DNA of 44,488 bases from positions 1 to 44,488 of the forward strand of contig CAMDHE010000025.1 of assembly GCA_945898095.1 (NCBI GenBank). Direction: 5' to 3'. The position numbers and the translations under genes were made by a program. This DNA comes from Roseateles toxinivorans (GTDB lineage: Bacteria > Pseudomonadota > Gammaproteobacteria > Burkholderiales > Burkholderiaceae_C). Below are positions 1-44,488 of this stretch, piece after piece. Below the pieces are notes generated by a model. It saw nothing but the letters and a program-made list of their open reading frames with translations, did no database searches and had not been told where the DNA came from. Numbering within the stretch: position 1 is the stretch's first letter; each line of letters begins with the position of its first letter.

Positions 1-86
1 AGCACGCGCTATTGGCCGCAAAATGCGCCTTGCATCCCATCCCGGTCCGCACTGCACACATCCGCGTTGAGTTATGCAGAGCATCC
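1..86. mobile_element. Partial copy (right half) of a palindromic MITE, IS5-like ends
   Basis: These bases match the right half of two full copies at 40800-40960 and 44326-44487 (the latter inverted). The copy starts in the central palindrome and runs to the terminal repeat ending GCAGAGCATCC at 86. It is followed directly by CTAG (87-90), which fits the YTAR target duplication typical of the IS5 group. The left half lies outside the window. No transposase is encoded, so the element would be non-autonomous. Family assignment is inference from end sequence and target preference. Confidence 0.75.
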
Positions 87-93
87 CTAGCGG

Positions 94-540
94 TCATACG
101 AGCCTTTTCGCCAGCAAGGCGGCAATATCGGCATCCATTTCGGCCATGACTTCGTTATGCGAAAAATTCGGACGTGGGTCGTCAATGGCGGCCTGAATCT
201 CGCTGGCCAGCCACTGGTTATAGGCTGCGGCTTCGTGCGCTTGGCGCATGGACTGGGCGCGGCTATCCCGGCTCTGTGTGACTTCCTTTTGGTCGGGGTT
301 CCAGTGGGTTGCGTCGAGCTGAGCAGTGGCAATGCCAAGTTCACGCAACACGATCATTGCGGAATTCGGACTACCAAAGCGGCGCGGCTCGGAACTGCGT
401 GCCTTCACCAAAAAACTTCTTGCCCGCTACGGGTGGCAATTTCCATGAAAAACCCGCTTCCGCTCGCTTTCAAGGTGACACCGACAACTCCGCCGGCACT
501 GGCCGTGGCGCGTAACTGATCCAATGTGATGCTTTGCATG
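94..540 (-). pseudogene. Antitoxin-like protein (RelB/StbD-type C-terminus), frameshifted
   Basis: Reading from an ATG at 540 gives an N-terminus beginning MQSITLDQLRATAS that runs about 40 residues to a premature TGA. It ends at a run of six T on the minus strand, near 406-413. Adding one T restores a continuous frame into the downstream 105-residue segment (from 411), which ends at 94. The C-terminal part contains DDPRP and VMAEMDADIAAL, a pattern common in RelB/StbD-like antitoxins that neutralise a partner RNase toxin. I infer a homopolymer frameshift, either a real mutation or a sequencing error. No toxin gene is visible; it would be expected downstream on this strand, exactly where the repeat and the window end lie. 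Confidence 0.55.
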
Positions 541-750
541 ATTCAACCCTCTATCGCTCGGACGTAGTCCTATAGATTTACATACGCATGATCTATGGAA
601 ATCCTGCAAGGACAAGGGCTTGCGCGCTGCCCAAGACGGTGCGGTCGATGGCCAAGCATCCCGAAGGCGCTGTTTCACCCGACCAGGCCGTCGGCATGGG
701 CATGAACAGCAATGCCAAGCAACTCGCTCAGAGCATCTGCCTGGAGTGGC
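541..750. other. Non-coding gap, no recognisable gene
   Basis: Between the antitoxin-like gene and the DUF393 gene there is no convincing coding sequence. Short open frames on both strands show no family resemblance. The only structured feature is the AT-rich dyad at 569-598. Confidence 0.5.
569..598. promoter_or_regulatory. Imperfect dyad upstream of the antitoxin-like gene, candidate operator
   Basis: CCTATAGAT at 569-577 and ATCTATGG at 591-598 form an imperfect inverted repeat around a second near-palindrome, CATACGCATG. It lies about 30 bp upstream of the antitoxin start at 540 in an unusually AT-rich patch. Antitoxins commonly autoregulate through such sites; the assignment is inference. 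Confidence 0.3.
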
Positions 751-1137
751 TCAATGCGGCGCCTGCTTGAAGGCTTTGCGCGCCCATTTTTGCAAGCTGG
801 GGCGAAGCGGCAAGAACGAACGGTAAGCGCCCTCGAACAACCATGACAGCGGTGGCCAGGCCGACAACCAGCCCAGCCAACGCCAGCCCGGGAATACCCG
901 CCACATGCGGGAAAACGCCGCTGCACCGCTGAACAAGCGCCCTCGGCTGTCGCGCACATGAAAACGCGCCATGGCCGCCTCGCAGCTGAGCATCGCGCCC
1001 AGATCCTGCCCGGCGCTGACATCAACCCAATCGATCAACTTCGACTGCGGCAAGCGGCGATAAATGGCGATCTCGCGCTGACAAAGCGGGCAAGAGCCAT
1101 CAAAGTAGACCGTCAAACCGGGCAAAGCGCCGCTCAT
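751..1137 (-). CDS. DUF393 / DCC-family thiol-disulfide oxidoreductase-like protein
   Basis: A 128-residue protein of the DUF393 (DCC, YuxK-like) family. It has the diagnostic N-terminal pattern YFDGSCPLC, with cysteines at 16 and 19 in a CxxC arrangement, preceded by a beta strand as in thioredoxin-like folds. The C-terminal half is rich in Trp and hydrophobic residues (around 78-105), as is usual for the family. The biochemical role of this family is not settled; a redox role is inferred from CxxC. The start ATG overlaps the stop of the upstream histidine phosphatase by 4 nt (ATGA), so the two are probably translationally coupled. It is the last gene of a three-gene minus-strand operon starting at 2412. 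Confidence 0.85.
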   Translation of the reverse strand: MSGALPGLTVYFDGSCPLCQREIAIYRRLPQSKLIDWVDVSAGQDLGAMLSCEAAMARFHVRDSRGRLFSGAAAFSRMWRVFPGWRWLGWLSAWPPLSWLFEGAYRSFLPLRPSLQKWARKAFKQAPH

Positions 1138-1736
1138 GCGGCCAGATCCGCGCGCGCCAGCATTCGCCCTTGCCGATCCACCAAAAAGCCCTCGCCCAAG
1201 CCTGGGTAGGCCCCGGTCAAGCCGGTCATGATGACCTGGTGCGTGATCCAGACTTCCATGCGCCCGGCGGGCATCGCCAGCAAGCGTTCACGCAAGGCCT
1301 GTTGCTGAGCGGCCGGATCGCCCTGCCCGTCAAAGGTGGAATTGAGCGCAGACCAGTCTTCGAACTCCCCGAAAGCCAGGCGCGCGGTGTCCTGGCAGCG
1401 GCACCATTGGCTGCTGCGCACCGCAGCGGGCTTGATCAGCTTGGCCCGCATCCATTCGCCCAGCTTGCGCGAGGCTTGCCGGCCCGCTTCGCTCAGGTTG
1501 CGCTGAGTCTGGCATTGGCCGATGACGAAACCGGGCGGGTCACCCAGCCCCGGCTCGGTGGCGGCATGGCGAATCAGCAAGACGCCCCCCTCGCGCTGCC
1601 AAAGCCGGGCCAGGTCAGCCAGGGCGCTGGCGGGAACGTTGGCTGCAACAGCGGCCGACAGCGGCGCTGTCAAAACCATTGACAGGCAAGCCAGCCATTC
1701 GCGGCGGCTCAGTGGGCGGGGCAGAAGTTGACTCAT
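1134..1736 (-). CDS. Exported histidine phosphatase family protein
   Basis: A protein of about 200 residues with the histidine-phosphatase signature LLIRHAATEPG; the RH pair holds the phosphate-accepting histidine. A second conserved His lies near the C-terminus (WITHQVIM). Before the catalytic domain is a basic N-terminus (RPLSRREW) and a hydrophobic stretch ending in Ala-rich sequence, so a periplasmic location is likely; the RR pair could be Tat-like but the match is loose. The start at 1736 (MSQLLPRP) is preferred over an in-frame start at 1775, which would lie inside the upstream oxidoreductase gene. The substrate is unknown; related exported members act on sugar phosphates of lipopolysaccharide or small phosphoesters. 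Confidence 0.8.
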   Translation of the reverse strand: MSQLLPRPLSRREWLACLSMVLTAPLSAAVAANVPASALADLARLWQREGGVLLIRHAATEPGLGDPPGFVIGQCQTQRNLSEAGRQASRKLGEWMRAKLIKPAAVRSSQWCRCQDTARLAFGEFEDWSALNSTFDGQGDPAAQQQALRERLLAMPAGRMEVWITHQVIMTGLTGAYPGLGEGFLVDRQGRMLARADLAA

Positions 1737-1752
1737 GATGAATGCCGGCTGC

Positions 1753-2412
1753 TCAGGACAATTCGCCGGCGGCAATGCGGCGCAAGGCTTGCTCGAAAAA
1801 CTCGACCGCTTGCCCGCCCGAAATCAAATGCTTGTCGTTGATGATGATGGCCGGCACCGAACGGATACCGGCTTGCGCGTAAAAACGCTGGCGCTCACGC
1901 ACTTCATCGCCGAGGGCATCGCTGTCCAGCAGTTGCCGGGCAGCTTGCACATCGAGCCCGGCGGCGGCCACAGCCGCGAGCAAGACTTCGGCGTCTTCAA
2001 TGCATTCAGCGCGGCCCTGGTAGGCCTGCAAAAAAGCTTTTTTCAGCGCGTGCTGCGCGCCATCGCCCTCTCCCGCGGCCCAGCAGAGCAGGCGGTGGGC
2101 GTTGAAGGTGTTGTAAACCCGACCCCGCCCGCCCGGATGAAACTCGAAACCCACCTCGGCGCCCCGCGCGGCAATGGTCTGGCGGATTTGCGCTTGCTGA
2201 GCGGGCGTCGAGCCGTATTTTTCAGTCAGGTGTTCGCCCAGATCCTGGCCGCCAGCAGGCATCTGCGGGTTCAACTCGAAGGGCTGGAAATGCAACTCTG
2301 CCTTGACCTCGCCGTTCAGGCGCTCGAGAGCCATTTCCAGCGCGCCCAGGCCCACGGCGCACCAGGGACAGGCAATGTCAGAGACGAAATCGATCTTCAG
2401 GTGGGTGCTCAT
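1753..2412 (-). CDS. DsbA-family oxidoreductase, FrnE-like
   Basis: A 219-residue cytoplasmic-type DsbA-like thioredoxin protein. The CPWC active site is at residues 15-18, just after the first beta strand, and the cis-proline loop (SVPAIII) is near residue 187. No signal peptide is present, which separates it from periplasmic DsbA and places it with FrnE and 2-hydroxychromene-2-carboxylate-isomerase-like proteins. FrnE-type proteins are linked to oxidative stress and polyketide biosynthesis; the partner here is unknown. It is first in an operon with the histidine phosphatase and DUF393 protein. Two of the three carry CxxC motifs, so a shared redox theme is plausible. Confidence 0.9.
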   Translation of the reverse strand: MSTHLKIDFVSDIACPWCAVGLGALEMALERLNGEVKAELHFQPFELNPQMPAGGQDLGEHLTEKYGSTPAQQAQIRQTIAARGAEVGFEFHPGGRGRVYNTFNAHRLLCWAAGEGDGAQHALKKAFLQAYQGRAECIEDAEVLLAAVAAAGLDVQAARQLLDSDALGDEVRERQRFYAQAGIRSVPAIIINDKHLISGGQAVEFFEQALRRIAAGELS

Positions 2413-2712
2413 GGCGGGCTTTCGGCAAGGCTGGGTAGAGGGGCAATGACGTATTTTCCGCGTGACAGCCGCTGTCCGCTGAAGGCCGAAAAAATGGCCA
2501 GTCCTGCAGAGGGGCGTCGCATCAAAGCGGTGTACTCACATAAGCCCTTGGAATTGCGCCCAGAGAAGCTCTCACCTTGGCAGAGCTGCGCTGCATCGGC
2601 GTCGCGCGATCATCATTTCCTTGCTTGCGATCGGGCAGGTTCCAGCGGTTTGTTATAAAGAGCCACCGCGCAAGTCATTCCGGCCAGCAGGCCGAAGTCA
2701 TCAAGGATCCCC
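2413..2712. other. Divergent intergenic region between DsbA-like and homogentisate operons
   Basis: Three hundred bases without a gene, holding the promoters of both divergent operons. An AT-richer patch (TTGTTATAAAG near 2651-2661) could contain a -10 element for the rightward operon, but no well-spaced -35 box is evident. AAGGATCCCC just before 2713 supplies the ribosome binding site for the MBL-fold gene. Confidence 0.4.
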
Positions 2713-3672
2713 GTGAGTACAGAAAAGAAGTTCGCCTCCCAGGCCGACCTGGAAGAAAAGAAGGTCAGCTTCGTCAAGCTGTCCGAGCATGCTTATGCCT
2801 ATACCGCCGAGGGCGACCCGAATACCGGCATCATCATCGGCGACGATGCGGTGCTGGTCGCCGATACCCAGGCGACACCGGCGATGGCGGCTGACGTGAT
2901 CCGTCGCATCCGCGAGGTCACCGACAAGCCGATCAAGTACGTGGTGCTGACCCATTACCATGCGGTCCGCGTGCTCGGCGCCAGCGCCTACCAGGCGCAG
3001 CAGATCATCGCCAGCCAGGACACCTATGACCTGATCGTCGAGCGCGGCGAAGCCGACAAGGCCAGCGAAATCGGCCGCTTCCCGCGCCTGTTCAGCAATG
3101 TCGAGACGGTGCCGGCCGGCATGACCTGGCCGACCCTGACCTTCACCGGCAAGATGACGCTGTGGCTGGGCAAACTCGAGGTGCAATTGCTGCAACTCGG
3201 TCGCGGCCACACCAAGGGCGACACCGTGGTCTGGCTGCCGCAGGACCGCGTGCTGCTGTCGGGCGACCTGGTCGAGTTCGACGCCACGCCCTATGCGGGC
3301 GACGCCTATTTCAAGGACTGGCCGCAGACGCTGGCGAACGTCGCCAAGCTGGGTGCCCTGTCGCTGGTGCCAGGTCGCGGTCCGGCGCTGATCGGTGAGG
3401 CCAGGGTTGCGGCCGGCCTGCTCGCCACCGGCGGCTTCATCGCCGATGTGCGCGACAGCGTGGCTGCCGGAGTCGCTGCGGGCAAGGACCTGAACGCGGT
3501 CTACAAGGAAACTTTTGCCAAGCTCAAGCCCAAATATGGCCATTGGGTGATCTTCGACCATTGCATGCCGTTCGACGTGACAAGGGCCTATGACGAGGCG
3601 ACGCAGTTCCCCGACCCGCGCATCTGGACCGCCGAGCGCGACCGGCTGATGTGGGAAACGCTGGAAGGCTGA
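2713..3672 (+). CDS. MBL-fold metallo-hydrolase-like protein with altered metal motif
   Basis: A 319-residue metallo-beta-lactamase-fold protein starting at a GTG preceded by AAGGA. Later ligand positions look intact: GHTKGD (His166) and SGD (Asp185), with a C-terminal His in FDHC. The hallmark HxHxDH loop reads HYHAVR at 81-86, so His81 and His83 are kept but the Asp and final His are Val and Arg. This predicts loss of the second metal site or a changed chemistry. It is the first gene of the homogentisate operon, with 3 nt to the FAD hydroxylase, so it probably acts on an intermediate or side product such as a lactone or thioester. Function beyond fold is unknown. Confidence 0.8.
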   Translation: MSTEKKFASQADLEEKKVSFVKLSEHAYAYTAEGDPNTGIIIGDDAVLVADTQATPAMAADVIRRIREVTDKPIKYVVLTHYHAVRVLGASAYQAQQIIASQDTYDLIVERGEADKASEIGRFPRLFSNVETVPAGMTWPTLTFTGKMTLWLGKLEVQLLQLGRGHTKGDTVVWLPQDRVLLSGDLVEFDATPYAGDAYFKDWPQTLANVAKLGALSLVPGRGPALIGEARVAAGLLATGGFIADVRDSVAAGVAAGKDLNAVYKETFAKLKPKYGHWVIFDHCMPFDVTRAYDEATQFPDPRIWTAERDRLMWETLEG

Positions 3673-3675
3673 CTG

Positions 3676-5346
3676 ATGGACGGCGCGATGGCTGCTGCAC
3701 CGGGCTCAGGCCTGGGCTATGACGCCAGCGCCAGGCAGATCCAGTCGCATGTATTTGCCTACCAGCGCTCGCCCGACCAGGACCGCGCGACACCGCAGCG
3801 GCATCAGGTCGTCATCGTCGGCGCCGGCCCGGTCGGGTTGAGCCTGGCAATCGATCTGGCACAGCGCGGCCGCAAGGTGCTGCTGCTCGACAATGATGAC
3901 AAGCTGTCGAGCGGCTCGCGCGCCATCTGTTTTGCCAAGCGCACGCTCGAGATCTGGGACCGGCTCGGCCTTGGCGACCCGGCCTGCGCCAAGGGCGTCG
4001 AATGGAATGTCGGCAAGGTCTGGTTCAGGAACGATTTGCTCTACCGCTTCGACCTGCTGCCCGAGCCCGGCCATCAGCGCCCGGCTTTCATCAATCTGCA
4101 GCAGTATTACGCCGAGGCCTTTCTGGCAGTTCGCGCGGCTGAACTGCCCGGCATCGAGATCCGCTGGAAGCAAAGCGTCGCCGCGCTCGAGCAGCAGGAC
4201 GAGGGCTTGCTGCTGGGCATCGACACGCCCGAAGGTCGCTACCAGATTGCCGCCGACTATGTGACCGCCTGCGATGGTTCGCGCTCGACGCTGCGCGGCC
4301 TGCTCGGCCTGGAAAGCAAGGGCCGGGTCTTCCAGGACCGCTTTTTGATCGCCGATGTGAAGATGGCTGCCGACTTCCCCGCCGAGCGCTGGTTCTGGTT
4401 CGACCCGCCCTTCCACCCCAACCAGAGCGTGCTGCTGCACCGGCAGCCCGATGGCGTCTGGCGGATCGATTTTCAGCTCGGCTGGGATGCCGACCCGGAA
4501 GAAGAAAAAAAGCCCGAGCGCATCAAACCGCGCGTCGACGCGATGATGCAGCAGGCCCTCGGTTATGCGCCGCCCTATGAACTCGAATGGGCCAGCGTCT
4601 ACACCTTTGCCTGCCAGCGCATGAACAAGTTCCGCCATGGCCGCGTGCTCTTCGCTGGCGACTGCGCCCATGGGGTGTCGCCCTTCGGCGCGCGCGGCGC
4701 CAACTCCGGCGTCCAGGATGCCGACAACCTGGCCTGGAAGCTCGACCTGGTGCTGCGCGGCCAAGCGCCTGATGCCTTGCTCGACAGCTATGCCGCCGAG
4801 CGCGAAGCCGCCGCCGACGAGAACATCCTCAACTCGACCCGGGCCACCGACTTCATCACACCCAAGAGCGAGATCTCGCGGCTGTTTCGCGATGCGGTGC
4901 TCGACCTGGCAGGCGACTATTCTTTCGCCCGCCGCATCGTCAACAGCGGCAGGCTGTCGGTGCCGGCAACGCTGCGCGACTCGGCGCTGAACACGCCGGA
5001 CCAGGACAGCTTCACCGGCGGGATGCTGCCCGGCGCCGCCGCCGCCGATGCGCCGCTGCTCAAGGATGGCCGGCCGCAATGGCTGCTGCGCCAGTTCGGC
5101 CAGGGCTTCACCCTGCTGGTCTTCGGCCCAGCCCCCGAATGGGCTGCTGGCCTGGAATTGCAGACCGTCTGCATCGGTACATCAGGCCTGGAAGACGCCG
5201 AGGGCTGGGCGCAAAAGCGCTACGATGCGCTGCCTGGAACGGCCTATCTGCTGCGCCCCGATCAGCATGTCAGCGCCCGCTGGCGCAACCCGACCCAGGC
5301 CTTGCTTGCAAACGCCTTGCGCCGCGCCCAGGGCGAACTGATTTGA
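3676..5346 (+). CDS. FAD-dependent aromatic hydroxylase (MhpA/PheA-like flavoprotein monooxygenase)
   Basis: A 556-residue group A flavoprotein monooxygenase. The dinucleotide-binding GAGPVG is at 49-54 after an unusual 40-residue N-terminal extension. The DG motif (CDGSRS) is near 200 and the GD motif (FAGDCAHGVSPFGARGAN) near 328; together these define the FAD/NAD(P)H para-hydroxylase-type family. The C-terminal 150 residues resemble the thioredoxin-like tail of phenol and MhpA hydroxylases. Members hydroxylate phenolic rings with O2 and NAD(P)H. Its position directly before DUF2783, hmgA and fahA suggests it makes a ring-cleavage substrate, for example homogentisate from a monohydroxyphenylacetate; this is inference. 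An alternative start is Met5. Confidence 0.85.
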   Translation: MDGAMAAAPGSGLGYDASARQIQSHVFAYQRSPDQDRATPQRHQVVIVGAGPVGLSLAIDLAQRGRKVLLLDNDDKLSSGSRAICFAKRTLEIWDRLGLGDPACAKGVEWNVGKVWFRNDLLYRFDLLPEPGHQRPAFINLQQYYAEAFLAVRAAELPGIEIRWKQSVAALEQQDEGLLLGIDTPEGRYQIAADYVTACDGSRSTLRGLLGLESKGRVFQDRFLIADVKMAADFPAERWFWFDPPFHPNQSVLLHRQPDGVWRIDFQLGWDADPEEEKKPERIKPRVDAMMQQALGYAPPYELEWASVYTFACQRMNKFRHGRVLFAGDCAHGVSPFGARGANSGVQDADNLAWKLDLVLRGQAPDALLDSYAAEREAAADENILNSTRATDFITPKSEISRLFRDAVLDLAGDYSFARRIVNSGRLSVPATLRDSALNTPDQDSFTGGMLPGAAAADAPLLKDGRPQWLLRQFGQGFTLLVFGPAPEWAAGLELQTVCIGTSGLEDAEGWAQKRYDALPGTAYLLRPDQHVSARWRNPTQALLANALRRAQGELI

Positions 5347-5356
5347 GGAACTCGCG

Positions 5357-5569
5357 ATGCTGATCACCGACCCGAATCTCGAAGCCGCCGATGACTTTTA
5401 TGAAGCGCTGATCGACAGTCACCGCGAACTCGACAGCGCCAGCAGCCATCAACTCAATGCCAAGCTGGTGCTGCTGCTGGCCAACCATATCGGCCGGCAA
5501 TCGGTCCTCCAGCAGGCGCTGCAGGCAGCGCGCGCCAACACCCTTAAAACGATAGCTCAATCGGCATGA
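5357..5569 (+). CDS. DUF2783 family small protein
   Basis: A 70-residue acidic-to-neutral helical protein starting MLITDPNLEAADDFY, matching the DUF2783 family found next to homogentisate genes in beta- and alphaproteobacteria. It has no signal peptide, membrane segment or cysteines. AGGAA lies upstream of the ATG, and its TGA overlaps the hmgA start by 4 nt (ATGA), so hmgA translation is probably coupled to it. The biochemical role is unknown; conserved neighbourhood suggests an accessory to the FAD hydroxylase or to HmgA. Confidence 0.8.
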   Translation: MLITDPNLEAADDFYEALIDSHRELDSASSHQLNAKLVLLLANHIGRQSVLQQALQAARANTLKTIAQSA

Positions 5570-6861
5570 AAACAAACCCTCTCGACTACCAATCCGGCTT
5601 CGGCAATTCCTTCGCCAGCGAGGCGGTTGCCGGCGCATTGCCGATCGGCCGCAACAGCCCGCAACGGGTCGCCCATGGCCTGTATGCCGAACTGCTTTCG
5701 GGCAGCGCCTTCACCGCGCCGCGGCACAGCAATCTGCGCAGCTGGCTGTACCGGCGCCAGCCCTCGGTCATGGTCGGCGGCTATGCAGCGCTAGCCCAGC
5801 CCTGGCTGAAGACCGGCGCCAAGGACGGCCAGGCCGCGCCACCCGACCCGATGCGCTGGCATCCGCTGCCGATACCCGATGAACCGGCGGACTTCATCGA
5901 AGGCCTGCGCACGATCGCCGTCAATGGCGATGCCGATGCGCAGACCGGCATCGCCGCCCATCTCTACCTGGTCAACCGCTCGATGGGCCGGCGCGCTTTT
6001 GTCAACGCCGACGGCGAGATGCTGCTGGTGCCGCAACAAGGCAGGCTGACGATCACCACCGAGCTCGGCATCCTCGAAGTCGCACCCGGCGAAATCGCGC
6101 TGCTGCCGCGCGGCATGGCGTTCAAGATCGACGTCGACGGGCCGTCGCGCGGCTATATCTGCGAGAACTATGGGGCGCCGTTCCGCCTGCCCGAACTCGG
6201 GCCCATCGGCAGCAACGGCCTGGCCAACGCGCGCGATTTCCAGGCGCCGGTCGCCGCCTTCGAAGACGAGGCCGGCAGCTACGAAATAGTCAAGAAATAT
6301 GGCGGTTCGCTCTGGACCGCCGCCGCTGCAGCGACGCCGTTCAATGTCGTCGCCTGGCATGGCACGCTGGCGCCATTGAAGTACAACACCGCGCATTTCA
6401 TGACCATCGGCTCGATCAGTTTCGACCATCCCGATCCGTCGATCTTCACCGTGCTGACTTCGCCCAGCGACACGCCGGGAACGGCAAATTGCGACTTCGT
6501 GATCTTCCCGCCGCGCTGGCTGGTGATGGAGGGCACCTTCCGTCCGCCCTGGTACCACCGCAACCTGATGAGCGAGCTGATGGGGCTGATCACCGGCCAG
6601 TACGATGCCAAGCCCGAAGGCTTCAAGCCCGGCGGAATCAGTCTGCACAACTGCATGGTGCCGCATGGGCCTGACCTGGCGGCTTTCGACAGGGCCAGCC
6701 AAGCGCAGCTGCAGCCGCAAAAACTCGACAACACGCTGGCCTTCATGTTCGAAAGCCGCTGGCGTTTTCATCCGACCGAATTCGCGCTCAATTGCGGCGC
6801 AATCGACCGCAGCTATGCCAATTGCTGGGATGGCCTGGCCGACAATTTCAAGCAGGAATGA
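5566..6861 (+). CDS. hmgA: Homogentisate 1,2-dioxygenase
   Basis: A 431-residue enzyme, full length for the family, that opens the homogentisate ring with O2 to give maleylacetoacetate. The N-terminal YQSGFGNSFASEA is the classic family start. The Fe(II) ligands fall at His331 (WYHRN), Glu337 (MSELMG) and His367 (VPHGPD); their spacing matches the human enzyme (His335, Glu341, His371). The start overlaps the DUF2783 stop. fahA follows after 2 nt. No 4-hydroxyphenylpyruvate dioxygenase or GST-type maleylacetoacetate isomerase is in the window, so these steps are encoded elsewhere or the substrate arrives through the FAD hydroxylase. Confidence 0.97.
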   Translation: MKTNPLDYQSGFGNSFASEAVAGALPIGRNSPQRVAHGLYAELLSGSAFTAPRHSNLRSWLYRRQPSVMVGGYAALAQPWLKTGAKDGQAAPPDPMRWHPLPIPDEPADFIEGLRTIAVNGDADAQTGIAAHLYLVNRSMGRRAFVNADGEMLLVPQQGRLTITTELGILEVAPGEIALLPRGMAFKIDVDGPSRGYICENYGAPFRLPELGPIGSNGLANARDFQAPVAAFEDEAGSYEIVKKYGGSLWTAAAAATPFNVVAWHGTLAPLKYNTAHFMTIGSISFDHPDPSIFTVLTSPSDTPGTANCDFVIFPPRWLVMEGTFRPPWYHRNLMSELMGLITGQYDAKPEGFKPGGISLHNCMVPHGPDLAAFDRASQAQLQPQKLDNTLAFMFESRWRFHPTEFALNCGAIDRSYANCWDGLADNFKQE

Positions 6862-6863
6862 CA

Positions 6864-8174
6864 ATGAACCTTGACGCCAGCCATGACCCGGCAATGCAGA
6901 GCTGGGTCGATTCGGCCAATCAGCCGCAAACCGATTTCCCGATCCAGAACCTGCCTTTCGGACGCTTTCGCGGGTCCGACGGGACTTTGCGCGCCGCTGT
7001 GGCGATCGGCGACCAACTGCTCGACCTGAAGCAGGCCGCCGCCTGCCCAGGCTGGCCGACAGGCCTGGAGGGCGCGCTCGAAGCGCTGGCCGCAGGCCAT
7101 ATGAACCGCTTCATGGCACTGGGCAAGGCAGCGCGGCAAGGGCTGAGAATGGCCTTGTCGGACGGATTGAAGGCCGGCAGCCAGCAGCAGGCTTCATGGT
7201 CCGCCTGCCTGCTGCCGCAGCAGGCCGTGCAGATGGCGCTGCCCTGCGAAATCGGCGATTACACCGATTTCTATGCCGGCATCCACCATGCGACGGCAGT
7301 GGGCCGGCTGTTCCGCCCCGATGCACCGCTGCTGCCCAATTACAAATGGGTGCCGATCGGCTACCACGGGCGTTCTTCGTCAATCATTGTCAGCGGCCAG
7401 CCGATCCGCCGACCTCTCGGTCAGACCAAAGGCAGCGGCGAGGTGCCGGTCGTCGGCCCGAGCCAGCGCCTCGACTACGAACTTGAGCTCGGCTTCCTGA
7501 TCGGCGCTGGCAATCAACTCGGCGAGGCGATCGCGATCGACGCTGCCGAGGATCATCTGTTCGGCGTCACGCTGTTCAACGACTGGTCGGCACGCGACAT
7601 CCAGGCCTGGGAATATCAGCCGCTGGGCCCTTTCCTGGCGAAAAACTTCGCCAGCAGCCTGTCGCCCTGGGTCGTGACGATGGAGGCGCTGGCGCCGTTC
7701 CGCGCACCGCCCTTGCTGCGGCAGGCCGGCGACCCGCAACCCCTGCCTTATCTCGACGGCGCCAATGACCGTTTGCAGGGCGGGCTGGACATCCAGCTCG
7801 AAGCCTGGCTGCAGACTGCGGCGATGCGCGCAGCGGGCCAATCTGCGGTGCGGCTGTCCAGCGGCAATGCGAATGAAGCTGCTTACTGGACGCCGGCGCA
7901 ACTGGTCGCACATCACACGCTGGGCGGCTGCAATCTTCAGCCTGGCGATCTGTTCGGCTCGGGCACTTTGTCGGGGCCCAGGCCCGATCAGGCCGGGTCT
8001 CTGATGGAGCAGTCGCAGGGCGGCAAGCAGCCAATCAGATTGCCCAATGGCGAGACCCGCAGTTTTCTGGCTGACGGCGATGAGTTGACGCTGAAGGCCT
8101 TTTGCGAACGCGCCGGCGCCAGGCGCATCGGCCTGGGTGAATGCAGCGGTATCGTGCTGCCAGCCAAGGGCTGA
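6864..8174 (+). CDS. fahA: Fumarylacetoacetase
   Basis: A 436-residue fumarylacetoacetate hydrolase that yields fumarate and acetoacetate, the last step of homogentisate breakdown. Catalytic and metal residues align with the mouse enzyme: Asp135 and His142 (DYTDFYAGIHHATA), Glu206 and Glu208 (DYELELGF), Asp240 (LFNDWSARD) and Lys260 (PFLAKNF). The start at 6864 is chosen because it lies 2 nt after the hmgA stop with AGGA upstream; an in-frame ATG at 6792 would sit inside hmgA. Its stop is 3 nt from the stop of the convergent IclR gene, leaving no room for a separate terminator. Confidence 0.97.
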   Translation: MNLDASHDPAMQSWVDSANQPQTDFPIQNLPFGRFRGSDGTLRAAVAIGDQLLDLKQAAACPGWPTGLEGALEALAAGHMNRFMALGKAARQGLRMALSDGLKAGSQQQASWSACLLPQQAVQMALPCEIGDYTDFYAGIHHATAVGRLFRPDAPLLPNYKWVPIGYHGRSSSIIVSGQPIRRPLGQTKGSGEVPVVGPSQRLDYELELGFLIGAGNQLGEAIAIDAAEDHLFGVTLFNDWSARDIQAWEYQPLGPFLAKNFASSLSPWVVTMEALAPFRAPPLLRQAGDPQPLPYLDGANDRLQGGLDIQLEAWLQTAAMRAAGQSAVRLSSGNANEAAYWTPAQLVAHHTLGGCNLQPGDLFGSGTLSGPRPDQAGSLMEQSQGGKQPIRLPNGETRSFLADGDELTLKAFCERAGARRIGLGECSGIVLPAKG

Positions 8175-8177
8175 AAC

Positions 8178-8981
8178 TCAGACGCTTGCGGGCAGCCGCC
8201 TTAACTCCTGTTCGATCGTGCTGACGGCTTCGCGCAGAAAAACCACGACTTCGTCAACGCGCTCTCCTTGCAAGCGCGAGGCCAGGGTGGACACGCTGAT
8301 GGCAGCAACCGGCAGGCCCTGGGCATCGCGGATACACATGCCGACCGACCTGACGCCGACGGTCTCAAGCACATCGGTCAGGGCATAACCGCGGCTCTGG
8401 GTTTCAGCAATTCGCCGCGCCAGTTCCGCCTCGGTATAACGGGCATATTGCTCGGCCACACGGCTGCGGTTGGACAGGCAGATGCGTTCGATTTCGTCCT
8501 TGGGCAGACCGCTCAGAATGGCGATATTTCCAGCGCCAACCCCCAAGGGCCTGCGCCGGCCCGGCTCCAGCACGAAGGCCTTGATCGGGAAAGGGCCTTC
8601 CTTGCGGTCGACGCAGACCCCGTCGAAACCGGAGCGAACGCTCAGGAAAACCGTGTCGCCGGTCTGCTCGGCCACCGCCAGCAAATGCGGCTGGCAAAGG
8701 TCGCGCAACTGAAACGGCGGGGCCATCGCCACCCCCATTTCATAAATCCCCATGCCGAGAAAATAACGCTTCGATTCGCGGTTCTGCACCACCAGGCGCT
8801 CGGCGATCAGCCCCTGCAACAGCCGATGCACGGTCGAGCGCTCGATCTGGGCGCTGCGGTAAAGGTCGACCAGCCGCATACCCATCCGGTTGTTCACCGC
8901 CAGCAGGCGCAACAGGATGGCTACGCGCCGCACCACCTGGGTGCCCAGGGCGACATCGGCATTGGCTGAAGCTGCTTCCAT
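8178..8981 (-). CDS. IclR-family transcriptional regulator
   Basis: A 267-residue regulator with the IclR layout: a winged helix-turn-helix at about residues 17-75 (including ERSTVHRLLQGLIAERLV) and a C-terminal effector domain with SVRSGFDGVCVDRKEG and the terminal VAAISVSTLASRL motif. IclR proteins control aromatic and organic acid catabolism and often activate a divergent operon. Here the gene is divergent from the PrpD/CoA-transferase operon at 9119 and convergent with fahA. I therefore infer that its main target is the 9119-17387 operon and probably itself. A duplicated CATTGATT sequence flanks the shared promoter region. Confidence 0.93.
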   Translation of the reverse strand: MEAASANADVALGTQVVRRVAILLRLLAVNNRMGMRLVDLYRSAQIERSTVHRLLQGLIAERLVVQNRESKRYFLGMGIYEMGVAMAPPFQLRDLCQPHLLAVAEQTGDTVFLSVRSGFDGVCVDRKEGPFPIKAFVLEPGRRRPLGVGAGNIAILSGLPKDEIERICLSNRSRVAEQYARYTEAELARRIAETQSRGYALTDVLETVGVRSVGMCIRDAQGLPVAAISVSTLASRLQGERVDEVVVFLREAVSTIEQELRRLPASV

Positions 8982-9080
8982 TGATTCCCACTATATAGAC
9001 TTGTTTGCAGCCGTCGGCTCGGCAGTTGCCGTTCTTTCGCTCATAAACTTCGATCAGGGTCTGGTTTCATTGATTGGACT
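8976..9080. promoter_or_regulatory. Divergent promoter region with duplicated CATTGATT sites
   Basis: Two similar direct sequences lie near the two ends of the IclR/PrpD intergenic region: TTCCATTGATTCCCACT at 8976-8992, overlapping the iclR start codon, and TTTCATTGATTGGACT at 9065-9080. They share TTYCATTGATT and the end ACT. Candidate regulator sites by position only. CTATATAG at 8991-8998 may be part of the leftward -10 region. Confidence 0.3.
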
Positions 9081-9118
9081 CGGCCAAGGCTTCTCGCAGT
9101 TCATCAGGAAAGCAAACA

Positions 9119-10528
9119 ATGACCGGATTGACCGAAGCCGTTGCGCGTTTCATCAGCGAGCGCAATTTCGCCGACCTGCCTGAAGGCGCGGTGGAAAAAG
9201 CCAAGAAGGTCATCGTCGATACCTTTGCCGTGATCCTGGCCGGGGCTGGCAGTGAAGTCGAAGAACCGCTGCTGCGCTATCTGGCGATGTCGGACGAATC
9301 CGGACAGTCGCCGATCCTCGGCACCAGCCGGCATGCAGCCGCCGAAACTGCCGCGCTGATCAATGGCAGCTTCGGCCATGCGCTGGACTTCGACGATGTC
9401 CTGTCGATGATGCCGGCCCACCCGAGCGCGATCATCGTTGCGGCGCTGATCGCTGACCTGGCCCATTACCCCTTGACCGGTCAGGCCTTCATCGAAGCCT
9501 ATGTGATCGGCGTGGAAGCCGGCGCGCGGATCGCTGAAGGCATCACCGTCGGCCATTATGGCCGCGGCTTTCACGGCACCGGCACCCTGGGCATTTTTTC
9601 TGCTCTCGCCGCCCTGGCCAAGGCCTATCGCCTCGACATCGCCACCACGCGGACCGCTTTCGGCATCGCCGCTTCAATGGCCAGCGGCTTGCGGCGCAAT
9701 TTCGGCACCATGACCAAGCCCTTGCACACCGGACTGGCCGCGCGCAATGCGCTGGCGGCGGTGCGGATGGCGATCTGCGGCCTCAGCGCAGCGCCCGATG
9801 TGCTCGAAGCCAAATCCGGCTTCTATGCGGCCTATGGGGTCGAGCGCTCCGACCCGGAAGTGGCCATCCGCAATCTCGGCAAACCCTGGGTCATCATGGA
9901 ACCCGGCATTGCGCTGAAAAAGTTCGCCTGCTGCTATGCCTCGCACAGAGCGATGGACGCGGTGCTGGTATTGCGCGAACAGCATGGTTTCAGCGCCGAT
10001 GACGTGCGGCGGCTGGAATGCCGGATGCCGCCTGGCGGCATGCTGGTGTTGACCTATCCAGAGCCGCTGACCGGGCTCGAAGGCAAGTTCAGCCTTCAAT
10101 ATCCGCTCGCCGCAGGCTTGCTCGATGGCGGCTACACGCTCTGGTCCTTCAGCGACGAAGCCGTCGCGCGACCGGCAATCCACGCCTTGCTCGAACGCAT
10201 CGATGCCTTCGAAGATGAATGCTGTCGCGACGACGACCCGCTCTTCGACACCCGCAGTTCGGGCGGGCGCGGCTTCGTCGAAGTCGATGTCGAGTTGAAC
10301 GACGGCAGAAAATTCGGCCTCCGGGTCGGCAAGTCGCCCGGCCACCCATCGCGCGAACTGACCTGGGACGACATCTCGGCCAAGTTCGACGACTGCGCAG
10401 CGATGGCCGGGATCAGCGATGCGCGCCAAGCCTTCACGGCGCTGCGCGAGCTCGAGCATTGCAGCGACCTGACCGACATCGTCCGCCTCTTTCACGGCCA
10501 GGCTGCGAGCCCGGCCCAGCCGGTCTGA
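9119..10528 (+). CDS. MmgE/PrpD family protein (paralog 1)
   Basis: A 469-residue MmgE/PrpD-fold protein, the family of 2-methylcitrate dehydratase and cis-aconitate decarboxylase, which add or remove water or CO2 on polycarboxylates. It has a well-formed signature HALDFDD...AHPSA in the first third, and NFGTMTKPLHTG in the middle with a Lys-Pro-Leu-His segment expected at the active site. The start at 9119 is preferred to 9074 because AGGAA precedes it and the family begins here. It is first in an operon divergent from iclR and its stop overlaps the next start (TGATG). The middle motif groups it with the paralog at 29407. Substrate unknown. Confidence 0.9.
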   Translation: MTGLTEAVARFISERNFADLPEGAVEKAKKVIVDTFAVILAGAGSEVEEPLLRYLAMSDESGQSPILGTSRHAAAETAALINGSFGHALDFDDVLSMMPAHPSAIIVAALIADLAHYPLTGQAFIEAYVIGVEAGARIAEGITVGHYGRGFHGTGTLGIFSALAALAKAYRLDIATTRTAFGIAASMASGLRRNFGTMTKPLHTGLAARNALAAVRMAICGLSAAPDVLEAKSGFYAAYGVERSDPEVAIRNLGKPWVIMEPGIALKKFACCYASHRAMDAVLVLREQHGFSADDVRRLECRMPPGGMLVLTYPEPLTGLEGKFSLQYPLAAGLLDGGYTLWSFSDEAVARPAIHALLERIDAFEDECCRDDDPLFDTRSSGGRGFVEVDVELNDGRKFGLRVGKSPGHPSRELTWDDISAKFDDCAAMAGISDARQAFTALRELEHCSDLTDIVRLFHGQAASPAQPV

Positions 10529-11778
10529 TGCCCTCAGCCATGGCCAACCCCGCCGCTGCCGCGCCGCGCGCATTGGAAGGTCTGAGGGTCATCGAACTGG
10601 CCCATCAGCGCGGCCAGTATTGCGGCAAGATGTACGCCGAACTGGGCGCCGAGGTGATCCTGGTCGAGCCGCCGCGCGGCGCTGCCACGCGCCATTGCTC
10701 GCCCCGCAGCGCCGGCGAAGGTCAGCCCAGCTTGTCGTTCTCCTACTTCAACACCAGCAAACACGGCATCACGCTGGATCTGCAGCAAAGCGCCGGGCAG
10801 GAATTGTTCCGCCGGCTGGTCGCCAGCGCCGACTTGCTGATCGAATGCGAACGGCCGGGCGAACTGGCCGCCATCGGTTGCGGCTATGCGGCGCTGGCCT
10901 TGCTGCGGCCCTCGCTGGTCGTCACCAGCATCACCGCCTTCGGACAGACCGGCCCATATGCGCAGTACGAAGGCGAAGATCTGATCGGGCTGGCCACTGG
11001 CGGTTTTCTTTATCTGGGCGGCTATCCGGATTCAGCGCCGATCGGCGCTTTCGGCGACCAGGCGATCTCGGGATCCAGCATGTTCGGCGCAGTGGCCTCG
11101 ATGCTGGCGCTGACTCAGGCCGAGACCAGCGGCCAGGGCGAGCATGTCGATGTGTCGATGCAGGAATGCATGGTGCTGGCGATGGAAAACGCGGTCCAGT
11201 TCTACGACCTCGAGGGCACGATCCGCAAGCGCTATGCCGGTCGCCAGCGTTTCGCCGGCACCGGCGTCTACGAATGCCTGGATGGCCATGTCTACATGAT
11301 GGCCGGCGGTATCGGTGCCAACCGGTTCTGGGGTTTGACCCTGCAATGGCTGATCGACGAAAAAGCGCCCGGCGTCGAGCGGCTCGGCGGCGATGAATGG
11401 CTGCAGACCGCCTACCTGGAGTCCGACCAGGCCAAGGACATCTTCATGGAAGTTTTCGGCAGCTGGGCCAGAACCAGAACCAAAGCCTATCTGTACCGCG
11501 AAGGACAGCGCCGCCATGTGCCGGCGGCTGCCATCAACACGACCGAAGACCTGGTCGCGAGCGCGCAATTGCAGGCTCGCGGTTTTTTCGTCGACAGCCT
11601 GCAGCCAGGTCTGCCCCGGCCGGCGGTGATGCCCGGCGCGCCCTATCAGTTGTCACTGACGCCCTGGGCCATGAGCAGCGCGGCGCCGACCCTGGGCCAG
11701 CACAATGATCAGGTCTATACCGGGCTGGGAATGAGCAAGGCCGAGCTACAGCTTCTGTCGCGCCAAGCGGTGATCTGA
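10528..11778 (+). CDS. Type III (CaiB/BaiF) CoA-transferase, subunit or paralog A
   Basis: A 416-residue family III CoA-transferase that moves CoA between carboxylic acids. It begins with the usual first strand (LEGLRVIELAHQ) and has EVILVEPPRG, HGITLDLQ and the Gly-Gln pattern SGQGEHVDVSMQE. The aspartate in FGDQAISGSS lies where the catalytic Asp of formyl-CoA transferase is expected. The start at 10528 overlaps the PrpD stop by one base (TGATG). The adjacent second CoA-transferase suggests a heteromeric enzyme, as in BbsEF, or two separate activations; this is inference. The far upstream in-frame start at 10219 would lie within the PrpD gene and is rejected. Confidence 0.9.
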   Translation: MPSAMANPAAAAPRALEGLRVIELAHQRGQYCGKMYAELGAEVILVEPPRGAATRHCSPRSAGEGQPSLSFSYFNTSKHGITLDLQQSAGQELFRRLVASADLLIECERPGELAAIGCGYAALALLRPSLVVTSITAFGQTGPYAQYEGEDLIGLATGGFLYLGGYPDSAPIGAFGDQAISGSSMFGAVASMLALTQAETSGQGEHVDVSMQECMVLAMENAVQFYDLEGTIRKRYAGRQRFAGTGVYECLDGHVYMMAGGIGANRFWGLTLQWLIDEKAPGVERLGGDEWLQTAYLESDQAKDIFMEVFGSWARTRTKAYLYREGQRRHVPAAAINTTEDLVASAQLQARGFFVDSLQPGLPRPAVMPGAPYQLSLTPWAMSSAAPTLGQHNDQVYTGLGMSKAELQLLSRQAVI

Positions 11779-12995
11779 TGAGCAAATTGCCACTTTCCGG
11801 AATCCGCGTCACCGACTTCACCTGGATCGGTGCGGGCTCCTACACGACCAAGATACTCGCCGATGCCGGGGCCGATGTGGTGAAGATCGAGAGCGCCGCC
11901 AGGGTCGATTCGCTGCGTCTGGCAGCTCCTTACAAGGATGGCATCAAGGGTTTGAACCGCAGCGGTTATTTTGCCGACCGCAACTCGAGCAAGCGCAGTC
12001 TGACCTTGAACATGAAGCATCCGCGCGCCCTCGAGCTGATTGCCAGGCTGATCCGCCAGAGCGATGTGATTGCCAACAATTTCACCCCCGGCGTGATGGA
12101 TCGCTTCGGTTTGAGTTACGAAGCCGTCCGGCAGATCAAGCCCGACATCATCTATCTGGCGATGTCGATGCAGGGCAGCACCGGCCCGGAAAAAGACTAC
12201 CTCGGCTATGGCGCCACGATGGCGGCGGTGACCGGCATCCAGCAACTGACCGGCCTGCCCGGGCGCGAGCCTGCGGGCACCGGGACCAACTATCCCGACC
12301 ATATTCCCAACCCCTGCCATGCCGCTTTCGCGATCCTGGCGGCCTTGCGTCATCGGCGCCGCAGCGGCCAGGGCCAGCGCATCGATATGGCGCAGACCGA
12401 GCCGACCGTCGCCTTGCTGGGCCCGGCCGTGCTGGACTTCAGCGTCAACGGCCATGTGCAGCAGGCCCGCGGCAACCAGCATCCCGATGCCGCGCCCTAT
12501 GGGGCTTACCGCTGCGCTGGCGAGGACCGCTGGATTGCCATCTGCGTGATGAATGACACCCAATGGCAGGGTCTGGGCAAGGTGCTGGGCGCACCGGCCT
12601 GGATGCAAGACGCCGCTTTGGCCAGCAATTACGGCCGGCTGGCGCAACGCGAGGCAATCGATCAGCAACTCAACCAGGCAACGCAAAACCTGGACCGCAA
12701 CCGGCTCAGCGCAGCTTTGCAAGCGCAGGGCGTGCCCGCCGGGCCGGTGAACGATGCCGCCGACGTGATCCAGGATCCCCAACTGGACCATCGCGGCCAT
12801 TGGCTGACGCTGGAACATCCTGAAATGGGCCCCTCGCTCTACAACGCCCAGCCCTTCCGTTTTTCGCGCAGCGCCGCCGGCGTGCCCAAGCCGGCACCCA
12901 TGCTCGGCCAGCACACCGAGGAAATCTGCCGTGAATTGCTGGGCCTGAGCAAAATTGAAATCGAACAGCTCGCCGGTGAAGGCGCGCTGACCTGA
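11778..12995 (+). CDS. Type III (CaiB/BaiF) CoA-transferase, subunit or paralog B
   Basis: A 405-residue family III CoA-transferase, overlapping the previous stop by one base. Visible family elements are LSGIRVTDFTWIGAGSYTTK at the N-terminus, ADVVKIES, the aspartate of NYPDHIPNPCHAAFA at the expected catalytic position, and GQGQRIDMAQTE. The C-terminus ends with APMLGQHTEEI, as usual. It differs clearly from its neighbour, which suggests an old heterodimer-type pairing rather than a recent duplication. Genes downstream (crotonase, thiolase, DUF35) suggest that the CoA ester formed enters a beta-oxidation-like sequence. Confidence 0.92.
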   Translation: MSKLPLSGIRVTDFTWIGAGSYTTKILADAGADVVKIESAARVDSLRLAAPYKDGIKGLNRSGYFADRNSSKRSLTLNMKHPRALELIARLIRQSDVIANNFTPGVMDRFGLSYEAVRQIKPDIIYLAMSMQGSTGPEKDYLGYGATMAAVTGIQQLTGLPGREPAGTGTNYPDHIPNPCHAAFAILAALRHRRRSGQGQRIDMAQTEPTVALLGPAVLDFSVNGHVQQARGNQHPDAAPYGAYRCAGEDRWIAICVMNDTQWQGLGKVLGAPAWMQDAALASNYGRLAQREAIDQQLNQATQNLDRNRLSAALQAQGVPAGPVNDAADVIQDPQLDHRGHWLTLEHPEMGPSLYNAQPFRFSRSAAGVPKPAPMLGQHTEEICRELLGLSKIEIEQLAGEGALT

Positions 12996-13011
12996 AGGCA
13001 GAAAGAAAGCT

Positions 13012-13791
13012 ATGGCCACCGTCGAAATCACACTCAAGGACCATGTTGCAACGGTCACGCTGAATCGCCCCGAAGCGATGAACTCAGTCGACCCGGAAAT
13101 GCGCGCGCTGCTGCACAGTTGCTGGGATCGCCTGCACGACGACGATGAAATCCGGGTGGTGATCGTGACCGGCGCGGGAACGCGGGCTTTTTGCACCGGT
13201 TCGGATTTGAAGAAGACCTTGCCCAGCCAGAACAGCGCCGCGCAACAGCAGTTCGGCAACCCGGCGGGCGCCTCGCTGATCGCCAATTTACGCACTGACA
13301 AGCCGATGATCGCGGCCATCAACGGCTTCGCCATGGGCGGCGGCATGGAGCTGGCCCTGGCCTGTGACATCCGCATTTGTTCCGAAAACGCCGAGTTCGC
13401 GCTGCCCGAAGTCAAGGTCGGCAGCATGCCTGGCGCAGGCGGCACAGTCAGGCTGCCACGCTTCATCGGCCGCTCGGATGCGATGCTGATGCTGCTGACA
13501 GGCAACCGCAGCAATGCCGCCGAAGCCTTGCGCATCGGCCTGGTCAGCAAAGTGCTGCCGCAAGCGCAACTGCTTGCCGAAGCCGAGGCGATCGCGCAGA
13601 CCATCGCGGCCAATGCACCGCTTTCGGTGCGGGCGGTCAAGCGCATGGTGCTCAAGGGCGAGGACATGCCCCTGGAGCAAGCCATCGAGACCGAACGCCT
13701 CGCCTTCGGTCTGCTCTATTCCAGCGAAGACCGGATCGAGGGCCGCCTTGCCTTCGCCGAGAAACGCAAGCCGCAATTCAAGGGGCGCTGA
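13012..13791 (+). CDS. Enoyl-CoA hydratase/isomerase (crotonase family)
   Basis: A 259-residue crotonase, normal length. Both catalytic glutamates of hydratases are present: one in AMGGGMELALACD and one in FALPEVKVGSMPGAGGT. The oxyanion-hole region reads AFCTGSDLK. Hydration of a 2-enoyl-CoA is therefore the likely reaction. It sits 16 nt after the second CoA-transferase and before the thiolase, so it would act on the CoA ester formed by those enzymes. No acyl-CoA dehydrogenase is in the operon, implying that the substrate is already unsaturated, perhaps through the PrpD-type dehydratase. Confidence 0.93.
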   Translation: MATVEITLKDHVATVTLNRPEAMNSVDPEMRALLHSCWDRLHDDDEIRVVIVTGAGTRAFCTGSDLKKTLPSQNSAAQQQFGNPAGASLIANLRTDKPMIAAINGFAMGGGMELALACDIRICSENAEFALPEVKVGSMPGAGGTVRLPRFIGRSDAMLMLLTGNRSNAAEALRIGLVSKVLPQAQLLAEAEAIAQTIAANAPLSVRAVKRMVLKGEDMPLEQAIETERLAFGLLYSSEDRIEGRLAFAEKRKPQFKGR

Positions 13792-13827
13792 CCGCGCCGC
13801 TCGCCTCCACCTGCTGACAGACACAAC

Positions 13828-14973
13828 ATGCACCCATTACGCGACAAAACCGCCATTGCCGGCGTCGGCGCCAGCCGCCAGGGCAAGTTCCCCGACGCCA
13901 CACCGATCTCGTTGGCCGTCGAAGCTTTCAAAGCGGCCCTCGATGACTGCGGTTTGAAGAAGGACCAGATCGACGGCATCCTGACCATGCCGGGCAACAC
14001 CTCGCCCGAAGGGTCGATGAATTTCCTGCGCTTCGGTGAAACCGTGGGCATCAACCCGCGCTATACCGGCAGCAAAAGCATGGGAGGCGGAACTGCCGGT
14101 GCCTTGCTGCACGAAGCGGCCATGGCCGTCAATGCCGGCTTCGCCAACTATGTCGCCTGCGTCTTTGGCGACACTGCGGCCACCGGCGGCACACGCTTCA
14201 GCCGGGCCTCGGGTTGGGGTGACTCCTGGGGTATCTGGGGCTTTATGGCGGCCTGTGCCAACAGCGCGATCACCGCATCACGGCATATGGCGCTGTATGG
14301 CACGACCAGCCGCCAGCTGGGTGAAATCGCGGTGGCCTGCCGCCGCCATGCGTCGATGAACCCCAACGCCATCATGCGCAAGCCGATCACGCTGGAGGAT
14401 CATCAGAATTCACGCTTCATCGTCGAGCCGCTGCATCTGCTCGATTGCTGCCTGATCTCGGACGGTGCCGTCTGCGTCATCGTCACCACCAAGGAGCGGG
14501 CGCGCGACCTGAAAGCCAATCTGGTGACGATCACGGGAATGGGCCAGGCCTACACGACCGAGAACATGGAGCGCGAAGACTGGTGGTATGTACCGCACCA
14601 GAAACTGGCCGTCGGCGATGCCTACGCGATGGCCGGCATGGGGCCTGCCGACATCGACGTCTGCCAGCTCTACGACAACTTCACCAGCAGCGTGCTGCTC
14701 TGGTTCGAACATGCGGGGTTTTGCAAGGTCGGCGAATCGGGGCCCTTCGTCGAAGGCGGTCGCATCCAGCTGGGCGGCGAACTACCGATCAACACGGCCG
14801 GCGGCAATCTCTCCGAATCCTATATGGAGGGCTGGCTGCATATCGTCGAAGGCGTGCGCCAGCTGCGCGGCGACTGCGGTATCCGCCAAGTCGAGAATGC
14901 ACAAACCTGTCTGGTCACCGGACGCGGATTGGCGCTGAACTGCTCCAACGCGACGATTCTGAGCAAAGGATGA
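13828..14973 (+). CDS. Thiolase-family protein (SCP2/BbsB-like)
   Basis: A 381-residue thiolase-fold protein. The N-terminus (TAIAGVGASRQGKFP) and C-terminal GGNLSESYMEGWLHIVEG place it with SCP2-type thiolases that pair with a DUF35 partner, as in benzoylsuccinyl-CoA thiolase BbsAB. At the position of the usual N-terminal nucleophilic Cys the sequence is glycine-rich (SMGGGTAG, about 84-91), so chemistry may rely on other residues or differ from classic thiolysis. The next gene, 7 nt downstream, is the expected DUF35 partner. The proposed role is cleavage or formation of a 3-oxoacyl-CoA at the end of the operon's pathway; substrate unknown. Confidence 0.85.
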   Translation: MHPLRDKTAIAGVGASRQGKFPDATPISLAVEAFKAALDDCGLKKDQIDGILTMPGNTSPEGSMNFLRFGETVGINPRYTGSKSMGGGTAGALLHEAAMAVNAGFANYVACVFGDTAATGGTRFSRASGWGDSWGIWGFMAACANSAITASRHMALYGTTSRQLGEIAVACRRHASMNPNAIMRKPITLEDHQNSRFIVEPLHLLDCCLISDGAVCVIVTTKERARDLKANLVTITGMGQAYTTENMEREDWWYVPHQKLAVGDAYAMAGMGPADIDVCQLYDNFTSSVLLWFEHAGFCKVGESGPFVEGGRIQLGGELPINTAGGNLSESYMEGWLHIVEGVRQLRGDCGIRQVENAQTCLVTGRGLALNCSNATILSKG

Positions 14974-14980
14974 TCAAGCC

Positions 14981-15433
14981 ATGAGCGAATATCTGAAACC
15001 GCTGCCAACGCTTTGTGCCGAAAACCGGCCGTTCTGGGATGGCTGCCGGGAACACAAGCTGCGCATGCAGCAATGCGGCGGCTGCAAGCATGTCCGCTTC
15101 CCCATCAGCCCGGTCTGCCCCAGATGCTTGAGCGATGCATTCGAATGGCTGGATCTGTCGGGGCGCGGCGAAGTGTTCTCTTACATCGTCTTCCATCAGG
15201 TCTACAACAAGGCTTTCGCTGCCGATGCGCCCTACAACGTGGCCCTGGTGCAGCTCGAAGAAGGCCCGCGCATGTACAGCAATGTCGTCGGCGTGCCCAA
15301 TGACGCGGTCAAGGTCGGCGACAAGCTGGAAGTGGTTTTCGACCCGGTCACCGATGCCATCACCATTCCACGTTTTCGCCTGCGCCAGCCACCGCTGGGG
15401 GGCACCATCAAGCAAGGACAAGCATGCGCGTAG
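14981..15433 (+). CDS. DUF35 Zn-ribbon/OB-fold protein (BbsA-like thiolase partner)
   Basis: A 150-residue protein with an N-terminal helix (ENRPFWDGC), a rubredoxin-like zinc ribbon with CGGC and CPRC separated by about 11 residues (residues 33-50), then an OB-fold domain. Such proteins bind next to SCP2-type thiolases and are needed for activity or acyl-CoA binding. The order thiolase then DUF35 with 7 nt between them supports a complex. Its end overlaps the next gene by 10 nt in a different frame, indicating tight co-expression. Confidence 0.9.
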   Translation: MSEYLKPLPTLCAENRPFWDGCREHKLRMQQCGGCKHVRFPISPVCPRCLSDAFEWLDLSGRGEVFSYIVFHQVYNKAFAADAPYNVALVQLEEGPRMYSNVVGVPNDAVKVGDKLEVVFDPVTDAITIPRFRLRQPPLGGTIKQGQACA

Positions 15434-16395
15434 CCATCCTCGACGACTATGCGCATCTGGCGCTGAAACTGGCCGACTGGAGTGCATTCGCAGGGCGCTG
15501 CGAACTGCAGGTGTTCGACCGCCATTTGTCCGAGGATGAAGCGGTCGAACAATTGCAGGATTTCGACGTCATCTGCCTGTTGCGGGAGCGGATGGCGATA
15601 CCGCGTTCATTGCTGTTGCGTCTGCCCCGGCTGAAGCTGATCTGCATCACCGGATCCAAGCACCGGACGCTGGACCTGGCCACCGCCATCGAACGCGGCA
15701 TCACCGTGTCGTTTACCGCGCGCAGCCAGAATGGCCAATTCGCGACGGCTGAGCTGGCCTGGGGAATGATGCTGTCGCTGGCGCGCCATATCCCCGCCGA
15801 GGTGGCCAGGATGAAGATCGGCGGCTGGCAAGACAGCGTCGGCTATGCGCTGGCCGGACGCACGCTCGGTTTGCTGGGCCTGGGCCGGCTGGGCAGCCGG
15901 ATGGTACCGATTGCCCGCGCCTTCGACATGGATGTCATCGCCTGGAGCCAGAACCTCAGCGCTGATGCTGCCGCAGCGCTGGGGGCGACCCGGGTCGAAA
16001 AAGACGAGCTGTTCAGCCGCAGCGATTTCCTCAGCCTGCATCTGGTGCTGAGCGAGCGCTCGCGCGGCATCGTCGGTGCACGCGAGCTCGGCTTGATGAA
16101 GCCCAGTGCCTACCTGATCAACACCTCGCGCGGCCCGCTGATCGACCACGACGCTTTGCTCGAGGCCTTGCGCCAGCGCCGCATCGCCGGCGCCGCGCTC
16201 GACACCTTCGAAGTGGAACCGCTGCCTGACGACGAACCGCTGCGGCAACTGGAAAACGCGCTGCTGACGCCCCATATCGGTTACATGGCCGAGGAGCTGC
16301 TCACCGACTTCTACCGGGACACGGTCGAGAACCTGCAGGCCTGGCTCGACGGCAAACCGATTCGCACCCTGAGCCTGCCTGCCAGCAAACCATGA
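15424..16395 (+). CDS. D-2-hydroxyacid dehydrogenase family protein
   Basis: A 323-residue NAD(P)-dependent D-isomer-specific 2-hydroxyacid dehydrogenase. The Rossmann motif is LGLLGLGRLGSR near 147-158, and the catalytic triad is Arg236 (NTSRGPLID), Glu265 (FEVEPLP) and His284 (TPHIGY). It interconverts 2-oxo and D-2-hydroxy acids. Its presence in a CoA-thioester operon is unusual, since a 3-hydroxyacyl-CoA dehydrogenase would be expected after the hydratase. It could supply a 2-hydroxy acid substrate for the PrpD-like enzyme or dispose of a 2-oxo acid product. The start overlaps the DUF35 gene by 10 nt. Confidence 0.9.
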   Translation: MRVAILDDYAHLALKLADWSAFAGRCELQVFDRHLSEDEAVEQLQDFDVICLLRERMAIPRSLLLRLPRLKLICITGSKHRTLDLATAIERGITVSFTARSQNGQFATAELAWGMMLSLARHIPAEVARMKIGGWQDSVGYALAGRTLGLLGLGRLGSRMVPIARAFDMDVIAWSQNLSADAAAALGATRVEKDELFSRSDFLSLHLVLSERSRGIVGARELGLMKPSAYLINTSRGPLIDHDALLEALRQRRIAGAALDTFEVEPLPDDEPLRQLENALLTPHIGYMAEELLTDFYRDTVENLQAWLDGKPIRTLSLPASKP

Positions 16396-16406
16396 AGGAG
16401 AGAAAA

Positions 16407-17387
16407 ATGCACCGACGATTATTTCTGGGCACCATTCCCGCCGCCGCCCTGCTGGGCGCAGGCTTGCCGCACAGCGCCAGCGGGCGTGAGGAGTTCCCGA
16501 GCCGGACTTTGCGCCTGATCGTGCCGCTGGCACCAGGCGGCGGCACCGATGTCGTATCGCGACTGGTGGCGAATGAATTCGGCCGGATCCTGGGCCAGTC
16601 GATGGTGGTCGAGAACCAGAGCGGCGCCAGCGGCACGATCGGCATGACGACCGTCATCCGCGCCCTGCCGGATGGCTATACCTTGCTGACCGGAACGCCC
16701 TCGCTTTCGATCAACCCGTCGCTGCGCAGCGATATGAAATTCGACCCGCTGAAGGATCTGCAGCCGGTCTCCTTGCTGACCCGCGTACCCTATGTGCTGG
16801 TGGCTTCGACTGCGTCCAAGTTCAAATCGGTGCAGGAATTGCTGACGGCGGCCAAGGCGGCTCCGGGCACGATCACCATCGGTTCACCCGGCATAGGCAG
16901 CGGCGGCCATCTGGCGGCCGAGTTGTTTCAACTGATGGCCGGGATCAAACTGGTGCACATCCCCTACAAGGGAACCAGCCCGGCGATGATCGACCTGCGC
17001 GGCGGGCGCATCGACTTGCTCTTCGGCACCACACCGGCAGTGGCCCAATTCGTCAAGTCCGGGCTGCTGGTGGGGCTGGGGATGACCAGCATGGCGCGTG
17101 CCGCGATTCTTCCCGAGATGCCGACGATCAATGAAAGTGGCGTACCGGGCTTCGAGACCTATTCCTGGTATGGCATCTGGGCGCCGGCAAAGACGCCACG
17201 GGCCATCGTCGATCGCCTCAACGAGACCATCCGGACCGCCTTGCGGCAACCGAACGTGCTGGCTGCCATCAAGGCCGATGGCGGCGAGCCGGAACCGGCT
17301 TCACCGGAAGACACCGGCCAATTCCTGGCCAATGAAATCGCCAAATGGCGCAAGGTGATTGTTAGCGCCGGGATCAAACCGGAGTAA
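16407..17387 (+). CDS. Bug-type (tripartite tricarboxylate transporter family) substrate-binding protein 1
   Basis: A 326-residue periplasmic solute-binding protein of the TctC/Bug family, which binds carboxylates. It has an N-terminal signal (RRLFLGTIPAAALLGAG), the first strand FPSRTLRLIVPLAPGGGTDV, the ligand-loop pattern PYKGTSPAMIDLRGGRID, and the C-terminal helix ending KWRKVIVSAGIKPE. The start at 16407 has AAGGAGA seven bases upstream and is preferred to an ATG at 16392 that overlaps the previous stop. No TctA or TctB membrane genes are in the window, so it is an orphan that may use a shared transporter or act in sensing. It is the last gene of the operon and converges on the CoA-transferase at 17399. 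Confidence 0.92.
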   Translation: MHRRLFLGTIPAAALLGAGLPHSASGREEFPSRTLRLIVPLAPGGGTDVVSRLVANEFGRILGQSMVVENQSGASGTIGMTTVIRALPDGYTLLTGTPSLSINPSLRSDMKFDPLKDLQPVSLLTRVPYVLVASTASKFKSVQELLTAAKAAPGTITIGSPGIGSGGHLAAELFQLMAGIKLVHIPYKGTSPAMIDLRGGRIDLLFGTTPAVAQFVKSGLLVGLGMTSMARAAILPEMPTINESGVPGFETYSWYGIWAPAKTPRAIVDRLNETIRTALRQPNVLAAIKADGGEPEPASPEDTGQFLANEIAKWRKVIVSAGIKPE

Positions 17388-17398
17388 TCAACACCATT

Positions 17399-18778
17399 TC
17401 AGCGCCAGGCCGGCGGGTGGCTGCCCAAAGGCACGGCAGGAAGTTCCCAGCGCGGGGTGGTTTCCGACATCTTCACGATCGGCCCCAGATGGGTCAGGCG
17501 CCCGGCCGGCGAATCGGAGTCGATCATGCAGTTGCGCAGCTGATCGGTCGAGATTTCCCCCGGGCAGGCGTTGAATTGTTCGGCCGTCATCAGGCCATGC
17601 TCGCGGATCCAATGGCCGGTGCCGGCAAGCGAGATCCTGACCAGCCAGCTACCGCCTTCGCGAGCGCGTCGACCCAGGGCCACCATGGCGCCATAAGCCA
17701 TCAAATATCCGGCGACATAGTCCTGCGCCGAGACCGGCAAAAAGGCCGGCATCTGCCCCTCGGGCCGCCAGGCCATGCCATTGGCGGATTGCACGATCGT
17801 GTCGTAGCCGCGCCGCAATGACCAGGGCCCGCTATGGCCCCAGGCGCTCAGCGTCACATAGACCAGCCCGGGCCGCAACTGCGCCAGCGCCTCGGGCGAA
17901 AACCCGCGCAACTCCAGGCTTTGCGGCCTGTAGGCTTGCGCAAAGACATCCGCCTCGCAGATCAAGGACTTGAGCTGCTGCGCCTGCGCCGGCTCGCGCA
18001 GATCGAGAAAAGTCGAGCGCTTGCCCAGGCCGGTATCGAGGTCAAACATGCCGGAATCCGGCAGCCCCTCGCGCGACACCCGCAGCACTTGCGCGCCATG
18101 CTCGGCCAGCGTCTTGCCGCAGGTCGGGCCGGCCAGCACCCGGGTCAGGTCGAGCGCCCGGATCCCCGACAAGGGTCGATCGCCTGCGGGCATAGGCTCG
18201 GGAGGCGCCTCGCCGATCTTGATGATCTCGAGCAGCGGCAAGGCGGCCACGGCGGCGGCCTGCGGCGTCGCCAGCCATTGCGCTTCGTTGCGGACCAGGG
18301 CGCAGCAGCCGCCGGCGTCGAAGATCGCCTGCTCGAGGGCTTCGCCGTGCCACAAGGCCACCGCTGCGGCAACCGCTGCCCGGTCGGGACCGACGCCGAG
18401 CACCGCGAGATTGCGGTCGCGCAGATTGAAGAAATTGCAATGCAGGTGGATCCAGCGCTGGTCTTGCAACTGGTAGAAACCGGTGACTTCATCGCGCGGC
18501 CTGGGTGGCTGGCGCCCGTCGATCTTCAGGTAATGGTTGCTGCGCAAGGCTGCGGCCGCCGCGATCAGGTCGACTTGCAGGGCTTGCTGACGTCCGGTTT
18601 TCAAGGCCCAGAGATCGGCTGCGGCGAGGCCGGCAGCGGCGATCGAAGCCGCTCCCGGTGCGGCCAGCCGGTAGGGGCTGCGGAACAAGGGATCAGCACC
18701 CGAAAACTGGACTGAATCGGCGGCGGCGGCCGGCAATCCGCCCAGCGCCAGCAGCCCGCGCAATGAAGTGGATGGCAT
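17399..18778 (-). CDS. CoA-transferase with rearranged (permuted) domain order
   Basis: A 459-residue CaiB/BaiF-related protein in an unusual order. Residues 1-200 resemble the middle and large domain of a type III CoA-transferase (TGRQQALQVDLIAAAAALRS, then FYQLQDQRWIHLHC). The canonical N-terminal start appears only at about 203 (LSGIRALDLTRVLAGPTCG). It continues through ADVFAQAYRP and a catalytic-position Asp at about 353 (SAQDYVAGYL) to a short C-terminus ending PLGSHPPAWR. This looks like a circular permutation or fused half-copies. The start at 18778 overlaps the upstream PrpD stop (TGATG). It is last in the minus-strand operon with the ABC importer, PrpF and PrpD; activity as a CoA-transferase is inferred. 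Confidence 0.82.
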   Translation of the reverse strand: MPSTSLRGLLALGGLPAAAADSVQFSGADPLFRSPYRLAAPGAASIAAAGLAAADLWALKTGRQQALQVDLIAAAAALRSNHYLKIDGRQPPRPRDEVTGFYQLQDQRWIHLHCNFFNLRDRNLAVLGVGPDRAAVAAAVALWHGEALEQAIFDAGGCCALVRNEAQWLATPQAAAVAALPLLEIIKIGEAPPEPMPAGDRPLSGIRALDLTRVLAGPTCGKTLAEHGAQVLRVSREGLPDSGMFDLDTGLGKRSTFLDLREPAQAQQLKSLICEADVFAQAYRPQSLELRGFSPEALAQLRPGLVYVTLSAWGHSGPWSLRRGYDTIVQSANGMAWRPEGQMPAFLPVSAQDYVAGYLMAYGAMVALGRRAREGGSWLVRISLAGTGHWIREHGLMTAEQFNACPGEISTDQLRNCMIDSDSPAGRLTHLGPIVKMSETTPRWELPAVPLGSHPPAWR

Positions 18779-20187
18779 CAGTTGACTCCGGTCTGGCGGG
18801 CTGGAAGGCAAACGCATTGCGCCAGCAAGGGGTCGAGACTGGTTTGATGCTCGAGTTGGTCGATGAAGGCGATCACGCCATCAGCCCGCTGCTGGCCCAG
18901 GGCAGGAACTGCCAGCGACAAGAACTTGGCTTTGACCGCGGCATCGGTCATCGGCCGGTCACGATCGCCCAGCGGGATTTCCTCGGTCGCGGTCAAGCTG
19001 CTGCCATCATCAAAATCGATCTCCACCGCACCCGGCCTGCCGGCAGGAAAACGTGCTTCGAAGTCGCTGTCGGCAATCGCCTCGACCAGCAAGGTCAAGC
19101 GCATCACGTCGGCGTCGAGGAAGCGTTGTCCATGGAACTGGGCTTCGCCGAGGCAGCCATCAGCCAGGGCCATGGCCACGCAGGAAGGCAGGCTGTGGTC
19201 AGCGGTCTCGCGATTGAGCGGCCGGAATTTATCCGCATCAGCAGCCCGCGCAATGGTTTCGGGCCTGACTCGGGCGCGGATCCTGACGATGCGGTCGAGG
19301 CGGTCCGCAGCTTGCTGGTGCAAGCTGGCCGCTGCCGCCACCGGCGCCTGCAAGGCATATTGCACCGGGTACTGTTTCAGGCTGACCTGCTCCAGCCGGT
19401 AAGCCTGATGATCGAGCGCGAACGCTGCCGGCGACTCGGTACGGCCGGCAGTCTTCTCGAACAGCCATTCATAGGCATTCAGCGGGCCGCTGAAGCCGGC
19501 GCCCGCGAGCCGGGCACTGCTGATGCTTTCGGCAGCGCTGAGCGGATAGCCGATCGCCTTGGCCATGCTCAACTTGCCTTTGGACAGCACGCCCAAGGTC
19601 AGATGGCGGGTGCCGCCGAGCACAGTGCCCTGGGCCATTTCGATGGCGCTTTGGCCCCAGGCCTTGCCGGCGACGAAGGGCACGACAAAGCCCGCAGCGC
19701 TGGCATGGTGAAAGCCTCGGTCCTGGAACGAGAAGGCGTCGCAGAGCCGGATCTGGACTTCGTATCCGGCCACCACCGCCTCGATGAAAGTCCGTCCGTT
19801 GCCGCCCGCTTCCTGCACGCAAGCCAATGCGACCGGAATGTTTTCGGCTGGGTGGCAGACATCACGCGACCAGTAGACATCCATGAAATCAAGGTAGCGG
19901 ACCAAGGCGCCGTTGATCGCTGCCGCACCTTCAGCCGTACTGCGGCGCCCGCTGCCGATCAAGCTGGCCCCGGCCTGGTCGGCGGCGATAGTCGGCGCCA
20001 GCGGCTGCAACAAGCGCACCGGCAAGGCATCCAGGGCACCCAAAGCGCAACCGAGCGTGTCGAGCAACAAACGCTTGACGGCGGCTACCGTTGAAGCCGG
20101 CAGGCCCTCATAGCGGATCTGGGCGACGAACTCGCCAATGCGCAAGGCCAGCGGCGGCTGCTTGGGCAGAACCTGCGGCGAATTCAT
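18778..20187 (-). CDS. MmgE/PrpD family protein (paralog 2, closest to true PrpD signature)
   Basis: A 469-residue MmgE/PrpD protein. Its signature reads YLDFMDVYWSRDVCHPAENIP, closest of the five paralogs here to the HPSDN pattern of 2-methylcitrate dehydratase. The middle motif is GVLSKGKLSMAKAIGYPLSA instead of the KPLH or VKRLH versions of the other copies. It overlaps PrpF upstream by 4 nt (ATGA) and the CoA-transferase downstream by one base. PrpF-PrpD pairs act together in methylcitrate or aconitate metabolism, so dehydration or hydration of a tricarboxylate or substituted citrate is the best guess. Confidence 0.9.
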   Translation of the reverse strand: MNSPQVLPKQPPLALRIGEFVAQIRYEGLPASTVAAVKRLLLDTLGCALGALDALPVRLLQPLAPTIAADQAGASLIGSGRRSTAEGAAAINGALVRYLDFMDVYWSRDVCHPAENIPVALACVQEAGGNGRTFIEAVVAGYEVQIRLCDAFSFQDRGFHHASAAGFVVPFVAGKAWGQSAIEMAQGTVLGGTRHLTLGVLSKGKLSMAKAIGYPLSAAESISSARLAGAGFSGPLNAYEWLFEKTAGRTESPAAFALDHQAYRLEQVSLKQYPVQYALQAPVAAAASLHQQAADRLDRIVRIRARVRPETIARAADADKFRPLNRETADHSLPSCVAMALADGCLGEAQFHGQRFLDADVMRLTLLVEAIADSDFEARFPAGRPGAVEIDFDDGSSLTATEEIPLGDRDRPMTDAAVKAKFLSLAVPALGQQRADGVIAFIDQLEHQTSLDPLLAQCVCLPARQTGVN

Positions 20188-21314
20188 TGGCCGGCCAGGA
20201 TGCGGCTATGGATATAGGCCTGGCCTTCAAGCAGACGACGCGCGGTGCGTGAATAGGACGCCTCGAGCAACTGGCCCTCGGCGTCAAGCCGCAGTTGCAC
20301 CGGAAACACCCCGGTCGGATGACCGATCCTGACGATGCCGCTGCTGATGTCGGCCGTGACCGCCTGGACGACGGTGCCCTGGATACTGGCCGCAGCCGCA
20401 GTGCAGACCGCGCCGGTCGAGGCGAAGGCCTTGTGAAGCTTGGGCGGCGGCCCGATGACGCGGCGCGCGGCAAAGCTCATCGCCTCTTTGGGCACGACCG
20501 CCTTGGTCAGGTAATTGACGTAATCGACTGACTCGGTCACCGCCACCGGCGTCGGCAAACGCGAGTCGGGACCGAGCCCGATGGCGATCGCCGCAGCCCG
20601 GCGCACGGCCCAGAAGCGCTGCAGGATTTCAGGCGTGAACTGATCCGGGCCTTCGGTGCCCAGGATGCCGATTTCATGGGCATGAAAGTAGCAGGTGGCT
20701 TTGGCCACGTCGACGATCGAGACGGTGACATGATGCCCCAGCTCGGGCACATACAAGGAGTCGCTGGGGTTGCCGGTTGGCAGGATTTTGCCGGTGGTAG
20801 CACCTGCGGTGCCCGAATAATCCATGCGGATTTCGGCCCCGGTACCGGGAACGCCGGCGATCGAATAGCTGCCTTCGACAGCCGGGCGACCATGGCGGAC
20901 CGGCACATAGGCAATCAGCATCTGCCGCGCGTTGGTATTGAAGATGCGGACGACTGTTTCGGGTTCCTGCGGCAACACGAAGCCGGCCTCGATCGCGTAG
21001 ACGCCGACCGCTGCTGACAGATTGCCGCAATTGCCGCCGAGCGCGACATAGGCTTCTTCGATGCCGACCTGGCCGAAGGTGTAGGTCACATCGGCGCCAT
21101 GGGCACGGCCGGGCCCGATGATGCAGACCTTGCTGGTGAGCGGATCGGCGCCGGCCAGGCCATCGATCTGGCGCGGATCGGGGCTGCCCATGACGGCCAG
21201 GATGACCTTTTCGCGCAGCTTGGCATCTTGCGGCAGGTCGACCTCATTGAAGAACACGCCCTTGCTGGTGCCGCCGCGCATGATGACGACCTTGATCGGG
21301 GTCAGTTCAGCCAT
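20184..21314 (-). CDS. PrpF-family isomerase (2-methylaconitate isomerase / oxalomesaconate tautomerase-like)
   Basis: A 376-residue PrpF (DUF453, diaminopimelate-epimerase fold) protein. The family start KVVIMRGGTSKGVFF is at the N-terminus, and the paired domains contain GGNCGNLSAAVGVYAI, with its Cys near residue 100, and FASTGAVCTAAAASIQG later, giving the two halves of the active site. The fold shifts double bonds in unsaturated di- and tricarboxylates: PrpF isomerises 2-methylaconitate and LigU/GalD relatives isomerise 4-oxalomesaconate. The start at 21314 has AGGAG upstream and is preferred to 21371. It links the ABC importer genes to PrpD in one operon. Confidence 0.9.
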   Translation of the reverse strand: MAELTPIKVVIMRGGTSKGVFFNEVDLPQDAKLREKVILAVMGSPDPRQIDGLAGADPLTSKVCIIGPGRAHGADVTYTFGQVGIEEAYVALGGNCGNLSAAVGVYAIEAGFVLPQEPETVVRIFNTNARQMLIAYVPVRHGRPAVEGSYSIAGVPGTGAEIRMDYSGTAGATTGKILPTGNPSDSLYVPELGHHVTVSIVDVAKATCYFHAHEIGILGTEGPDQFTPEILQRFWAVRRAAAIAIGLGPDSRLPTPVAVTESVDYVNYLTKAVVPKEAMSFAARRVIGPPPKLHKAFASTGAVCTAAAASIQGTVVQAVTADISSGIVRIGHPTGVFPVQLRLDAEGQLLEASYSRTARRLLEGQAYIHSRILAGQ

Positions 21315-21346
21315 TTTTATCTCCTGTGAATATTGCCTGCTGCGAC

Positions 21347-22408
21347 TCAGGCCCGCAGGCTGAGCAGCCATTCCGGCGCCAAGAACAAGGCCAGTTGATC
21401 GCCGATTTCGGCATCTGCTTCGGCCGTGACAACTTGCAAGGTCAAACCGGCCGCCTCGACGTCATAGACGCTGGTGCTGCCGAGAAAAACCTTGTCGACG
21501 ATGCGGCCGGGCAAGATATTGCTGCCGCTGGCACCAGCCCCCAGCAGCTTGATCTTCTCGGGCCGGATACCGATCAGCTGGCCATCACTGGCACAGCCGC
21601 TGACTTGCAGCAGTTGCCCGGACGGCAAGCGCAGCATCTTGTCGGCGACGAACTCGCCGCTGAAAAAATTTGCAGACCCGAGAAAATCCATGGCAAAGCG
21701 GTTCGCCGGCCGGTCATAGACTTCGCGCGGCGATCCCGACTGCACCAGCAGGCCGTTTTGCATCAAGCAGATCCTGTCCGCCAGCACCAGGGCCTCGCTC
21801 TGGTCATGGGTAACGAAGATCGCCGTGACGCCAAGCCGGTTGATCAGTTTGCGCAACTCAAAGCGCATTTCCTCGCGCAGCTTCAGGTCCAGATTGCTCA
21901 AGGGCTCATCAAACAGGATCACTTCAGCCTCCACCACCAGGCTGCGCGCCAGCGCGACCCGTTGCTGCTGGCCACCGCTCAGGGTTGAAGGGAAGCGTTC
22001 GGCCATGCCGCTCAAGCCGACGGTGGCAAGAATCGCTTCGACCCGCTGCGCCGCCTCAGCCTTGCCGATCTTCTTGATCTGCAGGCCGAAGGCAATGTTC
22101 TGCGCCACCGTCATATGCGGCCACAAGGCGTAGGACTGGAATACCAGACCGATCTTGCGCTGTTCAGGGGCTTCATTGACCGGTGGTTCGGCCGAGTAGA
22201 CGACCCGGTCGCCAATGCTGATGCTGCCGCTGCTCGGTTGCTCCAGGCCGGCGATACAGCGCAGCAGCGTGGTCTTGCCGCAACCGCTCGGGCCCAGCAG
22301 GGCGATGGTTTCGCCGCGCTCGACTGCCAGATTTATGCCACCGACGGCCAAGGAACTGCCGAACTGCTTGGTCAGCCCCTGCACAATCACATGCGCCTTG
22401 CCTACCAT
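21347..22408 (-). CDS. ABC transporter ATP-binding protein (FbpC/PotA class)
   Basis: A 353-residue ATPase of an importer. All motifs are intact: Walker A GPSGCGKTT, Q-loop FQSYALWP, signature LSGGQQQR, Walker B VILFDEPLSNLD and the switch His in THDQSEA, followed by a C-terminal TOBE-like domain (GIRPEKIKLL). It overlaps the permease gene by 7 nt. The class imports ferric iron, polyamines, phosphonates or small organic ions; neighbouring PrpF, PrpD and CoA-transferase genes make a carboxylate the likelier cargo. Confidence 0.93.
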   Translation of the reverse strand: MVGKAHVIVQGLTKQFGSSLAVGGINLAVERGETIALLGPSGCGKTTLLRCIAGLEQPSSGSISIGDRVVYSAEPPVNEAPEQRKIGLVFQSYALWPHMTVAQNIAFGLQIKKIGKAEAAQRVEAILATVGLSGMAERFPSTLSGGQQQRVALARSLVVEAEVILFDEPLSNLDLKLREEMRFELRKLINRLGVTAIFVTHDQSEALVLADRICLMQNGLLVQSGSPREVYDRPANRFAMDFLGSANFFSGEFVADKMLRLPSGQLLQVSGCASDGQLIGIRPEKIKLLGAGASGSNILPGRIVDKVFLGSTSVYDVEAAGLTLQVVTAEADAEIGDQLALFLAPEWLLSLRA

Positions 22409-24120
22409 GTTGTTTTCCCCGCAAGGCGATATGAAAGCCAGACCAGCAGCACGGTGACACCACCCTGCAAAACGGAATATGCAAAAGCCTGCATGGCGCC
22501 TTGCATATCGAGCGCCTGCCAGGTGAGCACCGACAGCGTCATCGAGCGCGACGAATACAGCAGCACCGAAGCCGTCACCTCGTTCAGGATGAAGATCGCC
22601 ACCAGAATCCAGGCCGACAGCAAGGCGCGTTTGGACAAAGGCATGGCGATCCTGCGCAGGCGCTGGAACAAGCCGGCCCCGAGCACGCGCGCGGCCTCAT
22701 CCATCTCGCCGGAGACCTGCAGCAGGCTGTTGCCGGTGGCCCGCACCGCATGAACGGTGAAGCGCGCCAGGTAAGCAATCAGCAGGATCCACAGCGATCC
22801 CCAGATGCCGAAAGGCGCACCGGCATAGGCCCAGAGCATGCCGACCCCCATCACCATGCCGGGTATCGCAATCGGCATGGTGCTCAGATAGTCGAGCCAG
22901 GTGCGGCCCGGCACATCGGTGCGGCGCACGCTGTAGCTGATCAAAAACCCCAGCAGCGTCGCAAGGGTCGCACCGATGACTGCGAGCAGCAGGCTGTTGC
23001 CGATCGCCCCCAGGCTTTCAGGCCGCAAAGCGCGAACATAGTTCTGCAGCGTCATCACATTCCAGTCGATCCTGCGCCCCAGAAAGCGCATGAACGATCC
23101 GACGATCAGGGCAGCAATCGGCAGCATTGTCGTCAATGACAGGTAAAGGCCCAGCAAGCCAATGACCAAAAACCGCCAGCGCCCGAGCGGCAGGCGCGCT
23201 GCCGGTTTGGGCTTGCCGGTGACAGCGATGAAGCGGCCGCTGATTCGCGTCATGCGGCGATAGACAAAGATGCCGGTCAGCGTCAACAACAGCAGCAAGG
23301 TCCCGGCAGCCGCAGCCAGATTGGGATTGTTCGGCTCATAGGAAAGCCAGAAATAGATTTCGCCAGGAATCGTCCGCAGCTTGCTTTCACGGCCCAACAG
23401 CGTGGGCACCGCAAAATTCTCTGCCGCCATCGTCCCGACGATCAACATGACCGAAAAGATCGCCGGCCACAACATCGGCAAAGTCACCCGGCGCAGCAAA
23501 TTCCAGCGCTGGCTGCCCAACACCTGGGCGGCCTCTTCAAGCTCGACGCTGATCGCCCGCATCGGTGCGGCAAGTACCAGCAAGGCATAGGGCGCGTAAT
23601 GCACGCAGAGGACGAAAATAATCCCGGTAAAGCTGTAGACATTGACCACCGAACCTTGCCCGCCCAGCCCTTGCCAGAGCAGATTGATGAAGCCGACCCG
23701 CGGCGCCGCCAGGGCCATGAAAGCCAGCGTCAGCATCAGCGGCGAAAAATAGATCGGCAGGATCAGCAGCTTTTCCCACAACTCAGGGCGCGGGATGTCG
23801 AGTCGGGTGACGACCCAGGCCAACACCAGACCGATCGCTGCGCTGCAGATCCCCACGGTGACGCCAATCGCCAAGGTGGTGATGATCGGCTCGACGAAGT
23901 TCAACGAGGCATAGATCTGCTCCAGATTGTCCAAGGTCAGCACGCCGTCGCTGGCTCGTGGCGGGGCGCTGCGCAAGGCCCCGTAGAACAGATAAGCCAG
24001 CGGCAGCAGCACCAGCAGCGCAACGATGGCAATCAAGGCCAGGCAAAGCAGCCTCTCGGCAGTCGTCAAGCGCGCCCGTCTGAACGTGCCTGCCAGCAGG
24101 CGCGTTGAGGCATCGGCCAT
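22402..24120 (-). CDS. ABC transporter permease, fused two-domain (Fbp/ThiP type)
   Basis: A 572-residue inner-membrane permease made of two fused homologous halves. Each half has a run of hydrophobic helices and an EAA loop that contacts the ATPase: ELEEAAQVLGSQRWNLLRRV near 190 and MDEAARVLGAGLFQRLRRIA near 485. The first helix is at about 24-48. The length and dual EAA loops match FbpB/ThiP-type permeases. It starts 3 nt after the binding-protein stop. One fused protein can form the whole membrane channel, so with the ATPase and binding protein the importer is complete. Confidence 0.93.
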   Translation of the reverse strand: MADASTRLLAGTFRRARLTTAERLLCLALIAIVALLVLLPLAYLFYGALRSAPPRASDGVLTLDNLEQIYASLNFVEPIITTLAIGVTVGICSAAIGLVLAWVVTRLDIPRPELWEKLLILPIYFSPLMLTLAFMALAAPRVGFINLLWQGLGGQGSVVNVYSFTGIIFVLCVHYAPYALLVLAAPMRAISVELEEAAQVLGSQRWNLLRRVTLPMLWPAIFSVMLIVGTMAAENFAVPTLLGRESKLRTIPGEIYFWLSYEPNNPNLAAAAGTLLLLLTLTGIFVYRRMTRISGRFIAVTGKPKPAARLPLGRWRFLVIGLLGLYLSLTTMLPIAALIVGSFMRFLGRRIDWNVMTLQNYVRALRPESLGAIGNSLLLAVIGATLATLLGFLISYSVRRTDVPGRTWLDYLSTMPIAIPGMVMGVGMLWAYAGAPFGIWGSLWILLIAYLARFTVHAVRATGNSLLQVSGEMDEAARVLGAGLFQRLRRIAMPLSKRALLSAWILVAIFILNEVTASVLLYSSRSMTLSVLTWQALDMQGAMQAFAYSVLQGGVTVLLVWLSYRLAGKTTW

Positions 24121-24123
24121 TGG

Positions 24124-25233
24124 TTATTTCCGGAAGGCTGCGGTGAAGCGGTTGACCGCTTCCTTGAACTGCGACGAAATTTCCGCCCAGTCAGGCCGGT
24201 AGTAGCTGCCGGGAAGCCGGTACCAGGACTCCATCGCATAAGGTCGTTCGTCCTTGGCATTCTTGCTCGCCGGCGCCAGCCCTGAACTATTGACCCAGGC
24301 CGTCTGGCCATCTTTTGAAAGCGACCAGGCGAGGAATAGTTTGGCCGCATTCGGATGCGGCGACTTGGCGGCAATGCTGAGGAAATATGGCACGGCCAGT
24401 CCGGGCTCCGGAAACTTCCAGCGCAAGGGCGCGCCATTGCGCAATTGATTGCCGGCCGCAGTATCGGCAGTCACCCCAAATGCCATCGGAAATTCGCCTG
24501 TCACCAGACGATCAATCATCGGGTTGACGCCGCTGAACACCGCCGGCTTCAAGGCCGCGAGTTTCTTCAGGAAATCAGGCCCATATTGTTTTTCAAAAAA
24601 ATAATAGGTCAGCTGGGTGGTTCCGCCGGCGCGTATATCGACCGTCGCAGTGGCGCCGCCAAAGGGCGCTGCCGGCAGCTGATCCCAGGTTTTCAAGTTG
24701 GCCAGCCAGGCTTTCTGCTCAGGGTTGACTTCCTCGGTATTCCAGGCCACACCAATATGGGCCAGGCCGATGGCATACCAATAACCCTCTTTTTTCCACG
24801 GATCCGGAATCAGATTGGCTGTAGGTGGCGTCCATTTGAGCAGCAAATTTTTCCCGGCCAGATCATCGGCAACATGGGGGCTCGAATTCATCCAGACATC
24901 GGCCAAATGATTGCCGGCCTGGAATTCGCTGCTGAAGCGCTGCACCAGGGCACCGCCCGAGCCAACGAAGGTCTTGACTGAGATGCAGGGGAAGAGTTTC
25001 TTGAAGCGCTCGATCACATCGGCCGAGTTGTCTCTCAGCACCAGGGTGTAGAGCATGACCGTGTTTTCCTGGCAAGCAGCTAGCACGACCTCGCGACTCA
25101 GCCCAGGTAGATGTTGCTGGGCGCTTTTCCAGGCTTCGTCGTCGATCGCGGCCTGCGCAGTCGGCCCCTGAAGCAAAGCGAAAACTGCCGCCGAAACTGC
25201 CAGCGCATTGGAAATACCAGGGAAATGCATCAT
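24124..25233 (-). CDS. ABC transporter periplasmic substrate-binding protein (family 1, Fbp-like)
   Basis: A 369-residue extracellular solute-binding protein. An N-terminal Sec signal runs to about residue 28 (ALLQGPTAQAAID), then VMLYTLVLRDNSADVIERFKK, the usual first strand and helix of AfuA/FbpA/PhnS-like proteins. TAAGNQLRNGAP and GLAVPYFLSIAAKSPHPNAAKLF are typical of the hinge and C-terminal lobe. The start at 25233 (tandem Met) has AAAGGAAACG upstream; an in-frame start at 25341 would add an unlikely 36-residue leader. It is first in the operon. The ligand cannot be read from sequence; organic acid is inferred from neighbours. Confidence 0.9.
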   Translation of the reverse strand: MMHFPGISNALAVSAAVFALLQGPTAQAAIDDEAWKSAQQHLPGLSREVVLAACQENTVMLYTLVLRDNSADVIERFKKLFPCISVKTFVGSGGALVQRFSSEFQAGNHLADVWMNSSPHVADDLAGKNLLLKWTPPTANLIPDPWKKEGYWYAIGLAHIGVAWNTEEVNPEQKAWLANLKTWDQLPAAPFGGATATVDIRAGGTTQLTYYFFEKQYGPDFLKKLAALKPAVFSGVNPMIDRLVTGEFPMAFGVTADTAAGNQLRNGAPLRWKFPEPGLAVPYFLSIAAKSPHPNAAKLFLAWSLSKDGQTAWVNSSGLAPASKNAKDERPYAMESWYRLPGSYYRPDWAEISSQFKEAVNRFTAAFRK

Positions 25234-25275
25234 CTCGTTTCCTTTAACTCGATCCGCCAGCAGATGCTTCTTCGG

Positions 25276-25304
25276 GGTTCTGTTTCGCTTGAAAAAAACC
25301 CCGG
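25276..25304. other. Stem-loop in the leader of the ABC importer operon
   Basis: GGGGTT at the left end and AACCCC at the right end of this 29-base stretch can pair around an A/T-containing loop. It lies 43-71 nt upstream of the binding-protein start, inside the likely 5' leader. It could affect translation or transcription, but no known riboswitch class is recognised. Confidence 0.25.
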
Positions 25305-25479
25305 GTTGACAGCTGTTTCGCCCGCTTGAATCTAGAGCCATAGCAACTCTGGATCAGCAAAATTACTTTAGCACCGCACCCGGCAAGGCCCTCCGCCTTG
25401 CAGCGACATTTGCGTCCATATTTTGAGATATTGAAAATGCCCGGTCAGTCGTGGTCGGGAGCCTCTGCATAATCGCCAC

Positions 25480-26844
25480 ATGGCCTTGCGCAGCAGAATC
25501 GTTCCCCTCGTGGTGGCCAGTCCGCTGTTCTTGCAGAACGTCGACAGCTCGGCAATGGCGACGGCGCTGCCGAGTATCGCCAGCTCCTTGAATGTCGATG
25601 TGCTGCATCTGAACCTGGCGATCACGGCCTACCTCTTGAGCCTGGCAGTGTTCCTGCCGCTGAGCGGCTGGGTGGCCGAGCGTTTCGGCGCCAAGCGGGT
25701 GTTCTGCACGGCGATCGCGATGTTCTCGCTCGGCTCGGCACTCTGCGGCATGGCCGACTCGCTGGCTTCGCTGGTGCTGTACCGGATCCTGCAAGGTCTG
25801 GGCGGCGCGATGATGCTGCCTGTAGGGCGGCTGATCCTGCTGCGCAGCGTGCCGGCAACGCAGCTGATTGCCGCGATGGTCTGGTTCACCGTGCCGCCAG
25901 TGATCGGCCGCATGCTGGGCCCGCTGCTCGGTGGCGCGATCGTCACCTGGACCAGCTGGCGCTGGATCTTCCTGGTGAATATTCCCTTCGGTTTGCTCAG
26001 CATCGCGTTGGCAATGCTGTTCATCGACGACAGCAAGGAAGTCGCAAGCACCCGATCATTCGACCTCGGCGGCTTCCTGCTCTTGGCCTTCGGCCTGACC
26101 GGCATGATCGGGGCGCTTGAGGCTGCCGGCAAGGGCCTGCTGCCGAGCTGGGCGATCGGCCTGATCGGCGCGGCCGGATTGCTGGCCACGGTGATTTACT
26201 GCCGGCGCAGCAAAGCCGACCCGATCATCGACCTCTCCATCCTTTGGCATCCGACTTATCGCACTTCGATCATCGGCGGGGCGCCATTGCGCATCGCTGT
26301 CGGCGCCTCGCCTTTTCTGCTGCCCTTGATGCTGCAACTTGGTTTCGGTCTGTCCGCCCTGGACACAGGACTGCTGACCATGGCAACAGCGGTCGGCTCG
26401 CTGGCCACCCGTGCGGTGATGGTCAAGGCGATACGCCTGATCGGTTATCGCTCGCTGCTGATCACCACCGCCGCCTTGACCAGCCTGATCTACGCCAGCT
26501 ATGCCATGTTCACGGCGCAGACCCCGCATCCGCTGATGTTCGGCGTGCTGATGATCGGCGGCTTGGTCAATGCGCTGGGAATGGTGGCGCTGCAGACACT
26601 GGGCTATTCGGAAATCCCCAAACCCCTTATGAGCCATGCCTCCACCTTGGCGAGCATGGCGCAGCAGCTCTGCTTGAGCCTGGGCGTGATGTTCGGCGCC
26701 TCGCTGCTGAGCGCTGCAGTCTGGTGGCGCGGTGGCACGTCGAGCTTGATCGCTGCCGACTTTTCACCCGCCTTCGTGGCGATAGGCGCGATGACGCTGC
26801 TGTCGCTGGCGTTTTTCTTGCGCCTGAAGAAGGATGTTGAATAG
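25480..26844 (+). CDS. MFS transporter, DHA2 (EmrB/QacA-like) family
   Basis: A 454-residue polytopic membrane protein with about 12-14 hydrophobic helices. The DHA2 pattern is clear: the helix-1 motif LQNVDSSAMATALPSIA, the loop motif GWVAERFGAKRVF between helices 2 and 3, and the motif LYRILQGLGGAMMLPVGR. Members are proton-coupled exporters of drugs or metabolites. It is divergent from the ABC importer operon and upstream of the PrpD-Bug cluster. Export of a catabolic intermediate or resistance are both possible. Confidence 0.9.
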   Translation: MALRSRIVPLVVASPLFLQNVDSSAMATALPSIASSLNVDVLHLNLAITAYLLSLAVFLPLSGWVAERFGAKRVFCTAIAMFSLGSALCGMADSLASLVLYRILQGLGGAMMLPVGRLILLRSVPATQLIAAMVWFTVPPVIGRMLGPLLGGAIVTWTSWRWIFLVNIPFGLLSIALAMLFIDDSKEVASTRSFDLGGFLLLAFGLTGMIGALEAAGKGLLPSWAIGLIGAAGLLATVIYCRRSKADPIIDLSILWHPTYRTSIIGGAPLRIAVGASPFLLPLMLQLGFGLSALDTGLLTMATAVGSLATRAVMVKAIRLIGYRSLLITTAALTSLIYASYAMFTAQTPHPLMFGVLMIGGLVNALGMVALQTLGYSEIPKPLMSHASTLASMAQQLCLSLGVMFGASLLSAAVWWRGGTSSLIAADFSPAFVAIGAMTLLSLAFFLRLKKDVE

Positions 26845-26874
26845 ATAGAAATACCGGGGCTGCGTCGATTAACC

Positions 26875-26889
26875 ATAAGACAGGCTTAT
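26875..26889. promoter_or_regulatory. Candidate LysR-type regulator box (ATAAG-N5-CTTAT)
   Basis: ATAAGACAGGCTTAT is a perfect 5+5 inverted repeat with a 5-base spacer and fits the T-N11-A rule for LysR-type binding sites. It lies 132-146 nt upstream of the first gene of the 27021-36578 cluster. A LysR regulator gene sits at the other end of the cluster (36809-37690). The regulator-site link is inference. Confidence 0.45.
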
Positions 26890-27020
26890 CTAAACACAAC
26901 GCAAACCCTGTAAAGATCAGGTCCGCTGCGCCCTAACATGGCGGACTGATTTCGCGCCACCCTTCGCTGCTGCCTGGCGAATGGAATGGCAACTCGCCAA
27001 ATTCTTACCGGATCAAGCCT

Positions 27021-28388
27021 GTGTCTGAACTCGCCGTGCCAACCCTGGCCCGCTTTGCTGCCGGGCTCCGTTACGAGGACCTTCCCGATGAGGTGGTGCG
27101 GCAGGCGCGCAATTGCATCATCGACAGCGTCGGCGTCGCGGTTTACGGCTCACGCCTGCCCTGGAGCCGCATCATCGCCGCCTATGCCTTGCGCAATGGC
27201 GCGGGTGGCGCTTGCAGCCTGTTCGGCAACCCGCAGGCCAGGGTGCATGCGCCCTTCGCAGCGCTGGCCAACGGCGCTTTTTCCCATGCGTTCGAACAGG
27301 ACAGCCTACGCCGTCCGGGCGCTGCGGTTCATCCCGGCGCTTCGCTGCTGCCGGCTGCCTTGGCCGCAGCCGAAACCAGCCAGGTCAGCGGAAGACGCTT
27401 GCTGACCGCCTTTGTCGCCGGGCTGGAAGTGATGTTCAGAATCGGTGCGGCCTCGCGCCACAGCAGTGAAGCGCTGGGCTTTCACGGACCCGGCTTGACC
27501 GGCCCCTACGGCGCTGCGATTGCCAGCGGCCTGGTCCAGGGCCTGGATGCAGACCAGCTGGCTGCGGCGCTGGGCATCGCCGGCTCGCTGTCGGGCGGCT
27601 TGCTGGCTTTCACCAAGGCCGATCAGGGGGCGATGGTCAAACGGTTGCATCTGGGGCGGGCGGCGGAGTCTGGCATCCTCGCCTCGCAACTGGCCGGCGA
27701 TGGTTTCGAAGGCCCGCACAATGTGCTCGAAGGCCGCTATGGTTTTCTCGAAACCTATTGCCGCGATGCCGATCCGTCCAGGCTGACTGCCGGTCTGGGT
27801 CAGGACTGGGAAACGCTGCGCATCTGCATCAAGGCTTATCCCTGCCATATCACCGCGCATACGCCGATCCAGGCGCTGCGCCGCTTGATGACCGAGCATC
27901 GCTTCACTGCGGCCGACGTGAGCGCCTTGAGCATCAGCGGCGCGCATAAATTGATCAGCCACCATGATTTGCGCGAACCGCAGGATCTGATGCAAGCGCA
28001 ATATTCGGTGCCTTTTTGCGTCGCCCTGGCGCTGGTCCGCGACCCGGCCGATCCGCGCAGCTGGGACGATGCCGCGCTGGCCGACCCCTTGATTCGAAGC
28101 CTCTGCCGGAGGATCACGCTGCAGCCTTTTGCCGAAGGCGAAAAGCTTGACTCGGGCTGGCACACCCGCCTCGCTATCGAACTGCTCGATGGCCGGCGCC
28201 TGACTGCCGAAGGCCTGAGCTTTCGCGGCATGCCCGAAGACCCGCTCAGCGATGAAGAAATCGCTGCCAAATTCCGCTTGCTGATCGGCAATGCCGACCG
28301 GGCCAAAGCCGAGTTACTGCTCGCCGGACTGCAGCAACTCGAGGCGGCTGAAGATGTGACGATCTTTTCCGCAGCAGCTTCTCTTTAA
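27021..28388 (+). CDS. MmgE/PrpD family protein (paralog 3)
   Basis: A 455-residue MmgE/PrpD protein starting at GTG, at the point where the family N-terminus begins (LARFAAGLRYEDLPDEVV). Its signature is altered: SHAFEQDSLRRPGAAVHPGA replaces the DFDD...HPS pattern, keeping the His but not the Asp pair. The middle motif is GAMVKRLHLGRAAESG, shared with the paralog at 33358. It opens the plus-strand PrpD-Bug cluster and is followed 26 nt later by a Bug protein. Substrate unknown; altered signature suggests a different acid from paralogs 1 and 4. Confidence 0.88.
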   Translation: MSELAVPTLARFAAGLRYEDLPDEVVRQARNCIIDSVGVAVYGSRLPWSRIIAAYALRNGAGGACSLFGNPQARVHAPFAALANGAFSHAFEQDSLRRPGAAVHPGASLLPAALAAAETSQVSGRRLLTAFVAGLEVMFRIGAASRHSSEALGFHGPGLTGPYGAAIASGLVQGLDADQLAAALGIAGSLSGGLLAFTKADQGAMVKRLHLGRAAESGILASQLAGDGFEGPHNVLEGRYGFLETYCRDADPSRLTAGLGQDWETLRICIKAYPCHITAHTPIQALRRLMTEHRFTAADVSALSISGAHKLISHHDLREPQDLMQAQYSVPFCVALALVRDPADPRSWDDAALADPLIRSLCRRITLQPFAEGEKLDSGWHTRLAIELLDGRRLTAEGLSFRGMPEDPLSDEEIAAKFRLLIGNADRAKAELLLAGLQQLEAAEDVTIFSAAASL

Positions 28389-28414
28389 AACCGTAATTGA
28401 CCCAGGTAATACCG

Positions 28415-29410
28415 ATGGATATGAAAAGACGACAAATCGCCAAGCTCAGCGCCGCAATCGCGGGCGCCGCCATCCTGCCGCGCGCATTCGCGAAGCCGGA
28501 CGCAGCAGCGACTTACCCTTCGCGGCCGATCACGCTGGTGATTCCGTTCGAGGCCGGCGGCGGTACCGACATCGTCGGCCGGGTCATCGGCAACAAGCTC
28601 AGTGAAGCGCTGGGCCAGCCGGTGGTGATCGAGAACAGGGCCGGCGGCAATGGCTCGATCGGCGCCAACAAGGTGGCCAAGTCGGCGCCAGATGGCCATA
28701 CGCTGACGATGGTCACCGGCAGCCTCACGGTCAACGTGACCCTGCAGGGCAACAAGCAGCCTTACGACCTCTTGCGCGATTTTGCGCCGATCACCCAGAT
28801 CACCTCGCAGCCCTATGTGCTGGTCGCCAATCCAGCCATGCCGGTCAAGACCTTGGCCGAGCTGATCGCGTTGGCCAGGGCCAAGCCAGGGACATTGAAT
28901 TTCGGCAGCTCGGGCATCGGCGGCCTGAGCCATCTGTCGGGCGAGCTGTTCTCCCTGCTGGCCAAGATCAAGATGACCCATATTCCCTACAAGGGCGGCA
29001 GCCCGGCGATGAATGCGGTGATCGGCGGACAGATCCAGATGCTGTTTTCGACCCGCATCCAGGCCCACCCCTTCATCACCTCGGGGCAACTGCGCGCGCT
29101 GGCCGTCAGCACCGCCACCCGCTCGCCGGCTGCACCCGAACTGCCGACGATGCAGGAGGGCGGCGTACCGGGCTTCGAAGTCGCGGGCTGGTACGGCATG
29201 CTGGCGCCGGCCGGCACCCCGGCAGCGATTGTCGAGAAGCTCAACCAGGCCATCGTCACTATCCTGAAAATGCCTGAAGTGCGCGAAAGAATGGATTTCG
29301 ACGGCTCGGTCGCGGTCGGCAGCAGCTCGGCAGCCTTCGGTGCCCATCTGCGCAGCGAGGTCGAAAAATGGCGCCGGGTGATCCAAGAAGCCAACATTCC
29401 GATCGGATGA
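28415..29410 (+). CDS. Bug-type substrate-binding protein 2
   Basis: A 331-residue TctC/Bug-family periplasmic binding protein. It has a signal with twin arginines after a Lys (MKRRQIAKLSAAIAGAAIL) that could be a Tat signal, then YPSRPITLVIPFEAGGGTDIVG, PYKGGSPAMNAVIGGQIQM, and the C-terminal helix KWRRVIQEANIPIG. ATG at 28415 follows AGGTAA and is preferred to a TTG at 28397; 28421 is also possible. Its stop overlaps the next PrpD start by 4 nt (ATGA), tying the two tightly together. Ligand unknown, probably a carboxylate. Confidence 0.92.
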   Translation: MDMKRRQIAKLSAAIAGAAILPRAFAKPDAAATYPSRPITLVIPFEAGGGTDIVGRVIGNKLSEALGQPVVIENRAGGNGSIGANKVAKSAPDGHTLTMVTGSLTVNVTLQGNKQPYDLLRDFAPITQITSQPYVLVANPAMPVKTLAELIALARAKPGTLNFGSSGIGGLSHLSGELFSLLAKIKMTHIPYKGGSPAMNAVIGGQIQMLFSTRIQAHPFITSGQLRALAVSTATRSPAAPELPTMQEGGVPGFEVAGWYGMLAPAGTPAAIVEKLNQAIVTILKMPEVRERMDFDGSVAVGSSSAAFGAHLRSEVEKWRRVIQEANIPIG

Positions 29411-30816
29411 ACCCCATGCAGGATCAAACCAGAACTGCAAGCACCAGCTTCGCCATCGAGCTCGCCTCACGCAGCGCTGCGCTGCGTTGGCAAGACCTGC
29501 CAGCCGCAGCGGTCCATTGGGCCAAGGTCGGCATCCTCGACACCGTCGGCGTCACGCTGGCTGGCAGCCATGAAAGCGCCACAATCCTTGCCGCGCAAGC
29601 GCTGGAGCTGAACAGCGGGCCGAGCCTGCTGGCCGGACAGAAGCGCCGGGTCGGCAGCCTCGACGCTGCGCTGATCAACGGCACGGCCTCACACGCGCTC
29701 GACTTCGACGACTGCAACAACACCATGGGCGGTCATCCATCGGCGCCGGTGTTGTCAGCCTTGTTCGCGCTGGCCGATGAGCTGGGCAGCAAGGGCGAGG
29801 ATTTCGTCCTCGCCTATGTGGCGGGCTTCGAGGTCGAGACCAAGATCGCCCTGGCGGTCAACTTCCATCACTACACCAAGGGCTGGCATCCGACCGCCAC
29901 GCTGGGCGTCTTCGGCGCTGCCGCAGCCTGCGCCAAGTTGATGGGCCTGGATGCGCAGCAAACCGCCACCGCCCTGGCTTTGGCGGCTTCATTCGCTTCG
30001 GGCATCAAGGCCAATTTCGGCACCATGACCAAGCCGCTGCATGTCGGTCATTGCGCCCGCAACGGCCTCTATGCTGCGCGGCTGGCACGTGCCGGCTACA
30101 CCGCCAACAGCGGCAATGTGTTCGAACATGAACATGGCTTCCTCGACGTTTTCAACGGCCCCGGCACCTATGACGCCGGCCGTGCGCTGAGCGCCTGGGC
30201 AGCGCCGCTCGACATCATCACGCCGGGCATCGCGATCAAGCAATATCCCTGCTGCGGCAGCACCCACCCGGCCATCGACGCGATGCTCGATGTCGTGCGC
30301 ACGCATCAGCCGCAGGCTGCAGACATCGCCAGGATCGAGGCCTGGATCCATGGCCGCAGGCTCCAGCACACCAACCGCGCCAACCCGCAAAGCGCGCTCG
30401 ACGCCAAGTTCAGCCTGCAATATGTGCTGGCCCGCGCGGTCACCGACCGCTGTGTTGCGGTCGACCATTTCGAAGGCCAGGCTTACCTGGACCCGGCAGC
30501 GCGCGAGCTGCTGCCGCTGATTCATGTAGCGGCTTATGACGCGAGCCAGTTCCCGGACGAGAACCATTTCGGCGGCGCAGTGCGGGTCACGCTGAAGAAC
30601 GGCCAGGTCTTGACCAGCCAGGTCGACCAGCCGCTAGGCCGCACCTCGGCGAACGCCTTGCCGGCCGATTTGCTGCGGGCCAAGTTCAGGCTTTGCGCCA
30701 GCAAGGTGCTGCAGCCCGAAGCCATCACGCCGATCGTGCAGATGATTGAAACGATTGAAACCCTGGACGATATGCGCTTGCTGTCGGCCCGGATCATGCA
30801 AGCCAACTTTGACTAA
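29407..30816 (+). CDS. MmgE/PrpD family protein (paralog 4)
   Basis: A 469-residue MmgE/PrpD protein with the canonical signature SHALDFDDCNNTMGGHPSAP and the middle motif NFGTMTKPLHVGHCARNG, closely matching paralog 1 at 9119. The start at 29407 overlaps the Bug 2 stop by 4 nt (ATGA); Met at 29416 is an alternative. It is followed 10 nt later by the TcuA-like flavoprotein. A PrpD-type enzyme next to a tricarballylate dehydrogenase suggests hydration or decarboxylation of an aconitate-like product; this is inference. Confidence 0.9.
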   Translation: MNPMQDQTRTASTSFAIELASRSAALRWQDLPAAAVHWAKVGILDTVGVTLAGSHESATILAAQALELNSGPSLLAGQKRRVGSLDAALINGTASHALDFDDCNNTMGGHPSAPVLSALFALADELGSKGEDFVLAYVAGFEVETKIALAVNFHHYTKGWHPTATLGVFGAAAACAKLMGLDAQQTATALALAASFASGIKANFGTMTKPLHVGHCARNGLYAARLARAGYTANSGNVFEHEHGFLDVFNGPGTYDAGRALSAWAAPLDIITPGIAIKQYPCCGSTHPAIDAMLDVVRTHQPQAADIARIEAWIHGRRLQHTNRANPQSALDAKFSLQYVLARAVTDRCVAVDHFEGQAYLDPAARELLPLIHVAAYDASQFPDENHFGGAVRVTLKNGQVLTSQVDQPLGRTSANALPADLLRAKFRLCASKVLQPEAITPIVQMIETIETLDDMRLLSARIMQANFD

Positions 30817-30826
30817 GGAATTGACA

Positions 30827-32323
30827 GTGACTCCAGTGATACATGAATACGACGTGGTGGTGGTCGGCAAGGGCAATGCCGCCTTGTGCGCGGCGCTTGC
30901 AGCCAAGGACCATGGCTTGCGCGTCGCCATCCTCGAAGCCGCACCGGAAGAAGAGTCAGGTGGCAACAGCCGCTTTGCCGGCGGCGTGATGCGCTTCGCC
31001 TATTCGACGGTCGAAGAGCTGCAGCAAGTCACCGAGCTGAGTGAAGAAGAAATCGCCACCAGCGATTTCGGCACCAACACCACCGATGAATTCTTCGACG
31101 ATATGTTCCGTCTGACGAATTTCCGCACCGATCCGCAACTGTCTGAAATCCTCGTCACCCGCAGCCTCGAGATCATGATCTGGCTGCGTGCCAAAGGGGT
31201 GAAATTCGTGCCCAACTTCGGCCGCCAATCGGCCCTGGTGAACGGCCGGCGCAAGTTTTTCGGCCGCTTGCCGATCGAAGCCTCGGGCGGCGGCGCCGGG
31301 CTGGTGCAGTTTCTCGACAAGGCAGCGGTCAAAGCCGGCATCGACGTGCATTACCGCACCCGCGCCAAGTCGCTGATCTTCGAAGGCGAACGCGTCGTTG
31401 GCGTGCATACCAACCAGGGCGGCGTGCCGGTTGATTTCCACGCCAAATCGGTGGTGCTGGCCTGTGGCGGCTTTGAAGCCAATGCCGAAATGCGCGCGCG
31501 CTATCTGGGCCCGGGCTGGGAGCTGGCCAAGGTGCGCGGCTCACGCTTCAACCAGGGCGACGGGCTGAACATGGCCTTGGCCGCTGGTGCGGCAGCCCAT
31601 GGCAACTGGTCGGGCGCGCATGCCACCGGCTGGGACGTCAATGCTCCGGATTTCGGCGACATCAATGTCGGCGACCAGTTCCAGAAGCACAGCTATATCT
31701 TCGGCCTGCTGATCAATTCCGAGGGCAAGCGCTTCGTCGACGAAGGGCTCGATTTCCATTCCTTCACCTACGCGAAATATGGCGGTGAATTGCTCAAGCA
31801 GCCGGGCCAGTTTGCCTGGCAGGTGTTCGACGCCAAGACAGCCAAATTGCTGCGCTCCGAATACCGGATCAAGATGATGACCAAGGTCAGCGCCAACACG
31901 CTGGAAGAACTGGCAACCAAGCTCGAAGGCGTCGACCCGGCAGCTTTTTTGGAAACCGTGCATGCCTATAACGCCTCGATCAAGACCGAGATGCCGTTCG
32001 ACCACACGGTCAAGGATGGGCGCGGTACGGTCGGCATCAGCCCGGCCAAATCGAACTGGGCCCAGGCCCTTGATACCGCGCCGTTCGATGCCTACAACAC
32101 CACTTGCGGCATCACCTTCACCTTTGGTGGCCTGCGCATCAAGCCCGAGAACGGCCAGGTCGTCGACGTCCATTTCAACCCGATCCCAGGCCTGTTCTGC
32201 GCTGGTGAAATGGTCGGCGGGCTGTTCTATTTCAACTACGCCAGCGGCACCGGCCTGGTCTCGGGCGCGGTCTTCGGGCGTCTCGCCGGCGACGGTGCTG
32301 CGCTCGCTGCTACCGCCCATTGA
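30827..32323 (+). CDS. tcuA: FAD-dependent tricarballylate dehydrogenase-like flavoprotein
   Basis: A 498-residue flavoprotein of the succinate dehydrogenase/fumarate reductase flavoprotein family. The FAD-binding start YDVVVVGKGNAALCAALAA is at residues 8-26; the first-glycine motif reads GKGNAA, as in TcuA-like proteins. It continues with SGGNSRFAGG and the C-terminal FAD motif GLFCAGEMVGGLFYFNYASGTGL. TcuA oxidises tricarballylate to cis-aconitate and passes electrons to TcuB. No tcuB is visible, so the electron acceptor is encoded elsewhere or differs. GTG at 30827 is preceded by AAGGA; an ATG at 30746 would lie inside the PrpD gene. Assignment to TcuA proper is probable, not certain. Confidence 0.75.
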   Translation: MTPVIHEYDVVVVGKGNAALCAALAAKDHGLRVAILEAAPEEESGGNSRFAGGVMRFAYSTVEELQQVTELSEEEIATSDFGTNTTDEFFDDMFRLTNFRTDPQLSEILVTRSLEIMIWLRAKGVKFVPNFGRQSALVNGRRKFFGRLPIEASGGGAGLVQFLDKAAVKAGIDVHYRTRAKSLIFEGERVVGVHTNQGGVPVDFHAKSVVLACGGFEANAEMRARYLGPGWELAKVRGSRFNQGDGLNMALAAGAAAHGNWSGAHATGWDVNAPDFGDINVGDQFQKHSYIFGLLINSEGKRFVDEGLDFHSFTYAKYGGELLKQPGQFAWQVFDAKTAKLLRSEYRIKMMTKVSANTLEELATKLEGVDPAAFLETVHAYNASIKTEMPFDHTVKDGRGTVGISPAKSNWAQALDTAPFDAYNTTCGITFTFGGLRIKPENGQVVDVHFNPIPGLFCAGEMVGGLFYFNYASGTGLVSGAVFGRLAGDGAALAATAH

Positions 32324-32340
32324 ATCGACTGGAGCCCCTC

Positions 32341-33309
32341 ATGCTGACAAGAACTTTGCTCGTTGTATGCAGCGCTTTGGCAGCGCTGCTCGGAGGCGCG
32401 ACACAGGCCGCCGAGGTCTATCCGTCCAAGGCGATCCGCCTGATCGTGCCCTTTGCGCCGGGCGGCGGCAATGACAATATCGCGCGCCTGGTCGGGCAGA
32501 TGCTGGCCAAATCGATGGCTCAGCCGGTGCTGGTCGACAACCGTCCGGGTGCCGGCGGCTCATTGGGCGCTGAAATGGCGTCCAAGGCGCCGGCCGATGG
32601 CTATACGCTGTTTCTCGGCGGTGTCGGCAGCCATACGCTGAACCCCAGCATCAACCCTGCGCTGACCTATGACCCGGTGAAGGATTTCGCGCCGATTACC
32701 TGGTTGGCCTCGGCGCCGATGGTGCTCGTCGTCCATCCTTCGGTGGCAGCCAACTCGGTGCAGCAGTTGATCGACTATGCGAAGAAAAACCCCAGCAAGC
32801 TGAACTTTGCCTCGAATGGCAATGGCAGCAGTTCGCAGCTCGCCGCGGTGATGTTCAACACCATGGCCAAGACCGAGATGGTGCATATCCCCTACAAGGG
32901 TTTGTCGCCAGCGGTGACCGACTTGATCGGTGGCCAGGTACAGCTGATGTTCAGCAGCGTCGTGGCGATCCTGCCCCATATCCAGGCGGGCAAGGTCAAG
33001 GTGCTGGCGGTGACCAGCGCGCAACGAATCCAGAACCTGCCGAATATCCCGACCCTTTCTGAATCGGGCTTGACCGGTTATGAAACCAGCAGTTGGTACG
33101 GCATCCTCGCACCCGCAGGCACGCCAGCGGCGATCGTCAGCAAGCTCAATGCCGAGATCAACAAGGCGCTGCAAAACCCTGAGCTCCGCGCCAAGCTGGC
33201 CTTCGAAGGCGCCGAGCCGATCGGCAACAGCCCAGAATTCTTTGCCGCTCATATCCGCAATGAACTGGTCAGAGTCGCCGTTTTCACCAAGAACATGAAA
33301 CTGGATTGA
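32341..33309 (+). CDS. Bug-type substrate-binding protein 3
   Basis: A 322-residue TctC/Bug-family protein with a Sec signal (TRTLLVVCSALAALLGGATQAAE). The core motifs are YPSKAIRLIVPFAPGGGNDNIA, PYKGLSPAVTDLIGGQVQLMF and GTPAAIVSKLNAEIN. The C-terminal helix (LVRVAVFTKNMKLD) departs from the KWxxVI pattern of Bug 1 and 2. ATG at 32341 with GGAG upstream is chosen over a TTG at 32320. It is 17 nt after the TcuA-like gene; Salmonella pairs TcuA with a different transporter (TcuC), so the association here is a variant. No TctAB membrane genes are nearby. Confidence 0.92.
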   Translation: MLTRTLLVVCSALAALLGGATQAAEVYPSKAIRLIVPFAPGGGNDNIARLVGQMLAKSMAQPVLVDNRPGAGGSLGAEMASKAPADGYTLFLGGVGSHTLNPSINPALTYDPVKDFAPITWLASAPMVLVVHPSVAANSVQQLIDYAKKNPSKLNFASNGNGSSSQLAAVMFNTMAKTEMVHIPYKGLSPAVTDLIGGQVQLMFSSVVAILPHIQAGKVKVLAVTSAQRIQNLPNIPTLSESGLTGYETSSWYGILAPAGTPAAIVSKLNAEINKALQNPELRAKLAFEGAEPIGNSPEFFAAHIRNELVRVAVFTKNMKLD

Positions 33310-33310
33310 T

Positions 33311-33356
33311 CCCAGCCCCCAGTCCCGACTCCCCACTTCCCATCCCCAGGATCCCC
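33311..33356. other. C-run tract with quadruplex potential between Bug 3 and PrpD 5
   Basis: The gap is made of repeated C runs (CCC or longer) separated by 2-6 bases, giving seven G runs on the minus strand with loops short enough for a G-quadruplex. The sequence has a rough repeat of C3-4 plus 3-4 other bases. AGGA near its right end serves as the ribosome binding site of the next gene. Confidence 0.5.
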
Positions 33357-33357
33357 G

Positions 33358-34758
33358 ATGTCCGAAGTCAACCAAAACAATATCTACACCCGCGGCATCG
33401 CCGAATTCGTCGCCGGCCTCAGCTATGAAGCGGTGCCTGCCGAAGTGATGCAGCGCCTGAAGCTGCTGATGCTCGACTCGCTCGGTTGCGCGCTCTACGG
33501 CGCCAATCTGCAATGGAGCCGGATCCTGCAGGAGACGCTGGGCAAGATCGATACGACCCGCGACTGCCCGATCTGGGGCACTTCGCAGCGCTTGTCGGCA
33601 CCCCATGCGGCGCTGGTCAACGGCACGCAGGTGCAGGGCTTCGAGCTCGACGATGTGCACCGCGCCGGCGTGCTGCATGTCGGCGCGGTGGTGTTGCCGG
33701 CGCTGCTGGCGCTGGCGCAAAAACACCACAAGATGAGTGGCCGCGAGTTCCTCACCGCGGCTGTCGCCGGCTATGAAGTCGGCCCGCGGGTCGGCCTGTG
33801 CATGGGGCCTGAACATATCGGCCAGGGCTGGCATTCGGGTGCAACGCTGGGGGTGTTTTCTGCCGCCGCCGGCGCGGCCCGCGGCCTCGGCCTCGACGTC
33901 GACCGCACCGTGCATGCGCTGGGCATCGCCGGCACGCAAGCTGCCGGGCTGATGGCGGCGCAATATGGCGCGATGGTCAAGCGCATGCATGCCGGCCGCT
34001 CGTCGCAGAGCGGGCTTTATGGCGCGCTGTTTGCCGAGTCCGGCTTCACCGGCATCATCGATGTGCTGGAGAGCGAATATGGCGGCTATTGCACGACCTT
34101 TTCGCGCTCGACCGATCGCTTCAAGCTGAGCGAGCTGACCGCCGGTTTCGGCGAAGTCTGGCAGACGATGGCGGTGTCGCTGAAGTTCTACTCCTGCGTC
34201 GGCAGCAACCACACGACGCTCGACGGCCTGCGCATCCTGCAGCAACAGCAGGCCTTCGGCGCCGACGATGTCGAGGCGATCATCGTCCATGGCTCGCAGG
34301 TGACGATGGACCATGTCGGCTGGAAATACCAGCCGCTCGGCCTGACCTCGGCCCAGCTGAACCTGCCCTTCTGCGTCGCCACGCTGCTGCTCGAAGGTGA
34401 TTGTTTCGTCGAGCAGTTCACCGACGAGGTGGTGGCCGACCCGCGCCGCATGGCCTTGGCCGACAAGGTCAGCGTCAGGCATGACGACGCGATCACCGCG
34501 CTCGGCGCCCAGCATCGCCACAAGGTGCGGGTCGAAGTGCATCTGAAGAACGGCAGCGTGATGGAAACCACCGTCAATTCGCCGCGCGGCAGCGAACATA
34601 ATTTCGCCAGCGCAGCCGACGTGATCGCCAAGTTCAAGAGCCTGGCCAGCCATGCGCTGCCGCTGGCCCAGGTCGATGCGATCTGCGACATGATGATGTC
34701 GCTGGAAAGCGTTGACGATGTCTCGGCGCTGGTCGACCTGATGATCAAGCCGGATTGA
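33358..34758 (+). CDS. MmgE/PrpD family protein (paralog 5)
   Basis: A 466-residue MmgE/PrpD protein. The signature reads VQGFELDDVHRAGVLHVGAV: the Asp pair is present but Pro after His is replaced by Val. The middle motif GAMVKRMHAGRSSQSG and the early segment LYGANLQWSRIL pair it with paralog 3. AGGATCCCCG precedes the ATG. It lies before a collapsed Bug remnant and the lyase gene. Substrate unknown; likely a hydro-lyase or decarboxylase on a polycarboxylate feeding the lyase. Confidence 0.88.
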   Translation: MSEVNQNNIYTRGIAEFVAGLSYEAVPAEVMQRLKLLMLDSLGCALYGANLQWSRILQETLGKIDTTRDCPIWGTSQRLSAPHAALVNGTQVQGFELDDVHRAGVLHVGAVVLPALLALAQKHHKMSGREFLTAAVAGYEVGPRVGLCMGPEHIGQGWHSGATLGVFSAAAGAARGLGLDVDRTVHALGIAGTQAAGLMAAQYGAMVKRMHAGRSSQSGLYGALFAESGFTGIIDVLESEYGGYCTTFSRSTDRFKLSELTAGFGEVWQTMAVSLKFYSCVGSNHTTLDGLRILQQQQAFGADDVEAIIVHGSQVTMDHVGWKYQPLGLTSAQLNLPFCVATLLLEGDCFVEQFTDEVVADPRRMALADKVSVRHDDAITALGAQHRHKVRVEVHLKNGSVMETTVNSPRGSEHNFASAADVIAKFKSLASHALPLAQVDAICDMMMSLESVDDVSALVDLMIKPD

Positions 34759-34785
34759 ATTTAGTCCCTTTTTATCCGCCACGGC

Positions 34786-34799
34786 GCGGCTTCGGCCGC
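34786..34799 (+). other. GCGGC-UUCG-GCCGC hairpin
   Basis: A perfect 5-bp GC stem closed by a UUCG tetraloop lies in the gap after PrpD 5. No T run follows on the plus strand, so it is probably not an intrinsic terminator. It could protect or punctuate the polycistronic mRNA. Confidence 0.4.
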
Positions 34800-34820
34800 T
34801 GATTCCAAAGGAGATTCACG

Positions 34821-34907
34821 ATGCGCCTCGATTGCATGAAGTTCGTCGATGAAGAGCTCGCGCGCCTGGGCGGCGTCGTCAAGGCAACCCATATGAAGGA
34901 AGACTGA
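34821..34907 (+). pseudogene. 28-codon remnant resembling a Bug protein C-terminus
   Basis: A short frame starts at ATG 34821 with a strong AAAGGAG ribosome binding site and ends at TGA overlapping the next start (TGATG). The 28 residues contain KFVDEELARLGGVVK followed by ATHMKED. This matches the last helix and tail of Bug proteins, for example KWRKVIVSAGIKPE in Bug 1. It occupies the place where a Bug gene is expected after PrpD. I infer an internal deletion that kept the translation start and the final codons. It may still serve as a leader peptide that couples translation of the downstream lyase. Confidence 0.6.
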
Positions 34908-35776
34908 TGGCAGACATGAATCTGGGGACCTTGCTGCGCCAGAAGGTCGGGCAGCGGCGAGGCATGCTGGTGCCCGGGGCCGCCAACGCGCTCGCCGCGC
35001 GGGTCATCGAGGGGCTGGGTTTCGAGGCGATCTACCTCAGTGGCGCCGGCTTGACGAACACCTTCTACGGCCTGCCCGACCTCGGCTTCATCCACCTCGG
35101 CGACCTGGCGCAGAACACTGCGGCGATTCGCGACGCGGTCAAGCTGCCGATCATCGTCGACGCCGACACCGGTTTTGGCAATGCGCTGAACGTGCGCCAG
35201 ACAGTGCGCACCCTGGAGCGCGCCGGCGCCAATGCGATCCAGCTCGAAGACCAGATCAGCCCGAAGAAATGCGGTCATTTCGAAGGCAAGGGCGTGGTTT
35301 CCATGCAAGAGATGGTCAGCAAGGTCAAGGCCGCGGTTGATGCGCGCGACCATGGCGATTTTCTGATCATCGCCCGCACCGACGCCGCGGCTGTCGAGGG
35401 CATGGATGCGGCGATTGCGCGCGCGATGGCCTATGTCGAAGCCGGCGCCGACCTGACCTTCGTCGAGGCGCCGGTCTCGATCGAGGCCTTGCGCCGCATC
35501 CCGCTGGAGTTGGCCTGCCCGCAGATCGTCAATGTCGTGATCGGCGGCAAGACGCCGACCTTGACCGCTGCCGAATACGCGGCGATGGGCTTCGGACTGG
35601 TGCTCTATGCCAACGCGGCGCTGCAGGGCGCAGTGCGCGGCATGACACAGGCTTTGCAGAGCTTGCGCGAGCATGACCGGCTCGATGAAGCCAGCGGCCT
35701 GGTCGCAACCTTTGCCGAGCGACAGGCGCTGGTGCGCAAGGACGAATTCGATGCACTGGACCGGCATTACGCCTGA
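34907..35776 (+). CDS. Isocitrate lyase/PEP mutase family lyase (methylisocitrate-lyase-like)
   Basis: A 289-residue TIM-barrel enzyme of the ICL/PEP mutase superfamily. Metal and substrate residues are visible: DADTGFG at 85-91, EDQ at 114-116 and the catalytic-loop motif KKCGH at 120-124, whose Cys marks the carbon-carbon lyases (isocitrate, methylisocitrate, dimethylmalate lyase) rather than the phosphonate mutases. LIIARTDA is also conserved. The enzyme probably splits a 2-hydroxy di- or tricarboxylate made by the PrpD-type enzymes to give pyruvate or another oxo acid. The start overlaps the Bug remnant stop. Exact substrate unknown. Confidence 0.88.
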   Translation: MADMNLGTLLRQKVGQRRGMLVPGAANALAARVIEGLGFEAIYLSGAGLTNTFYGLPDLGFIHLGDLAQNTAAIRDAVKLPIIVDADTGFGNALNVRQTVRTLERAGANAIQLEDQISPKKCGHFEGKGVVSMQEMVSKVKAAVDARDHGDFLIIARTDAAAVEGMDAAIARAMAYVEAGADLTFVEAPVSIEALRRIPLELACPQIVNVVIGGKTPTLTAAEYAAMGFGLVLYANAALQGAVRGMTQALQSLREHDRLDEASGLVATFAERQALVRKDEFDALDRHYA

Positions 35777-36578
35777 GCAGCCGATCGGCGCCGTCGACAG
35801 CCACGCCCACCTGTTCAGGCGCGACCTGCCGATGTTGGCGGGTCGCCGCCATACGCCTGAAGTCGATGCGCTGCTGAGTGACTATCTGGCGCTGCTCGAT
35901 GCCCATCATTTGACCCATGGCTTGCTGGTGCAGCCGAGTTTTCTCGGTGAGGACAACAGCTTCATGCTGGCCGCCTTGCAGGCCTGCCCGCAGCGCCTGC
36001 GCGGCGTTGCGGTGCTTGCACCCACCGTCAATGAAGTCGAACTGGCTGCGCTGGCAGCAGCCGGCATCTGCGGCATCCGCCTGAACCTGCTGGGCCTGGC
36101 CTTGCCCGAGCTCGCAGATGCTGATTGGCAACGCTGGTTCGGCTTGCTGCGCGAGCTGGGTTGGCATATCGAGCTGCATATCGAATCGAGCCGGCTTGAA
36201 GCCGCCGCCACCCCCTTGCTGGCGAGCGGCTGCAACTTGGTGATCGACCATTTCGGCCGGCCTGGCCCGGGCGACACCGGCTTCGGCTGGCTGCTGAAGG
36301 CTTCAAAAAACCATCGACTCTGGGTCAAGCTGGCCGCCGCTTACCGCAGCTGGCCCGAACAAAATGGCCCGGATGCTTGCGCCGCCGCCCAGGCCCTGCT
36401 GCAGGCCTTCAGCGCCGAGCGGCTGCTCTGGGGCAGCGACTGGCCGCATACCCAGCACCACAGCGACTTTGGTTCGACGCTGGCGGCTTTGTCGGACTGG
36501 GTGCCTGATGCGGCCCAACGCAAAAAAATCCTGGTCGACACGCCGGCGCAGCTGTTCGGCTTTGCAGGTTCAACCTAG
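35751..36578 (+). CDS. Amidohydrolase 2 family protein (2-pyrone-4,6-dicarboxylate lactonase-like)
   Basis: A 275-residue metal-dependent TIM-barrel hydrolase with DSHAHLF (His18, His20), LHIES, IDHFGRPGP and LWGSDWPHTQ (Asp230), the pattern of LigI-type lactonases. The family hydrolyses lactones of dicarboxylates or related compounds. Start 35751 overlaps the lyase gene by 26 nt in another frame; no better start exists before the DSHAH motif. The TAG stop lies inside the terminal repeat of the MITE at 36574, so the last codon and the stop depend on that insertion and the original C-terminus was different. Confidence 0.85.
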   Translation: MHWTGITPEQPIGAVDSHAHLFRRDLPMLAGRRHTPEVDALLSDYLALLDAHHLTHGLLVQPSFLGEDNSFMLAALQACPQRLRGVAVLAPTVNEVELAALAAAGICGIRLNLLGLALPELADADWQRWFGLLRELGWHIELHIESSRLEAAATPLLASGCNLVIDHFGRPGPGDTGFGWLLKASKNHRLWVKLAAAYRSWPEQNGPDACAAAQALLQAFSAERLLWGSDWPHTQHHSDFGSTLAALSDWVPDAAQRKKILVDTPAQLFGFAGST

Positions 36579-36807
36579 ATTCGGTAGTTGGACACGGCCG
36601 AGTGGGCCACGATGCGGTGCGTTGGCAAGGCGCGCCGACGCAGTGGGCTGATGCCCACCAGGAGAAGCAACGCAGCCAGCGTGCGGTAGCGCGGCTCAAT
36701 CGGCTGCGTAGCGTTCTCACCCCTTGGGTGAAGGCAGGCGGGCGGAGAAATCTCAGCAGGCATGAAGCCTTCGCGGCGGTGGTAAGCGGTCAACTGCTGA
36801 ATCTAGG
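36574..36807. mobile_element. 234-bp MITE with IS1380-type ends and 5-bp target duplication
   Basis: The left end CCTAGATTCGGTAGTTG matches the inverted right end CCTAGATTCAGCAGTTG with two differences. TTCAA flanks both sides (36569-36573 and 36808-36812), a direct 5-bp target duplication. The first nine bases equal the start of the ISEcp1 inverted repeat (CCTAGATTCTACGT) as I recall it, and IS1380-family elements make duplications of this size. There is no transposase frame. It separates the convergent amidohydrolase and LysR genes and supplies the amidohydrolase stop codon. Confidence 0.8.
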
Positions 36808-36808
36808 T

Positions 36809-37690
36809 TCAAGGCCCCAGCATCTGCGCGAAGATGTCGGCGAAGGTCGGCCGCGAGCGGGCCAGCCACATCGCCACCAGCTCGAAATGCGGCAGGCTGG
36901 CGCCGTCCACGACCTCGGCATAGCGCACGCCCTCATATTGCAAAGCGCGCACCGAACGCGGCAGCAGTGACCAGCCCAGGCCCGCTGCGACGCAGGCCAG
37001 CACGGTCAGGCTGCGGTTGACGTCCTGCACCACTTTCACCTCATGGCCGGCACGCCGCATCGCGCTGAGCAATTGGGTGCGCATCGCCGGAATCTGCTGC
37101 TCTGGAAACCAGATCAAGCCATGGCTGGCAATTTCGGCCAGGCTCACGCAGCCATTCGCCGCCAGCGGGTAGCCCATTGGCAGGGCAGCCACCATCGGCT
37201 CGAGCCCCAGCCGCAACTCCTTGACCTTGGCATTGACCGAGACCGGCGGATGCAGCAGGGCAACGTCGATGCGCCCGCCTTCAAGTTCGGCCACCTGCTC
37301 GGCATTGCCCATCTCGCACAGCACCACATCGAGCTGCGGATGCTCGGCGCGCATCCGCCGTAATGCCCTTGGCAGCGCTTCATAGATCGCATGGGTGACG
37401 AAGCCAACCGTCAGGCGCCCGGCATGGCCCGCACCCATGGCACGCGCGCGCTCGGCAGCGGCATCGCTATGCGCCAGGCTGGCACGCAAGTCGTCGATGA
37501 CCGCGCTGCCCGCCTCGGTCAAGGTCGCACCACGGCGCGAGCGCAGGAACAACTTGACGCCAAGCTCCTGCTCGAGCCGGTTGATCGTCTGGGTCAAGGC
37601 CGGCTGCGCCAGCCCGAGTCCTTCGGCCGCGCGCGTGAGACTGCCGGCCTCGGCGATTGCCAGCACGCAGCGCATTTGTCTTGTGTCCAT
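36809..37690 (-). CDS. LysR-type transcriptional regulator
   Basis: A 293-residue LysR regulator. The N-terminal helix-turn-helix (about 16-35, LTRAAEGLGLAQPALTQTI) is followed by LEQELGVKLFLRSRRGATLTEAG and a periplasmic-binding-protein-like effector domain starting near residue 88 (GRLTVGFV). The sequence is closest in style to BenM/CatM-like activators that sense aromatic or dicarboxylic acids. Start 37690 is chosen because MDTRQMRCVLAIAEAG is the normal family start. TAAAAT lies 7 bases upstream of it, so the mRNA could be nearly leaderless. The stop TGA falls in the right target duplication of the MITE. Probable regulator of the 27021-36578 cluster. Confidence 0.93.
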   Translation of the reverse strand: MDTRQMRCVLAIAEAGSLTRAAEGLGLAQPALTQTINRLEQELGVKLFLRSRRGATLTEAGSAVIDDLRASLAHSDAAAERARAMGAGHAGRLTVGFVTHAIYEALPRALRRMRAEHPQLDVVLCEMGNAEQVAELEGGRIDVALLHPPVSVNAKVKELRLGLEPMVAALPMGYPLAANGCVSLAEIASHGLIWFPEQQIPAMRTQLLSAMRRAGHEVKVVQDVNRSLTVLACVAAGLGWSLLPRSVRALQYEGVRYAEVVDGASLPHFELVAMWLARSRPTFADIFAQMLGP

Positions 37691-37750
37691 CGCGACAATT
37701 TTAGGCGGCCGCCAAGACGCCAAGCCCGCATCGGTTAGGCTTCAGTTGTC

Positions 37751-38320
37751 ATGACAGCAAACCTTCAATTCAAACCAGCCCCGCCAGCATGCCGGCCTTT
37801 GTTCCAACGCTGGCAGCGGTCATTTGCTGCGGCCTTGCTGGTCGCCACGCTATTGCCTGCAGCCGCCAAACCAGACCCGGCGGTCGAGATCGGCGCCAAT
37901 CTTCGGGAGGCGACGCTGCAGGGACTGAACGGGCCGGAGCGCAAGTTGTCGGGTTTCCGCGGCAAGCCACTGCTGATCAATGTCTGGGCGAGCTGGTGCG
38001 AGCCTTGCCGACAGGAGATGGCATCGCTGGAGCGGCTGGCCTGGCGTGATCCGTCGTTCAATGTCATCGGCATTTCTACCGACGATGATCCGGCGGCCGC
38101 CAAGGCCTGGCTGAAGCGCTCGAATGCAAGCATCAGCCATTTCATTGACCGGGCTTTGTTGCTGGAAAACATGCTTGGCGCATCACGTCTGCCGGTGACC
38201 TTGCTGGTCGATGCCAACGGTCGGCTGCTGGCCAGAATTTACGGCGCCAGGCAATGGGACAGCCGCGAAAATATCGAACTGATCGGCAAGACCTTCGGCA
38301 GCCGGAAGACCTCGCCATGA
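37751..38320 (+). CDS. TlpA-like thioredoxin-fold disulfide reductase
   Basis: A 189-residue exported thioredoxin-like protein. An N-terminal hydrophobic segment (about 25-39, FAAALLVATLLPAAA) is a signal or anchor. The active site is WCEPC with cysteines at 83 and 86, preceded by LLINVWAS. The cis-Pro region is RLPVTLLVD. TlpA/ResA-type proteins reduce disulfides in the periplasm, often for cytochrome c maturation. It is divergent from the LysR gene and overlaps the next lipoprotein gene by 4 nt (ATGA), so the two are probably co-translated. Confidence 0.9.
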   Translation: MTANLQFKPAPPACRPLFQRWQRSFAAALLVATLLPAAAKPDPAVEIGANLREATLQGLNGPERKLSGFRGKPLLINVWASWCEPCRQEMASLERLAWRDPSFNVIGISTDDDPAAAKAWLKRSNASISHFIDRALLLENMLGASRLPVTLLVDANGRLLARIYGARQWDSRENIELIGKTFGSRKTSP

Positions 38321-38772
38321 ACTGCAAGACAAGACCACAAGCTATGCCCAGCCAACACCGTTCACATCGCCGCCCGTCACAACTGCTGCTGGGCGCCTTG
38401 CTGGCTGCCGGCTGCCTGTCGGGCTGCAAGCCGGGCCAGCATTGGGACAAGGAATTCGACTGCGCCGGCCGGGAGTCATCGAGCAGCTATTTTGTCGACG
38501 ATGACCCGGCACTGGCGATCCGCAAGGACTATCCAATCTCGGTCGACCTGCATCTGCGTTCCGACACCGTCCTGATCAGAACCTTCCAGACCCATGTCGA
38601 CTCGAGCAACGGCGCTGTGTTGAACTTCTCGGCCAAAAACAACGGAGCCTGGATCAACGGGCAGTTCGACCAGCAGTCAGGTCAGCTGACGCTGGTCGAA
38701 GAAAAGACGCTGAAGATCGCCGGTCGCGTCCAGCAGGTCCGGACTTCGGGGCAGTACAGCTGCAAGCTTTAG
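38317..38772 (+). CDS. Putative small lipoprotein of unknown function
   Basis: A 151-residue protein not recognised as a named family. A basic N-terminus is followed by LLLGALLAAGCLSGCKPG, which offers two possible lipobox cysteines. The mature part is polar with isolated cysteines (FDCAG near the start and YSCKL at the end) that could form a disulfide. The start at 38317 overlaps the TlpA-like gene stop (ATGA), so the thioredoxin might keep these cysteines in the right state; this is inference. Its stop lies 3 nt from the convergent S9 peptidase stop. Confidence 0.7.
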   Translation: MNCKTRPQAMPSQHRSHRRPSQLLLGALLAAGCLSGCKPGQHWDKEFDCAGRESSSSYFVDDDPALAIRKDYPISVDLHLRSDTVLIRTFQTHVDSSNGAVLNFSAKNNGAWINGQFDQQSGQLTLVEEKTLKIAGRVQQVRTSGQYSCKL

Positions 38773-38775
38773 CAG

Positions 38776-40785
38776 TTACTTGCCCGGGCCGATGTTCTTT
38801 TCGAGAAAACGTTCGACCCGGCCCCAGAAATCCAGATTGGTTTTCAGCTGCCGCCAGCCATGGCCTTCGCGGATGTAGTTGACCCATTCCACATCGGGAT
38901 TGGTCTGTTTGACTGCATCGCGAAACCTGGTGCCATGCACCATAGGGACCCGCACATCGTCTTCGCCATAAGCCATCAAGAGCGGGCGTTTGACCTCGGC
39001 AGCGCGCAGCAAGGGCGAATTCGCCTGCATCATCGCTTTGTCCTTGACCGGGTCGCCGATCAGCACCGGCATGCCGAAATTCCGTGACATGTCCTGGGCA
39101 TCGCTCCAGTTGACGGTGTAAAGCATCTCGATGTCGGTGACGCCAACCCAATTGATGCCGCATTTGTAAAGCTCATGCTCGCGGATCAGCCCCATCAGCG
39201 TCGCATAGCCACCATAGCTGGCACCGGCGATGCAGATGCGCTTGGAGTCGGCCAGACCCTGCTTGATCGCCCAATGGGTCGCATCGGTCACATCGTCCTG
39301 CATTTCCTGGCCCCAGCGCTTCCAGCCGGCCTGAAAATGCTTGAATCCATAACCCATGCTGCCGCGGTATTCGGGCTCGATCACCAGATAGCCTCGCGAA
39401 GCCAGCAACTGTGCGCTGGGTTCCCAGGTCCAATGGTTGCCGCGCACATTCGGGCCGCCATGCACCAGCACCACCGCCGGCCAGGGCCCTTTGGCCGGTT
39501 GTTTGGGCAGGGTGACCTGCACCGGAATGTTCAGACCGTCGCGCGCGGCAAACTGTTGCACATCGCGCCTGGCCATCTGCCGCGGGTCGATCCAGGGCTT
39601 GGTGCTGGCCACCATCGTCAAGGCCTTGGTATCACGGTTATAGAGGTAAAAAGTCGCGGGTGAACGGTCCGAGACCGAGGTGACCAAGACCGTCGGCACC
39701 TGTGTGCAGCGGGTGCAATTGAGGATGTTGACCGTTGCGGGCAATTGCTTGTCGACTTCGGTCTGTGCCGCCTTCATGGCCGGATCGAACCAGACGCTGC
39801 CGGGCGCATCGGTCTCGAAATGGATGCCGGCCAGCTTTTTTGCCTGGGCGTCATAGACAAAGTTCGGCTCAAGGTCATAGCCGGCCAGGGCCACCAGCGA
39901 ATTCGCCTCGGGCTTGCCTGTGACCGGGTCGAGGCGGAACAGGGCGGCCGTGCCCTTGGCGGTCTGGTTCTGCAGCGCGTAGACCTCGCGCTCGGGTCCG
40001 ACCCAGACCGGCGTCGCCGTCAGCCCGGTGACCATCGGGCCTTCGTCCCAGGCCTGCCAACCCTGCTTGTTGTCGAGCCGGCGATGGACGGTGATGCGGC
40101 CGGCGGCATAAGTCGTCGCCCACAGCGGCTGGCCTTGGCGGTCGAGCACCCAGCCCTTCACCCCGGGCGGCGCGTCTTCGCCCAAGGCGCTGCGCTCGGA
40201 TGTCAGCGTATTCAGCCTGGCCAGCGCGATACGGGCGAGTTGGCCGGAGGTATCGATGGTGACGTTCTGGACGATCACATCGTCGCTGCCATCGTCCAAT
40301 GTGTTGCGCAAGCTCCAGGTCCAGGCCAGCATGCGGCTCTGCTGGATCTTGCTGTCGGCAATGAAATTGGCTTCCGGGCTGATCAGCTGGCGCAGATCCT
40401 GACCCTCGCTGTCGACGCTCCACAGGCCCGGGCCTATGCCGTCGGTGCCGGCAGGCCGGCTGACAGTGAAGACCAGTCGCTTGTCATTGACCCATTGGGC
40501 ATTGGCGATCTGCACATCTGAAAATGACGCCACCACCTTGGATGACTTGAGATCGGCGAGGTTGAAAACCGCCAGCTTCACCCCTTCACCGCCACCGCCG
40601 CTGATGATGGCTGCCAGCCGGCTGCCATCGGGAGACAGCCGCGGTGAGCTGAAGCCGGAAGTGCGGAAAAAATCGGCGATCGCCGGCGGCTTGGTCGGGC
40701 TTTGCGCCAGCACCAGATTGCTTGCCGTCAGGGCCAGGGCCGAGACGACAAGGGTGCGCCACAGCGCAGGGACATTCAACAACAT
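38776..40785 (-). CDS. S9-family serine peptidase (prolyl oligopeptidase/acylaminoacyl peptidase type)
   Basis: A 669-residue exported peptidase. A signal peptide (VVSALALTASNLVLAQ) is followed by a beta-propeller-like region with SPDGSRLAAI repeats, then an alpha/beta-hydrolase domain with catalytic Ser523 (GASYGGYA), Asp610 (GEDDVRVP) and His642 (REGHGW). HGGPNVRG contributes the oxyanion region. The start at 40785 has AGAGGAATCAAT upstream. A longer frame reaches back to 40863 but those extra residues are read from the adjacent MITE and are rejected. The MITE sits directly upstream of the ribosome binding site, so it replaces or overlaps the promoter region. Confidence 0.93.
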   Translation of the reverse strand: MLLNVPALWRTLVVSALALTASNLVLAQSPTKPPAIADFFRTSGFSSPRLSPDGSRLAAIISGGGGEGVKLAVFNLADLKSSKVVASFSDVQIANAQWVNDKRLVFTVSRPAGTDGIGPGLWSVDSEGQDLRQLISPEANFIADSKIQQSRMLAWTWSLRNTLDDGSDDVIVQNVTIDTSGQLARIALARLNTLTSERSALGEDAPPGVKGWVLDRQGQPLWATTYAAGRITVHRRLDNKQGWQAWDEGPMVTGLTATPVWVGPEREVYALQNQTAKGTAALFRLDPVTGKPEANSLVALAGYDLEPNFVYDAQAKKLAGIHFETDAPGSVWFDPAMKAAQTEVDKQLPATVNILNCTRCTQVPTVLVTSVSDRSPATFYLYNRDTKALTMVASTKPWIDPRQMARRDVQQFAARDGLNIPVQVTLPKQPAKGPWPAVVLVHGGPNVRGNHWTWEPSAQLLASRGYLVIEPEYRGSMGYGFKHFQAGWKRWGQEMQDDVTDATHWAIKQGLADSKRICIAGASYGGYATLMGLIREHELYKCGINWVGVTDIEMLYTVNWSDAQDMSRNFGMPVLIGDPVKDKAMMQANSPLLRAAEVKRPLLMAYGEDDVRVPMVHGTRFRDAVKQTNPDVEWVNYIREGHGWRQLKTNLDFWGRVERFLEKNIGPGK

Positions 40786-40799
40786 ATTGATTCCTCTTG

Positions 40800-40960
40800 G
40801 GATGCTCTGCATAACCCTCACGGCTTGTGCTAGCGCGGCCTCGGGCGGTCTGCGGCGTTGCATTTATTGCCAATAGCACGTGCTACTGGCCGCAAAACGC
40901 GCCTTGCATCCCATCCCGATCCGCGCTGCACCAACTCGCGTTGAGTTATGCAGAGCATCC
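40800..40960. mobile_element. 161-bp palindromic MITE (full copy 2), IS5-like ends
   Basis: A complete copy with terminal inverted repeats GGATGCTCTGCATAAC and GTTATGCAGAGCATCC and a central palindrome (AATAGCACGTGCTA). It shares most of its length with the copies at 1-86 and 44326-44487. Flanks CTTG and CCTG would be a 4-bp target duplication with one change. It has no coding capacity. It lies between the TonB receptor terminator and the ribosome binding site of the S9 peptidase. Confidence 0.85.
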
Positions 40961-40966
40961 CCTGCG

Positions 40967-40997
40967 AAAAAACCCGCCGGGCAGCAGCCGGGCGGGT
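40967..40997 (-). terminator. Rho-independent terminator of the TonB receptor gene
   Basis: Read on the minus strand, ACCCGCCCGGC, loop TGCT and GCCCGGCGGGT form an 11-bp stem with one mismatch, followed by TTTTTT. It lies about 45 nt after the receptor stop codon and just before the MITE. Confidence 0.85.
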
Positions 40998-41040
40998 CGG
41001 GTCTTGAATCAGGCCGGCCCTTGGCAGGCCGGTTTCATCA

Positions 41041-43926
41041 TCAGAAAGTCTGGCTGTAGCGGACGAAGACGTACCGATCGATCGGCATGTCAGGATCGAC
41101 CGCAGCCGCCGACGAGGTACCACCGAGGTTGCTGCTGGCATCAAACACGATCCGCGGCTTCTTGTTGAAGACGTTGTTCGCGCCGACCAGGATCTTGCCT
41201 TTCCACGGCGTCGTGTAACTAACGCTGATGTCGTTGTAGATCATTGCGGCCTTCTCGTCGTAGCCGGGTGAACCGTGCCACAGATCGGTCGCATGGTTGC
41301 AGGTCGCCACATCGTCCGTATCCCAGCAGGTCGTCTTCACAGCGCCGTAATAGCGCGTTGCTAGGGTGGCCGACCAGTCGCCACGCTTCCAGTCGAGGGC
41401 GACATTGGACTTGACGCGATAAGTACCGAAGTCACCCGCGTAGTCAACCCAATCCGAAGTCGCCGTGCTCTTGACCTTGTAGTTGTTGACATAGGAGGTT
41501 TCCGAGCGGATGCCGAACTGGCCAAAAGCCGTTGTCGGCATCTTGTAGTTCAAGCCGATGTCGACGCCTTCGGTCATCAGTTGACCCAGGTTCGCGTTGC
41601 CGCGCGCCAGGCTGCTGACCATACCGGTGACCGGATCACGCTTGAGCTTGTCGCAGAACGACTGCACGCCGGACGAATAGCATTGGCCCAGGATATAGCC
41701 CGACGACACTGCAGTGATGCGGTTGTCGACGCTGATCCGGTACCAGTCGAGCGCTGCGGTCAAGCCAGGCATGGCCGAGGGGCTGAACACGATACCCAAG
41801 GTCTTGGTCGTGGCAGTTTCAGGTGTCAAGGTCGAATTGCCTGCACCGGCCATGAAAGGCACCGTGCTCTGGCCGCCGCCCGAACTGACTGGCGTGCCAG
41901 CCTGATTCAGCTGACGGTAGTTCACCGGCACGCCGGCAGCGGTACAACGAGCCTTGATCGCCGCGTCCCTGGCAGCAGCGCCATTGACGCTGTCGCATGG
42001 GTCGAGGTACGAGTCATATGACTGCGAACCGCCACCGAAAGTGTCACCCAATGTCGGTGCGCGGAAGCCTTCGGCAAAAGTGCCTCGGGTCAGCACATCC
42101 TTGACCGGTTTCCACATGAAGCTGGCTTTGCTATTGGTCGTTTTGCCGAAGTTGCTGTAGTCAGAGGTGCGTGAAGCCAGATTGACACTCAACATTTCGG
42201 CAAAACGCTGGGCCTTCAGCAAGGGCACGTTCAACTCGGCATAAGCCTCCTTGACCGAATAGTTACCGACGGTCGCGTTGGCTGCCAGATCGGTCGAGAA
42301 GCCCGACTGCTCGAACTGCCCTGGCTTGTCGAAGCCGCTGATGTCGCGCTTCTCGAGGCCTGCGGCCAGACCGATGGCACCGGCTGGCAGCTTGAACAAC
42401 TCACCCGAGACATCGGCTGTCAGGCTCTTCGTCGTGCTGCCATAACTGCCTTGGCCAGTCGACATCACATAGTCGAGCGCTGTCTTGTTCGAAGCCGATG
42501 GGCCGCCAACGATGTCAAACGGCGTGCATTCAGCCAGCGCGATCGGCACCGCTGCGGTGCCGCATTGGACGATGCCATTGGCGTTCATGAACGAAGGACC
42601 GACAGCCTTTTTCAGGTTCAGCAGGTTCAAATTGCCGGTGCTGACGAAAGTACCGCTGACCCGGCTGTAATTGACCCCGGTGCTCCAGTTCCATGGCATG
42701 CCGCCCAATGTCAGATCGCCTTCGAGGGTGGCGTCGACGTGGAAGGTCTTGTTCTGGTTGTCGGTGACGCGCGGCACTTCGATCACGCGGCGATAGAAGA
42801 ACATATCCTTGCCAAGGCCGGCACCAGCAACCTGGTTGCCGTATGGGTTGAAATAGCTGTCCTTGTCGAGATAGATCGGATATTTCGACTGCACCAAGCT
42901 GTTCACCGGATAACCGGCGATCTGCCGGACCGATCCGCGTTCGGCATACATCGCCGTCGTCGAGGCCCGCATATTGGCCGGCAACTCGATCGAACCCTTG
43001 GTGAACACCGATGTCAGTTGCGTTGGCGACTGGAACATCATCTGGCTGGTCGGGTTGAAGGTGTCGTCAGGGTTGCCGACATAGGTGTGGTAGCTGGCCG
43101 GGTTGCGCGATGCCTGGCCAACGCCGACGCCGTCATAGCTGCCGGTATGGTTCAGGTAAAGGTTGACACCGGTAGCGCCACCACTTGCACTGACATTGCG
43201 GATCCGTCCCCAGGGACCGGCGCCCAAGGCGGCGGTCGCATAGTCGGGGCCATAGGTGTAGGAGGTGATCGGACGGGAATTGGACCAGACCGGATCTACC
43301 TTGCTGTGGGTCAGACCGAACATCAGCGAGGATTTTTCATTGCCGGCGCCGTAGGAGAAGTTGTAATCCTCGGTCTTGCCGTCGCCCTTTTCGTTCTGTC
43401 CCATATAGGCGCTGGCATAGCCGCCTTCCATCGTCCTCTTCAGGATGATGTTGACCACGCCGGCGATGGCGTCAGAGCCATAGATCGCCGAGGCGCCGTC
43501 CTTCAGCACTTCGATCCGGTCGATCATCGCGGAAGGAACGGTGGACAAGTCGGTGTAGCCGCCAACGGTGGTGGTCCAGCGCTTGCCGTTGACCAGCACC
43601 AGCAGACGCTGGGCGCCGAGGTTGCGCAGGTTGATGTACTGCCCGCCTTGCTCGCGGTTCGAAGTCAGCACCGAACCCTTGCTGAAAGCCGGCGTACCGG
43701 CTGCAGTCATTGAATTGATGATGTCGCCGACGGTGACCAGGCCACTCTTCTGGATTTCTTCCTGGGTCATCTTCAGGATCGGCTGGGCGGTCTCAACGTC
43801 GATCTGGCGGATGCGCGATCCGGTCACTTCGACCCGCTCCAGGCTTTGAGTCTGCGCCTGGGCCAGGCCGACAAGGCCCCCCAGGGTCAACATTGCCGCG
43901 ATTGAAATTTTGGTGCGTTGATGCAT
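41041..43926 (-). CDS. TonB-dependent outer-membrane receptor
   Basis: A 961-residue outer-membrane receptor. A Sec signal (KISIAAMLTLGGLVGLAQAQ) is followed by LERVEVTGSRIRQIDVETAQPI and a plug domain with INLRNLGAQRLLVLVNGKR, IDRIEVLKDGASAIYGSDAIAGVVNIILK. The rest is a long beta-barrel ending in SQTF, with the terminal Phe expected for BamA recognition. Several cysteines in extracellular-loop-like segments may pair. It imports a large or scarce ligand using TonB energy; the ligand is unknown, and no siderophore genes are near. Start 43926 has GGAGAATTC upstream; a frame from 44127 would add 67 residues without a signal peptide and is rejected. Confidence 0.95.
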   Translation of the reverse strand: MHQRTKISIAAMLTLGGLVGLAQAQTQSLERVEVTGSRIRQIDVETAQPILKMTQEEIQKSGLVTVGDIINSMTAAGTPAFSKGSVLTSNREQGGQYINLRNLGAQRLLVLVNGKRWTTTVGGYTDLSTVPSAMIDRIEVLKDGASAIYGSDAIAGVVNIILKRTMEGGYASAYMGQNEKGDGKTEDYNFSYGAGNEKSSLMFGLTHSKVDPVWSNSRPITSYTYGPDYATAALGAGPWGRIRNVSASGGATGVNLYLNHTGSYDGVGVGQASRNPASYHTYVGNPDDTFNPTSQMMFQSPTQLTSVFTKGSIELPANMRASTTAMYAERGSVRQIAGYPVNSLVQSKYPIYLDKDSYFNPYGNQVAGAGLGKDMFFYRRVIEVPRVTDNQNKTFHVDATLEGDLTLGGMPWNWSTGVNYSRVSGTFVSTGNLNLLNLKKAVGPSFMNANGIVQCGTAAVPIALAECTPFDIVGGPSASNKTALDYVMSTGQGSYGSTTKSLTADVSGELFKLPAGAIGLAAGLEKRDISGFDKPGQFEQSGFSTDLAANATVGNYSVKEAYAELNVPLLKAQRFAEMLSVNLASRTSDYSNFGKTTNSKASFMWKPVKDVLTRGTFAEGFRAPTLGDTFGGGSQSYDSYLDPCDSVNGAAARDAAIKARCTAAGVPVNYRQLNQAGTPVSSGGGQSTVPFMAGAGNSTLTPETATTKTLGIVFSPSAMPGLTAALDWYRISVDNRITAVSSGYILGQCYSSGVQSFCDKLKRDPVTGMVSSLARGNANLGQLMTEGVDIGLNYKMPTTAFGQFGIRSETSYVNNYKVKSTATSDWVDYAGDFGTYRVKSNVALDWKRGDWSATLATRYYGAVKTTCWDTDDVATCNHATDLWHGSPGYDEKAAMIYNDISVSYTTPWKGKILVGANNVFNKKPRIVFDASSNLGGTSSAAAVDPDMPIDRYVFVRYSQTF

Positions 43927-44325
43927 GAATTCTCCAAAAAGAAAAGTCGATCCGACGGACGATCTCCGACGGTGTTTCCGGGCTCGAATAGCTCGCCCGC
44001 TTCGATGGCTTGAACACCGATTGTCCTCAACCCGGTGAGACAAGCCTTTGATGTGGCTCCTGGGTTTTACCCTTATTGCTTTTTTTTTGCGTAAAAAATT
44101 CACATCGCTGCAATCAAGATCCATCACGCAAACGAGTCAAGCACCTGCCTGCAAGACATCGATCTCCAGACAATAGGGCTGGATGTCAACAGGTCAAAAG
44201 GAATGGTGAAAACCGGTAAAACGTCCAAGCCGACTAAATTTCGTCGTTTATAGGCAACATTCTGCTGAAGGTTTGCAAGCGGGCAATCAAACCGTCATAA
44301 ATCGTCACAAATTCTCCGCTTCTAA
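43927..44325. other. Upstream region of the TonB receptor gene
   Basis: About 400 bases without a gene. It is clearly more AT-rich than the rest of the window, with a run of nine T at about 44081-44089. It probably holds the receptor's promoter and regulatory sites; one candidate promoter is listed separately. No Fur-box-like sequence was recognised by eye. Confidence 0.45.
44170..44197 (-). promoter_or_regulatory. Candidate sigma-70 promoter for the TonB receptor
   Basis: On the minus strand TTGACC (44197-44192) and TATTGT (44175-44170) are separated by 16 bases. This would give a leader of roughly 235 nt before the start at 43926. Found by eye only; other AT-rich sites nearby could also serve. 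Confidence 0.3.
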
Positions 44326-44487
44326 GGATGCTCTGCACAACTCAACGCGAGTGTGTGTAGTGCGGATCGGGATGGGATGCAAGGCGCATTTTGCGGCCAA
44401 TAGCGCGTGCTATTGGCAATAAATGCAACGCCGCAGACCGCCCGAGGCCGCGCTAGCACAAACCGTGAGGGGTTATGCAGAGCATCC
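44326..44487. mobile_element. 162-bp palindromic MITE (full copy 3), opposite orientation to copy 2
   Basis: A complete copy starting GGATGCTCTGCACAAC and ending GTTATGCAGAGCATCC with the central palindrome CCAATAGCGCGTGCTATTGG. CTAA precedes it directly (44322-44325), fitting the YTAR target preference of the IS5 group; only one base of the other flank is inside the window. It is inverted relative to the copies at 1-86 and 40800-40960. Confidence 0.85.
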
Positions 44488-44488
44488 C

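Follow-up and report, generated by a model that had tools for sequence, protein, structure and literature searches.

The eight genes at positions 9119–17387 of the window (the entire contig C25, 44,488 nucleotides) are genuine and make up a single compact operon. On balance, this operon probably specifies a CoA-dependent lyase pathway that acts on a dicarboxylic acid of the 2-substituted succinate or itaconate type. In the proposed route, a Bug receptor would bind the acid, the MmgE/PrpD-family protein PrpD1 would epimerise the free acid, yielding the stereoisomer that can be used, and a BbsEF-like CoA-transferase pair would place CoA on it, presumably from succinyl-CoA. A crotonase would hydrate the alpha,beta-double bond, which would either be present in the substrate already or come from an unlinked acyl-CoA dehydrogenase. 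A thiolase-fold protein and its DUF35 partner would then carry out retro-aldol cleavage of the 3-hydroxyacyl-CoA, in which Tyr282 would act as base and Tyr332 as acid; the products would be an acyl-CoA and either an aldehyde or a 2-oxo acid. Protein families, residues and gene linkage are read from the sequence itself, and every reaction and the substrate class are inferred from them; the substrate class draws on distant similarity to BbsEF and iminodisuccinate epimerase.

We give even chances to a more specific proposal, that in a widespread, undescribed module one enzyme, the YDNF/Tyr thiolase-fold aldolase, takes over the work that benzylsuccinate-type beta-oxidation divides between a 3-hydroxyacyl-CoA dehydrogenase and a thiolase. 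Its substrate would be 2-(hydroxyalkyl)succinyl-CoA or 2-hydroxy-2-substituted succinyl-CoA, cleaved to succinyl-CoA or acetyl-CoA and a free carbonyl compound, and small dicarboxylic acids would join steroids as compounds handled by thiolase-fold retro-aldolases. If true, aldolases within the thiolase superfamily act beyond steroids, on small diacids in Pseudomonadota and probably also in Actinomycetota and Chloroflexota. The proposal also predicts what one clade of MmgE/PrpD proteins does, in a large family with few characterised members, and offers a testable degradation route for a probably branched dicarboxylic acid. Literature searches, which did not reach most subscription papers, found no description of the module, in keeping with the suggestion of an undescribed route in the first-pass annotation.

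Operon layout and conservation of the module

The operon proposed from the first reading is borne out by the gene arrangement: eight open genes lie on the same strand, none with an internal stop, and neighbours overlap by at most 10 bases or are separated by at most 36. All are on the plus strand. PrpD1 (9119..10528; Pfam MmgE_PrpD_N, 179.7 bits) is followed by class III CoA-transferase subunits a (10528..11778; CoA_transf_3, 254.8 bits) and b (11778..12995; CoA_transf_3, 381.6 bits). The ATG of subunit a overlaps the PrpD1 stop codon, and its start was taken from the upstream bases. Next come a crotonase-family enoyl-CoA hydratase (13012..13791; ECH_1, 239.1 bits), the predicted thiolase-fold retro-aldolase (13828..14973) and its DUF35/ChsH2-type zinc-ribbon OB-fold partner (14981..15433; OB_ChsH2_C, 75.2 bits). 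A D-2-hydroxyacid dehydrogenase (15424..16395; 2-Hacid_dh_C, 188.3 bits) and a TctC/Bug periplasmic substrate-binding receptor (16392..17387; TctC, 247.6 bits) complete the operon. The PrpD-like protein and the D-2-hydroxyacid dehydrogenase noticed earlier are thus both matched by Pfam models.

An IclR-family regulator (8178..8981, minus strand; Pfam IclR_C, 73 bits; HTH_IclR, 30.4) is divergent from the operon, and IclR relatives are also found near several sister operons. Three minus-strand genes beyond the operon are possibly associated with it. The first encodes a CoA-transferase III-like protein whose domain order is apparently rearranged (17399..18817), with relatives at 56–65% in loci L052, L055, L057 and L072. 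The second is a further MmgE/PrpD-family protein, PrpD2, without the epimerase Tyr (18778..20187). The third is a PrpF-family isomerase (20184..21371; PrpF, 326.8 bits) that scores 298 bits against a cut-off of 440 for the 4-oxalomesaconate tautomerase equivalog and 215 against 440.6 for the PrpF equivalog.

We defined the module core as the CoA-transferase pair, crotonase, thiolase-fold protein and DUF35 protein. Of the 28 related loci of sufficient length, 20 contain every part of this core; an MmgE/PrpD gene accompanies it within 8 kb in 15 of the 20. At the thresholds used, the crotonase is missing from four of the 28, the CoA-transferase pair from three and DUF35 from two, and eight have no MmgE/PrpD gene within 8 kb. 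Among all 39 module loci, a PrpF relative lies within 10.5 kb in 10 and a D-2-hydroxyacid dehydrogenase relative (at least 55% identity, within 8 kb) in seven. Looking for the gene order in other genomes had been proposed as a check; these genes are found together again in other genera and in other phyla, which makes the set more than a chance grouping.

The thiolase-fold protein and its DUF35 partner

The first-pass annotation described a BbsAB-like thiolase/DUF35 pair. We reject this likeness and the BbsAB-type thiolysis that would go with it, while the BbsEF-like pair, the crotonase step and the co-conservation of the genes stand. In the alignment, Cys85 (as counted there along the 7pxp chain), His281 and His331 of BbsB correspond to Gly87, Tyr282 and Tyr332 of the window protein; we take the His residues of the HDAF and GHP motifs of BbsB to be catalytic. 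The thiolase Cys and both His are thus replaced, and the scores fall far below the NCBIfam cut-offs for BbsB (113 bits, cut-off 750) and BbsA (43.7 bits, cut-off 250). A search for BbsB in 399 genomes of the order (E <= 1e-150) gave no match, but the control genomes gave none either, so the search does not demonstrate absence.

Both proteins are closer to a different pair of enzymes. The thiolase-fold protein scores 220 bits to Ltp2 and 107 to BbsB, and the DUF35 protein 84 bits to ChsH2 and 30 to BbsA. Among solved structures, the best matches of the DUF35 protein are 6ok1 chain B (83.6 bits) and then 9myr chain B (79.2 bits), and it carries a C-x2-C-x10-C-x2-C motif at residue 32. In a Foldseek search with the predicted model of the thiolase-fold protein (mean pLDDT 88), the top ranks were 4u4e, Ltp2 (6ok1) and Sal (9myr), with BbsB first appearing at rank 14; by predicted fold, Ltp2 and Sal outrank any thiolase of known activity. 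Tyr282 and Tyr332 align with Tyr294 and Tyr344 of Ltp2, which PMC12329534 assigns as base and acid. These sequence and model comparisons lead us to predict that the protein is a retro-aldolase.

We compared these positions across relatives. The tree of thiolase-fold proteins was built from 89 of 101 rows, the other 12 being short, redundant or interrupted by stops. From the 101 we also chose the members of alignments A2 (59 rows) and A3 (39 rows), and L109 was left out of the alignments for an in-frame stop. Gly87, Tyr282 and Asn284 are invariant in all 39 clade loci, whereas position 332 varies, with Tyr in 30, Phe in seven and His in two. In the outside set of 60 rows, from which the clade fragment L112 was excluded, Tyr is found at 282 in every row, Gly at 87 in 53, Tyr at 332 in 20 and Asn at 284 in six. 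The shared residues therefore mark a wider, putative aldolase-like branch and not this clade alone. The catalytic acid may differ, given that the motif is YDNF (Asn284) where Ltp2 has YDHF, and that Tyr332 is replaced in nine loci as counted above. We looked for a known activity among proteins of the clade and found none.

Two candidate identities were tried and rejected. True Ltp2 membership is contradicted by the YDNF motif and by a score of 305.5 bits, under the cut-off of 469, for PRK07855 ("lipid-transfer protein"), a model that appears from its motifs to be of Ltp2 type. True Sal membership fails on Asn284, which stands where the YDCY motif of Sal has catalytic Cys304. The protein falls under the cut-off of every NCBIfam model listed for it. 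Degradation of a steroid or bile-acid side chain by a true Ltp2 or Sal aldolase is accordingly very improbable, even though Ltp2-ChsH2 and Sal-Shy are the closest characterised relatives and an above-cut-off Ltp2-type protein is encoded on another contig of this genome: the operon has a crotonase in place of the MaoC hydratase of steroid operons, CoA-transferases would activate the acid, and the surrounding genes are of dicarboxylate type.

The same residues bear on the dehydrogenases whose absence had been pointed out earlier. With the representatives used, no relatives of acyl-CoA dehydrogenase, aldehyde dehydrogenase, MaoC, 3-hydroxyisobutyrate dehydrogenase or SDR proteins were found in the window. 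The genome's 11 3HCDH_N matches (10 over the cut-off) and five acyl-CoA dehydrogenase matches (E <= 1e-40) are all on other contigs, and an acyl-CoA dehydrogenase adjoins 11 of the 39 related loci, though missing from the window operon. Dehydrogenases from elsewhere in the genome could in principle support normal beta-oxidation ending in a thiolase, but we regard this as quite improbable with Gly at the nucleophile position throughout the clade. Moreover, five Alcaligenaceae loci combine the same CoA-transferase pair and crotonase with a thiolase-fold gene of a different clade (37–39% identical), whose product likewise lacks a Cys throughout the nucleophile segment but retains both Tyr. The predicted retro-aldolase would need no 3-hydroxyacyl-CoA dehydrogenase, because it would act directly on the 3-hydroxyacyl-CoA formed by the crotonase. 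One close relative carries the label "thiolase family protein" and more distant relatives the label "acetyl-CoA acetyltransferase", so pathway reconstructions will seek a dehydrogenase that is perhaps unneeded.

Proposed substrate activation and role of PrpD1

The adjacent type III CoA-transferases were rightly likened to BbsEF. The best solved match of subunit a is chain A of benzylsuccinate CoA-transferase (9fn0; 277 bits, next 134), and that of subunit b is chain B (366 bits, next 214). The two thus pair one-to-one by similarity with the two subunits of benzylsuccinate CoA-transferase, an enzyme specific for (R)-benzylsuccinate; the window pair is predicted to accept a 2-substituted succinate or itaconate-type acid. 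The best solved match of the crotonase is a 3-hydroxypropionyl-CoA dehydratase (199 bits), and both Glu-bearing motifs, presumably catalytic, were located as previously described, consistent with a crotonase step. The D-2-hydroxyacid dehydrogenase contains GLGRLG, NTSRG, DTFEVEPL and TPHIG, which we take to be motifs with roles in this enzyme. We propose that it handles a 2-oxo acid product; its presence suggests such a product in the subclade of the window.

PrpD1 matches iminodisuccinate epimerase best among solved structures (2hp0, 248 bits), followed by B. subtilis "IRG1" (235 bits), which also carries the epimerase Tyr in the alignment. It has the catalytic His and Tyr (His99 and Tyr145 in iminodisuccinate epimerase), as do the five other rows of its clade; this pair is assigned to two-base epimerases of the MmgE/PrpD family (PMC12290011). 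PrpD1 may therefore epimerise the acid rather than make a double bond. We hold weakly the idea that it epimerises a free acid of the 2-substituted succinate type, because Tyr occurs in 27 of 43 MmgE/PrpD rows (His in all 43), making the pair a weak test of epimerase type, and because the module's PrpD clades group with support of 83/90. Cis-aconitate decarboxylase activity is less likely, since the PrpD1 Tyr aligns with Ile in mouse CAD, which has a one-base site without Tyr. Identity as a 2-methylcitrate dehydratase was rejected by the equivalog scores (24.4 bits, cut-off 575; 24.1 bits, cut-off 950).

These results make improbable the route first envisaged, in which PrpD1 dehydrates a hydroxy-diacid to create the double bond before CoA transfer, hydration and BbsAB-type thiolysis. 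The family does include dehydratases, the window yielded no acyl-CoA dehydrogenase, and unsaturated free acids may occur, given that the PrpF isomerase and the Tyr-less PrpD2 adjoin the operon. Against this, PrpD1 has the two-base pair and scores far under the 2-methylcitrate dehydratase cut-off, and with the thiolase Cys and both His replaced, the missing 3-hydroxyacyl-CoA dehydrogenase requires no PrpD detour.

Comparison with known systems

The 2025 methylsuccinate pathway, an itaconate/methylsuccinate cluster in Cupriavidus and Pseudomonas (PMC12290011), likewise combines a CoA-transferase, an MmgE/PrpD isomerase, a hydratase and a C–C lyase, and shares with the 11 sister loci noted above an acyl-CoA dehydrogenase. 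The present operon could be a convergent pathway for the same C5 acids, with CoA transfer, hydration to citramalyl-CoA and aldol-type cleavage to pyruvate and acetyl-CoA, and with PrpD1 as a methylsuccinate isomerase; this is a special case of the lyase route that we favour. The order of reaction types, the MmgE/PrpD partner and the acyl-CoA dehydrogenase that accompanies sister loci agree with it, and the D-2-hydroxyacid dehydrogenase would suit a 2-oxo acid product. We nevertheless consider it unlikely: among solved chains the CoA-transferase pair is closest to benzylsuccinate CoA-transferase, and pyruvate makes a dedicated dehydrogenase unnecessary. Set beside the Ict/Ich/Ccl cluster by enzyme family, the operon has a crotonase (ECH_1) as hydratase, a thiolase-fold protein as lyase and the BbsEF-like pair.

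Benzylsuccinate beta-oxidation, as described in PMC10818641, shares the BbsEF-like pair, a crotonase-type hydratase and a thiolase-fold protein with DUF35. The window operon differs in that it yielded no dehydrogenase of the BbsG or BbsCD type and has an MmgE/PrpD protein in addition; its cleavage step is predicted to be aldolytic rather than thiolytic. Iminodisuccinate epimerase (2hp0) resembles PrpD1 in its conserved two-base pair, the substrate of PrpD1 being predicted.

Like Ltp2-ChsH2 (6ok1), the window pair combines a thiolase fold lacking the nucleophilic Cys, an active-site Tyr pair and a DUF35 partner with a four-Cys zinc motif. It departs from Ltp2 in its YDNF motif, its 36% identity in the Foldseek alignment and its score under the family cut-off, and from the wider Ltp2-ChsH2 system in its crotonase and its CoA-transferase activation. 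The bile-acid aldolase Sal-Shy (9myr) is also a thiolase-superfamily retro-aldolase with a DUF35 domain and Gly at the Cys position. According to PMC12329534, Sal uses Tyr302/Cys304, its residue at the second Tyr position is Gln, and its zinc site is of the Cys3His1 kind, whereas the window proteins have Tyr282/Asn284, Tyr332 and the four-Cys motif.

The thiolase-fold protein and its DUF35 partner

The proteins encoded at 13828-14973 and 14981-15433 (plus strand) had been described in the first-pass annotation as a BbsAB-like thiolase/DUF35 pair, a description that we could not uphold. Against the BbsB model the thiolase-fold protein reached 113 bits (cut-off 750), and against the BbsA model the DUF35 protein reached 43.7 bits (cut-off 250). 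The solved chains nearest to the thiolase-fold protein by sequence were 4u4e, an uncharacterised Sphaerobacter 'thiolase' (238 bits), the steroid aldolase Ltp2 (6ok1, 220 bits), the aldolase Sal (9myr, 152 bits), and a Pyrococcus thiolase (7yvy, 139 bits), with BbsB at 107 bits. Similarly, the DUF35 protein was closest to ChsH2 of the Ltp2 complex (84 bits) and the Shy domain of Sal (79 bits), BbsA reaching 30 bits. A structure predicted from 39 sequences (mean pLDDT 88.1, pTM 0.91; loop 122-139 poorly predicted) matched 4u4e, Ltp2, and Sal best, then the Pyrococcus thiolase, and BbsB first appeared at rank 14.

Cys85-, His281-, and His331-type positions hold the catalytic residues of thiolases in this superfamily. 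When a profile of 59 relatives was aligned with BbsB, the columns of BbsB Cys85, His281, and His331 (numbered by counting along the alignment) were occupied by Gly87, Tyr282, and Tyr332 of the window protein, so that the Cys and both His residues are replaced. Sal likewise carries Gly in place of the Cys and is hence incapable of thiolysis, and in Ltp2 Tyr294 acts as the base and Tyr344 as the acid (PMC12329534, in excerpt). These two Ltp2 residues align with Tyr282 and Tyr332. Position 332 is not universal across 39 loci (Tyr in 30, Phe in 7, His in 2), and at position 284 the window protein has Asn where known aldolases have His or Cys. Judged by sequence and predicted structure, the window 'thiolase' is not a BbsB-like thiolase. 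Literature searches found no assayed enzyme from this thiolase-fold clade.

Operon layout and CoA-transferases

An IclR regulator gene (8178-8981, minus strand) is divergent from the eight-gene, plus-strand operon, which runs from an MmgE/PrpD gene (PrpD1, 9119-10528) through two class III CoA-transferases, a crotonase, the thiolase-fold and DUF35 genes, and a D-2-hydroxyacid dehydrogenase to a TctC/Bug receptor ending at 17387. Neighbouring genes overlap or are separated by no more than 36 bases, and none of the eight contains an internal stop, so they are likely carried on one transcript. The first CoA-transferase starts at the ATG at 10528, overlapping the PrpD1 stop; the frame from 10219 begins too early. 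Directly upstream, 2713-8174 holds a homogentisate-type pathway: a metallo-hydrolase-fold protein, an FAD monooxygenase, a fumarylacetoacetase (506 bits, cut-off 375), and what we take to be a homogentisate dioxygenase-like protein.

The proposed likeness of the CoA-transferase pair to BbsEF proved sound, since each subunit matched its own counterpart in benzylsuccinate CoA-transferase well ahead of the next relative: subunit a matched chain A (277 versus 134 bits) and subunit b chain B (366 versus 214 bits). Both retain the Asp-bearing motif (VDVSMQE, IDMAQTE), presumably the acyl-enzyme site. Within this comparison, which covers solved structures only, the likeness points to a 2-substituted succinate as the substrate. 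A further CoA-transferase III-like protein (17399-18817, minus strand) appears to have a permuted domain order, its first 215 residues matching profile positions 157-310 (19.4 bits, under the 23.3 cut-off) and its last 258 positions 1-218; relatives (56-65%) lie near the module in loci L052, L055, L057, and L072.

Searches with representatives found no acyl-CoA dehydrogenase, aldehyde dehydrogenase, MaoC, 3-hydroxyisobutyrate dehydrogenase, or SDR relatives in the window, and a Pfam scan of 30 window proteins (39 frames called) detected no such dehydrogenase domain. In the genome, 3HCDH_N had 11 matches (10 over the cut-off) and acyl-CoA dehydrogenase 5 at E <= 1e-40, all on contigs other than the window's, in agreement with the earlier observation that the operon lacks acyl-CoA and 3-hydroxyacyl-CoA dehydrogenases. 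One acyl-CoA dehydrogenase match (G000:C3:40628-41758) contains an in-frame TAG.

Recurrence and replacement of the module

A scan of genome contigs yielded 67 loci. The analysed set (n=39) comprised L047-L084 (38 loci, 53-100% identity) and one Variovorax plasmid locus; L085-L111 were used as outside rows, L112 is a fragment of the clade, and the match of L113 was marginal. The 39 loci are not all independent: the window has near-identical counterparts in L047 and L048, and several of the genomes contribute two loci. In a quick tree, the clade (36 rows) formed one side of a branch with SH-aLRT 100. Members are mostly Pseudomonadota; the others come from records labelled Geodermatophilus, Pseudarthrobacter, Mycolicibacterium, and Chloroflexi. 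Some of these records are MAGs, in which binning errors are possible. At the thresholds used, the CoA-transferase pair was not found in the Pseudarthrobacter and Mycolicibacterium loci.

Neighbours were counted within 8 kb at the script's identity and score thresholds, on contigs many of which are cut short. Of the 39 loci, 36 had DUF35, 32 crotonase, 32 CoA-transferase b, 29 CoA-transferase a, 22 an MmgE/PrpD gene of any kind, 11 an acyl-CoA dehydrogenase, 7 this D-2-hydroxyacid dehydrogenase, and 3 an aldehyde dehydrogenase; PrpF, counted within 10.5 kb, occurred in 10. Flanks of at least 5 kb (upstream) and 2 kb (downstream) were available for 28 loci. In 20 of them all four core partners were present; 15 of these 20 also had an MmgE/PrpD gene, and 7 an acyl-CoA dehydrogenase. 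The search for the same gene order elsewhere, suggested in the first-pass annotation, succeeded: Bordetella sp. BOR01 has the operon from PrpD1 to the D-2-hydroxyacid dehydrogenase, with one additional PrpD and with the IclR gene at the same site. A Comamonadaceae MAG and Paracidovorax cattleyae have it with the IclR at a greater distance, and a Ramlibacter MAG has it on a contig that is too short to include the IclR region.

Five loci (L099, L094, L095, L096, L098) carry a thiolase-fold/DUF35 pair of a different clade. The Candidimonas nitroreducens operon (L099) retains PrpD1 (72%), the CoA-transferases (63 and 78%), crotonase (77%), D-2-hydroxyacid dehydrogenase (68%), and Bug (64%). The stretch between its crotonase and dehydrogenase genes contains neither a thiolase-fold nor a DUF35 gene; such a pair, only distantly related (39 and 30%), adjoins the operon on the opposite strand. 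A pair of this distant kind also occurs in Bordetella petrii BT1 and in three Achromobacter loci, together with the CoA-transferases and crotonase (51-65%) and an acyl-CoA dehydrogenase. The five distant thiolase-fold proteins form a clade of their own with motifs YDSF and SESYMQG, and their nucleophile segment has a gap, Gln at the column, and no Cys. Retention of both Tyr residues despite gene replacement suggests that the operon needs aldol chemistry, not thiolysis. Since the outside rows of the surrounding branch all have Tyr at 282 (60/60) and some have it at 332 (20/60), its survival is suggestive and no proof.

The presence of acyl-CoA dehydrogenases in several sister operons fits saturated substrates there. 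Aldehyde dehydrogenases adjoining L059 and L064 (740 and 700 bits, over the succinate-semialdehyde dehydrogenase subfamily cut-off of 646) faintly hint at release of a free aldehyde, such genes being near only 3/39 loci. A Variovorax-type subclade (L039, L069, L073, L074, L076, L078, L081, L082) has a MaoC-like gene in 8/8 loci, a fused double CoA-transferase (about 850 aa) wherever the contig is long enough, and Phe replacing Tyr332 in 7/8. The source genome may also degrade steroids, because a protein on its contig C9 (L044:4331-5506) exceeds the 'lipid-transfer protein' PRK07855 cut-off (683.6 bits, cut-off 469) and carries the Ltp2 motifs YDHF and EAYIHG.

MmgE/PrpD proteins and a proposed retro-aldol route

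PrpD1 scored 24 bits against 2-methylcitrate dehydratase models (cut-offs 575 and 950). Among solved structures it matched iminodisuccinate epimerase best (248 bits) and B. subtilis 'IRG1' next (235 bits), with true cis-aconitate decarboxylases at 157 bits and less. According to an excerpt of PMC12290011, the itaconate cluster of Cupriavidus/Pseudomonas encodes an MmgE/PrpD protein that acts as an (S)-(R)-methylsuccinate isomerase and was found specific for methylsuccinate, a four-carbon 1,4-dicarboxylate is common to every substrate known for the family, and the epimerases use His and Tyr, one base being proposed for cis-aconitate decarboxylase. Both epimerase residues are present in PrpD1, in 6/6 rows of its clade, and in 7/7 rows of the L064-L075 clade. 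The Tyr column is occupied by Ile in mouse CAD, by His in the three upstream copies of L069, L073, and L074, and by Gln in PrpD2 (18778-20187, minus strand). Given that the 43 MmgE/PrpD rows have His in 43 and Tyr in 27, and that the methylsuccinate isomerase is substrate-specific (PMC12290011, in excerpt), the His/Tyr pair deserves limited weight. The genome has 12 MmgE/PrpD matches, and the window five genes of different clades (9119-10528, 18778-20187, 27021-28388, 29368-30816, 33358-34758). A TcuA tricarballylate dehydrogenase gene (30746-32323, plus strand; 539.5 bits, above the cut-off of 369) adjoins Bug receptors and PrpD4, an MmgE/PrpD gene that carries the His/Tyr pair.

As the first-pass annotation had stated, the crotonase has both Glu motifs, which we located in the sequence and which are required for hydration. 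The crotonase would thus hydrate its substrate to a 3-hydroxyacyl-CoA, and the thiolase-fold protein, as a putative retro-aldolase, would cleave that product directly. The double bond could already be present in the substrate, be introduced by an unlinked dehydrogenase, or arise in a PrpD/PrpF step. With direct retro-aldol cleavage, absence of a 3-hydroxyacyl-CoA dehydrogenase would be expected and would leave no gap. In the benzylsuccinate pathway, by contrast, BbsCD performs the 3-hydroxyacyl-CoA dehydrogenase step ahead of thiolysis by BbsAB (PMC10818641, in excerpt).
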